Assembly (NCBI GenBank): GCA_963693285.1
Contig: OY848921.1
Coordinates: forward strand, 6,833,229 to 6,897,228
Direction of reading: 5' to 3'
Length of the DNA stretch: 64,000 nucleotides
DNA from: Xestospongia muta
Lineage: Eukaryota > Porifera > Demospongiae > Haplosclerida > Petrosiidae
Shown here: positions 1-64,000 of the stretch, in pieces
Layout: each line of letters opens with the position of its first letter
How positions within the stretch are numbered: the first letter of the stretch is position 1
Position numbers and translations under genes: made by a program
Notes under the pieces: model-generated
Database searches by the model: none
The model's input: only the letters and a program-made list of their open reading frames with translations
Told to the model about the DNA's origin: nothing

Positions 1-294
1 CTGTGGACATAGACAGTGACTTCAACTATATTAGTACTGCTATTAACAGATACAAGTCAAGCAATAACAACAATCATGTGTATAATAATGATATAGTATG
101 TATCAAAGGATTGTGTATGTGACTTTCTGATTTGAGTAGGACTATCATGTGATTGTAGTGTAGGAGTAAATATTTACAGGACATTAGAGTCATCGCTACA
201 CTATTGAATATCTGAGCATAAAATAACACAATAGAACTAACCCTCTATTTCTCTCCTTATCCTTCAAGCACACATATACATACTACTAACAAAC

Positions 295-716
295 TATTAT
301 ATAGGGATGATCCTAATGTCCTGTATTTATTTGTTTTCCTTTAGTGTTGTTATTTATATTGTATGACCATCCTTAAATTTTCATTAATTTCTTGTGATAA
401 ATGGTATGAAGAGATTAATATTTTCTGTAAAAATATTTAAACTCTCCATAGATTTGTAGTGGCAAGGGATTTATAAAAGCATTATCATTGACAATGATGG
501 TTTTTACCCACATAGTAAGTAGGATATACAATGTATACTGTTGTGAGTTAATTTATTAGTGCTATCTGAGAGGTCCAAAACAAGACAGATTTGTGTACGA
601 AATTTCAATAATTTTTCACTGATTTCAAACATTTACTGATTTCTAGCCCTGTGTACAGATATAAAATGTTTTTGCCAGTGATTTCAGACTAAGATTTCTG
701 ATTTAAAACTGAAAGT
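295..716. repeat. Direct repeat copy 1 in SPT4-A intron 2
   Basis: About 420 bp starting near GATGATCCTAATGTCCTG and ending near the ACTGAAAGT motif. It recurs at about 1236-1663 and once in the equivalent SPT4-B intron (about 44490-44905). Copy 1 is visibly closer to the SPT4-B copy than to the second copy. Confidence 0.8.
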
Positions 717-732
717 TTAAATTATTATTATT

Positions 733-1207
733 ATGACAGACGATCTAAAGTTAGCTGTCAGTTTACAACAACAAGAATATCAAAGAAGAGTATATTCTGA
801 AAGCTCTGGTGCTATAGGTTTAGAATATGTGGAGGTAAAATCAGAGTTATTAGCAGTAAAACTAGACTAGAAAAGCTTGGAGAAAAAGTAGTATAGCTTC
901 AAAGAGAAGAGAAAAACGCTGATAAAGAACTAAGTCCTCAATTAGAAAGTGACGAAGTTTTAGCAAAAAATCTGACAGAACAGTTAATGAAGGAATTTAA
1001 AGACAGTCAGATGAATGTGTCATTACAGATTGAATCCGATAGAAAATTGCCGAAGATTTAAATAGGTTTCTAAACTCGTCTGTCAAGGATCGTAACACAG
1101 TGATTGCTTCTATTAAGACAATATCTGTTAAAAAACCAGCTTCTCCTACAACTAGTCGGAATAAAAAGACTGCTAAAAGAAGGAAAATTGATGTAGTGTC
1201 GGCTTAA
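733..1207 (+). pseudogene. Intronless decayed ORF, resembles the MIU region of RNF168-type ubiquitin ligases
   Basis: An ATG at 733 opens 46 codons ending in TAG. After one shift the frame continues with further stops and another shift to a terminal TAA at 1207. The recoverable pieces are charged and helical (REEKNADKELSPQLESDEVL, then a second SDRKL segment), and the end is basic (KKTAKRRKID, nuclear-signal-like). The two SDE/SDR-x-LA/L motifs with surrounding EE-rich helix recall ubiquitin-interacting MIU segments of RNF168. It has no introns, which suggests a processed copy. It sits exactly between the two 420-bp direct repeats inside an SPT4 intron and is absent from SPT4-B. Family assignment is tentative. 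Confidence 0.4.
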
Positions 1208-1235
1208 AACATTGGTTTAAGACATAGTTTAGTAG

Positions 1236-1663
1236 CAAATTATAAAGAGATGATCCTAATGTCCTGTATTTATTTGTTTTTCTTTAGTGTTGTTATTTAT
1301 ATCATGTAACCATCCTTAAATTCTTGTTAATTTGCTGTGATAAATGGTATGAAGAGATTAATATTTTCTGTAAAAATACTTTAATCTCCTCGTAGATTTG
1401 TGGTGGCAAAGGACTTATAATGGCATTTTCATTGACAATGAGGGTTTTTACCAACAAAGTAGGTAAGACACAATGTACACTGTTGTGAATGAATTTATTA
1501 GTGCTGTCTAAGGAATCTGAAACAAGACAGAAATGTGTACGAAATTAATTTCAAAAATTATTCTGTGATTTTAAACATCTTCTGATTTCTAAGCTCTGTG
1601 TACAGATATAAACAGTCTTTGTTAGTGATTTTTGACTAACATTTCTCATTTAATATTGAAAGT
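1236..1663. repeat. Direct repeat copy 2 in SPT4-A intron 2
   Basis: Second copy of the 295-716 element in the same orientation, more diverged. Its right flank (TGTACAAGATGTCAGC) continues colinearly with the SPT4-B intron, whereas the left flank of copy 1 does so on the other side. SPT4-B therefore has a single copy where SPT4-A has repeat-pseudogene-repeat. Confidence 0.8.
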
Positions 1664-1769
1664 GTACAAGATGTCAGCTTCAATTATTACATCAGACTCC
1701 TAGGTGCATGATGTATTTGATATTATGTATTACATGTAGGCATTTATATGTTATATTTGATAGACTTAC

Positions 1770-2011
1770 CCATCAAAATTTGAACTAGTACAATCATTGA
1801 CTTTTCCTCTGTTTCCTTTGAGATGAAGATATCTCTCACAATTATCACATCCAGTATAGAGAAACTGATCAAATGATAGATATTATTATCACTAACATTG
1901 TAGAGTAGACTTCTACTTCATAATACATCACTAAAAACTTACTTTTACCATAGAACATAGCTTACAAGCTCGTAGTCCTCGAAAATCCTTAGGAATAGAT
2001 TTTAAAGACAT
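1770..2011 (-). CDS. SUPT4H1-like: SPT4 copy A, 5' exons only (rest lies left of the window)
   Basis: Transcription elongation factor SPT4, the small zinc-ribbon partner of SPT5 in DSIF. Exon 1 is complement(1943..2011), 23 codons beginning [19 protein letters not shown], followed by a GTAAGT donor. Exon 2 is homologous to complement(1770..1876) and codes [18 protein letters not shown] and onward, with the CxxC pair that completes the zinc ribbon. Exons 3 and 4 would lie before position 1; the window starts inside intron 2. A 12-base deletion relative to copy B removed the AG acceptor at the exon 2 start (TCTA instead of ATAG at 1877-1880). An AG twelve bases further in would restore splicing in frame with loss of four residues (SFDQ). 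Function is therefore uncertain. Confidence 0.75.
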
Positions 2012-2142
2012 GGTGGAAATTTTTAACCCGTTGAGTTTGTACCGCCTTGAACCACGCCTACAAAAATCTACACAGCAAGCGCACAACGAAACAAGAGAAG
2101 GGCAAAAATTTGCACTACTGTAAATTTAGTTCAAGAAAGGAA
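2012..2142. promoter_or_regulatory. Probable bidirectional promoter and 5' UTR exon, block 1
   Basis: This short segment separates the SPT4-A start codon (minus) from a potential plus-strand splice donor at 2143 (AAGGAA then GTAAGTTG). It is conserved in block 3 (45264-45394) and partly at 28455-28510, including the CCGCCTTGAACCA-like core, which is GC-richer than its surroundings. I infer that the plus-strand GTPase transcripts start here with a noncoding exon. No transcript data support this directly. Confidence 0.45.
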
Positions 2143-2575
2143 GTAAGTTGAATATCACCTTATCTGATTGCTAATATAGCTTACATTATAAGTAAGTTTA
2201 ACTAAATGACTAAGTCTGTATTATTTTAATTTGTCTAAGTCAATAACGAGATCATGACACTGGTAATAGTCACCTGACTGTGACAATTATTGACCAAGTT
2301 CTGGGTGTCTCTAAGCTTGATAAAATTCTGTAAGAGATAGGAAGGAGTTTAACAACAAGTGTATATACTAGCAGAAGCTGTAAATATATAGCATCCACAA
2401 CTCATGTCAGGTCAAGTCAGATCATGTCTAGTCAGGACTGCCTCATATAACAATATAATAAAACAAAGGAGTGGAGATTAAATTTAAATAACACAAAATA
2501 TTGAATAGCTTCATAACATTATTGACCTGGTCATGCTGTCTTCTTTCAATGTGATTATAAACTTATAGTATATAT
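2143..2575. other. Presumed first intron of gene A, no gene seen
   Basis: AT-rich DNA. The left part aligns with block 3 (about 45395-45590) and then diverges. The coding start exon found in block 3 at 47979 was not found here or elsewhere upstream of array A. Confidence 0.6.
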
Positions 2576-5500
2576 ATTAGAAGTTGGTTTTAATGACAGT
2601 CCTTGTTCCTATGTGCCTTTCTTCCTTTTTATATTCCTGTAATGAAAAACATATACTCTCATTGTCACAACTATTTATAGATGGTAAGTATGTGCAATAT
2701 TCATGTGATCTCATTTACATTTTACCTTAATTGTGTAGTTGTTTATATTAATTAAAGTTATTAGGTTGTAATTACAATCTTTGTTACTATGTGTCTTTCT
2801 TTGTTTTTTATGTTCTTATAATGACCAATATATGTTCTCATTGTCACAACTATTTATAGGATGTAAGTATGTACAATGTCAATTCATGTGATCTTATTTG
2901 CAGTTTATCTTAATTGTGTATTTGTTTATATTGATTATTTAAATTGTGTAGTTGTTTATATTAATTAAAGTTATTAGCTTTTAATTACAATTCTTGTTAT
3001 TATATGTCTTTCTTCTTTTTTATGTTCCTATGACGACAAACCTATACTTTCATTGTCACAACTATTTATAGAGTGTAAGTGTGTACAATGTCAATTCATG
3101 TGATCTTATTTGCATTTTGTATTAATTGTGTATTTGTTTATAATAATTAAAATCCTTGTTACTATGTGTCTTTCTTTGTTTTTTATGTTCCTATGACGAC
3201 AAACCTATACTCTCATTGTCACAACTATATATAGTTTGTAAGTATTTACAATGTCAATTCATGTGATCTTATTTGCTTTTTATCTTCATTATATGGTAGT
3301 TTATATTAATTAAAACTTATTAGGTTTTAATTACAATTCTTGTTATTATATGTCTTTCTTCTTTCTTATGTTCCTATGATGACAAACCTATACTCTCATT
3401 GTCACAACTATTTATAGTTTGTAAGTGTGTACAATGTCAATTCATGTGATCTTATTTGCATTTTGTATTAATTGTGTTGTTGTTTATATTAATTAAAATC
3501 CTTATTACTATGTGTCTTTCTTTGTTTTTTACGTTCCTATAATGACAAACCTATACTCTCATTGTCACAACTATTTACAGTGGGTAAGTATTTACAATGT
3601 CAATTCATGTGATCTTATTTGCTTTTTATCTTAATTATGTGGTAGTTTATATTAATTAAAAGTTATTAGGTTTTAATTACAATTCTTGTTATTATATGTC
3701 TTTCTTCTTTCTTATGTTCCTATGATGACAAACCTATACTCTCATTGTCACAACTATTTATAGTTTGTAAGTGTGTACAATGTCAATTCATGTGATCTTA
3801 TTTGCATTTTGTATTAATTGTGTAGTTGTTTATATTAATTATAGTTATTAGGTTTTAATTAAAATCCTTGTTACTATGTGTCTTTCTTCTTTTTTATGTA
3901 CCTATGATGACAAATCTATACTCTCATTGTCACAACTATTTATAGAATGTAAGTGTGTACAATGTTAATTCATGTGATCTTATTTCCATTTTGTATTAAT
4001 TGTGTAGCTGTTTATATTAATTAAAATCCTTATTACTATGTGTCTTTCTTTGTTTTTTATGTTCCTATAATGACAAACCTATACTCTCATTGTCACAACT
4101 ATTTACAGTGGGTAAGTATTTACAATGTCAATTCATGTGATCTTATTTGCTTTTTATCTTCATTATATGGTAGTTTATATTAATTAAAAGTTATTAGGTT
4201 TTAATTACAATTCTTGTTATTATATGTCTTTCTTCTTTCTTATGTTCCTATGATGACAAACCTATACTCTCATTGTCACAACTATTTATAGATGGTAAGT
4301 ATGTACAATATCAATTCATGTGATCTCGTGTACATTTCATCTTGATTGTGTAGTTGATTATATTAATTAAAGTTATTAAGGTTTCATCACAGTCCTTGTT
4401 ACTATATGTCTTTCTTTGTTTTTTATGTTCCTATGATGACAAACCTATACTCTCATTGTCACAACTATTTATAGCGGGTAAGTATGTACAATGTCAATTC
4501 ATGTGATCTCATATACATTTTATCTTAATTCTATAGTTGTTTATATTAATTAAAGTTATAACGTTTTAATTATAGCCCTTGTTACTATGTGTTTTTCTTT
4601 TTTTCATATTCCTATGATGACAAACCTATACTCTCATTGTCACAATTATTTATAGAAGGTAAGTATGTGCAATGTCAATTCATGTGATCTTATGTACATT
4701 TTATCGTAATTCTATAGTTGTTTATATTAATTAAAGTTATTAAGGTTTAATTATAGTCCTTGTTACTATGTGTCTTTCTTTGTTTTTTATGTTCTTTTGA
4801 TGACAAACCTATACTCTCATTGTCACAACTATTTATAGGAGGTAAGTATGTACAATGTCAATTCATGTGATCTCATTTGCATTTTATCTTAATTGTATAG
4901 TTGTTGTTCTTATTAACTAAAGTTATTAGGTTTTAATTGCAGTCCTTGTTATAATATGTCTTTCTTTCTTTTTATGTTTCTATGATGATAAACCTATACT
5001 CTCATTGTCACATCTATTTATAGAAGGTAAGTATGAATAATGTCAATTCATGTGATCTTATTTGCATTTTATCTTAATTGTGTATTTGTTTATATTAATT
5101 AAACTTATTTGGTTTTAATTACAATTCTTGTTATTATATGTCTTTCTTCTTTTTTATGTTCCTATGATGATAAACCTATACTCTCATTGTCACATCTATT
5201 TATAGAAGGTAAGTATGTACAATGTCAATTCAAGTGATCTTATTTGCATTTTATTTTAATTGTGTATTTGTTTATATTAATTAAAGTTATTAGGTTTTAA
5301 TTGCAGTCCTTGTTATATTATGTCTTTCTTTCTTTTTATGTTCCTATGATGACAAACCTATACTCTCATTGTCAAAACTATTTATAGAGGGTAAGTATGT
5401 ACAATGTCAATTCATGTGATCTCATTTGCATTTTATCTTAATTGTGTATTTGTTTATATTAATTAAAGTTATTAGGTTTTGATTAAAATCTTTGTTACTA

Positions 5501-7630
5501 TGTGTCTTTCTTTGTTTTTTATGTTTCTATGATGACAAACCTATACTCTCATTGTCAAAATTATTTATAGAGGGTAAGTATGTACAATGTCAATTCATGT
5601 GATCTTATGTGCATTTTATTTTGATTGTGTAGTTGTTTATATTAAATAAAGTTATTAAGGTTTAATTACAGTCCTTGTTTTTTATGTTCCTATGATGACA
5701 AACCTTTACTCTCAATGTCACAACTCTTTATAGGAGGTAAGTATGTACAATGTCAATTCATGTGATCTTATATACATTTTATTTTGATTGTGTAGTTGTT
5801 TATAATATTTAAAGTTAATGGGTTTTAATTACAGTCCTTATTACTATGTGTCTTTCTTTGTTTTTTATGTTCCTATGATGACAAACCTATACTCTCAATG
5901 TCACAACTATTTATAGGAGGTAAGTATGTACAATGTCAATTCATGTGATCTTATGTACATTATATTTTTATTGCGTAGTTGTTTATAATATTTAAACTTA
6001 TTAGGTTTTAATTACAGTCCTTATTACTATGTGTCTTTCTTTGTTTTTTATGTTTCTATGATGACAAACCTATACTTTCATTGTCACAACTATTTATAGG
6101 AGGTAAGTATGTACAATGTCAATTCATGTGATCTTATGTGCATTTTATTTTGATTGAGTAGTTGTTTATAATAATTAAAATTATTAGGTTTTAATTATAG
6201 TTCTTATTACTATGTGTCTTTCTTTGTTTATTATGTTCCTATGATGACAAACCTTTACTCTCAATGTCACAACTATTTATAGGAGGTAAGTATGTACATT
6301 GTCAATTCATGTGATCTTATATACATTTTATTTTGATTGCGTAGTTGTTTATAATATTTAAAGTTAATGGGTTTTAATTACAGTCCTTATTACTATGTGT
6401 CTTTCTTTGTTTTTTATGTTCCTATGATGACAAACCTATACTCTCAATGTCACAACTATTTATAGGAGGTAAGTATGTACAATGTCAATTCATGTGATCT
6501 TATGTACATTTTATTTTTATTGCGTAGTTGTTTATAATATTTAAACTTATTAGGTTTTAATTACAGTCCTTATTACTATGTGTCTTTCTTTGTTTTTTAT
6601 GTTTCTATGATAACAAACCTATACTTTCATTGTCACAACTATTTATAGGAGGTAAGTATGTACAATGTCAATTCATGTGATCTTATATACATTTTATTTT
6701 GATTGCGTAGTTGTTTATAATATTTAAAGTTAATGGGTTTTAATTACAGTCCTTATTACTATGTGTCTTTCTTTGTTTTTTATGTTCCTATGATGACAAA
6801 CCTATACTCTCAATGTCACAACTAATTATAGGAGGTAAGTATGTACAATGTCAATTCATGTGATCTTATGTACATTTTATTTTTATTGCGTAGTTGTTTA
6901 TAATATTTAAACTTATTAGGTTTTAATTACAGTCCTTATTACTATGTGTCTTTCTTTGTTTTTTATGTTTCTATGATGACAAACCTATACTTTCATTGTC
7001 ACAACTATTTATAGGAGGTAAGTATGTACAATGTCAATTCATGTGATCTTATGTGCATTTTATTTTGATTGAGTAGTTGTTTATAATAATTAAAATTATT
7101 AGGTTTTAATTATAGTTCTTATTACTATGTGTCTTTCTTTGTTTTTTATGTTCCTATGATGACAAACCTTTACTCTCAATGTCACAACTATTTATAGGAG
7201 GTAAGTATGTACAATTTCAATTCATGTGATCTTATATACATTTTATTTTGATTGCGTAGTTGTTTATAATATTTAAAGTTAATGGGTTTTAATTACAGTC
7301 CTTATTACTATGTGTCTTTCTTTGTTTTTTATGTTCCTATGATGACAAACCTATACTCTCAATGTCACAACTAATTATAGGAGGTAAGTATGTACAATGT
7401 CAATTCATGTGATCTTATGTACATTTTATTTTTATTGCGTAGTTGTTTATAATATTTAAACTTATTAGGTTTTAATTACAGTCCTTATTACTATGTGTCT
7501 TTTTTTGTTTTTTATATTCTTATGATGACAAACCTATACTCTCATTGTTACATCTATTTATAGAGGGTAAGTATGTACAATGTCAATTCATGTGATTTTG
7601 TTACATTGATTGTGTAGTTTTTTTATATAA
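2576..7630 (+). repeat. Array A: 28 tandem repeats (about 181-183 bp), each holding a 3-base exon candidate
   Basis: Every unit has a pyrimidine-rich stretch (TGTGTCTTTCTTTGTTTTTT), a conserved CATTGTCACAAC or CAATGTCACAAC, an acceptor TATTTATAG (variants TACAG, AATTATAG), three variable bases, then GTAAGT. First bases of the triplets: 2681 ATG, 2860 GAT, 3072 AGT, 3235 TTT, 3418 TTT, 3581 TGG, 3764 TTT, 3946 AAT, 4109 TGG, 4292 ATG, 4475 CGG, 4656 AAG, 4839 GAG, 5024 AAG, 5206 AAG, 5388 AGG, 5571 AGG. Ten GAG follow at 5734, 5917, 6100, 6283, 6466, 6649, 6832, 7015, 7198 and 7381, then 7564 AGG. From 5734 on the period is exactly 183 bp, with a three-unit higher-order pattern. None of the 28 triplets is a stop, and acceptor and donor survive in all units. 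Confidence 0.95.
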
Positions 7631-8270
7631 ATTCAATGTCAGTGAAAGGCACTAAAGTGCCAAACCTTGCTGCAGTTTCTAAGTTATTTATAAATACTAT
7701 GCCAGTTAGGCCTAGCTTTGATGTTGCTAGGTAGCATTGCAAGAAAATTTATTAACATTCTAGAAGGTGTGGTCACAATTATCAATATTTCATATACAAA
7801 AGTTATTGTAACTTGAAGGTGAAACATTCTTTGGAAATGTCCTGTAGTACGCATATAAGTCAATATATTGTCTATTAGTAGTATTTTTTTAGTGCTTTGA
7901 GACGTTTCCTGAATGTGTCACTTCAATCGAAGTCCGTGTACAATCTTGAAAACACTTTTCAGAACTTTTATGATGATTGCTTTGACCAACGGCCTTCTGT
8001 CTTCTGATGCGTATTCCTAAGATTGTCTACAACATACTAAAAAGTCTCCACATTAATTTTTTTACTTTTTGAGAAATGGCAACTTGACCTCTGCAGTCTG
8101 AAAATTCTTTTGCAAGTTTTAAGCTTTCGTTTTCCTTGACAATGATGTTCTTGATACTACTATTGTAAAGTCCACACGTTTTATATTCATTGCTAAACGT
8201 TGGTAGCTGCTAATGCTTCGCTTGCCAAATTATAGCAGTTCAAAAACAATCCCCGGTAACAGGCAATGCA

Positions 8271-8303
<33 letters not shown>

Positions 8304-11300
8304 ACAGACTACAGTAACCTTGCTATGCGCCCAAGTACAGTGAGGTTAATGAAATCAAACTTAATAAAATGACACATATAGCAATGAATGAATATTATTA
8401 TCGTAAGCGCTTTGAAGTGGGTGTGATTGTTGGAAACTTCTGTGTTTTTAACCCAAAGAAAGATATTTAAGCAGTTACATAGCTTGTATTAATTCTCAAA
8501 TTATAATACTCATACATTCATTCCCTTACATCAACAACAGTATCATATTGGGTTGATATTTAGAAACATTTTTCTTGATCATATTGTTGTTTGTGTAACG
8601 AGTGTATTACAACAAACCTTGTCTGTATGTTATGTAATGTATTTATCATATGTTTGACTAATTATTTTAGTTGTCAATTAAGACCTTACCTTTGTCTATT
8701 GTCAGACTGTAGTGTCAATTAGTGTTAGTCAGTCCTTTTCATACTTGGTTTGTATCTCTTTTGTTGCCTTCCTCTTGTTTATTGTTCTTTGTTCTGTGCA
8801 CTCTATTTAAGTTCACTGTGTCTTCAAAGTTATGTGTGTTCTATTATTGTGTTTGTTGTTATAACAAGAGACAGTCTGCTAAACTTAGCTCTCAAGCAGG
8901 TTACATTTGTATTAATTGAAAATTATTAGGTTTTAATGACATTCCTTGTTACTATGTGTCTTTCTTTCTTTTTATTTTATGTAATGATAAACTTATATTG
9001 TAATTGTCATATTCTTTCATTGAGCTTGATAATACTTTGATTGGTGTCTTAGAACATATGCATATTGTAAACTACCTTATTGGAAATATTGTTAACTCTC
9101 ATTGCTTTCAGTATGGACAAAGATTACAGTACTTGCTTTGTGTGTGTGTCTGTCTGTTAACAGTCATTGTACTATGTACTGCTTGAACTCAATAAAGACA
9201 GTGTCTTACAGCTGCATTAGTTGACAGTGAGATGAAAACATTCTATAAATTCTTTCTAGCTAACAAGCTACTAAAGCACAGAAAAGGTGGAAGAGTTGAT
9301 TGGTACAATAAAACTACAATAATTTTCTAATAAGATGCAGGAATTTTCATAGAAATGCTTCATTTTGAAGTTATGAAGTCAAAAAACAGCCACTTGCAAA
9401 CATATGATTGTTAGTGACACCTGTTATGGTTAAATAGTTACCAGTCCTATGGTTTTTATCACCATATAGCACAGCCATTAATTTTTATTTAGCAAGTTCT
9501 CAGGTAGTGGCAGTATAACTATAACTAACATCATTCAGTATAATTCAGCCACCACTGCAGCAAGGGTTCTGCATTTTTGAACTAAGCTTTTCTTATGTCT
9601 TTTATACTTCTTTAAAATACCATTTGATAATTTGTTCTTAACAGTTATTACAAATTTACAGGATACTTAAATTGACTTGTTGTTTATTTTTTATGTCAAC
9701 CTTTTACCTGCTAATGTCAAACGGAACATATACATGTATAGAGGGAACTTGAAAGAGGTAAAGTATTTATATATTATTTAGTATTAGATTATAGTGCTAG
9801 GAAAGTTAGCAATATGATGTTGCTTCAAGTATACCTCTATAGAGTTACCATTGTCAGGGTTTCATTTAGGGGTGTGGGGGCATTCACTCCCCCTCTTGGA
9901 AATTAGGTTAGCCATTTTTTCAAGGGTTAATTGGATGTAATGACTACAGAACTGAAACTCAACACAAGGAATAAGCAACATAAGATAGCTTTAGGCTAAA
10001 CACAAGGAGAATGTACAGTTTTTAACCTAAACAGCTATTCTTCTACTCTTTCTGTTCCATGTATCTACAATGTCTTCAAGGTCACTATCCAGCAAAGTGT
10101 CAGGAGATTCAATGGCTATTTTCATAAGGTGTGAAAGGCTGGTGTTACTTAAGCGGTTGCGTTGACAAATTTTTATTAACTTCATCTGATAGAAGCTTCT
10201 CTCTACAAAGGCAGTAGCAATGGGAATGGACAGACTGATGGTTGAAAATTGTTCAAGTTCAGAAACATACTTTTAAGCATTTCATTTGTTGCTAATTCCT
10301 TCAATATGCAGAAATATGGTCATCTCATCATGTCATTTGAAAACCACAAATGGTCTGGAAATGTGCCAGAAGCGATCTCAGAGGGTCTAAAATTTTAAAA
10401 TTTCTGACCGGCATGCCTCCAGACCCCCCTAGAGAGCGCACTGTCACGCAGTCCCTTCACCTCCTCCCCCCCCCCCAATTTTCTCTAAATATTATTTGCC
10501 CCCTTGTCCATTTTTCTAAATGAAACCCTGATTATTTGTCTGCCATTGAGTTTTACTATTTAGTTGAAGTATAATATCATCATCAGCAATATTGTTTATA
10601 TCATTATTCTTATATCTTGTATCTGTGTAACTAGTCCTAATAACGTCTGTTAACTGGGTCTCAACCTTTCAATTTTCAGTTGAGGCATACCACAAATTAC
10701 ATTTGATGTTATTATAGTGTTGAATTTTGATAATAATATTGTATTACCAAATTATTCAGAAGCCTGATATTCCTATTGCACATTATTTAAGTTAATGTAA
10801 TCATTTCCTGTCACAGTATTTAATACCAAATCTTCATTTTTTGTGAATTGATGCTTCACAAATTTTAAATACCACCTATTTTCATTAACCAATAAATCTA
10901 TAGATAATAAAACAATTGTGACAATAATTAAATCCCTTAAAATGGTGACAGTTACTAGTCAAGTTTAAACTCTTGCAAATTTTATCATTTTATTAACTCT
11001 TCAGGTAGATGCTTTGAAACATGATTGATCATACCCATATTATAGCATTTGTAGTTATGAGGTAATCCTTTTGGTTAAAACAATATTAATTGGAACAACT
11101 GTCATGACTTATAATATTAAATGAAGTGTAATTATTATTGAAGTTTTGGTCAGAAACACAATGGTTTAGTAAATTTATATTCAATTAACAATGGTGGTTA
11201 AATTTATCTGATAGATTCCTATAAGAGAGCTCTAGCAAAAGGAGAAATGGATGTAGCATATGGACGTGTTATGTTACTTGGTTCAGCAGGGGTAGGGAAA

Positions 11301-14245
11301 AGTAGCTTAAAGCGATCGTTGATGAAGTTACCATGGCAACCTCACACTACCAGTACAATTATATCTGATGTCAACTGTTTTCGACCATTTGGACATGATT
11401 GGTATGGTACGAGCCTGGAAGATAATGACGACAAATGGAGAGAAGTAACCTTTGAAGATGAGATAGAAGAAATGGCACAGCTACTTACTATAGTATATAA
11501 AGATCGTTCCAGTCCCAGATCTGTGCTCAATACAATGGCAGCCTCAGTACTCTACCCTATAGCTGCTATGATGAGGGCTTCATCCTTATCTTCACAACTA
11601 GTTCAAGATATAGAGACCACCAAAGTTAATGAAATTCTTTCAAAAGCTATAGCTCGTTCTGAGCATATATCCACAGATGATCTTAGCAGTATTAAACCTC
11701 AGCCATTTTTACACATCTGGGATTGTGGTGGTCAGCCTGTTTTTCTTGAAATCCTCCCTGCCTTCCTTACTTCTCGTACATTGTTCCTCCTCTTGTTTGA
11801 TGCTTCTAAGGATCTTAATGAAATGTGGCAGTCTGTACAGAATATTGAGGGGAGGCAAATTTATGGTGAAAAGGAAAACATCAGCACACTTGATCTGATG
11901 CTCAACTGGATGGCTAACATTCATGGTCATCTCATTCGTCGGGAGATAGAAGGCAGTCTTTGTGAGTACCCTCGTATGTACTGCATTGGTACCCATGGTG
12001 ATGTCCTAAAGAACGATGAGAAGAAGAAAGCAGTTGTAGATGAGCTGGAGTCCAACTATAAAGATAAAGCATTTATGGAACTTGTTAAAGAAACTTTGAT
12101 TATTGACAACACCACTTCTGGTAAAGGAAAACATGAAGATCCAAATCTCATTAAGCTACGTAGAGCTATTTGTCAATTCACGTATGAAAAGCTCATTGTC
12201 AGGACTCCAGTTAGCTGGGTTCTCTTTCGCAAAATAATCCAAATGTTTGAAAAAAATGTTATTAATCTTGAAGAAGCTCATGCTATTGGAGTAGCTTGTA
12301 AAATACCTCATGATGATGTTCCAAAGGTCCTCCTATTTTATCATGATCTAGGAGTAGTGCTGTTCTATCCCCACATTACTGGTTTGAGAAACAAAGTTAT
12401 CATTAATCCTAAATGGTTTGTGGAAACACTTGGGAAAGTGTTTACACTAGATGGACAAGCTGATGGACAAACAAGACTAATGTGGACATTACTACAGGAA
12501 AAAGGCATTCTAGTAGAACCTTTTTATGTGTCCCTTTGGAAAGAATGTAGAGGAGACCTTAGTCCAGAAGCAATAATTGAACTTTTAGTTCATTTTCGCC
12601 TTGCTGCTAGTGTTACTACTAAGGTATATTATGATCGATCAGTCAAGCAGTATTTTTTGCCAGCCACACTTCCAACTTTCAAAGGAAATCCCAACAAAGC
12701 TCTACCAAGTTATCGTAATCAAGCTACTCCACTACATATCACTTTTAGCACAAAATTTGTACCTCCTGGTTTCTTCACGCGTTTCATTACCTCTCTGGCT
12801 AGTAATCCATCTTGTAAGCTTATGTTTAAATGTGGTATATATCGCAATCGTGTCACCTTTGTATATCACAAATCAGATGATCACATCACACTCACTGATC
12901 TCCACTATGCCATACAAGTTGATGTATTACGATATGCTCCAGCTAGCTTGGACATTCCATCCTTTGATACAATATGTCAAGAACTATTGAGTGTTCTTAA
13001 AAGTTGTGGAGATCTCGTTGAACAAACTCTTACAGGTCATTGGGGAATGATGAATGAATCCACTCAATCTGTCTCTATAGAGAGGGAATTTCAATATGTA
13101 TGTAGATCAAAAGAATGTGATCAATCTGAGGTTCATTACTTCAATATATCAGTAGACAAGTCTTCCATTTACTGTGAAAAGAGTATGTATAGATCATATC
13201 GTAGACCTACTGCTGACGAAAGAGTCTGGTTTGATGGATGGAATATACCAGAAGAGGTACAGTTCAGGAGAGTTCATTGTAATGTCTCAATATATTCTTT
13301 ATAGGCAGTGTCTCTTGAATCATCATCACCTCATGTATCAATGGTTTTAAGTACTACTGGTCAAAGTTGTGAGCAAGAGTCTCTTGAAGGTGAAATAGGT
13401 AAGTCAGTCTATGCATGTGAATTTTTATAGGGCCATTATAACTTATGATAAATATATGTACATAATTAGATTAATATTCTGTGGTCTTAATTAGTTTGAA
13501 CATGTGTATAGTCATCAAATAATACCACCTATATTGCACGATATATAAGCTCAGATCTATATTACACATTGTATTTGTCGTAGATATTTCTAACATTTTG
13601 TCAAAGGTTCATAGTGAGTATAATCAAATAATGTACTAGCAAAGAATAAATATTTGTAATTTGAATGAAGACATTCATTTTGCATATTGTGACAGATATT
13701 ACTGAAAATGTTTTTTTTTTGTTATTTACTGATTTTTTTCTTTTTTTTTTCATTCAGGTACATCTATTACTTATGATAGAGGTGTAAATTGTAAAGCTGA
13801 AGGTGAGTGTTAACTTAGTGCAGCACTTTTTATTTATGTTTTGTCCCTTCACTATAGATGATACTCTAAACTGTGAAATATGTAGAAGAACATTAATTCG
13901 ATATACTGACACTATTGTTCAGTCAAATATTGAACCCATTTCCTTAGCAAGGAAACTATATTCAGAAGAAATTATTTCTGAGGATGTTTACAAAATTGTT
14001 AAAGACAAAAAAACAAGAGATACTAATGCAGATCGTCTTGACTATATTCTTGATGATCTAAAGGATCGTGTCAAATACAGTTCTAGCGCCTTCATTATTT
14101 TCCTGGATATTTTGAGACATGATAGTTTAAATCAACAAGACTTAGCTGACAAAATAATGTCAAAATATAAAGGTATGATAAATATATTAAATGCTTGCTG
14201 TAATAATTACTCTTTTTTCTTTTAGAACTGGTTACACAAAAGTAA
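2681..14245 (+). CDS. Gene A: Roc-COR GTPase with CARD tail and N-terminus built from single-codon exons
   Basis: Predicted exons: the 28 triplets of array A (2681..7566), 9742..9757, 11215..13256, 13305..13398, 13758..13802, 13858..14172 and 14226..14245. All phases fit and sum to 871 residues. The P-loop is GSAGVGKSS (ORF residues 12-20, counting M at 11247 as 1). The switch II motif is WDCGGQ (158-163) and the base-recognition motif is THGD (249-252). COR follows (about 315-580). About 140 residues separate P-loop and switch II, longer than usual for Roc. The CARD-like exon (13858-14172) is an all-helical Death-fold of about 105 residues; the protein ends VTQK. The 48-base intron 13257-13304 ends in an in-frame TAG, so retention truncates the protein before the CARD. 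An optional 30-base exon (13584-13613) also fits phase 1-1. Microexon inclusion is inferred from phase; the Roc-COR exon is intact and certain. Confidence 0.8.
7631..9741. other. Intron between array A and the 16-base exon
   Basis: No gene supported. About 7640-8330 is unlike the rest and is absent after array B, so it may be an inserted sequence. It reads partly open on the minus strand but with stops, and I cannot name it. It ends at a CA microsatellite. A decayed array unit lacking splice sites is visible at about 8920-9020 (TTATTAGGTTTTAATGAC, then CTATGTGTCTTTCTTTC). Confidence 0.6.
8272..8301. repeat. (AC)n microsatellite
   Basis: Fifteen uninterrupted AC dinucleotides inside the intron after array A. 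Confidence 0.95.
9742..9757 (+). other. 16-base exon of gene A
   Basis: AGGGAACTTGAAAGAG lies between a TGTATAG acceptor and a GTAAAG donor and codes RELER plus one base. The flanks (GAACATATACATGTATAG upstream, GTAAAGTATTTAT downstream) recur at 30947, 33741 and 52722 with the exon always 16 bases. It converts the phase 0 end of the single-codon exons to the phase 1 start of the GTPase exon. Confidence 0.75.
9855..10530 (-). mobile_element. hAT-type DNA transposon remnant with terminal inverted repeats
   Basis: The ends are inverted repeats, CAGGGTTTCATTTAG at 9855 and its complement ending at 10530. On the minus strand about 10027-10230 reads as the C-terminal hATC dimerisation region of a transposase (ATAFVERSFYQMKLIK, later NRLSNTSLSHLMKIAIES, ending RRIAV and stop). 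The element is internally deleted and non-autonomous. A clear 8-bp target duplication is not visible. It lies in the intron before the GTPase exon. The equivalent block 3 intron (about 53860) lacks it, so it inserted after duplication or was lost there. Confidence 0.8.
10531..11214. other. Intron of gene A, no further features
   Basis: AT-rich sequence alignable with 53870-54404 in block 3. It ends at the acceptor TTATCTGATAG. Confidence 0.7.
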
Positions 14246-14820
14246 AAAAGCAAAAAGAGATTGTTTTCATTTTACTAGTAAACAACATTAAACACACTTT
14301 ACACATTATAAGCACATTTGTAATCATAATGTTTAGTTTGTTATTGTTGAGTTTGTATAATTTCTTACACTAAAAATGTTAAATGCTCCAATTAAAATTA
14401 TAATGTGTTTATTTTGATAATACATTATGACATTATTTCTATATTGTTTATACTTCTATACTAATTCTTTGATTCATCAAGATTTAAATTTAAAATGTAG
14501 CACATTCACATACAGACTAAAGTGAACATATCCTGAAGAGGTTACTTTTTTCTATAAAAATTGTGTAAAGAATGTGTGATGACAATAACTTGCACTAAAC
14601 TTTTGTTAATGATGAAGACGAAAGAGTTGACAGAAGATTGGTGTTGATTGTAGTAGGTAACAATATTTGGCTTTGATGTAAGTACTTATCTTTTTCGTTC
14701 CAAAGCTAGATATATGTTATGGCCCATTTGCAAATCTAGCCAGTATATATGTGAGCTGTTTGGTTCAATTTCAAGCTGTTTTGCTTGCTTGCTTTTAAGC
14801 TGGCTATAGCAAATGTCATA
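14246..14820. other. 3' flank of gene A
   Basis: AT-rich with no gene seen. The boundary with the following relic is near 14820, where GTPase-related sequence resumes. Confidence 0.5.
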
Positions 14821-15780
14821 AAACCTTTGCCACCCTTACTTCCAACTTTCAAAGGAGATCCCAACGAAGCTCTACCAAGTTATTGTAATCAAACTACCCC
14901 ACTATATATCACTTTTAGCACAAAGTTTGTACCTCCTTGTTTCTTCACATGTTTCATTAACTCTATGACTAGTAATCCATCTTGTGAGCTTATGTTTGTA
15001 TGTGGTATATGTCACTGCTGAAGAAAGAGTCTGGTTTAAAGGATGGAACATACCAGAAGAGGTACAGTTCAAGAGAGTTTATTATAATGCCTCAATATAT
15101 TCTTTATAGATAGTAGTATCTCTTGAATTGTCATCACCTCCTGTAACCATGGTTCAAGTACTACTGGTCAAATTTATAAGCAAGAGTCTCTTGAAAGTCA
15201 AAAGAGTAAGTCAGTCTATGCATGTGAACCTTCATGCACCCATTATAACTTATGATAAATACATGTACATAATCAGATTAATGTTTTGTGGTCTTAATTA
15301 GTTTGAACATGTGTATAGTCATCAAGTAATACCACCTATATTGCACGATATACATAAGCTCAGAATTATATTGATGCATATTGTATTTATTTCTGACATT
15401 TTGTCAAAGGTTCCTATTTTTAAAGATGCTCTCTCTTTACTCATTCGTATTATGGATCAGTGGTATATATTGGTTGTGCTTTAGCCATCAATTCTAGCAA
15501 GCTTGATACAAAGTAATGAAGCAGTTACAATGAAGCTCTCTAGAGTCATCACATATTGGCTAAGAGAAAAAGCTAGTACAGCTACATGGAAAGAGCTACT
15601 TTAGGCTGTGAAGGTAACATTGTAGATAATCGTCAAGTTGGTGAGGATATTCGTCAGTTTCTGACAAACCAGTATACTTCAAAGGAGGTATGTTATTTGA
15701 GGTAATGCTATGGAGTTTATGTAAAGGATTTCTTATTGTATGTGATTTTCAAAGCCACCAAACAAAATTAATCCACATTA
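14821..15780 (+). pseudogene. Relic of a Roc-COR-Death gene (COR end plus Death exon)
   Basis: 14821-15016 matches the late COR segment (LPTFKGDPNEALPSYCNQ). A deletion then jumps to the last part of the exon (EERVWF), followed by the short SLE-rich exon (about 15109-15207) and a Death-domain exon (about 15380-15690). The Death part has lost the TAG acceptor and carries frameshifts and a stop. It lies downstream of the CARD exons, so the original Death-tailed end of this locus seems to have been displaced and left to decay. Confidence 0.8.
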
Positions 15781-16678
15781 AGTAACTGCCAATGGATATT
15801 ATAATCAATGAATGTAATTAATGCTACTGCAAGCATCAAAATAATCTAAGATGTTTTTATGATCATAATCTTGTTTATATCTATACAGATTTTCTATTAG
15901 CAAGATGTGTAAACATAAACATTTAGGTTAATGCTTAAATACATTTTGTCCCCTTTAAACTGAAGGACCAGTCATTTTTAATTTTATGGTATGTAATATA
16001 ACAATGTTATATTAGTACTCAAGTAAGTGTAAGCAATAACTTAAATGATACAAAATTATTAGTCATATCAATGAATGAAAGGATGGAGATATATACAAGT
16101 AAAGGGCACTAAAATAAGAGTTTCCACAGAAAGCCATTTCTTATGAATAATTAATAAATGAAAGTTTTGGCTCCATAGCCTGCACTTGAATCTCATCATA
16201 TACTTTAGCTATAATCAAAAGAACTAAGATACACATTGTTGTAAGTATACGTTACACTATAGTTTAATATTTATAGTAATAAAACAAGTAATATACAGTG
16301 TAAAACAGTGTTATTTTATGGTAAGAAAATTTTTTCTCTACAGGAAGAGAACATCAGTGACAATTCTTAGCACATAATTATCATACAGGATACCACATAT
16401 TTGGCAAATAAATGTTGTGCATAACAATTTTGTATGATAACATTGTTCCCTTTTATTTGCAAAAATTATTAATTCTATCTTTGAAATATGCAATCAAAAT
16501 AAAAAGTGGGTGTTTGTTAAAGACTGTTATAAGTGAAATGATTTGCAAAAGATAATATACAGTGGCCAGATTTCCAGTGCAATGATACATGCATTGCTAA
16601 ATTACTTTGTGGACACCCATTAGCTCCATATTTCCATAACCTACTTACATCTTTTATCTGTATGCTTCCATTTTATAG
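15781..16678. other. Intron-like spacer of the old 3' end
   Basis: Aligns with 32330-33290 and in part with 57170-57750 from the other blocks. No coding signal. Confidence 0.5.
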
Positions 16679-17140
16679 ATTCTCAAAATGAAGAAAAAAG
16701 TTCTAAATTCATTAAGCCTCAAAAAACAAGTAGGCTTACTCCATCATTAGATTTAAACATACCTATAATAATGATAATGAAGTTACAATAGTTACCTAGC
16801 CAATTAAAAAACCCATCTATATTTTAATTTAGCAATTTTAAGTTCTGATGCCTAATTTAACATGTTTTTAACTTTGACAGTTTGGTGGTATAACTCTTGC
16901 TCCTAAATTTAAAATCAATAATTATGTCAAATAAATGGAATTATTTGACTATCTGATCAAGGCTCTAATGTATTTACACTTATATTCTTTACTCTAGGCA
17001 CTTGTGGCAGCCAAAGCAAATACTATCTCCTTTATTTTGGTATATTTGTAATAGTCTTGATTGCTGCTGTCATTATTGGCTATTTAGTACATTTTTATAA
17101 ACATAGTAATTTCTTGTATAAATTTTATCCCTTTTTCTAG
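16679..17140 (+). CDS. Linker and transmembrane exons, possible alternative 3' end of gene A
   Basis: Exon 16679..16729 (phase 1 in, DSQNEEKSSKFIKPQKT) has a weak GTAGGC donor. Exon 16998..17140 codes a membrane segment (YFGIFVIVLIAAVIIGYLV), then a basic HFYKHSN flank and a stop. Both are homologous to the tail of gene B (57758-58230). The phase also matches the CARD exon of gene A (ends phase 1 at 14172), so a Roc-COR-CARD-membrane isoform is possible if the short terminal exon at 14226 is skipped. Alternatively these are leftovers of the displaced Death-tailed gene. Not frameshifted. Confidence 0.5.
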
Positions 17141-18045
17141 ACTATTCCACTTCCTAAAGAGTTTTGTTAATGGATTGTTATGTACTGACTTTATGTAGAT
17201 CTTTTTAAGTGAATTCAGTTTCTTTATTTTCTATAAGACTTCACAACATGTACATAAAGAACAAAATTTCTATTACACGTTTGGATGTCCTTTAGTAGTT
17301 AACTTTTGCCAGTAAAATTAACTTTAACAATGGATGATTTAAGGTAAAAAAATATGTGACTGAGGTTTGCAAAATCTTATATCTAAATAGTTGGAATAGC
17401 TGAGTATTGTATACAATTATAAGTAATATCAAGCGCCAGGACACAATAGAGACAGCAAACATATACAAAGAATAATTTTTTAAAATGCCTTGTAAGAATA
17501 ATAATAAACCAAAAGAGCAGAACCACAGCTGGGTAAAACTTTATATAGCAGTAACAATACCAGTTTTACATGCTAGTATCATATAGAGTTTTCTTGACAA
17601 CTAATTGTTATTGGGATGATATGTTAACTGCCATTGTACTATCTCCACATCAATGAAGCATATTGGTGTAAAACTTGTGACAATAATTTGAGGCATTAGT
17701 AAGCTAACGTTTCTATAACCAGTATCATAAGAACAATATGTCAGACTACTTGCTAGTTTCTACTTTAACACTACTTTAATGCTTAACTAAGAGTTTGATT
17801 GCTTTGGAACACTCATATATGAGAGTTAGATGTATATAAAAAACTGTAAAATTGTTGTATATGAGACGTGAGGCCATTATATATACATCAATGGTAATGT
17901 GATGTAATATTTTCTTCAATTTTATGTTGTTTCTTGTGTTTAAGCCACCCCTATTCTCTACAAAAGAAAAACAATCCAGTCAATTAATAATAGAAAGAGA
18001 TTATATGCAATTGTTAAACATATTATTTTAATCATTCTACTGTAG
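17141..18045. other. Spacer, no gene seen
   Basis: Aligns with 58231-59330 in block 3. A damaged copy of the kinase-gene exon 2 (with AAG in place of the TAGG acceptor) is recognisable at about 17940-18000. Confidence 0.5.
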
Positions 18046-18616
18046 GTGTCTTGTCAGTACCCTGTGGTTTGAAAAATGGAAAGCAAATGTCAAGAGTGCC
18101 ACTAAAACAGGAATAGCTACTGATTGTCCTGGTTCAGTTACTAACTCCATGTAAAAAACGTAAAAATCATCAACGTAGTTTTAAAGACAAAACTGAGTAG
18201 AGGTACACATTACATACTGGTTCCTGAGATAATCTGGGATCTGTTGATACATTGGTATGGATTAAGTGAGAAATCCACCTATATTACAAAGTTAGGTTTG
18301 TTTGTGTCTTGTGAAGTAAATATATTGTAATCCATTTATGATGTTTATACTACTAAGATTGACCAGGTTGATATAACATTGTATAGCCAATAATTATATG
18401 ATTGATTAGTTATCTTAAGTGTTCACATGCTAACTTATTAAATGACATTTTAATATAATTAAATTACCCTAGCCAACTGCTATAGGAAAGTTGTAAAAAT
18501 TCAAAGACATGCTATCACAGAATTTATAGTGGAGGTGTATCCATTACATATTCATGTAACACTAAGTTCTAGCAAAACATTAAGACCATATACAGTTCAA
18601 CAAAATGATAGAGTTG
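18046..18616 (+). pseudogene. Relic DUSP and UBL exons of a kinase-like gene
   Basis: 18046-18290 matches the DUSP exon (CLVSTLWFEKWKANVKSATK) but contains a stop after NSM and a changed donor. 18486-18616 matches the first UBL exon (KVVKIQRHAITEFIVEVYP) and is still open with a GTAAGT donor. No kinase domain precedes it and no later exons follow. A similar, more damaged relic occupies the same place in block 3 (59216-59485), so it predates the duplication. Confidence 0.8.
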
Positions 18617-20731
18617 GTAAGTTGTTAACATGTCTTCTACCAGTCTGTAATACTATATTATAAGTATTATAATATATTATATTATGTAATTGATGAGTAA
18701 CCTTCCATTTATCAAAATTATATCTAAACATAATATCTTAATGCTGTATCTATATTTCAACCCTGCATTGTTTGTATTGTGTACCCTCATTGCCACAGGT
18801 TTAGTGAGCATTTTGACTGTAGGTTTGTATGAGGTACCATTTGTATCAAAATTGGAAAATTATCATAATATATTAAATAACTTTTGATTTACTTCTTATT
18901 TATTTAATAAATCATACATTATTTAGTAAATCACAAGTTATTAAATAAATAATGACCATTAAAAGTAAATCATAACATGCTAACTGTTCCATTGAATGCA
19001 TTCAATTTTGACACAAATGGCACCCCATAGGATTGCACTTAGTTATTAAAGCTTTAATGGAACCTTTCAAGCTTTCTTCAACACTATAACACCCCTAAAT
19101 TTAAATATCTGAGCTCTGAAATAAATAGTTGCTCCTCAACACAGTGGATGCTCAACAATAAGACCTAAAGTGAACAGCATCACACATTATATTATAATTA
19201 GATGCTGAGGACAGGGATCTACATGATTCATGACCCAAAGAAGATATATACCAAGTGTGACGTAGTTATGGCTTCTTATTTAGAGTGTTCATCAATGCCA
19301 TGTCCTTAAATAAAAAAAACACTAAATTTAAAGCTAGAAAAACGAAAACTTTTCAAAAGGAGGAAGGCTAAGATGGACAAATTGATCACTTTTAAAATCC
19401 TATTGTGTGTACAGAATACATCAATTTACAAACTCATCGTGGAATTTCACCAATGTTTCCCTCCGAAGTTATGTAGTTTTCACTTATTTGACTTTCTTAT
19501 TTGTTATCAGTTTATAGACACATTTGGAGATAGCCATTACTGTCATGAAACTTCTGGTATAATTGGTGTTTCAAATCTTTTATTTTTGTCTACTTAACAT
19601 GTAGCTTAACCAAAGAATAGAGCCATGAAAGCCCATAAATGGTGTCTATGGAAAACCTGCAATGTATATATAGATACTGCAGTGTGAGCTCTGTACTTTA
19701 TTGCTTTTCATTGTACTATTATAACAATTGAATTCATGGCCCTCAATTGTGTACAGAATTAATAAGTAGCTTTCATACTGTCATTTCTACCATTGTCTAG
19801 TTTAAGATGTGTCCCTAATTTCATGTTTTTTTAGTAATATTGATACACATAGAATAATTGTTCTTGAATTTGCATTCTTTTCTCTTTTATGTTAATTATT
19901 GTAATTATATCACATTGTTACAACATTAATGAGTGCATTGCTAAAATCTGTCACTACTTCATATGATTATACAAACTGTATAATATAATAATATCACCAT
20001 TGTTGTTGAATTGGATTCTTTCTCTTTTTTATTATGACAGTGAATCTGTTATTAAAATTTATCAATCTCAATGTTTTTTGCCACAATGAAATATGATGAT
20101 ACATTTTAGGTAATAGTGCATGTAATTACACATTAAAATTTGTTTGATATTTATATAATGAATTCTAGCTGATAATAATTTTTATCAATGATTCATTTTC
20201 CACTCTTCTATATGTTCCTGTAATAATGTTAATTTCTCTTCTGATGCTAACTAATAAAAGCTGGTTAGTAAATATAAACTGCACAGTGTACAATATAACT
20301 TTTACCTGTCTGTTTGTTTATGTCACCTCATCACAAAAATTGAAACTACAATATTATAACTAATTAATGACTTTTTACTTACTTTTTCTATGTTTTCTGC
20401 AAATCTACATTTAATGTTTTCAAAGTCACCAACAAACAATGAAAGAGGTAGAAACTGTAAGAGTAAATGCATGAGTTAATTGTATAGATATAAATATGGT
20501 TTTAATTAGCTATATAATTGTTTTGAACAAAGACAGCTATCTCTTAATACACATATCCTATTTTTAGTGGTCGTAAATAATATCATTAGTAATAGTCTAG
20601 CTGGACTTGTTATATAGAGAACCTATATGAGTCAACATTATGTTTAACTAATAGGATACAGTAGTATTATAATGATTATCAATGAAACATGTTTTGTATA
20701 GCTGAATCTCTTACACTTTTTTGTATTATAG
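18617..20731. other. Spacer without supported genes
   Basis: AT-rich. Small open frames near 18690 and 19373 show no domain, splice or conservation support. 19985-20160 aligns with 59500-59680. Confidence 0.5.
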
Positions 20732-21035
20732 ATATTCAGAAGATTCTCCCAAATGTTCCAGAAAACAAAGATGTCTTAATGTTCTACTTCTTGTTAAGGA
20801 GAGTTGGTACATTATTGGCACTGCACTTGGAGTCAATCCCAAAAACTTGAATAGCTTGGAAAGAAGTAGTAACCAACCAGACATCACTCTGTCAATGATC
20901 ATAAATACGTAGCTTTTGGAGAAAGACAAAAAACCACATAATAATAGACGCAGTGGACAGTTCAGGTAGCCATGAAACATGTGATAATATTCAAGAATTC
21001 TTAATGAAACCAGATGTGTACACAAAATACACTAA
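20732..21035 (+). pseudogene. Diverged Death-domain exon relic
   Basis: After a TTATAG acceptor the sequence codes DIQKILPNVPENKDVL and then, after a frame change, ESWYIIGTALGVNPKNLNSL. This follows the Death exon pattern of gene B (DISDILSKVPIFKDVL, WYTIGCALAINPSKLDSL). Stops and shifts show it is dead. It is more diverged than the other Death copies, so it represents an older paralog. Confidence 0.65.
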
Positions 21036-24000
21036 ACAATATTAACTGATGAGTGCATTGACATAACTTGTATGCAATAATACTATAGGGAGATTTTTAG
21101 TGTAATTATATGATCTTCATGCTAATTATTCATAGCAATTTCTTTAGTTTCTTTGCTCACAGATCCAGATAGCTGCATGTGTGTATATGCAGCTATCAAT
21201 TGTAATTAAAGAAGTAATTTTGTATATTTACTTTCATATATCATCAGATCTACAGGAAATATTGCTACAAACATGTATTATTCATTGTGCTCTAATGACA
21301 TCTAGGTCAGGTAAAATGTTCTTTCTATCTAGAAGCCAAAAAGAAATGCTTAAATTAAAAACCAACTGATTCTAGAAGGGCTAGATTATCATGAGATCTA
21401 TGATAATAGTCAATGAGTGTACACTTATTCTTTAGTGTGGAATTTTGTTTTGTAGTCTGATTATTATAATCTTTAAAAGGTTCTTTATGATAGCAAATCA
21501 TAACAAGTATTGAGATTGTTAACATTCACCTCATGCATGTGCACACATAAAAAATGTGTTCATTTAATACATTACATTGTGCACATACTATCTAATGTCT
21601 CTAGATTTAGCATGCCAACAGTATACACACTAAATGCTATTTGTGGTATTTTCAGACACATCGTGTTTGTGAGATCTGCTGTACTATAATTAACACATTT
21701 AATACGTACTGTTTTTGTTTATTAGTACTTTATTTCCTCGATTACTGTATCACTGTGATAATACTATAACCACTTTTAAATGAAACGAATCTCTTTAAAA
21801 AAACAGTAGCCATGTTATGGTACTAAATGTGAGAATTCCTCTAATTCATTAATCAGAAATATTAAATTCATTCCACAATACCTTTTTCTAAATATCATAC
21901 ATTGAGTAATTTTACCTTCAAAGTTTTCTTTCAAGTCTCATGTTTAGGAAAGATTTTTCTTTTTAATTTGGAGGCACTTAGATTTGTTAAATCCATACCG
22001 CAATGTATTTCAATGATGATATTTATGGAAACATACCATTCCACTACAAGAGCAATAATTATCTTTGATTTGTATCCTTACATTATCAGAATGTCAGCTG
22101 TACACTAAATGACTGTTTACGAAGCTTTTTCTTATAATAAACTGTTTATATTAGTGATAGCAAGGCAAGAGCTTCAATATCACGTACTGGACAATAAGTA
22201 GTAAGTACTTACTTAATTAAATGGTAGAGATGTATCACTTAGAGGTACTTAAATAAGTATTTACAACTTGAATTGATGTATTTGAATGAAAGATACAATG
22301 CTCTTCACCAATAACCTTACAATGAACACTAGTGCTCCAAATATGTGCTCATAATCAGGAGCCTGTATATCAATGCAACTGTCATGCTGATTAGTTCCAA
22401 AATAGAATATCACAGCATTATTTTATGATCACAGATTCACAAACATTATATGTATATACATCCCAATAGCCAGGATCAATTTTAAAATTCCATGTACAAT
22501 ATTGTTTTGATTAATTAATTTATATAGTTATAAAGTAAATATACCACTAAATGCTGATTGGCTTTGATATCAACACTATAGTGCTATTTATGCTCACCAC
22601 TTGGAACGTTAGCTGAGGCAAAAATCTAGAGTGAAATATATTGAGGCATACAGACAATTTACACTATACATAATTATACTTTAGAGTCAACAACCAAGAA
22701 TATTAGCGCCATTACCTTCATGCTTCAGTTATCATCAATAGTTGATGTCATACATACACTCAACTGCAAACTGTAATTACATTATTATTATCTTTTTTTA
22801 TACTGACATATAGTCTTTCAAACCAGACTAAGCTCTATGATTGAACAATAGATAGGGAAATGACTAACTGTGACATTGCTATTTCTTCATATTCATATTC
22901 ACAGCAAAGAACAATCTAAATAGTCAGCTCAATTAATAATAACACACCCTACATGCTACTTTAACACATAATTTTTAAAATGCCATATCCAACTACGTTA
23001 GCACATGTGACCTGATTTGTTATAATAAGAGACCACTTCTATCAAAATATTTGTGACCCAATTTGTGAAAAGGGAGCACTGTAGAAACACCTCAAAGACA
23101 GCTTCATATACATACAGTTACCACAAACAGTTGTGTAGATATAGCAACTTTATATGTATACAAGTATTTTTTGAGAGGTTTTAATAGTAGTTGGTCCAAC
23201 TGTCTTGCCAGAAGTGTTCCCTTAATATGAATTATGTAACAACTACATGTTTTATGTTTTAATAAATCAGAGCAAGAAAGTGTGCAAAATTACCATAGCA
23301 TTGTTTAAAAAAGTCATTCAGCATAATATGAATTGGATTAACACTGACAAATTACATATTAAAACTATGGACCTATTTTGTACTGGACAATAAATAGTAA
23401 GTACTTACTTAATTAAATGGTAGAGATGTATCACTTTGAGGTACTTATATAAGTATTTACAACATGAACTGATACATTTGAATGAAAGATACCTGCTATT
23501 CACCAATAGCCTTACAATGAACACTAGTGCTCCAAATGTGTGCTCATAATCAGGAGCTTTGTATATCAATTCACCAGCAGCTAAAAGGATGTTTTGTCAT
23601 GCTGTCAGTGAAACTGTCATGCTGATTAGTTCCAAAATAGAATGCCACAGCATTATCTTATGATCACAGATTCACAAACATTATATGTATATACATCCCA
23701 ATAGCCTGAATCAATCTTAAAATTCCATGTACATTATGTTAGCACATGTGACCTGATTGTTATAATATGGGACCACTTCTATCAAAACATTTGTGATCTG
23801 ATTTGTGAAAAGGGAGCACTGTAAAACACCTCAAAAACAGCTTCATATTTACCACAAATAGTTGTGCATATATAACAACTTATGCATATACAAGTATTTT
23901 TTGAGATGTTTTAATAGTGGTTGGTCTGACTGTCTTGTACATTAAGTGTTCCCTTAATGCGAATCATGTAACAACTACATGTTTTATGTTTTAATAAATC

Positions 24001-24756
24001 AGAGTTAGAAAATGTGCAAGTTACCATAGCATTGTTTAAAATAGTCATTCAGCATATTTCCACTAAATTAACACTGACAAATTACATCATAAAACTATAT
24101 ACCTTTTTGTGTTCACAATAATATGTACTGTTGAAAGATTTCAGTTAACAAAATATATTGTTTATTCTACACTTTTTACTACTGTCACTGATAAGCTCAA
24201 ACAAATATTTTTTTCTTAAATTGTATGTAATTGTATTAATATATACCTTGTTGGTAGAATATACTAAATATAGTATAATGGAATATATGGAATATATTTC
24301 ACTATACTGTCTTGATGAATGTATAATGTATTTATAATGGGTAGCGTTTAGAGTACCAGTAATCAAATTCCATATTTTAATGTAAAATTAAAGCATTTCG
24401 GTTCCTGTGATTAAGGTTTAGGGTCTAGGGTAAATATAATATTAATTTCACATTAAAATATTGCATTCCTTTCCTGACACACTAGACACTGCTGCCTAAA
24501 CAATAACTAGTATTTGAAAAGGAATTAAGTTGTAATTTAATAGCTAGCTGTAGTGTAAATTTAATAGCTAGCTGTAGGCTTGATGTACAGTGAGAACAAT
24601 TAGAATGGTTATATAACATAAACATGAGCTTTCCTGCCTATATTGTTCTCTATGTTTTATTGCAAGACATGTTAGTGATGATACCACGTAGCTATACAAA
24701 GCAAAACTTTTTAGCTCCTCCCTTTATAATCATACCTTAGGGCAATCACCACAAAG
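21036..24756. repeat. Upstream region of kinase-like gene 1 with an internal tandem duplication
   Basis: 22185-22505 recurs at about 23380-23735 (GTACTGGACAATAA, ACTTACTTAATTAAATGG and so on), and 22990-23360 recurs at about 23740-24110. The unit is therefore about 1.2 kb, with roughly 0.5 kb deleted from the second copy. The same DNA lies before kinase-like copy 2 (38230-39300) in single form. No gene supported; a small minus-strand open frame at 24145-24366 has no support. The proximal 60 bases (AGCTCCTCCCTTT, GGGCAATCA, AAAGATGG) are shared with copy 2 and are the likely core promoter. Confidence 0.65.
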
Positions 24757-27700
24757 ATGGATTTGGAGTCGTCATTGATGAACCAAATACAGCCACTATT
24801 ACTAGATGAAGTAATAAAGCAAGACATCGAAATAGGTCGTGGTACGTACGCTACTGTGTTTGAAGTACAAGTTCATGGGCTAAAATGTGCGGGTAAGCGA
24901 TTGATTCTCGAATCAGTGCTACAACAAAATGACAAGTTTAAAAAGAAATTCGTTGCTGAGTGTTTGCTGCACAGCTACCAACGTCATCCTAACATAGTCC
25001 AGTTAATTGGAGTGTGTATTACACCAGAGCCAACTTTAGTAATGGAGTATCTTCCAATGAATCTAACTTGTTGTTTGGAAACTCACCAAGATCTTCCAGA
25101 GTGGATAAAATCAAGTATTCTTTATGACATTTCTAAAGGCCTCAATTTTCTTCATAATCAGAAAGCTTCTATAGCTCATTTTAGTGTGACAAGCAACAAT
25201 GTTCTTCTCACTGCTCACCTTCAGGCTAAAATTACAGATCTCTGTGTTTCAAGGCTATTTAAGGAGATATCAACTGAGAGTGTTGGCTTGATCTCTGATG
25301 ACACATCCTCTAACCACTTAGCATTTATGCCACCAGAATATTTCACTGATCATACATCATGTACTACCAAATTTGATATATTCTCCTTTGGTTGTATTAT
25401 GATACATGTTTTAAGTCAAGAGTATCCCAATCCATCAGAAAAGTTTGACGATAGTTTCATTGATACTGCTATGACTGAATTTAGCTTTACTCAAGTCTCT
25501 GAATGGGAACGTCGTGAACACAATCTTGCTGATGTGTCATCTCATCATCCACTCTTACCGCTCATAGAGAATTGCTTGGATAATGATCCAGAAGAAAGAC
25601 CTCAAATATCTGAGGTTATAAAGGCCATTGAAAATGCATCACCACCTATACCATCTCCATATAATGATGGAATAATAGCATTAATGGAGACTCTGAACAA
25701 AAAAGACAGTCAAGTCAGGGAGGCACGCAAAGCTGTCAAGACTAAAGTTAATGACCTACAGGAGATACTAAATGCCAAAACAAGATCTGTTACTCGACTT
25801 GAAAATGTTGTAGAGAAAACAAAAAAAGAGTACAATGACATAGTTACAGAGAAACAAGAAGAGACCAGTCGTCTTCAAAGTAAAGTCAGTAGTAACTTAG
25901 TTACAATCAGTGATCTCAAAGAGAAGGCAGCAGAACAAGAGAAACAAGTTAAGTCATTAGAAAAAGAAATGGGTCTACAATCTACTGTTATTGAAGAACT
26001 TGAACAAAAAATGCAAATGAAAGATGACAAATTATTAACAATGGAAGGAGATCTTGCAGAAAAAGAATCAAAGATAGATGAACTTAGGAAGATAGCCTCA
26101 AGTGTAAAATCACAAACTGATCGCAATAATGAACTTCAACAAGAAATGAAGGTAATGTTGGAAAACCAGGAGCGACTTCAGGCAATTACATTTAATCAAC
26201 AAGTTCAAATTGACAGCCTCCATCAACAATTGAATACAACAACAGCCAACAATGTCCTATTAGAGACTACCAAGAATAACTTAGTATTATTACAAGATAC
26301 TATACTACAAGACAAGGCAGATATCATTGACCAACATCAAGCAGAAGTAACTGCTCTCAGAGCAGCCAATGACCTAACATCTGTCAGACAACAAGCTTTA
26401 GAGTTAGAGATAAATATACTTCAAAAAGAAAACAAACAACTCACAGAGTCTACAGTCTCTCTCAAGGAAAGTCTTGATACCACAATGAGACACTTGAAAG
26501 AACAATCTGACCTTGTTAAGAAATTATCTCCGACACAAGATAAGCTGCTAGAAGCTATAACAAAGATAAGTATCAATGGTAAGTAAAAAATATTCTTCAA
26601 TTTCATAATTATTGTGTCCTGTGTTTAGGCCCACCTTTATCTCAACAAAAGAAAATAATTCAGTCAATGATGAAGCAAAGACTAATAGAAGGAGACTCAT
26701 GGTATATACACTAATTGTTAAATACATTACTTTAGTCATTCTACTGTAGGTGTCTTGTCAGTACCCTGTGGTTTGAAAAATGGAAAGCATATGTAACTGG
26801 AGTTGTTACTGATAGTCCTGGTCCAGTTACTAACTTCATGTTGTTGGAACGTAAAAATCATCAACGCAGTCTTAAGGAGAATTTGGATAGAGGTACACAT
26901 TACATACTTGTTCCTGAGATAGCCTGGGATCTATTGATACAGTGGTATGGATTAAGTGAGATGTCCACCTACATTGCAAGGTTAGATTTGTTTGTATCTT
27001 GTGAAATATAATTACAATGTTTATACTACTAAGATTGACCACGTTGATATAATGTTATATAACCAATACTTGTATTAATGCTTAGTTACTTCAAGTGTTC
27101 ACATGCTAACATAATAAATGACATTTTACTACAATTATTAAATGATCCTTATCATCTGCTATAGGAAAGTTGTAAAAATTCAAAGACATGCTATCACAGA
27201 ATTTATAGTGGAGGTGTATCCATTACATATCCATGTAACACTAAGTTCTAGCAAAATATTAAGACCATATACAGTTCAACGAAGTGATAAAGTTGGTAAG
27301 TTATTTAACATGTCTCTCCTATTAGTCTAAATACTATATTATATGTAGCTTATTTGATGGAGAAACTCCGTAAGCAGTACAATGTAGGAGATAGCATTGA
27401 GACCAGACTATGGTTATGTCATGAGAGTATTAACACTATACTAAAACCCACAGACACTATGGGATGTAACCAATCACATTATTCAGTAGAACCTAATGAT
27501 GTAAGTACACTGTTCAATAATTAATAATACACTTTTACATTAAATATAGACACTGTTACTTGAGACTAAGATTGGTGCTTGGTTAATACAGGAATCAACT
27601 AGTAATGGACAAATATTTAATAAACCAAAAGAAGGTATATTAACAAATATTAACTGAAATTAATTAAGAAGTAATTAATGTGTGACCTCCCATTTATAAA

Positions 27701-27969
27701 AATTGCATAATCTAACCTTTAATCACAACGCCTTATATGGTATGCAAATAGCTACAATGACATAAAGTGGACTCAGCTAAAATAATAATATAAGTATTGA
27801 GAGAGCTAATGTAATTACTGCTCATTCAAAATAATGGTATAAATATTAGAGAATGTTTTTAATATTATGTGCTGTTAATTTCTTTTTTCCAGCTAAAGTA
27901 TCATGTGTTGTACCTTCTGATGATCAACATCTATTACTCAAATCAAATCCCTCCTACTATTATGTATAA
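24757..27969 (+). CDS. Kinase-like gene 1: pseudokinase, coiled coil, DUSP and UBL domains
   Basis: Exons 24757..26578, 26629..26701, 26750..26980, 27165..27295, 27349..27500, 27550..27634 and 27893..27969 join in phase to 856 residues. The kinase fold (about 20-295) is TKL/RIPK-like: glycine loop GRGTYATVF (27-35), K47, E68 and N148 are present. HRD is replaced by HFS (141-143) and DFG by DLC (161-163), so catalysis is doubtful. A long coiled coil runs about 300-600. Exon 3 is a DUSP domain (STLWFEKWK, GPVTNFMLL, LVPEIAWDLLIQWYGL). Exons 4-6 resemble the UBL next to DUSP in USP4/USP15 (FIVEVYPLHI, ETRLWLCHES). No USP protease domain follows. A 4-base insertion near 27950 ends the protein about 23 residues earlier than the other copies would. 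Likely a signalling scaffold. Confidence 0.88.
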
Positions 27970-28450
27970 ACATTTATCACCAGTGGTACCATCTTTTGAA
28001 GAATCTGCTGACTATGAGACAATGTCATCTTAATTTATAACAAGATACACTTACAATATACAATTTATGTCCTAAGTTTATATGGAGTCCTGTTATATTA
28101 ACAATGTGCAATTTATCAGTTTATATTAAGGTAATTGTTAATAGCCATTAGGTATGATGATGTTTTATTAATTATTATTATATAAATTTTATTTTTATTT
28201 ATGCAATGTCATCTAATTACTGTATTTTGAACTTTATAATGTCTTCTAATATTATACCACCAAATATTGTCCTTCACACGATAGTCATATGTTGTTTTGT
28301 CATCATTTTTTCAAAAATATTTTTTGTTACAAATTTAGCTGATCCAGTATCACTCACTAACTATCAATATCCAAAATAAATCTTTTAAAATGATTTGTTC
28401 TTTAGACTTTATGCTTTGAAACTATAATTGTTACAATGAAATGTTTAAGA
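27970..28450. other. 3' flank of kinase-like gene 1
   Basis: Contains the out-of-frame remainder of the longer C-terminus seen in copies 2 and 3 (to about 28033) and AATAAA near 28376 as a possible polyadenylation signal. Confidence 0.5.
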
Positions 28451-28530
28451 GTTTGCACCCACCTTGAACCATGCCTACAAATTACAGAGCCGATCGAGCA
28501 ACAAATATTGAATTTTGTTGGCACATGGTA
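28451..28530. other. Scar of SPT4 deletion, promoter remnant, block 2
   Basis: Kinase 3' flank (TGAAATGTTTAAGA) jumps directly to the SPT4/GTPase upstream core (CACCTTGAACCATGCCTACA, then GAGCCGATCGAGC). In blocks 1 and 3 an SPT4 gene lies between these sequences, so about 2.3 kb was deleted here. Confidence 0.75.
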
Positions 28531-30290
28531 AGCAATGAATTTAATATAATTTACTACAAGCACTATGGTCTTAGGTATGACTATTTAAATCTTAACATTC
28601 TCTAACTGAAATACTTCTTAGCTAGCACTATATAGCCATTATAATTATTAACTCTCCAGTCTTTAATATTACATAATTTTCAATATCAAAATGAATCTTA
28701 AGAACCTTTTATAATTATTATCTTGTTCATTAACAACAAATAAACTTTACTATTTATATGCTAGATCATCAAAACAGTCAAGTTTGCTTGTTAATATATT
28801 ATTAATAATATATTATAGCTTAGTGCTACAACTGATTGCATATTTGTCTGGGTATCACAAATAGCTATCAAAGCTGTGATGAGTTTAATTATGATAAGAA
28901 CAAACCAAGACAATAGTATGTGTATCCCCCCTTATAGATTAGAGTATATAAAGATTACATCAGATAAAGTGGTTCACAGATAGCTACAATACATATCATA
29001 GTTGTGATGAGTTAAATTATCATAAGAACATACTACAACTATAGTATGTGTACTCTCCTCATATATAGATCAGAATATATGATGTTTATATCAGATAAAG
29101 TGGTATATATTAGTAATATAATAATATAATAAAATTTATTTAAGGCTACAGTTTATACAATTATAAAGTTTATGATTAGTCGACTACATGCTTGAATCAG
29201 ATTTTATAAAAGATATACAACAATATCCTTTATAAATATCTATAATATTTTTCACAAGTGTGATAATTGAAAGCAATATATGAAACAAAACTACATACTT
29301 TAACCTCCAGTACATATAGCAATCAATGAATTTTATTAATGACAACTGTGAGTTTGTGACAATGGCTGTGACCAACTAAGCTTGAAGCTTCTCATTATTT
29401 ACACTATATAGCTTGCTTCTCAGCCTACATTTTTAGCTATAGTATTCCACAGGTACTTGCTAATCATACACTCCATTCAATGTTTATAAAAGTCACTTTT
29501 TTCCAAGACAATTATTTGATGTTTTTCATTGTGATCTTGTTTTGTAGCATACAGTTTAGTAATATCCCCCATTATATATGATGTTTGATGCTACTTTAAT
29601 GTAATGATTACAGTACCTAAAGATAAGCATCACACATAATTTATTCTCTTGTGACAAGTATAGAATTAGTCAAATTGATACATGTGAATACAAAGATTGT
29701 CTCATAGATAAGTAAAAAGGTGAAACTAGCCAAGACAATTAGAATATATAACTAGTTTTCTATAGGCTCAAAGATGAGCATTATTAAGACTAATATTAAT
29801 TATTTTATATATAAAAATCAATTTTATCTTAGAAGTACATATCATTGACTTCATAAAGATCAATGCAAATATTTCCTACCTATTAATGACACTAGTAGAA
29901 TGTAACAAATTGATAATAATAGCTCCAGTGTGATTGATGAAATAAATGTTTGCTTACTGTTAACATTATTATTATTTGTATTTACAATATACACATCATC
30001 CTTTATAACAGTTCATATGTTCAGTATTCATGTTGTTTAAATGTTCTTTATAGTCCAGTGAAGAAATATACTAACTATACATTTAATGTTGACTATGTAA
30101 TATAATATGTACAAGAATTATTATATCATGTTTTATTACTAGCAACAATGTCAATACACCTCACTAAAATAATGATGCCATTAAACTGAAAACTTTTATT
30201 AATATATTAGCCGTGGTATTAAGTTAAGCTAATAGTGCCATTAAATGTCTTCTTTCAATGCATAGTTTCAAATAATGTAATAGATGTTAC
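28531..30290. other. Spacer equivalent to the first intron of gene B
   Basis: Aligns piecewise with 45880-46860 and 47790-47970. The acceptor before the block 3 start exon (TTATTACTAG) is conserved near 30136-30145, but the coding exon after it is not recognisable. No gene. Confidence 0.6.
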
Positions 30291-30790
30291 ATTGTAGTGA
30301 CATTCCTTGTTACTATGTGTCTTTCTTTCTTTTATGTTCCTGTAACGACACCCTGTATTCTCATTGCATAACAATTTATAGAAAGTAAGTATGTATAATG
30401 GCAATTCATGAGATCTTGTTTACATTTTATTCTGATTGTGTATTTTTTAATAATATTTTTATAATAATAAAGTTATTAACTGTAATTGATAGTCCTTGTT
30501 ACTGTGTCATTATTTTTTTATGTTCTATAATGACAAACTATAATCTAAATCTGACAACTACTTATAGCCAGACAGTATGTACAATATTAATTCATGTGAA
30601 CACATTTATGTTTTATCTTGATTGTGTAGTTGTTTAAAATAATTCAAATTATTAGGTTTTAATGACAATCCATGTTACTATGTGTCTTTCTTTTTTTTAT
30701 GTTCCTGTGGTAAAATCTATGTATATTCTCATTGTCATATTAACTATTTATAGAGAGTAAGTATGCACAATGTCAATTCTTATGATCAAA
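30291..30790 (+). repeat. Decayed three-unit codon array of block 2
   Basis: Three units related to arrays A and B. Unit 1: TTTATAG, AAA (30382-30384), GTAAGT. Unit 2: TTATAG, CCA (30568-30570), then GACAGT, so the donor is lost. Unit 3: TTTATAG, AGA (30754-30756), GTAAGT. Intervals are near 186 bp. Beside a dead GTPase copy the splice sites have begun to erode, unlike arrays A and B. Confidence 0.85.
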
Positions 30791-30946
30791 GTTAGTAGAC
30801 TTTTATGTCAGTCCTTGTTACTATGTGTCTTTCTTTCTTAAGTTATATAAATTACTTAAAATTTACAGAGTACTTAAATTAACTTGTTGTTTATTTTTAT
30901 ATCAAATATTTACCTGCTGATATCAAATGTACATATACGTGTATAG

Positions 30947-33345
30947 AAGGAAGATGAAAGAAGTAAAGTATTTATGTATTACTTAATATAACATTATAAT
31001 GCTGCAAAAGATAACAATACAATTTTGTCAATCATTAGCTCTACCAAATTATCGTCTTCAAGCTACTCCACTACATATCACTTTTAGCACAAAATTTGTA
31101 CCTCCTGGTTTCTTCACACGTCTCATTACCTCTCTTGCCAGTAATTCATTTTGTGAGCTGATGTTTAAATGTACTATATCGCAATTGTGTCACTTTTGTT
31201 TATCACAAATCAGATGATTACATCACACTCACTGATCTCCACTTTGCTATACAAGTTGATGTATTATGATATGCTCCAGTTACCTTGGACATTCCATCCT
31301 TTGATATAATATGTCAAGAACTATTGAGTGTTCTTAAAAGTTGCGGAGATCTCATTGAACAAACTCTTATAGGTCATTGGGGAATGATGAATGAAGCCAC
31401 TCAATCTGTCTCTATGGAGAAGGAATTTCAATTGTATGTGATCAAAAGAATGTGATCAATCTGAGGTTCATTACTTCAATATATCAGTAGACAAGTCTTC
31501 CATTCACTGTGAAAAGAGTATGTATAGATCATATCGTAGACCTACTGCTGAGGAAAGAGTCTGGATTGATAAATGGAACATATCGAAAGAGGTACAGTTC
31601 AGGAGAGTTCATTGTAATGTCTCAATGTATTCTTTATAGGGAATATCTCTTGAATCATCATCACCTCCTATAACCATGGTGTCTAGTGCTACTGGTCAAA
31701 TTTGTCAGCAGGAGTCTCTTGAAAGTAAAATAGGTAAGTCAGTCTATGCATGTTAACTTTTATGTATCCATTATAACTTATGATAAATACATGTACATGA
31801 TCAGATTAATGTTTTGTGGTCTTAATTAGATTGAACATGTGTATAGGTCATCAAATAATCCTGCCAATATTACACAATGTATAAGCTCAGATCTATACTT
31901 ATATATATATTGTATTTATTGTAGATATTTCTGACATTTTGTCAAAGGTTCCTATTTTTAAAGATGTTCTCCCTTTGCTCATTCCCATTATGGATCAGTG
32001 GTATACTATTGGTTGTGCTTTAGCCATCAATCCTAGCAAGCTTGATAGTTTAGAACAAAGGCCTAAAGCAGTTAAAGTAAAGCTCTCTAAAGTCATCACG
32101 TTTTGACAGATAGAAAAAGCTAATGCAGCTACATGGAGAGAGCTACTTGAGGCAGTTGAAGGTAAAATTGTAGATAACCATCAAGTTGGTGAGGATATTC
32201 ATCAGTTTTTGACAAACCAAGTATACTTCAAAGAAGGTATGTTATTTGAAGTAATGCCATTGAGTTTCAACAAAAGTTTAGTTATTGTATATGATTTTCA
32301 AAGCTACCAAATAAAATTAATCCATATGAAGTAACCGCCAGTTCATATTGTAATCAATGAATATAATTACTGCTACTGTGAGCATCAAAGTAATCTAAGG
32401 ATGTTTTTAATGATCGTTATCTTGTTTCACCTATATATCTATACAGAGTTTAGCAAGGTGTGTTAGCATAATCATTCAGGTTAATAATAAAATTAATACA
32501 TTTTGTCTTCTTTAGGCTTAGGAAACAGTCATTAATTTTATAGTATGTAGTATAACAATCTTATAACAGTACTTTTTAATTATTTTGTTAAGAAGATAAT
32601 AGTTCCGAAAGTTAGCATAAGTAAGTGTAAGCAATAATTTAAATGATACAAAATGGTTAGTCATGTTGATGGATAAAAGGATGAAGATATATAAGAGGAA
32701 AGGAGTTGCCACAAAAACCTATTTCCTATAAATAACTAGTAATGATGCTTTCAGCTTCACTTGAGTCCCATCATACTTTAGCTATCATCAAAAGAACATG
32801 AGTAAGGTAAACATTGTTGTAAGCATAGGATACATTGAGTTTTATATTTACAATACTAAAACAAGTAAAATACAATATTGTACTTTGTTATTTTAATAGT
32901 GAAAAAAATTTTTTACTCTACAGCAAGAGATCAAAAGTAACAATTCTTAGCACATAATTATCATACAGGATACCTCATATTTAGCTAAGCAAATAAATGT
33001 TGTGTATAACATTTTTATATAATAACATTGTTCCTTTTATCCAAAAAATTATTATTTCTATCTTTGAAATATGCACTCAAAAAAGTGAGTGTTTGTTAAA
33101 GCCTATAGACTAGAAGATTGATATAAGTAAAATGATTTGCAAAAGATAATATGTAGTGGTATTATCTTTATACAGGGCAAATTTCCAGCACATTGATGTA
33201 TATGCATTGCTAAATTATTTTGGGAACACCCATTAGCCCCGTATTTCCACAACCTAGTTATATCCTTTGTCTGTATCCTTCCATTTTATAGATTCTCTAG
33301 AGAAAGGAGTTGTTCATTCGAAATTCATTGACACTTCGAAAACAA
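30947..33345 (+). pseudogene. GTPase copy C1: truncated Roc-COR-Death relic
   Basis: The 16-base exon is at 30947-30962 (last base A). After about 65 bases of intron a deletion joins directly to the late COR segment (31027 onward, LPNYRLQATPLHITFSTK). Frameshifts and a TGA (CGA in gene A) follow. The short exon 31640..31733 and a full-length 312-base Death exon (31925..32236) remain, but the Death exon has TGA at 32104-32106 for tryptophan. Linker exon 33292..33345 is present and the membrane exon is deleted. It cannot make a GTPase. Confidence 0.88.
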
Positions 33346-33740
33346 GTAAGCCTAGCCCATCTCTAGAATTTTAAACATACCTATAATAATGATAACGAAA
33401 TTGCAACAGTCACCCAACCAATTTAAAAACTTGTCTCTTTTTAATTTAAGACATTTTAAAGTTCTGAAGCCTAATTTTAATAGGTCTTTAACTTTGACAA
33501 TTTAGTAGTATTACTTCTTGCCTCCAAATTTAAAATCAATATGTCAAATATTTTTAACTCATTTTTTGCTTATGCCATTTGTTTTTAAAAATGTCTTCCT
33601 AATCAATAATGTTAATAATAACATATTCTTGTAAGTTATATAAATTACTTACAATTTACAGGGTACTTAAATTGACTTGTTGTTTATTTTTATATCAACT
33701 ATTAACCTGCTGATATCAAATGGAACATATACATGTATAG

Positions 33741-36034
33741 AAGGAAGATGAAAGAGGTAAAGTATTTATGTATTACTTAATATAACATTATAATGCTACA
33801 AAAGATAACAATACAACTTTGTCAATCATTAGAACAGACCATATTTTATGATGATGTACAGGTAATTATAAAACACTCAATAAGTAATTAAAAAGTGTGA
33901 TACTGTATAGGTTATTTTTCATTAGAATTTTTTTGGAAGCATCCCACAATGTTTGAAAATTAAATTGCATAAAAATCAACATTGCATCATTTATTTCTAG
34001 TTCTAAACTTTTAAAACAGCACTGATTAGAACATTTATATGTAATTATGTAAGTATCAATTGTACTAACTTAGAAGGATCGAAAAAGACAGCTATATCAA
34101 AAAAAGTTTCTCTTCTGCAATAGAAAAAAGTTTTTTATTGTCATCATTGTTTATATAGAATTAACAGTGATATGTAAATCTCATTTCACCCATATTATAG
34201 CATTACTAGTTATGAAGTAATTGTTTTGGTAAATACCATATTAAATGGAACAACTGTCATGATTTATAATATTAAATGAAATGTAATTGTTATTGTAGTT
34301 TTTATCAAAACACAATAGTCTAGTAAATGTATATTGAATTTTAATTTGTCAGTGTACATATAGAATTACCCTCTAAATAGATATATTATATCAGAATAAT
34401 ATTTTATGATGCTAACAATTATTGTTTAATTTTATCCGATAGATGCCTTTAAGAGAGCTCTAGCAGAGGGAGAAATGGATGTAGCATATGAACGTGTTAT
34501 GTTACTTGGTTCAGGGAGTGTAGAAAAAAGTAGCTTAAAGCCATTATTGATGAAGTTTCCATGGCAACCTCGCACTACTAGTAAGATAATATTTGATATT
34601 AGCTATGTTCAACCATTCGGACATGATTGATATGCTATGAGCCGGGAAAATACTGACAACAAATGGAGAGAAGTAACACCTGATGATGAAATAGAAGAAA
34701 TGGCACAACTCCGTACTTTAGTATATAAGCATGGTTCTGGTCCCAGATCTGTGCTCAATACAATGTCAGCCTCAGCACTCTACCCTATAGCTGCTATGAT
34801 GAAGGCTTCAACCTTATCTTCACAGCTAGTTCAAGATATAGAGACCACCAAAGTTAATGAAATTCTTTCAAAAGCTATAGCTCGTTCTGAGCATATATCC
34901 AGAGGTGATCTTAGCAGTATTACACCTCAGCCATTTTTGCATATTGGGATTGCAGTGGTCAGCCTGTTTTTCATGAAATCCTCCCAGTGTTCCTGACTCC
35001 TTGTACGTTGTTCTTCCTCCTGTTTGATGCCTCTAAAGATTTCAATGAAATAAACATCAGCACACTTGACCCGATGCTCAACTGGATGGCTAGCATTCAT
35101 TGTCACCTCATTCGTCATGAGATAGAGGGTGGTCTTTGTGAGTACCCTCGTATGTACTGCTTTGTTACCCATGGTGATGTTTTAATAACTAATGATAACA
35201 AGAAAGCAGTTCTAGATGAGCTAGAGTCCAATTACAAAAAAAAGCATTATGGAACTTGTTAAAGAAACTTTGATTATCGACAACACCACTTCTGGTAAAG
35301 GAAAACGTGAAGATCCAAATCTCATTAAGCTACGTAGAGCTATTTGTCAGTTCACATATGAAAAGCTCATTGTCAAGACTCCAGTTAGCTGGGTTCTCTT
35401 TCGCAAAATAATTCAAATGTTTAAAAAATGTAATTTATCTTAAAGAAGCTTGTGCTATTGGAGTAGCTTGTAAAATACCTCATGATGATGTTCCAAAGGT
35501 CCTCCTGTTTATCATGATTTAGGAGTAGTGCTGTTCTATCCCCACATTACTGGTTTGAGAAACAAAGTTATCATTAATCCTAAATGCTTTGTGGAAACAC
35601 TTGGGAAAGTGTTGACACTAGATGGACAAACAAGACTAATGTGGACATTACTACAGGAAAAAGGCAACCATTTTTATGTGTCTCTTTGGAAAAATGTAGG
35701 GCAGACCTTAGTCCAGAAGATATAATTGAACTTTTGGTTCATTTTCGCATTGCTGCTAAAGTTTTTACTAAAGAATAATATGATTGAAAAGTGAAGCAAT
35801 ATTTTTTGCCAGCCACACTTCCAACATTCAAAGGAGATTCCAACAAACTTTACAAGAAACTTTTCCATTTAAATATATGTACATAATCAGATTAATATTC
35901 TGTGGTCTTAATTAGTTTGAACATGTGTATAGTCATCAAATAATACCACCTATATTGCACGATATATAAGCTCAGATCTATATTACACATTGTATTTGTC
36001 GTAGATATTTCTGACATTTTGTCAAAGGTTCATA
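33741..36034 (+). pseudogene. GTPase copy C2: frameshifted Roc-COR
   Basis: The 16-base exon is at 33741-33756. The GTPase exon starts at 34443 (phase 1, DAFKRALAEGEMDVAY). The P-loop is altered (GSGSVEKSS, glycine lost), a stop follows HD at 34628-34630, the switch II segment is frameshifted (HIGIAVVSLFF), and further shifts follow at about 35240, 35420 and 35510. Sequence breaks at about 35860 into the intron type found before the CARD exons of gene A. It includes the same 30-base exon candidate (36005-36034, ISDILSKVH then GTGAGT). Not functional. Confidence 0.88.
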
Positions 36035-36060
36035 GTGAGTATAATCAAATAATCTACTAA

Positions 36061-38232
36061 CATTTTTGCATATTGGGATTGCAGTGGTCAGCTTGTTCCT
36101 GACTCCTCGTACATTATTTCAATGAAATAAACATCAGCACACTTGACCTGATGCTCAACTGGATGGCTAATATTCATGGTCACCACATTCGTCGTGAAAT
36201 AGAGGGTGGTCTTTGTGGGTACCCTCGTATGTACTGCATTGGTACCCATGGTGATGTTTTAATAACCAATGAGAAGAAGAAAGCAGTTCTAAATGAGCTA
36301 GAGTCCAATTACAAAAATAAAGCATTTATTGAACTTGTTAAAGAAACTTTGATTATCGACAACACCACTTCTGATAAAAAAAAATGTGAAGATCCAAATC
36401 TCATTAAGCTACATAGAACTATTTGTCAGTTCATATATGAAAAGCTCATTGTCAAGACTCCAGTTAGCTGGGTTCTCTTTCGTAAAGTAATCCAATTGTT
36501 TGATAAAAATGTAATCAATCTTGAAGAAGCTCATGCTATTGGAGTAGCTTGTAAAATACCTCATAATGATGTTCCAAAGGTCATCCTGTTTTATCATGAT
36601 CTAGGAGTAGTGCTGTTCTATCCCAATATTACTGGTTTGAGAAACAAAGTTATCATTAATCCTAAATGGTTTGTGGACATGCTTGGAAAAGTGTTGACAC
36701 TAAATGGACAAGCTGATGGACAAACAAGACTAATGTGGACATTACTACAGGAAAAAGGCATTCTAGTACAACCATTTTATGTGTCCCTTTGGAATGAATG
36801 AAGGGCAGACCTTAGTCCAGAAGATATAATTGAACTTTTAGTTCATTTTCGTCTTGCTGCTAAAGTTTCTACTTAAGAATATTATGATCGAAAAGTAAAG
36901 CAATATTTTTTGCCAGCCACACTTCCAACTTTCAAAGGAGATTCCAACAAACTTTACAAGATTATCGTCTTCAAGCTACTCCACTACATATCACTTTTAG
37001 CACAACATTTGTACCTCCTGGTTTCTTCACACATTTTGTTACCTTCCTTGTCAGTAATCCATCTTGTGAGCTTATGTTTGAATGTGGTATATATCGCAAT
37101 TGTGTCACTTTTGTATATCACAAATCAGATGATCACATCACACTCACTGATCTCCACTATGCCATACAAGTTGATGTATTATGATATGCTCCAGCTATCT
37201 TGTACATTCCATCCATTGATATAATATGTCAAGAACTATTGAGTCTTTTTAAAAGTTGTGGAGATCTCGTTGAACAAACTCTTACAGGTCATTGGGGAAT
37301 GATGAATGGATCCACTCAATTTGTCTCTATGGAGAGGGAATTTTAATATATATGTAGATCAAAAGGATATGATCAATCTGAGGTTTATTGCTTAAAAAGA
37401 TCAGTAGACAATTCCTCCATTCACTGTAAAAAGAGTATGTATAAATCATATCATAGACCTACTGCTGAAGAAAGAGTCTGATTTGATAGATGGAACATAC
37501 CAGAAGAGGTACAGTTCAAGAGAATTTATTATAATGTCTCTATATATTCTTTATAGGGATTGTCTTCTGAATCATCATCACCTCCTGTAACTATGGTGTC
37601 AAATGCTACTGGTCAGGTCAAATGTATAAGCAAGAGTCTTTTGATAGGCAAAAGGGTAAGTCAGTCTATGCATGTGAACCTTCATGTATCCATTTAAATA
37701 CATGTACATAATCAGATTAATATTCTGTGGTCTTAATTAGTTTGAACATATGCATAGTCATCAAATAATAATGTGAGTATAATCAAATAATGTACTAACA
37801 AAGAATAAATATTTGTAATTTGAATGAAGCCATTCATTTTGCATTTTGTGACAGATATTACTGAAATGTTTTCTTTTTTGTTATTTACTGAATTTTTTTA
37901 TGAGTATATATATATATTGTAAGATATATATACTCATATCTATATTTATGCATATTGTATTTATTGTAGATATTTCTGACATTTCGTCAAAGGCTCCTAT
38001 TTTTAAAGATGCTCTCTCTTTGCTCATTCCTATTATGGATCAGTGGTATATTGTTGGTTGTGCTTGAGGCATCAATACTAATAAACTCAATAGTTTACAA
38101 CAAAGTAATGAAGCAGTTAAAATGAAGCTCTCTAAAGACATGACATATTGCCTAAGCAAAAAAGCTAATGAGGCAGTTGAAAGTAATATTGTAGATAACC
38201 ATCAAGTTAGTGAGGATATTCGTCAGTTTCCA
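36061..38232 (+). pseudogene. GTPase copy C3: 5'-truncated Roc-COR-Death relic
   Basis: Begins inside the switch II region with no P-loop. 36151-36801 is open through G4 (GTHGD) and most of COR (NLEEAHAIGVACKIP), then stops at TGA 36799-36801; further stops follow (for example at about 36874 and 37182). The short exon lies at about 37558-37655. After it comes the spacer type that precedes the CARD exons in gene A (37790-37890), then a Death exon start at about 37971 that is shortened and breaks off near 38232, where kinase-upstream DNA begins. Confidence 0.87.
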
Positions 38233-39727
38233 AAATAGAATGTCACAGCATTATTTTATGATCACAGTTTCACAAAGATTATATGTATATACATCCCAAT
38301 AGCCTAAATCAATCTTAAAATTCCATGTACAATATTGTCTTGATTAATTAATTTATATAGTTATTAAGTAAAAATACCACTAAATGTTGATTGGCTTTGA
38401 TATCAACACTATAGTGCTATTTATACTCACCATTTGGAAAGTTAACTGAGACAAAAATCTAGTGGGAAATATATTATGAGCCATACAGACATATTTTACA
38501 CTATACATAATTATACTTTAGAGTCAACAGTCAAGAATATTAGTGTCTTATCATTACCTTCATGCTTCAGTTATCATTAATAGTTGATGTCATACATACA
38601 CTCACTGCAAACTGTAATTACATTATTATTATCTTTTTTTATTCTGACATATAATCTTTTAAACCAAACTAAGCTCTATGACTGAACAACATATAGGGAA
38701 ATGACTAACTGTAACATTGCTATTTCTTCATATTCATATTCACAGCAAAGAACAAGTTGAGAAATCTAAATAGTCAGCTCAATTAATAATAACACACCCT
38801 ACATGTTATTTTAACACATGTGTGTTAAAATGCCATATCCAACTATGTTAGCACATGTGACCTGATTTGTTATAATAAGGGATCACTTCTATCAAAACAT
38901 TTGTGACCTAATTAGTTAAAAGGGAGTGCTGTAGAAACACCTCAAAGACAGCTTCATATACATACAGTTACCACAAATAGTTGCGCAGATATAGCAACTT
39001 TATGCATATACAACTATTTTTGAGATGTTTTAATAGTGGTTGGTCCAACTGTCTTGCCAGAAGTGTTCCCTTAGTGTGAATCATGTAACAACTACATGTT
39101 TATGTTTTAATAAATCAGAGCTAGAATGTGTGCAAAATTACTGTAGCATTGTTTAAAATAGTCATTCAGCATAAAATGAATTGGATTAACAATGACAAAT
39201 TACATATTAAAACTATGCACCTTTTTTGTCTGCACAATGATATGTACTGTTGGCAGATTTCAGTTAACAAAATATATTGTTTATTCTACACTTTTTACTA
39301 TTGTCACTGATAAGCTCAAACAAACATTTTTTTAGAAGTTATACCTTGTTTGTAGAATAATTAAGTTTACATTATTATAGTTTAGATGCAACATTCAGTA
39401 AATTTATGATCTGATGACATTGTCTATATATTGGCATTAGCGACTTCACTATACTGTCTTGATGGATGTATAATATATAAATAATAGGCAGTGTCTAAAA
39501 TTAAACATTAAAGTACAACTTTCTATTACCAACATGCTGACTGCTACCTAAATAATAACTAGTATTTCATGAGGAATTATGTTTGCAGTTTAATTACTAG
39601 CTGTAATGTCATCTTTTTTTGATCAGGCTTTATTGCAAGACATGTTAGTGATGATACCATATAACAACACAAACTAAAATTTTAGCTCCTCCCTTTCTAA
39701 TCATACAATAGGGCAATCATTACAAAG
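38233..39727. other. Upstream region of kinase-like copy 2
   Basis: Single-copy equivalent of 22400-24756. No gene supported; a small open frame at 39128 lies in conserved noncoding sequence. Proximal promoter bases before 39728 match gene 1. Confidence 0.6.
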
Positions 39728-42549
39728 ATGGATTTGGAGTCGTCATTGATGAACCAAATACAGCCACTATTACTAAATGAAGTAATAAAGCAAGACATTG
39801 AAATAGGCCGTGGTACGTACGCTACTGTGTTTGAAGTACAAGTTCATGGGCTAAAATGTGCGGGTAAGCGATTGCTTCTCGAATCCGTGCTGCAACAAAA
39901 TGACGAGTTCAAAAAGAAATTCGTTGCTGAGTGTTTGCTGCACAGCTACCAACGTCATCCTAACATAGTGCAGTTAATTGGAGTGTGTATTACACCAGAG
40001 CCAACTTTAGTAATGGAGTATCTTCCAATGAATCTAACTAGTTGTTTGGAAACTCACCAAAATCTTCCAGACTGGATAAAATCAAGTATTCTTTATGACA
40101 TTTCTAAAGGCCTCAATTTTCTTCATAATCAGAAAGCTTCTATAGTTCATTTTAGTGTGACAAGCAACAATGTTCTTCTCACTGCTCACCTTCAGGCTAA
40201 AATTACAGATCTTTGTGTTTCGAGGATATTTAAGGAGATATCAACTGACAGTGTTGGCTTAATCTCTGACGACACATCCTCTAACCACTTAGCATTTATG
40301 CCACCAGAATATTTCACTGATCATACATCATGTACTACCAAATTTGATATATTCTCCTTTGGTTGTATTATGATACATGTTTTAAGTCAAGAGTATCCCA
40401 ATCCATCAGAAAAGTTTGACGATAGCTTCATTGATACTACTATGACTGAATCTAGCTTTACTCAAATCTCTGAATTGGAACGTCATGAACACAATCTTGC
40501 TGATGTGTCATCTCATCATCCACTCTTACCGCTCATAGAGAATTGCTTGGATAATGATCCAGAAGAAAGACCTCAAATATCTGAGGTTATAAAGGCTATT
40601 GAAAATGCATCACCACCTATACCATCTCCATATAATGATGGAATAATAGCATTAATAGAGACTCTGAACAAAAAAGACAGTCAAGTCAGGGAGGCACGCA
40701 AAGCTGTCAAGACCAAAGTTAATGACCTACAGGAGATACTAAAAGCCAAAACAAGATCTGTTACTTGACTCGAAAATGCTGTAGAGAAAACAAAGAAAGA
40801 GTGCAATGACATAGTTACAGAGAAACAAGAAGAGATCAGTCATCTTCAAAGTGAAGTCAGTAGTAACTTAGCTACAATCAATGATCTTAAAGAGAAGGCA
40901 GCAAAGCAGGAGAAACAAGTTAAGTCATTAGAAAAAGAAATGGGTCTACAATCTACTGTTATTGAAGAACTAGAACAAAAAATGCAAATGAAAGATGACA
41001 AATTATTAACAATGGAAGGAGATCTTGCAGAAAAAGAATCAAAAATAGATGAACTTAGGAAGATAGCCTCAAATGTAAAATCACAAACTGATCTCAATAA
41101 TGAACTTCAACAAGAAATGAAGGTAATGTTGGAAAACCAGGAGCGACTTCAGGCAATTACATTTAATCAACAAGCTCAAATTGACAGCCTTCATCAACAA
41201 TTAAATACAACAACAGCCAACAATGTCCTATTAGAGACTACCAAGAATAACTTAATACAATTACAAGATACTATACTACAAGACAAGGCAGATATCATTG
41301 ACCATCATCAAACAGAAGTGACTGCTCTTAGAGCAGCCAATGACCTAACTGCTGTCAGACAGCAAGCTTTAGAGTTAGAGATAAATATACTTCAAGAAGA
41401 AAACAAACAACTCACAGAGTCTGCAGTCTCTCTCAAGGAAAGTCTCGATACCACAATGAGACACTTGAAAGAACAATCTGACCTTGTTAAGAAATTATCT
41501 CCAACACAAGATAGACTGCTAAAAGCTATAACAAAGATAAACATCAATGGTAAATAAAACAGTTTTTCAATTTTATAATTATTGTGCCCTGTGTTTAGGC
41601 CCACCTTTATCTCAACAAGAGAAAATAATTTATAAAATAATTATTAAATGATCCTTATCATCTGCTATAGGAAAGTTGTAAAAATTCAAAGACATGCTAT
41701 CACAGAATTTATAGTGGAGGTGTATCCATTACATATCCATGTAACACTAAGTTCTAGCAAAACATTAAGACCATATACAGTTCAACGAAGTGATAAAGTT
41801 GGTAAGTTATTTAATGTGTCTCTCCTACTAGTCTATAAGACTATATTATATGTAACTTATGTGATGGAGAAACTCCGTAAGAAGTACAATGTAGGAGATA
41901 GCATTGAGACCAGACTATGGTTATGTCATGAGAGTAATAAGACTATACTAAAACCCACAGACACTATGGGATGTAACCAATCACATTATTCAGAGAGAAC
42001 CTAATGATGTAAGTACACTGTTCAATAATTAATAATACACTTTCACATTAAATATAGACACTGTTACTTGAGACTAAGATTGGTGCTTGGTCAATACAGG
42101 AGTCAACTAGTAATGGACAAATATTTAATAAACCAAAAGAAGGTATATTGACAAATATTAACTGAAATTAGTTAACAAGTAATTGGTGTGTGACCTCCCA
42201 TTTATAAAAATTGTATAATCTAAACCTTTAACCACAATGCCTTATATGGTATGTCAATAGCTACAACGACATAAAGTGGACATAGCTGAAATAATAATAT
42301 AGGATGCTGAGAGATCTAATGTAATTCCTGAATATAATAGTTCAGTCATATAATGGTATAAATATTAGAGAATGTTTTTTAATATTATGTGCTGTTTATT
42401 TCTTTTTTCCAGCTAAATTATCATGTGTTGTACCTTCTGATGGTCAACATCTATTAATAAAATCAAATCCTTCCTATATGTATAAACATTTATCACCAGT
42501 GATACTATCCTTTGAAGAATCTGCTGACTGTGAGACAATGCCATCTTAA
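39728..42549 (+). pseudogene. Kinase-like copy 2: in-frame stop and DUSP deletion
   Basis: The pseudokinase domain is complete (GRGTYATVF, K47, HFS for HRD, DLC for DFG). TGA at 40766-40768 replaces the CGA of gene 1. The frame is otherwise open to 41557, so the coiled coil could be read if the stop were bypassed or absent in other alleles. After exon 2 begins (about 41600) a deletion removes the rest of exon 2 and the whole DUSP exon. UBL exon 41671..41801 remains. The next acceptor is AA instead of AG (41854-41855), and a one-base insertion near 41993 brings TAA at 42002. Exons 42058..42142 and 42413..42549 persist. A truncated kinase-domain protein (346 residues) is possible. Confidence 0.85.
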
Positions 42550-42963
42550 TTTATAACAAGATACACTTACAATATACAATTTATGTCTAAGTTTATATGG
42601 ACTCCTGTTGTACTAACAATGTGTAATTTATCAGTTTATATTAAAGTAACTGTTAGTAACTATAATGATATCTTATTAATTCCTATTATATAGATTTTAT
42701 TTTTATGCAATATCACGTATTTACTGTATTTTGAACATTACTTTATAATGTCTCCTAATATTATAACACCAAATATTGTCCATCACATGATTGCTTTGTC
42801 ATCATTTTTTGATTACATATTTGGCTGATCTAGTATCACTCACTAGCTATCATTATACAAAATTAATCTTTTAAAATGATCTGTTCTTTGTATTTTATGC
42901 TTTGAAACTATAATTGTTACAATGAAAATGTTTAAGATGAAGTGATGTATTTATCATAGAGTG
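42550..42963. other. Convergent 3' flanks of kinase-like copy 2 and SPT4-B
   Basis: The two genes end tail to tail about 410 bp apart. AT-rich, no other feature seen. Confidence 0.6.
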
Positions 42964-45263
42964 TTAGGCTCTGTCTGATGTATCTCTAGATTGATAGACC
43001 ACACCTCTTTCTCTTAACTCATCTAGCACATCTTCAGGAAGTTCTCCTGATACTGATATTGCATAACATCCCTTAGTAAATTTATCTAAAGATAAAGAAA
43101 TTGATGACATTATAAATACTTAGTTATTAAATTAATTATATTAGAAGAGGTAATCATATAGACAAATGCTTAAATTTAAGATCAGCAAATTAACCATGTT
43201 AAGCCACACCCACAAAAGCACATACAATTATCAACAAATGTCAAATGCATTTCTAAATTGTCTCAACAATAAAACAGACTATATCAAATATATATATATA
43301 TAATATTATTATTTCCTAAGAAATAGTTTTGTAGACTCTATATCTGTTAGGAGACATGATATTTTAATGCATTTCATATCTTCATGTTCTAAATATACTT
43401 TAAAGAAATTTTATGTACTTGCTTACAGTCAAAATTTTAAACTAATGTATTTACAATGTATCAATAAAGATGAACATTCAATTAAGGACAGTTCAAATAA
43501 TATTTTATTCTTGTTATCTCATGATTAATAATTCAGTGTAATTTTAAGTCATAGGAGAGAGACTATTTTCAAATTTTACTAAGAGCATTATATTCATTTC
43601 TAAAGGATTACAAGACTGATAAAAGTATGTACATATAACAAAGGTAAGATGACTAGTTCAAATGACAACATTCTATGTAAAAGTAATTTCTAATACGTTT
43701 TAATTTTTAGTTTGCTATGAGCCTAAATGAGAGAACATTATCCAATCCCTACATAGGGTAGTACTACCATCTACCTAATGACATATACCACTGGTTACTT
43801 ATGTAGTAAATACTAATAATACTTACCTATTCTCTGCCATTTAGCTACCCAGCTATCTTCATTACCCATCATAGCTATCATCCTAACAAGAGATGCAATA
43901 TAATATTATCATTATTAAGTTTAATGATGATATAAGTTTAATCTTTTCTTCATTTGTAATTTAAAAAATAATAAACTTTCACTAAGTTCTTGTACAGAAA
44001 TAGGCAATTTCAAAGAATGCTTTATCTCTTGTTATTCTTTTGTCAAATGCTTTAAAAATGAAAGTGGAAATATTTGCAGGCCATTGAGTCAAAACTCACC
44101 ATTATTATTAGAAATGAACAGACATTAATGTATTTTGTATATTTAATCTTATTATTTGTTATATGTCATTGTCTAGAGATTTAAATTTTGAGTATCTCTG
44201 TAATGGCTTTCTCTGTGGACATAGACAGTGAGTGACTTCAAGCAGTAACAATAGTCATGTGTATAGTAATGACATAGTATGTATCAAAGGATTGTGTTGT
44301 GAGTCTTAGAATTTTGCAGGACTATCATGTTATTGTAATGTGTTGAACAAATATTTACAGGACATTAGAGTCATTGCTATATTATTGAATATCTAAGCAT
44401 AAAATAACACAATAAAACTAACCCTCTGTTTCTTTGCCTTTATCCTTCAAACACACATATACATACTACATGTACTAACAAACTATTATAAAGAGATGAT
44501 CCTAATGTCCTGTATTTATTTGTTTTCCTTTAGTGTTGTTATTTATATTGTATGACCATCCTTAAATTTTTATTAATTTCTTGTGATAAATAGTATGAAG
44601 AGATTAGTACTTTCTAGTATTTTCTGTAAAAATATTTTAAACTCTCCATAGATTTGTAGTGGCAAGGGATTTAAAAAGCATTATCATTGACAATGATGGT
44701 TTTTACTAACATAGTAGGTAGGATACAATGTACACTGTTGTGAGTTAATTTAGTATTATCAGAGAGGTCCAAAACAAGATGGAGCTGTGTTTGAGATTTC
44801 AATAATTTTTCTATGATTTCAAACATTTACTAATTTCTAGTTCTGTGTACAGATATAAAATGTTTTTATCAGTGATTTGAGACTAAGATTAAACACTGAA
44901 AGTGTACAAGATGTCAGCTTCAATCATTACATCAGACCCCTAGGTGCATGATGTCTCTAATATTATGTATTACATGTAGGTATTTATATGTTATATTTGA
45001 TAGACTTACCCATCAAAATTTGAACTAGTACAATCATTGACTTTTCCTCTGTTTCCTTTGAGATGAAGATATCTCTCACAATTATCACATCCAGTATAGA
45101 GAAACTGATCAAATGACTATATTAATGATAGATATTATTATCACTAACATTGTAGAGTAGACTTCTGCTTCATGATACATCACTACAAACTTACCTTTAC
45201 CATAGAACATAGCTTACAAGCTCGTAGTCCTCGAAGATCCTTAGGAATAGATTCTAAAGACAT
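42964..45263 (-). CDS. SUPT4H1-like: SPT4 copy B, transcription elongation factor (complete)
   Basis: DSIF subunit SPT4, which binds the SPT5 NGN domain and supports RNA polymerase II elongation in the nucleus. Exons: complement(45195..45263), (45010..45116), (43827..43882) and (42964..43085). Phases fit and give 117 residues, the usual SPT4 length. The start is [19 protein letters not shown]. The zinc ribbon uses ACKLC and GCDNC. Conserved parts include [28 protein letters not shown] and [20 protein letters not shown], ending SDRA. All junctions have GTAAGT-like donors and AG acceptors. It is the only complete SPT4 in the window and faces away from the array B/GTPase gene across a short shared upstream region. 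Confidence 0.95.
43086..43826 (-). other. SPT4-B intron 3
   Basis: AT-rich intron. A short AT microsatellite lies near 43289-43303. The SPT4-C version (63567-63969) is shorter. Confidence 0.8.
43883..45009 (-). other. SPT4-B intron 2 with a single copy of the 420-bp element
   Basis: About 44490-44905 matches the direct repeats of SPT4-A intron 2, but here only one copy is present and the intervening pseudogene is absent. Confidence 0.8.
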
Positions 45264-45394
45264 GGTGGAAAGTTTTAACCCGTTGAGTTTGTACCGCCTT
45301 GAACCATGCCTACAAGATTACAGACCCGATTGCGCGGTGAAACACAAAGAAGGGCGAGAACTTGCACTACTGTATATTTAGTCAAAGAAAGGAG
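45264..45394. promoter_or_regulatory. Probable bidirectional promoter and 5' UTR exon, block 3
   Basis: Between the SPT4-B start (minus) and a plus-strand donor candidate at 45395 (AAAGGAG then GTAAGC). It contains a GC-richer core (GATTGCGCGGTGAAAC). Equivalent positions in block 1 keep a donor (2143), which supports a spliced noncoding first exon for the GTPase gene. Confidence 0.45.
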
Positions 45395-47963
45395 GTAAGC
45401 TGAACAGTACCTTATCTGATTGTTAATATAACTTACACTATGTGAAACTTTAACTAAATGACTAAGTCTGTGCAATTTTAATTCTAATTGTCTGACTCTA
45501 TGATGAGACCATTACACTGGTAATAGTCCCCTGACTATGACAATTATTGACCTAGTTCTGGGTGTCTTTATGCTTGATGAAATTCCATAATGTCAACGAA
45601 GTATCTAGTTAAGTAGAGAATGTATTTGATTTTTGTCCTAATTAATGTCTCAATAATTGTAAATATCATACAATGTAGTAAAGTTATGTTGATTCTTCAA
45701 CTTCAATGATCATGACACAATAGATATCAGACAACCTGACAGAGGATTGGAATATTGTAGCAATATCTACATGTTGTAGTCATAAAGTAATGAAACTATT
45801 CCACTATCCAGCAATAGAATAATGGTTGATTGTACAAGAAATTATATTTATCCTGATTTAGCAATTTCTAGCTGAAATACTTCTTAGCCAGCACTATGTA
45901 GCCAATATTAACTCTCCAGTCTTTAATATTACATAATTTCCAATATCAAAATGAATCTTAAGAACCTTTTATAATTATAAACTTGTTCATCATCAACAAA
46001 TGAACTTTACTATTTATATGCTGGATCATCAAAACACTTAAGTTTGTATATAAATATATTATTAATAATATATTATAGCTTAATGCTACAACTGATTAGG
46101 TAATTTAACCAGTTAATATGTCTGGGTATCACAGATAGGTATCATAGCTGTGATGAGTTAAATTTTGTTAAGAATGTGCCACAACATTAGAGTAACACTC
46201 AGGTCTTTTTCTCATTATAAATAAACTATATGGAGTGGAAGCACTGAAAGCAGTTTGGCGATACATCAAGACAGCAAAAAAAGACCGCTTGTCTTTGTCA
46301 ACACTTAGCCCTCAACCAGAGATGCAAGTGCTACCATATGCTTCCACGAAGTCTCCATCAGAAGCCTCTGGTCCCCTCCGCTAAAGGATACAAAATTTAA
46401 AGACATCAAACTCTGCACACGTATGAGCCCACCCACACAACGCGTAGAGGAATGCAGGATGTTTTGAACTTTGTACCTCAGCACATAGTATAAATAGATG
46501 CTTTTTACTTTTACTTTTTCATTATTTTAAGCCACTGATGATGATAGTTGCTCTGACTATTGAAACGTTTGGCATTAATATATATTTTTGTTTGGTGAAA
46601 TAAAAATGAACATTCAAAACGCTAATCTACCCAAACACCCAGGTCTTTTTATCAGAGTATGTAATGTTTACATCAGATAAAGTGGTTCACAAATAGCTAT
46701 AATACATATCATAGCTGTGATGAGTTAAATTATCATAAAAACGTACTACAACTATAGTATGTGTACTCTCCTCATATATAGATCAGAATATATGATGTTT
46801 ATATCAGATAAATTGGTATATATTCATAATATAATAATATAATGAAATTTATTTAAGGCTACACTTTATACATTTAAATGTATGACTAGAGCACTATATG
46901 CCTGACTGTAACAGGTTTGACATTCATACAGACATCATGTCAGACTTGTATCTCTTTGTCATCATTTGATGTTACAAGACCTGCAACTACATTGATTTAC
47001 TAGTGCTAGGTCAGCATATTGTATTTGGTTCTATTATTGTTTTGTTTAATACATAATTGTATACTGAAAACTTTACTTTGATCCTTCTACAATAATAATT
47101 ATTAACCACCAGTCACTAAGCTATGTTATAAAACATAGTTATGACACAACTCTAATATAATAAGAGACATTAATGACAGTTGAAACAAGTTGGCTATGCT
47201 ATTCCTTGTTACTAGTTAATTACAAATGGAACTATTCCATTTATATTTCAACTGATATTGTAAATGTCATATAATATTATTATAAACTTCATTGTGCTAA
47301 CACTATTGTAGTGTATGTTATTACAATGTGTAGTTGTATATTAAAATGCTTTTAGGCCATTCACTTTTATGAGTACATGTACATATAACAAAGACAGTTA
47401 GGATATTCTAGTTCTCTGAACTGTCCAGCTACTGTTTACATAAATGTACTTTTTGTTTAATATAAATCAATTTGACTGTATATGTTAGAGTGTCAAACTA
47501 ATCAAGTTTACATATGTATATATTATTGCTTGAATATTAATATAACAAATAATCAATGTATGAAGCAGCTTCAGATGATAGTATGTACTATATTAACATT
47601 ACTGCCTAGTGTTCATATATAGATACATATATATATGCGTGTGTGTGTGTATTTCTTTTGATATGTATGTGTGTGTATGTGTGTGCATTTCCTTTGTTTT
47701 ATTCTATTATCATATGTGACTTATCCAAGTACATAACCTTGACTTATAGAATGATCAACATAAATAATTACAAACATTATCAGTAAACATTATTATTTGT
47801 ATTTACAAGATACACATCATCCTTTATTAGAGTTAGTATGTTCAGTATTCATTTTGTTTAAATGTTCTTTGTAATCCAGTATAGAATTATACTAACCATA
47901 CATTAAATGTTGACATTATAGTATAATTTGTATCTGAATTGTTATATTATGTGTTATTACTAG
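45395..47963. other. Presumed first intron of gene B
   Basis: AT-rich, alignable with block 2 (28560-30140). It contains the inserted element at 46200-46650 and a TG-rich tract near 47638-47690. It ends at acceptor TTATTACTAG. No other gene seen. Confidence 0.6.
46200..46650 (+). mobile_element. Short non-autonomous retroelement-like insertion with target duplication
   Basis: About 430 bp flanked by an 11-base direct repeat CAGGTCTTTTT (46200-46210 and 46640-46650). It is higher in GC than its surroundings and absent from the matching block 2 sequence near 28900. Near its end 46535-46566 has CTGATGA, a 5-bp hairpin stem (ATAGT/ACTAT) and GAAAC, bracketed by GCCA and TGGC. This is hammerhead-like and also typical of SINE and Penelope-type ends. 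Family not determined. Confidence 0.6.
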
Positions 47964-48008
47964 CACATATTACTGACTATGGCTGAAAGAAATGAAAGAC
48001 CAGGTTTG
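47964..48008 (+). other. Start exon of gene B
   Basis: After acceptor TTATTACTAG the exon runs to a GTAAGT donor at 48009. ATG at 47979 opens MAERNERPGL and ends exactly in phase 0, as required for adding single codons from array B. No equivalent was found upstream of array A. Confidence 0.65.
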
Positions 48009-48289
48009 GTAAGTCATTCTATATATGTAACTAATAGAGAACGTTGCTACATCAAATAAAGAAAAACAATTAAATGTATTCAATACTATAATCTAAAAAT
48101 AGTAAAGATTGTTACTATTGACTAGTTAATTTATAATATTTTCAATGGTGACCGAGATTATTATGACACCTATCATGGTTTAAAGCCACACCTTTGATAT
48201 CTACTTGGAAAAAACCTAATATAAACTTTAAATATTCAAACACTTGATAGTTATTCAATAGTATTTTTAATAAATATATATATAGCAAG

Positions 48290-51200
48290 CTCACTTGTTG
48301 TGATATGTCTTTCTTTTTTTTATGTTCCTATGATGACAAACCTATACTCTCATTGTCACAACTATTTATAGCTGGTAAGTATGTACAATGTCAATTCATG
48401 TGATCTCATTTGCATTTTATCTTAATTGAGTAGTTGTTTATATCAATTAACCTTATTAGGTTTTAATTATAATCCTTGTTACTATGTGTCTTTCTTTCTT
48501 TTTTATGTTTCTCTGATGACAAACCTATACTCTCATTGTCACAACTATTTATAGATGGTAAGTATGTACAATGTCAATTCATGTGATCTTATTTGCATTT
48601 TATCTTAATTGAGTAATTGTTTATATCAATTAAAGTTATTAGGTTTTAAATACAATCCTTGTTACTATGTGTCTTTCTTTGTTTTTATGTTCCTATGATG
48701 ACAAACCTATACTCTCATTGTCACAACTATTTATAGAGGGTAAGTATGTACAATGTCAATTCATGTGATCTCATTTGCATTTTATCTTAATTGAGTAGTT
48801 GTTTATATCAATTAACCTTATTAGGTTTTAATTATAATCCTTGTTACTATGTGTCTTTCTTTCTTTTTTATGTTTCTCTGATGACAAACCTATACTCTCA
48901 TTGTCACAACTATTTATAGATGGTAAGTATGTACAATGTCAATTCATGTGATCTTATTTGCATTTTATCTTAATTGAGTAGTTGTATATATTAATTAAAG
49001 TTATTAGGTTTTAATTACAATCCTTGATACTATGTGTCTTTCTTTCTTTGTATGTTCCTCTGATGACAAACCTATACTCTTATTGTCACAACTATTTATA
49101 GTGGGTAAGTATGTACAATGTTAATTCATGTGATCTCATTTGCATTTTATCTTAATTGTGTATTTGTTTATATCAATTATCGTTATTAGGTTTTAATTAC
49201 AATCCTTGTTACTATGTGTCTTTCTTTGTTTTTATGTTCCTATGATGACAAACCTATACTCTCATTGTCACAACTATTTATAGAGGGTAAGTATGTACAA
49301 TGTCAATTCATGTGATCTCATTTGCATTTTATCTTAATTGAGTAGTTGTTTATATCAATTAACCTTATTAGGTTTTAATTATAATCCTTGTTACTATGTG
49401 TCTTTCTTTCTTTTTTATGTTTCTCTGATGACAAACCTATACTCTCATTGTCACAACTATTTATAGATGGTAAGTATGTACAATGTCAATTCATGTGATC
49501 TTATTTGCATTTTATCTTAATTGAGTAGTTGTATATATTAATTAAAGTTATTAGGTTTTAATTACAATCCTTGATACTATGTGTCTTTCTTTCTTTGTAT
49601 GTTCCTCTGATGACAAACCTATACTCTTATTGTCACAACTATTTATAGTGGGTAAGTATGTACAATGTTAATTCATGTGATCTCATTTGCATTTTATCTT
49701 AATTGTGTATTTGTTTATATCAATTATCGTTATTAGGTTTTAATTACAATCCTTGTTACTATGTGTCTTTCTTTGTTTTTATGTTCCTATGATGACAAAC
49801 CTATACTCTCATTGTCACAACTATTTATAGGAGGTAAGTATGTACAATGTCAATTCATGTGATCTCATTTGCATTTTATCTTAATTGAGTAGTTGTTTAT
49901 ATCAATTAATGTTATTAGGTTTTAATTACAATCCTTGTTACTATGTGTCTTTCTTGTTTTTATGTTCCTATGATGACAAACCTATACTCTTATTGTCACA
50001 ACTATTTATAGTGGGTAAGTATGTACAATGTCAATTCATGTGGTCTCATTTGCTTTTTATCTTAATTGAGTAGTTGTTTATATCAATTATCGTCATTAGG
50101 GTTTAATTACAATCCTTATTTCTATGTATTTTTCTTTCTTTTTTATGTTCTTATGATGACAAACCTACACTCTCATTGTCACAACTATTTATAGTGGGTA
50201 AGTATGTACAATGTCAATTCATGTGGTCTTATTTGCATTTTATCTTAATTGTGTAGTTGTTTATATTAATTAAAGTTATAAGGTTTTAATTACAATCCTT
50301 GTTACTATATATTCTTCTTTCTTTTTTATGTTTTTATGATGACAAACCTACACTCTTATTGTCACAACTATTTATAGATAGTAAGTTTGTACAATGTCAA
50401 TTCATGTGATCTCATTTGCATTTTTTCTTAATTGAGTATTTGTTTATATCAATTATCGTTATTAGGTTTTAATTACAATCCTTGTTACTATGTGTCTTTC
50501 TTTGTTTTTATGTTCCTATGATGACAAACCTATACTCTCATTGTCACAACTATTTATAGGAGGTAAGTATGTACAATGTCAATTCATGTGATCTCATTTG
50601 CATTTTATCTTAATTGAGTAGTTGTTTATATCAATTAATGTTATTAGGTTTTAATTACAATCCTTGTTACTATGTGTCTTTCTTGTTTTTATGTTCCTAT
50701 GATGACAAACCTACACTCTCATTGTCACAACTATTTATAGGAGGTAAGTATGTACAATGTCAATTCTTGTGATCTTATTTGCATTTTATCTTAATTGAGT
50801 AGTTGTATATATTAATTAAAGTTATTAGGTTTTAATTACAATCCTTGTTACTATGTGTCTTTCTTTCTTTGTATGTTCCTCTGATGACAAACCTACACTC
50901 TCATTGTCACAACTATTTATAGCGGGTAAGTATGTACAATGTCAATTCATGTGATCTCATTTGCATTTTATCTTAATTGAGTAGTTGTTTATATCAATTA
51001 ACGTTGTTAGGTTTTAATTACAATCCTTGTTACTATGTTTTTTTCTTTTTTATGATCTTATGATGACAAACCTACACTCTCATGGTCACAACTATTTAAA
51101 GTTGGTAAGTATGTACAATGTCAATTCATGTGATCTTACTTGCATTTTATCTTAATTGAATAGTTGTTTATATCAATTAACGTTATTAGGTTTTAATTAC

Positions 51201-52025
51201 AATCCTTGTTACTATGTTTTTGTTTTTTTTTATGTTCTTATGATGACAAACCTACACTTTCATGGTCACAACTATTTATAGTTGGTAAGTATGTACAATG
51301 TCAATTCATGTGATCTTACTTGCATTTTATCTTAATTGAATAGTTGTTTATATTAACTAAATTTATTAGGTTTTAATTACAATCCTTGTTACTATGTTTT
51401 TTTGTTTGTTTTTATGTTCCTCTGATGACAAACCTATACTCTCATTGTCACAACTATTTATAGGTGGTAAGTATGTACAATGTCAATTCATGTGATCTCA
51501 TTTGCATTTAATCTTAATTGTGTAGTTTCTTGTATTAATAATAGTTATTAGGTTTTAATTACATTCTTTGTTACTATTTGTCTTTTTTTTATGTTCCTAT
51601 GATGACAAACCTATACTCTCATTGTCACAACTATTTATAGGGGGTAAGTATGTACAATGTCAATTCATGTGATCTTATTTACATTTTGTCTTAATTGTGT
51701 AGTTGTTTATATTCAATTAAAGTTATTAGGTTTTAATTACAATCCTTGTTACTATGTGTCTTTCTTTGTTTTTTTATGTTCTTATGATGATAAACATATA
51801 CTCTCATTGTCACAACTATTTATAGAGGGTAAGTATGTACAATGTCAATTCATGTGGTCTCATTTGCATTATATCTTAATTGTGTAGCTGTTTATATTAA
51901 TTATAGTTATTAGGTTTTAATTACAGTCCTTGTTACTATATGTCTTTGTTTGTTATGTTCTTATGACAACAAACCTATACTCTTAATGTCACAACTATTT
52001 ATAGGGGGTGAGTATGTACAATGTC
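48290..52025 (+). repeat. Array B: 21 tandem repeats (about 182 bp), each holding a 3-base exon candidate
   Basis: Same unit design as array A. Triplet first bases: 48372 CTG, 48555 ATG, 48737 AGG, 48920 ATG, 49102 TGG, 49284 AGG, 49467 ATG, 49649 TGG, 49831 GAG, 50012 TGG, 50195 TGG, 50378 ATA, 50560 GAG, 50741 GAG, 50923 CGG, 51102 TTG, 51282 TTG, 51464 GTG, 51641 GGG, 51826 AGG, 52005 GGG. All have AG before and GTAAGT after (the last has GTGAGT; the one at 51102 has AAAG). Twenty of 21 end in G, which suits a donor. Units 3-5 and 6-8 form a 547-bp higher-order duplication, and units 9-10 and 13-14 one of 729 bp. In order the codons read L,M,R,M,W,R,M,W,E,W,W and then I,E,E,R,L,L,V,G,R,G. 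Confidence 0.95.
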
Positions 52026-52721
52026 AATAAACTAAGTTACTAGGAATATTGTTAATAGTCATTGCTCTTAGTCTAGGCAGGCATTACAGTACTTGCTTTG
52101 TATATATGTTTGTTTCTGTCTGTTAACAGACAGTGTACTCTGAAGTGCTTACCAAAGATATTATCTAAAGCTGCAAATTTGGGAAGGAGATAAAAAAGTT
52201 TAGCACTATGAATTATTTCTAGTTAACTGGTTTTCAACAAGATGGAAGATTTGATCACTACAGTAATTTACTAATAAGATGTGGATATTTTCATAGAAAT
52301 GCTTTATTTTGAAGTTATTGAGTCAAAAAACGTCACTTGCAAACACACAACTGTTATAACACACCTGTAAAATTAAACATTTGGCAGTCCTATGGTTTTT
52401 ATCACCTTATACCACATCCATTAATTTCTATTTAGTAAGTTCTCAGGTAGTGGTAGTATGACCAACTAAAATCATTCAGTATAATTTAGCCACTACTACA
52501 GCAAGTGTTCTGTACTTTAGTGCTTTTTTCTTTGTCAATTATTGAACTAAGCTTTGCTTATGTTTTTTATATTTTTATTTAAAAACACCTTTCTGACCAT
52601 TTGATGATAATATGTTCTTATCAGTTATTTACAAATTTACAGGATACTTAATTGATTTGTTGTTTATTTTTTATGTCAATGATTTACCTGCTGATATCAA
52701 ATGGAACATATACATGTATAG
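52026..52721. other. Intron between array B and the 16-base exon
   Basis: Aligns with about 9040-9741 in block 1. No gene seen. Confidence 0.6.
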
Positions 52722-52737
52722 AGGGATGATGAAAGAG
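52722..52737 (+). other. 16-base exon of gene B
   Basis: AGGGATGATGAAAGAG between TGTATAG and GTAAAG; codes RDDER plus one base, continued by AT at 54405 (aspartate). Confidence 0.75.
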
Positions 52738-53421
52738 GTAAAGTATTTATGTATTACTTAATATAACATTATAGTGCTAGGAGATATAACAATACAACAC
52801 AAACTAATTCTATACTGTTGTCAGATCACTTCTCAAGTCATTTTTGTAAAATATTTGAAGAAACCATACCTTAACTGTTTTATATGATGTACAGACAAAT
52901 TAAAAACACTTCATAAGGTTATTAAGAAGTGTCAAACTATATAGGTAATTTTTATTGCAGTTTATATTTCTGTGATCATCTCACAATGCTCAAAGAATAA
53001 ATGACATGACTAATCAACATTATACCATGGTGTTCAAAAGATCAGAGTTTAGCCACCCAAGTAGAAGTTGCATTTTTTGAGTTTATTTAAATTAACTACA
53101 GCTACATGTGTAGTGTTTCTGTTCTGTTACAGCTATTTTTGAAGAGAAAGCTTAACACAGGGAGTAGTATAGTTTTGGTAAACAGAACAATTATAAAAAT
53201 CACATCCCACATACTTTCAATTATTGAGACCAGTTCAAAACTTTTAAACAGAACTGGTAGAAACATTATATGAAAGTATCAATTGTGATATCATTGCAGT
53301 ATTTAGAAAGACAGCAATATCATAAAAACTATTTTTCTTCTGAAATATGGATTTTTTTATTTTCAATATGGTTTATATAACATTGACTGTGTTTTATATA
53401 CATGTATATATATATATATAT

Positions 53422-53470
<49 letters not shown>

Positions 53471-53497
53471 TACATGCATGCGTACATATATACATAC

Positions 53498-53588
<91 letters not shown>

Positions 53589-54404
53589 TGTATATATATA
53601 TATATATATATCACAAAGAAACTATCCATCAATGTCATTCTTAGCAATGTATATCAAACCCCATATAACTGTATATATTCAATATGACTACATCATTTAA
53701 CTGGCTACTGAATACTGAGCATTGAAAGAAGTTATATGTGTTAATAAAACAATAGCAACTATCATCCTGACTATCGGAGATACTATTGCTCCCAGTATAG
53801 TTATAAAAAAGTAACTTATATTAATGAAATGATGTTGCTTCAAGTATACCTCTATGGAATTATCATTGTTTACCTAAAACTGAATCTTACTATATAGTTA
53901 AAATATAAAATCATCACCAAGATTGCTGTATCATCATTCTTGTGTGTTGTATTGTGTAACTAGTCCTATTAATATCTGTTAGTTTGGTCTCAAACTATTC
54001 AGCCTTCAGTGGAAAATACCACATTGACCTATTGAGTGTTCATAATATTGTATGATGAAAATTAAACTACTTGACCATAATCACTGTGAATATCTCTAGT
54101 CAAGTTTCAACAGTTACAAATTCTACCATTTTATTAACTATCCAGGTATATGCTTTGAAGCACAATTGATCATACCCATATTATAGTTGGTTAATACCAT
54201 ATTAATTGTAACAACTGTCATGACTTTTAATGTTAACTGAAGTGTAGTTACTATTGTAGTATTTCTCAGAAACACAATGGTTTAGTAAATGTATATTGAA
54301 TTTTAATTTGTCACGGTACATACAAAACTACCCTCTAAATAGATATATTAGATCAGGATAATATTTTATGATATTAATAATCATTTTTTAATTTTATCCG
54401 ATAG
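52738..54404. other. Intron of gene B before the GTPase exon
   Basis: No coding features. It contains a compound microsatellite at 53405-53610. Open frames over it are low-complexity artefacts. It ends at acceptor TTATCCGATAG. Confidence 0.75.
53405..53610. repeat. Compound (TA)n/(TG)n/(TA)n microsatellite
   Basis: TA repeats at about 53405-53462, TG repeats at about 53503-53590 and TA repeats to 53610. Length is likely polymorphic. Confidence 0.95.
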
Positions 54405-57400
54405 ATGCCTATAAGAGAGCTCTAGCAGAGGGAGAAATGGATGTAGCATATGGACGTGTTATGTTACTTGGTTCAGCTGGAGTAGGGAAAAGTAGCTTAA
54501 AGCGATCATTGATGAAGTTACCATGGCAACCTCACACTACCAGCACCATTATATCTGATGTTACATGTGTTCGACCATTTGGACATGAGTGGTATTCTAT
54601 GAGCTTGGAAGATACTGATGACAAATGGAGAGAAGTAACCTTTGAAGACGAGATAGAAGAAATGGCACAACTTCTTACTCTAGTATATAAAGATCATTCC
54701 AGTCCCAGATCTGTGCTCAATACAGTGGCAGCCTCAGCACTCTATCCTATAGCTGCTATGATGAGGGCTTCATCCTTATCTTCACAACTAGTTCAAGATA
54801 TAGAGACCACTAAAGTCGAGGAAATTCTTTCAAAAGCTATAGCTCGTTCTGAGCATATATCCAGAGGTGATCTTAGCAATATTAAACCTCAGCCATTTTT
54901 GCACATCTGGGATTGTGGTGGTCAGCCTGTTTTTCTTGAAATCCTCCCTGCCTTCCTGACTCCTCGTACATTGTTCCTCCTCCTGTTTGATGCCTCTAAG
55001 GATTTCAATGAAAGATGGCAGTCTATACAGAATATTGAGGGGAAGCAAATTTTTGGTGAGGAAGTAAACATCAGCACACTTGACCTGATGCTCAACTGGA
55101 TGGCTAACATTCATGGTCACCTCGTTTGTCGTAACAAAGAAGGCGGTCTTTGTGAGTACCCTCGTATGTACTGCATTGGTACATATGGTGATGTCTTAAA
55201 GACCAACGAGAAGAAGAAAGCAGTTGTAGATGAGCTGGAGTCCAACTACAAAGATAAAGCATTTATGGAACTTGTTAAAGAAACTTTGATTATCGACAAC
55301 ACCACTTCTGGTAAAGGATAACATGAAGATCCAAATCTCATTAAGCTACGTAGAGCTATTTGTCAGTTCACATATGAAAAGCTCATTGTCAAGACTCCAG
55401 TTAGCTGGGTTCTCTTTCGTAAAATAATCCAAATGTTTGAAAAGAATGTAATCGATCTTGAAGAAGCTCATGCTATTGGAGTAGCTTGTAAAATACCTCA
55501 TGATGATGTTCCAAAGGTCCTCCTGTTTTATCATGATCTAGGAGTAGTACTGTTCTATCCCCACATTACTGGTTTGAGAAACAAAGTTATCATTAATCCC
55601 AAATGGTTTGTGGAAACGCTTGGGAAAGTGTTGACACTAGATGGACAAGCTGATGGACAAACAAGACTAATGTGGACATTACTACAAGAAAAAGGCATCC
55701 TAGTACAACCATTTTATGTGTCTCTTTGGAAAGAATGTAGGGCAGACCTTAGTCCAGAAGCAATAATTGAACTTTTAGTTCACTTTCGCCTTGCTGTCAA
55801 AGTTACTACTAAAGTATATTATGATCGAACAGTCAAGCAGTATTTTTTGCCAGCCACACTTCCAACTTTCAAAGAAGATCCCAACGAAGCTCTACCAAGT
55901 TATCATCTTCAAGCTACCCCATTGCATATCACTTTTAGCACAACATTTGTGCCTCCTGGTTTCTTTACACGTCTCATTACCTCTCTGGCTAGTAATCCAT
56001 CTTGTGAGCTTATGTTTAAATGTGGTATATATCGCAATCGTGTCACCTTTGTATATCACAAATCAGATGATTACATCACACTCACTGATATGCACTATGC
56101 TATACAAGTTGATGTATTACGATATGCTCCAGTTACCTTGGAAATTCCATCCTTTGATACAATATGTCAAGAACTATTGAGTGTTCTTAAAAGTTGTGGA
56201 GATCTCGTTGAACAAACTCTTACAGGTCATTGGGGAATGATGAATGAATCCACTCAAGCTGTCTCTATGGAGAGGGAATTTCAATATGTATGTAGATCAA
56301 AAGAATGTGATCAATCTGAGGTTCATTACTTCAATATATCAGTAGACAAGTGTTCCATTTACTGTGAAAAGAGTATGTATAGATCATATCGTAGACCTAC
56401 TGCTAAAGAAAGAGTCTGGTTTAATGGATGGAACATACCAGAAGAGGTACAGTTCAGGAGAGCTCATTGTAATATCTCAATATATTCCTTGTAGATAGTG
56501 TCTCTTGAATCATCACCTCCTATAACCATGGTGTCAAGTGCTACTGATCAAAGTTGTCAGCAAGAGTCTCTTGACAGTAAAATAGGTAAAATAGTCAGTC
56601 TATGCATGTTAATTTTTATGTATCCATTATAACTTATGATAAATACATGTACATAATCAGATTAATGGTTTGTGGTCTTAATTAGTTTGAACATGTGTAT
56701 AGTCATCAAATAATACCACCCATATTGAAAGCTCAGATCTATACTTATATATATTGTATTTATTGTAGATATTTCTGACATTTTGTCAAAGGTTCCTATT
56801 TTTAAAGATGTTCTCTCTTTACTTATTCCTATTATGGATCAGTGGTATACTATTGGTTGTGCTTTAGCCATCAATCCTAGCAAACTTGATAGTTTAGAAC
56901 AAAGTAACGAAGCAGTTAAAGTAAAGCTCTCTAAAGTCATCACATATTGGCAGAGAGAAAAAGCTAGTACAGCTACATGGAAAGAGCTACTTGAGGCAGT
57001 TGAAGGTAAAATTATAGATAATCGTCAAGTTGGTGAGGATATTCGTCAGTTTCTGACAAACCAACTATACTTCAAAGAAGGTATGTTATTTGAAGTAATG
57101 CCATTGAGTTTAAACAAAATTTTAGTTATTGTATGTGATTTTCAAAGCTACCAAATAAAATTAATCCATATGAAGTAACTGCCAATTCATATTGTAATCA
57201 ATGAATATAATTACTGCTACTGTGAGCATCAAAATAATCTAGGGACATTTTTAATGATCATTATCTTTTTTCACCTATATATCTATACAGATTTTAGCAA
57301 GGTATGTTGGCATAATCATTCAGGTTAATAATGAAATACATTTTGTCCTCTTTAAGCTTAAGAAACAGTTATTAATTGTATAGTATGTACTATAACAATC

Positions 57401-57627
57401 TTATAATAGTACTTTTTAATTATTTTGTTAAGAGAACAAGAAGATAGAAGATCCAAACCATAACATAAGTAACTGTAAGCAATAACTTAAATGATACAAA
57501 ATGGTTAGTCAAGTTGATGGATAAAAAGATGGAGATATGTAGGAACAAAAGAGTTGCCACAAAAAGCCATTTCCTACAAATAACTAATAATGATGCTTTC
57601 AGCTGCTTACATCATACTGTAGCTATC

Positions 57628-57629
<2 letters not shown>

Positions 57630-57667
<38 letters not shown>
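57630..57667. repeat. (TA)n microsatellite
   Basis: Nineteen TA dinucleotides in the intron between the Death exon and the linker exon of gene B. Confidence 0.9.
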
Positions 57668-57670
<3 letters not shown>

Positions 57671-58230
57671 TTGCTAAATTATTTCAGGGACACCCATACT
57701 AGCCCCATATTTCCACAATCTAGTTATATCCTTTGTCTATATACTTCCATTTTATAGATTCTCTAGAGAAAGGAGTCGTTCATTCTAAATTCATTGACAC
57801 TTCAAAAACAAGTAAGCCTAGCCCATCTCTAGAATTTTAAACATACCTATAATAATGATAATGAAATTGCAACAGTCACCTAACCAATTTAAAAACTTGT
57901 CTCTTTTAATTTAAGACATTTTAAAGTTCTGATGCCTAACTTTAATAGGTCTTTAACTTTGACAATTAATACTTCTTGTCTCCAAATTTAAACCAATGTC
58001 AAATAGATGGAAACATATGACTACATCATCAAGGTTATAATTTATTTACACTTATGTTCATTACTCTAGGCACTCATGTCAGCCCAAGCAAATCAAATTT
58101 CCTTTATATTGGCGTATTACTAATAGCCTTGATTTCTGCTGTCATTATTGGCTATTTGCTGCGTTTTTATAAACATAGTAATTTCTTGGATAAAATTTAT
58201 CTCTTTTTTCTAGACTATTCTACTTCCTAA

Positions 58231-59215
58231 AGAGTTTCGTTAATGGATTGTTATGTATTGACTTTATGTAGATCTTTCTGAGTAAATTCAGTCTCTTAAT
58301 TTTATGAATATTATCCATAATACTTCTGAATACATATAGAAATAACTAAATTTCTATTACAGTTTTGCATGTTCTTTGTTAGTTAACTTTGCCAGTAAAA
58401 TTTACTTAACAATGGATGAAGGTTTAAGTTTAAAAAAGATATGACTGATGTTTGCAAAATCTTATATCTAAAGAGTTGGAAATACTTATGGCGTCAACAA
58501 CAAAAAGTGATCTGTAACGAGAACTGCCTACTTATGAATTATATACTTCCACTGATACTTTTACACCAGCATTGATATCTTTGACTAATTGTGGTCCGGA
58601 CATCCCTCTCATCTATTACTTTGTAACATTATTTGATGGAAGTATAATCAATCATTCAGTGATTGTGATACATCTTTTCAAGAATAATATCCTGACTGAG
58701 TATTGTATAATATAATTACAAGTAATATCAAGTGCCAGAACACAATAGAGACAGCAAACATATACAAAGAATAATTTTTAAATGCCTTGTAAGGATAATG
58801 ATATACCAAAAGACTAAATATAGCAGTAATAATAACTGTGTTACATGCTAGTAGGTTTTAGAGTTTTGTTCATAATTAATTGTTATTGGGATACTATACT
58901 AACTATCACTGTACTATCCCCACTATATGAGTCACATTGGTGTAAAAATTGTAACAATAATTTGAGGCATTAGTAAGCTAACATTTTTATAATCAGTATC
59001 ATAAGAACAATATGTCAGACTACTTGCCAGTTTCTACTTTAGTAATACTTTATTGTTTAACTAAGAGTTTAATTGCTTTGGAACACTCGTATATGAGAGT
59101 TAGATGTGTATAAAAGTCTGTAAAATTGCTGTATATGAGACGTGAGGCCATTATATATACATCAATGGTAAAGTAATGTAATTTTTTTTCAATTTTATGT
59201 TGTTTCTTGTGTTTA
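58231..59215. other. Spacer after gene B with a block-specific insertion
   Basis: Aligns with 17141-17940 except for an extra segment at about 58481-58693. Within it an ATG at 58499 gives MASTTKSDL and a stop, then the same frame is open to about 58712. The insertion is unidentified. Confidence 0.45.
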
Positions 59216-59485
59216 GGCCACCTCTATTGTCAGCAGTAGAAAAAAAAACAGTCAATAAACAATAGAAAGAGATTATACATCAATTGTTAAACACGTTATT
59301 TTAGTCATTCTATTATTATTGGTGTCTTCTCAATACCCACTGGTTTAAAAAATAAAAAGCAAATGTCAAGAGTACCACTAAAACAAGAGTAGCTACTGAT
59401 TGTCCTGGTTTGGTTACTAACTTCATGTTGTCTAAAGGACAAACTGACTAAAGGTACACATTACATACTGGTTCCTGAGATAATA
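59216..59485 (+). pseudogene. Relic DUSP region of an older kinase-like gene, block 3
   Basis: Recognisable exon 2 (PPLLSAVE) and DUSP pieces (WSC-like start, KCQEYHXNK region, GTHYILVPEI) with several stops and deletions. It occupies the same position as 18046-18616 in block 1 but is more damaged and lacks the UBL exon. Confidence 0.65.
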
Positions 59486-59961
59486 AAATCCCATAATAAT
59501 AATATCACCATTGTTGTTGAATTTGTATTCTTTCTCTTTTTTTATTATGACTGTGAATCTGTGATTAACATTTATCAATCTCAATGTTTCTGTCACAATG
59601 ATATATGACGATACACTTTAGTTAATATTGTGTGTAATTACACATTAAAATTTTTCTGATATTTATGTAATGAATGCTAGCTGATAATATTTTTTATCAA
59701 TAATTCATTTGAGTAATTTTATCTTCAAAGTTTTCTTTCAAGTCTCATGTTTAGGAAAGTTTTTTCTTTTTTAATGATTTGCAAGCTTTGGAGGCACATA
59801 GGTTTGTTAAATTCATACTGTAATGTAGATAGGGAAATGACTAACTATGACATTGTCATTTCCTCATATTCATATTCACAGCAAAGAACATATTGAGAAA
59901 TCTAAATAGTCAGCTCAATTAATAATAACACACCCTACATGCTACTTTAACACATAATTTT
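59486..59961. other. Patchwork spacer joined to the truncated kinase-like copy 3
   Basis: Pieces match 19985-20160, 21900-21960 and 22850-22975 in order, so large internal deletions shortened this region. The last piece runs straight into kinase coding sequence at 59961. Confidence 0.75.
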
Positions 59962-62900
59962 AACATAGTCCAGTTAATTGGAGTGTGTATTACATCAGAG
60001 CCCACTTTAGTAATGGAGTATCTTCCAATGAATCTAACTAGTTGTTTGGAAACTCACCAAGATCTTCCAGACTGGATAAAATCAAGTATTCTTTATGACA
60101 TTTCTAAAGGCCTCAATTTTCTTCATAATCAGAAAGCTTCTATAGCTCATTTTGGTGTGACAAGCAACAATGTTCTTCTCACTGCTCACCTTCAGGCTAA
60201 AATTACAGATCTCTGTGTTTCGATACTATTTAAGGGGACATCAACTGACAGTGTTGGCTTGATCTCTGATGACACATCCTCTAACCACTTAGCATTTATG
60301 CCACCAGAATATTTCACTGATCATACATCATGTACTACCAAATTTGATGTATTCTCCTTTGGTTGCATTATGATACATGTTTTAAGTCAAGAGTATCCCA
60401 ATCCATCAGAAAAGTTTGACGATAGCTTCATCAATACTACTATGACTGAATCTAGCTTTACTCAAATCTCTGAATGGGAACGTCGTGAACACAATCTTGC
60501 TGATGTGTCATCTCATCATCCACTCTTACCACTCATAGAGAATTGCTTGGATAATGATCCAGAAGAAAGACCTCAAATATCTGAGGTTATAAAGGCCATT
60601 GAAAATGCATCACCACCTATACCATCTCCATATAATGATGGAATAATAGCATTAATGGAGACTCTGAACAAAAAAGACAGTCAAGTCAGGGAGGCTCGCA
60701 AAGCTGTCAAGACCGAAGTTAATGACCTACAGGAGATACTAAATGCCAAAACAAGATCTGTTACTCGACTTGAAAATGCTGTAGAGAAAACAAAGAAAGA
60801 GTACAATGACATAGTTACAGAGAAACAAGAAGAGATCACTCATCTTCAAATTGAAGTCAGTAGCAACTTAGCTACAATCAGTGATCTCAAAGAGAAGGCA
60901 GCAAAGCAGGAGAAACAAGTTAAGTCATTAGAAAAAGAAATGGGTCTACAATCTACTGTTATTGAAGAACTAGAACAAAAAATGCAAAAGAAAGATGACA
61001 ACTTATTAACAATGGAAGGAGATCTTGCAGAAAAAGAATCAAAGATGGATGAACTTAGGAAGATGGCCTCAAATGTAAAATCACAAACTGATCTCAATAC
61101 TGAACTTCAACAAGAAATGAAGGTAATGTTGGAAAACCAGGAGCGACTTCAAGCAATTACATTTAATCAACAAGTTCAAATTGACAGCCTCCATCAACAA
61201 TTGAATACAACAACAGCCAACAATGTCCTATTAGAGACTACTAAGAGTAACTTAATACAATTACAAGATACTATACTACAAGACAAATCAGATATCATTG
61301 ACCAACATCAAGCAGAAGTGACTGCTCTCAGAGCAGCCAATGACCTAACTGCTGTAAGACAACAAGCTTTAGAGTTAGAAATAAATATACTTCAAGAAGA
61401 AAAAAAACAACTCATAGAGTCTACAGTCTCTCTCAAGGAAAGTCTCGATACCACAATGAGACACTTGAAGGAACAAACTGACCTTGTTAAGAAATTATCT
61501 CCGACACAAGATAGACTGCTAGAAGCTGTAGCTAACATAAACATCCATGGTAAATAAACAATAGTTTTTCAATTTTATAATTATTGTGTCCTGTGTTTAG
61601 GCCCACCTTTATCTCAACAAGAGAAAATAATTCAGTCAATGATGAAGCAAAGACTAATAGAAGGAGACTCATGGTATATACACTAATTGTTAATTACATT
61701 ACTTTAGTCATTCTACTGTAGGTGTCTTGTCAGTACCCTGTGGTTTGAAAAATGGAAAGCATATGTCAAGAGTGCCACTGAAACAGGAGTTGTTACTGAT
61801 AGTCCTGGTCCAGTTACTAACTTCATGTTGTTGGAACATAAAAATCATCAACGTAGTCTTAAGGAGAATCTGAGTAGAGGTACACATTACATAGTGGTTC
61901 CTGAGATAGCCTGGGATCTGTTGATACAGTGGTATGGATTAAGTGAGAAGTCCACCTACATTGCAAGGTAAGGTTTGTTTGTATCTTGTAAAATATAATT
62001 ACGATGTTTATACTACTAAGATTGACCTCGTTTATGTAACGTTATACAACCAATTCTTGTATGAATGCTTAGTTATTTCAAGTCTTCACATGCTAACATA
62101 TTAAATGACATTTTACTATAATTATTAAATTATCCTTAACATCTGCTATAGGAAAGTTGTAAAATTCAAAGACATGCTATCACAGAATTTATAGTGGAGG
62201 TGTATCCATTACATATCCATGTAACACTAAGTTCTAGGAAAACATTAAGACCATATACAATTCAACGAAGTGATAATGTTGGTAAGTTATTTAACATATC
62301 TCTCCTACTAGTCAATAATACTATATTATATGTAGCTTATGTGATGGAGAAACTCCGTAAGCAGTACAATGTAGGAGATAGCATTGAGACCAGACTATGG
62401 TTATATCATGAGAGTAATAAGACTATACTAAAACCCACAGACACTATGGGATGTAACCAATCACATTATTCAGTAGAACCTAATGATGTAAGTACACTGT
62501 TCAATAATTGATAATACACTTTCACATTAAATATAGACACTGTTACTTGAGACTAAGATTGGTGCTTGGTCAATACAGGAGTCAACTAGTAATGGACAAA
62601 TATTTAATAAACCAAAAGAAGGTATATTGACAAATATTAACTGAGATTAGTTAACAAGTAATTGATGGTGACCTCCCATTTATCAAAGTGGTATTTAACC
62701 TTTAACCACAATGCCTAATATGGTATGTCAATAGACAAAATGACATAAAATGGAGACAGCTAAAAAGATAACATGATAAGATACTGAGAGATCTAATGTA
62801 ATTGCCGCTCATTCATATAATGGTATAAATATTGGAGAATGTTTTTCAATATTATGTGCTGTTTATTTCTTCTTTCTAGCTAAATTATCATGTGTTGTAC

Positions 62901-63016
62901 CTTCTGATGGTCAACATCTATTACTAAAATCAAATCCCTCCTATATGTATAAACATTTATCAGCAGTGATACCATCCTTTGAAGAATCTGCTGACTATGA
63001 GACAATGTCATCTTAA
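59962..63016 (+). pseudogene. Kinase-like copy 3: 5'-truncated, frameshifted UBL
   Basis: Starts within the N-lobe at NIVQLIGVC; the promoter, start codon, glycine loop and K47 are deleted. The rest of the kinase fold and coiled coil is open to 61557 (exon end 61549). Exon 2 (61601..61673) and the DUSP exon (61722..61967, five residues longer than gene 1 and probably the ancestral length) are intact. UBL exon 62152..62281 lacks one A, which shifts the frame to a TAG. Later exons 62336..62487, 62537..62621 and 62880..63016 are well preserved and show the longer ancestral C-terminus. HRD is again absent (HFG). Confidence 0.88.
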
Positions 63017-63444
63017 TTTATAGCAAGATACACTTACAATATACAATTTATGTCTAAGTTTGTATGGACTCCTGTTATACTAACAATGTGTAATTTATCA
63101 GTTTATATTAAGGTAATTGTTAATGAGTATAATGATGTTTTATTAATTATTATTATATAAATTTTATTTTTATTTCATGCAATGCACCTAATTATTGTAT
63201 TTTGAACTTTACTTTATAATGTCTCCTAATATTATACCACCAAATATTGCCCGTCACATGATAGTCATGTGTTGCTTTGTCATCATTTTTTCGTTACATA
63301 TTTGGCTGATCTAGTATCACTCACTAGCTCTCATTATCCAAATTAAATCTTTTAAAATGATTTGTTCTTTGGACTTTATGCATTGAAACTATAATTGTTA
63401 CAATGAAAATATTTAAAATGAAGTGATGTATTTATCATAGAGTG

Positions 63445-64000
63445 TTAGGCTCTGTCTGATGTATCTCTAGATTGATAGACCACACCTCTTTCTCTTAGCT
63501 CATCTAGCACATCTTCAGGAAGTTCTCCTGATACTGATATTGCATAACATCCCTTAGTAAATTTATCTAAAGATAAAGAAATTGATGACATTATAAATAC
63601 TTAGTTATTAAATTAATTATATTAGAAGAGGTAATCATATAGACAAATGCTTAAATTTAAGATCAGCAAATGAACTGTGTTGAACCACACCCACAAAAGC
63701 ACATACAATTATCAACAAATGTCAAATGCATTTCTAAAATGTCTCAACAATAAAACAGACTATATCAAAAATATATATATATAATATTATTATTTCTTTA
63801 AGAAATAGTTTTGTAGACTCTATATCTATGTAGGAGTAATTTTTAATTTTTAGTTTGCTATGAGCCTAAATGAGAGAACATTATCCAATCCCTACATAGG
63901 ATAGTGCTACCATCTACCTAATGATATATACCACTGGTTACTTATGTAGTAAATACTAATAATACTTACCTATTCTCTGCCATTTAGCTACCCAGCTATC
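63445..64000 (-). CDS. SUPT4H1-like: SPT4 copy C, 3' exons (gene continues past the window)
   Basis: Exon 4 complement(63445..63566) has an identical layout to SPT4-B ([20 protein letters not shown], ending SDRA). Exon 3 begins at complement(63970..) and runs off the window end ([10 protein letters not shown]). The intron between them is shorter than in SPT4-B. No defect seen in the visible part. Confidence 0.9.

What the first reader, a model, noticed from the sequence alone, without database searches (positions are those of the whole stretch)
2576..7630. Array of 28 consecutive single-codon exon candidates
Each of 28 tandem repeats carries acceptor AG, exactly three bases, then GTAAGT. The flanks are highly conserved while the triplet differs (ATG, GAT, AGT, TTT, TGG, AAT, CGG, AAG, GAG, AGG). 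No triplet is a stop and no splice site is lost. Every exon would be phase 0-0, so any number may be included or skipped without breaking frame. The 16-base exon and GTPase exon downstream continue in the matching phase. Three-base exons are known singly in animals and plants; I know of no report of a long tandem array of them. Possible roles: a constitutive stepwise-built N-terminus, mutually exclusive or combinatorial choice of residues, or splicing-based expression control.
Basis: partly seen in the sequence, partly recalled or inferred. Interest (0 to 1): 0.95.

Follow-up and report, generated by a model that had tools for sequence, protein, structure and literature searches.

The report
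Tandem arrays of one-codon exons
In what looks like a sponge genome, the start of a family of signalling proteins appears to be written one amino acid at a time, each codon sitting alone as a three-base exon inside its own copy of a repeated intron; if RNA confirms it, no gene known to me is built this way.

Summary
The 28-unit array is real and is far from alone. All 28 units read AG|NNN|GTAAGT, the first triplet is ATG, and joining the 28 triplets, the 16-nt exon and the next exon in silico gives one open frame into a Roc-COR (ROCO) GTPase. The unit pattern (up to 3 mismatches) occurs 845 times genome-wide, all on one strand; every place listed lies in one ROCO cluster. A second, unalignable repeat family with the same anatomy gives 702 matches; the arrays listed precede ROCO genes of another cluster. 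In 447 units examined, the triplet is hypervariable inside flanks averaging 91-96% identity. No triplet is a stop (0 of 435, 19.6 expected). The third base is never C. AG-creating changes are depleted upstream of the acceptor, not downstream. Splice sites are broken in 5 of 440 against ~69 expected. Two paralogous arrays share 20 codons with three differences, all synonymous. My best reading is sequential inclusion into a 20-60-residue, fast-diversifying N-terminal tail. No RNA could be examined. One stop triplet occurs in family 2, and window gene 2 has a premature stop.

The parts
2576..7630 (+). Array 1: 28 units, each intron half + AG|NNN|GTAAGT; encodes MDSFFWFNWMRKEKKRREEEEEEEEEER if all are spliced in order
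2681..2683 (+). First triplet ATG, probable initiator codon. Its AG acceptor is kept, so a 5' untranslated exon upstream is likely; it was not identified
   Evidence: role as start codon is inferred from the open frame
5734..7383 (+). Ten consecutive GAG exons (E10 tract), in a stretch with a 366-bp two-unit period that points to unit duplication
9742..9757 (+). 16-nt exon AGGGAACTTGAAAGAG|GTAAAG, phase 0 in, phase 1 out (RELER + 1 nt)
11215..13256 (+). Roc-COR (ROCO) GTPase exon of gene 1, entered in phase 1 (D-SYKRALAKGEMDVAYGRVMLLGSAGVGKS); the 3' boundary is a candidate donor
30382..30756 (+). Degenerate array 3: AAA, CCA (donor broken: GACAGT), AGA; lies before a ROCO copy that has a stop
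30947..30962 (+). 16-nt exon homologue of cassette 3 (a further copy at 33741-33756)
47979..48008 (+). Candidate first coding exon of gene 2, ATGGCTGAAAGAAATGAAAGACCAGGTTTG|GTAAGT (MAERNERPGL); 6 copies genome-wide at up to 3 mismatches
48306..52028 (+). Array 2: 21 units, LMRMWRMWEWWIEERLLVGRG; last donor is GTGAGT
52722..52737 (+). 16-nt exon of gene 2, AGGGATGATGAAAGAG
54405..56494 (+). ROCO exon region of gene 2 (Roc, then COR-A), interrupted by an in-frame TAA at 55319-55321
56768..57082 (+). Downstream exon of gene 2 resembling a Death domain (Pfam 20.7 bits, just below the 22.6 cut-off)

Best explanation
Each repeat unit (mostly ~183 bp) is one intron-exon-intron cassette whose exon is a single codon in phase 0-0. 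The spliceosome joins the consecutive codons, probably by intron definition across ~180-nt introns with near-ideal GTAAGT donors. This builds a 20-60-residue N-terminal tail on a ROCO GTPase one residue per exon; the 16-nt exon and the Roc-COR exon follow. Because every exon is a self-contained, frame-neutral cassette, unequal exchange between units can insert, delete or repeat single residues without frameshift. The tail therefore diverges quickly between paralogues while the GTPase part stays 87-96% identical. Shown here: anatomy, frame continuity, conservation pattern, absence of stops in family 1, signatures of splicing and coding constraint, a second repeat family of the same kind. Inferred: that the exons are actually spliced in, that most or all are included in order, the intron-definition route, and the evolutionary mechanism.
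For: (1) Reversed conservation: over 447 units the triplet columns are 50% identical to consensus (p1 37%, p2 33%, p3 78%) against 91-96% for the intron zones, 99.5% for AG and 99.9% for GT. (2) 0 stops of 435 triplets (19.6 expected; 0 of 10000 permutations reached 0); after collapsing units with the same triplet and at least 95% flank identity, 0 of 258 (10.9 expected; 0 of 10000). Genome-wide with exact flanks, 0 TAA/TAG of 445 family-1 units. (3) Third base: G 78%, T 14%, A 7.5%, C 0 of 440; T is commoner in split codon boxes (55 of 283) than in fourfold boxes (6 of 152) (Fisher 2e-6; collapsed set 0.0015). (4) Changes that would create an AG at -75..-7 are 24 against 117 expected, but at +7..+75 160 against 142; AG has the lowest ratio of the 16 dinucleotides upstream. 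(5) AG or GT broken by substitution in 5 of 440 full-length units, against ~69 (of 447) if they drifted like nearby intron. (6) Two paralogous arrays share 20 codons in order (AWWDYTEGLSVTDPESPYYE): 3 differences, all synonymous; introns differ at 132 of 3968 sites. Chance of three synonymous changes about 0.011. (7) Array 1 starts with ATG; three held arrays instead follow a MAERNERP(G/S)L exon in frame; 11 of 11 intermediate exons found by pattern are 16 nt and 9 of 9 ROCO exon starts found continue in phase 1. (8) A second repeat family (146-bp period, best match to the family-1 profile E about 0.1) has the same AG|NNN|GTAAGT design, a 74-112-nt AG-free stretch before each of 15 acceptors examined (of 17), and a 16-nt exon before its ROCO exon.
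Against: No RNA or peptide evidence exists here. 3-nt exons are hard for spliceosomes (general knowledge), and dozens in a row would each need near-perfect efficiency for a uniform product. Units are related by duplication, so most counts are not independent; collapsed counts are given only where made. 113 of 435 triplets end in AG (GAG, AAG, CAG), so in those units an acceptor directly at the donor is possible and the codon could be lost. Exceptions: 12 of 447 units lack an intact AG|NNN|GT (deletions, degenerate arrays or array ends, one at the edge of the fetched DNA, one before an ATG, and one broken acceptor at C5:6422632 inside an otherwise intact array). In family 2, 2 of 17 units in L051 have a broken donor (GGACGT), and 1 of 319 exact-flank units has TAA/TAG. 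Window gene 2 has an in-frame stop in its ROCO exon. AG depletion is weaker when counted as distinct changes seen 3 or more times (4 of 22 upstream, 13 of 26 downstream), and some other dinucleotides are also depleted upstream (GA 0.39, CC 0.44). Beyond the first 20 codons the paralogous arrays differ at 23 of 38 aligned triplets, 21 of them non-synonymous, where units may not be one-to-one.
Confidence: 0.76

Rival explanations
1. Regulated or combinatorial inclusion: the codons are cassette exons of which each cell or transcript uses a subset (Dscam-like choice or stochastic skipping), so one gene yields many N-termini.
For: Every array exon is 3 nt, so any subset keeps frame. Near-identical splice sites in every unit give no obvious reason for a strict order; the single broken acceptor at C5:6422632 would simply drop a residue.
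Against: Order of 20 codons is kept between paralogous arrays, and some concatenated peptides have internal repeats spanning many units (EPVPFEDF in the array at C5:6508105), as expected if the joined sequence matters, although unit duplication gives the same picture. Choosing one residue out of 28 would be an odd use of mutual exclusion.
Confidence: 0.14
2. Splicing-based expression control: the array is a chain of recursive or decoy splice sites that slows or tunes ROCO mRNA production, and the triplet is only a spacer between acceptor and donor.
For: Acceptor and donor are 3 nt apart, resembling recursive sites; 113 of 435 triplets end in AG and would allow a zero-length reading.
Against: A spacer needs no code: no stops, third base following the code, synonymous-only change over 20 paralogous codons, hypervariable first two bases. 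In gene 1 the array supplies the ATG in frame with ROCO.
Confidence: 0.06
3. Ordinary tandem satellite in an intron or upstream region, with splice-like words by descent from one unit and no splicing.
For: Units expand and shrink like satellites (366-bp higher-order period); flanks are similar between units.
Against: AG/GT loss in 5 of 440 against ~69 expected, AG avoidance upstream of acceptors but not downstream, triplet diversity against flank identity, no stops in 435, and a second repeat family with the same plan at the same place in another ROCO cluster.
Confidence: 0.03

Closest known systems
Micro-exon genes (MEGs) of Schistosoma
   Same: Many short exons, mostly multiples of three, build a variable protein; variants come mainly from alternative splicing of central exons. 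PMC10526429 (passages seen) gives 10-20 very short exons per gene, mostly 15 bp.
   Different: MEG exons are 6-81 bp in the body text (3-81 in the abstract), with introns of 0.1-5 kb and secreted products. Here every array exon is exactly one codon, in tandem ~183-bp or ~146-bp units, up to about 58 in a row, before a GTPase domain. The same paper's reference list names a 1988 paper on tandemly repeated exons encoding 81-base repeats in S. mansoni (title only seen).
Aphid bicycle and megacycle genes
   Same: Genes with many small exons of uniform phase and fast-evolving protein, on average about 17 exons; the megacycle gene has more than 100 microexons (PMC9168663, passages seen).
   Different: Internal exons are of phase 2, not phase 0. 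The passages seen mention no tandem repeated intron units and no one-codon exons; they give no exon lengths.
Single 1- to 3-nt microexons of plants and animals (APC11, VPS55, RPS24)
   Same: Shows that exons of 1-3 nt can be spliced; conserved GTRAGT donors are described for the 1-nt exon of VPS55 (PMC8831610, passages seen; RPS24 papers in the listing only).
   Different: They occur singly or in small numbers; the plant 1-nt exons are described as well conserved, whereas these triplets are hypervariable.
ROCO (Roc-COR) GTPases of sponges
   Same: The downstream exon is a Roc + COR-A protein; the named relatives are Amphimedon queenslandica predicted proteins at 45-51% identity.
   Different: The 4 named relatives read show no such tail; their predicted N-termini lie at or near the Roc domain. 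Gene prediction would miss 3-nt exons, so this is weak evidence of absence.

Membership tests
Microexon (exon of at most 30 nt with spliceosomal sites) | Canonical AG acceptor and GT donor flanking a short exon | tested here: met
   435 of 447 family-1 units; 28 of 28 in the finding; 15 of 17 family-2 units in L051
Microexon (exon of at most 30 nt with spliceosomal sites) | Exon present in mature mRNA | not testable with these tools
   No RNA data available; indirect support from AG avoidance and splice-site retention
ROCO GTPase | Roc domain followed by COR domain in one protein | tested here: met
   Pfam Roc 41.8 bits (cut-off 27) and COR-A 47.4 (35.3) on the gene 1 exon
Schistosome MEG family | Gene made up largely of very short exons | tested here: not met
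   Only the N-terminal tail is made of microexons; the Roc-COR exon of gene 1 is 2042 nt
Schistosome MEG family | Secreted product | not tested
   No signal-peptide test was run
Recursive splice site (zero-nt exon) | Acceptor directly at a donor (AG|GT), no residue left behind | tested here: not met
   In 322 of 435 intact units the two bases before GT are not AG; in 113 of 435 they are, so those units alone could act so. Only 21 triplets begin GT, all GTG
Mutually exclusive exon cluster (Dscam type) | One exon of the cluster per mRNA | not testable with these tools
   Needs transcripts

The most novel reading that the evidence does not exclude
A germline system for editing a protein one residue at a time: each codon is a cassette exon whose intron is kept constant and whose codon is diversified. 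ROCO proteins of a sponge, some perhaps with Death domains, thereby carry a highly variable recognition tail, with isoforms multiplied further by frame-free exon skipping, possibly for immune or self/non-self signalling. The plan arose, or was completely re-clothed, at least twice in one genome.
Probability: 0.25. Interest if true: 0.98.

Novelty: categorically new. Interest (0 to 1): 0.94.

Why it matters
If transcripts confirm it, well over a thousand one-codon exons in one animal genome (845 and 702 pattern matches; at up to 3 mismatches, so not every match need be intact) would push exon size, exon density and splicing fidelity far beyond the cases I found described. It would show a gene plan in which introns are conserved and exons are the variable part, and give a way for residue-level insertion and deletion to evolve without frameshifts. 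It would be a natural testbed for how a spliceosome handles 20-60 consecutive 3-nt exons, and a warning that such N-termini are easily missed by gene prediction.

Tried and rejected
Noncoding RNA: no Rfam match at gathering thresholds for 2400-10000, and no tRNA found in the window. Long ORFs inside the array: only two of 50 aa or more, 50 and 52 aa. Recursive splicing: rejected as the main reading because most triplets are not AG-ended and because the triplets look coded. Transcript-derived homologues: among the 120 listed of 667 database hits, the only named ones are four A. queenslandica predictions (P0060, P0092, P0099, P0101); none shows such a tail. Most other rows are unnamed 'ena' entries. 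Common descent of the two repeat families: no significant nhmmer match (best E about 0.1, nearly all within the splice core), which does not exclude ancient kinship. Literature: searches aimed at 3-nt, single-codon or tandem microexons gave no report of such arrays in their listings (PMC open-licence papers only). Searches looked for micro-exon genes, sponge ROCO proteins and bicycle genes. Passages were read in three papers only.

Rows dropped: one search used the 435 intact units of 447. The nucleotide alignment of the 20 shared codons aligned 57 of 60 exon bases and 76 of 80 splice-site bases; the 20 triplets themselves are listed in that call. It also left out the degenerate array before the ROCO at C5:6276612 and the arrays whose ROCO exon I did not hold. 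No shuffled control was run for those peptide alignments.
Full report
The observation. Window 2576-7630 is a tandem array of 28 units. In all 28, an AG is followed by exactly three bases and GTAAGT. The triplets read ATG GAT AGT TTT TTT TGG TTT AAT TGG ATG CGG AAG GAG AAG AAG AGG AGG, ten GAG, AGG. The core pattern has zero expected matches in shuffled sequence. Two further arrays lie in the same window: one of 21 units at 48306-52028 and a degenerate one near 30340-30790.

What follows the arrays. Joining the 28 triplets, the 16-nt exon (9742-9757) and the exon from 11215 gives an open frame from the first ATG: MDSFFWFNWMRKEKKRREEEEEEEEEER-RELER-DSYKRALAKGEMDVAYGRVMLLGSAGVGKS.... The large exon matches Roc and COR-A in Pfam above the curated cut-offs, so the protein is a ROCO GTPase. 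A downstream exon of gene 2 resembles a Death domain, just under its cut-off. The only named relatives in the 120 listed hits are four predicted proteins of the sponge Amphimedon queenslandica (45-51% identity); that the window comes from a sponge is an inference from this. Array 2 is preceded by a 30-nt exon, MAERNERPGL, with a GTAAGT donor in phase 0. Six copies of that exon (up to 3 mismatches) exist in the genome, all on the same strand within C5:6.42-6.88 Mb.

Scale. The window is C5:6833229-6897228 of a 158 Mb, 28-contig assembly. The core pattern with up to 3 mismatches occurs 845 times forward and 0 times in reverse genome-wide, with 0 for the reversed-pattern control. The place lists are capped, but every place listed is in C5:6.24-6.91 Mb. 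The 16-nt exon pattern occurs 26 times, all in C5:6.25-6.91 Mb, + strand. I count 22 ROCO first-exon matches there in the table (further short pieces not counted), 18 of them without a stop in the matched 200 residues.

A second family. I fetched 3.7 kb upstream of a ROCO gene in a different cluster (C1:8.19 Mb; L051; 53% identical). It holds 17 units with a ~146-bp period, most ending TATAATAG|NNN|GTAAGT, with triplets TTA ATA GAT CCA AAG TAT GAT CTG GAT CTG AAT GAT CTG GTG CGG GTG GAG. Two of the GAT units, apparently one duplicated, have a broken donor. The family-1 profile does not match it significantly. A 16-nt exon precedes the ROCO exon there too (L051:2679-2694), so the gene plan is shared while the repeat unit is not recognisably so. 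The family-2 pattern (up to 3 mismatches) occurs 659 times forward and 43 in reverse. The places listed (lists capped) form arrays on C1 and C12 whose last listed unit lies 1.2-4.1 kb upstream of seven ROCO matches, on the same strand. The 43 reverse matches were not located.

Are the splice sites used? A profile search of the 287.7 kb held gave 447 family-1 units, all on +. Mean identity to consensus is 94% at -83..-45, 96% at -44..-8, 95% at +7..+31, 91% at +32..+79, 99.5% for AG and 99.9% for GT. Substitution broke AG or GT in 5 of 440 full-length units; about 69 of 447 would be expected if these four bases drifted like nearby intron. Of the five, two are in degenerate arrays, one is at an array end, one precedes an ATG triplet, and one is inside an otherwise intact array (C5:6422632). 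Changes that would create an AG between -75 and -7 were seen 24 times against 117 expected, while downstream they were seen 160 times against 142. AG is the most depleted of 16 dinucleotides upstream (ratio 0.21), but GA (0.39) and CC (0.44) are low too, and counted as distinct recurrent changes the contrast is milder (4 of 22 against 13 of 26). An AG-free stretch before the acceptor is what a scanning spliceosome needs (general knowledge). In L051, 15 of 15 acceptors examined (of 17) have 74-112 AG-free bases before them.

Are the triplets codons? The commonest base reaches only 37% and 33% at positions 1 and 2, inside the flanks described above. Triplets are inherited with units: pairs with identical flanks share the triplet in 95% of 56 pairs, while pairs at about 90% flank identity share it in about 9%. 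There is no stop in 435 triplets (19.6 expected), nor in 258 after collapsing similar units (10.9 expected), and none of 10000 permutations reached zero in either set. Genome-wide with exact flanks, TAA/TAG occurs in 0 of 445 family-1 units and in 1 of 319 family-2 units; in family 2 the TAN total is 7. TGA was not counted genome-wide. The third base is never C (0 of 440) and mostly G, as a strong donor prefers. T is commoner where it changes the residue (split boxes 55 of 283) than where it is synonymous (fourfold boxes 6 of 152; Fisher 2e-6; collapsed 0.0015). Two paralogous arrays (C5:6327444 and 6390415 onwards) share their first 20 codons in order with three differences, all synonymous, while their introns differ at 132 of 3968 sites. 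The chance of three synonymous changes is about 0.011.

How the tail evolves. ROC regions of seven held paralogues with array peptides are 87-96% identical over 300 residues. Of the 21 pairs of tails, only 6340744/6403514 is clearly alike (46 of 58), and 6426973/gene 2 share 15 of 31, which includes their common start exon. The other 19 pairs have 3-13 identities over 13-47 aligned residues, with no shuffled control. Gene 1 and the gene at C5:6372841 are 95% identical in ROC, but their tails begin MDSFFWFNWMRKEK and (M)GNPFPFRRPRREPQ. Some tails are rich in E and R, others in P, others in G, A, M and L; one ends PKKKRVRR, which resembles a basic nuclear-targeting motif (recalled, not tested). 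The ten GAG units of array 1 suggest how a homopolymer grows by duplicating whole exon cassettes. I infer that unequal exchange supplies length change, that splicing constraint and exchange keep the introns alike, and that selection on the protein keeps or diversifies the codons. The data do not separate these forces.

Mechanism, shown and inferred. Shown: anatomy, phase continuity, constraint on both splice sites, code-like triplets, two families. Inferred: sequential inclusion of most units, intron definition across ~180-nt introns, and a role of the tail in targeting or partner choice for a ROCO signalling protein. Combinatorial skipping is the main rival; it needs no extra sequence feature and only RNA can judge it.

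Against. There is no RNA. Units are not independent. Twelve of 447 units are imperfect. 113 of 435 triplets end in AG and could be read as zero-length exons. Family 2 has two broken donors among 17 units and one stop among 319. Gene 2 of the window has an in-frame stop in its ROCO exon, so its array, intact as far as seen, may belong to a damaged gene. Paralogue tails beyond the first 20 codons differ at 23 of 38 aligned triplets.

Comparison. Schistosome micro-exon genes have 10-20 short exons, mostly 15 bp, minimum 6 bp in the text and 3 in the abstract (PMC10526429, passages). Aphid bicycle genes average about 17 exons, internal ones almost all of phase 2, and the megacycle gene has more than 100 microexons (PMC9168663, passages). 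Plants splice single 1-nt exons (PMC8831610, passages). None of the passages seen describes tandem one-codon exons. Six searches aimed at such exons and four on neighbouring subjects listed no such report, within an open-licence library only. It works like a micro-exon gene taken to its limit, but the design (one codon per repeat unit, constant introns and variable exons) is, to my knowledge, not described; hence 'categorically new', conditional on RNA.

On re-reading the calls I corrected flank identities to zone means, made clear which place lists are capped, added the 113 AG-ended triplets, the other depleted dinucleotides and the missing shuffled control, and separated aimed from neighbouring literature searches.

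Noticed in passing
window 55319-55321: In-frame TAA in the ROCO exon of gene 2, whose 21-unit array has all acceptors and donors.
   Followed up: partly
window 24730-26586, 39701-41557, 59929-61557: Three copies of a protein kinase plus coiled-coil frame, one after each ROCO region; the second copy has a stop at 40766-40768. Only the first was scanned against Pfam.
   Followed up: partly
window 13788-14225: Exon-like frame with a weak CARD-like match (17.2 bits, below the cut-off).
   Followed up: no
window 31000-38000: Degenerate ROCO copies with interrupted frames, next to the degenerate three-unit array.
   Followed up: partly
window about 305-500 and 1250-1450: A diverged direct repeat about 950 bp apart, beginning GATGATCCTAATGTCCTG, seen by eye.
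   Followed up: no
C12:2900241 (genome): The only TAA/TAG triplet among 319 exact-flank family-2 units, in an array upstream of an open ROCO frame.
   Followed up: partly
C1:8.18-9.04 Mb and C12:2.90 Mb (genome): Second repeat family: 702 matches, 43 of them in reverse orientation whose places were not listed.
   Followed up: partly
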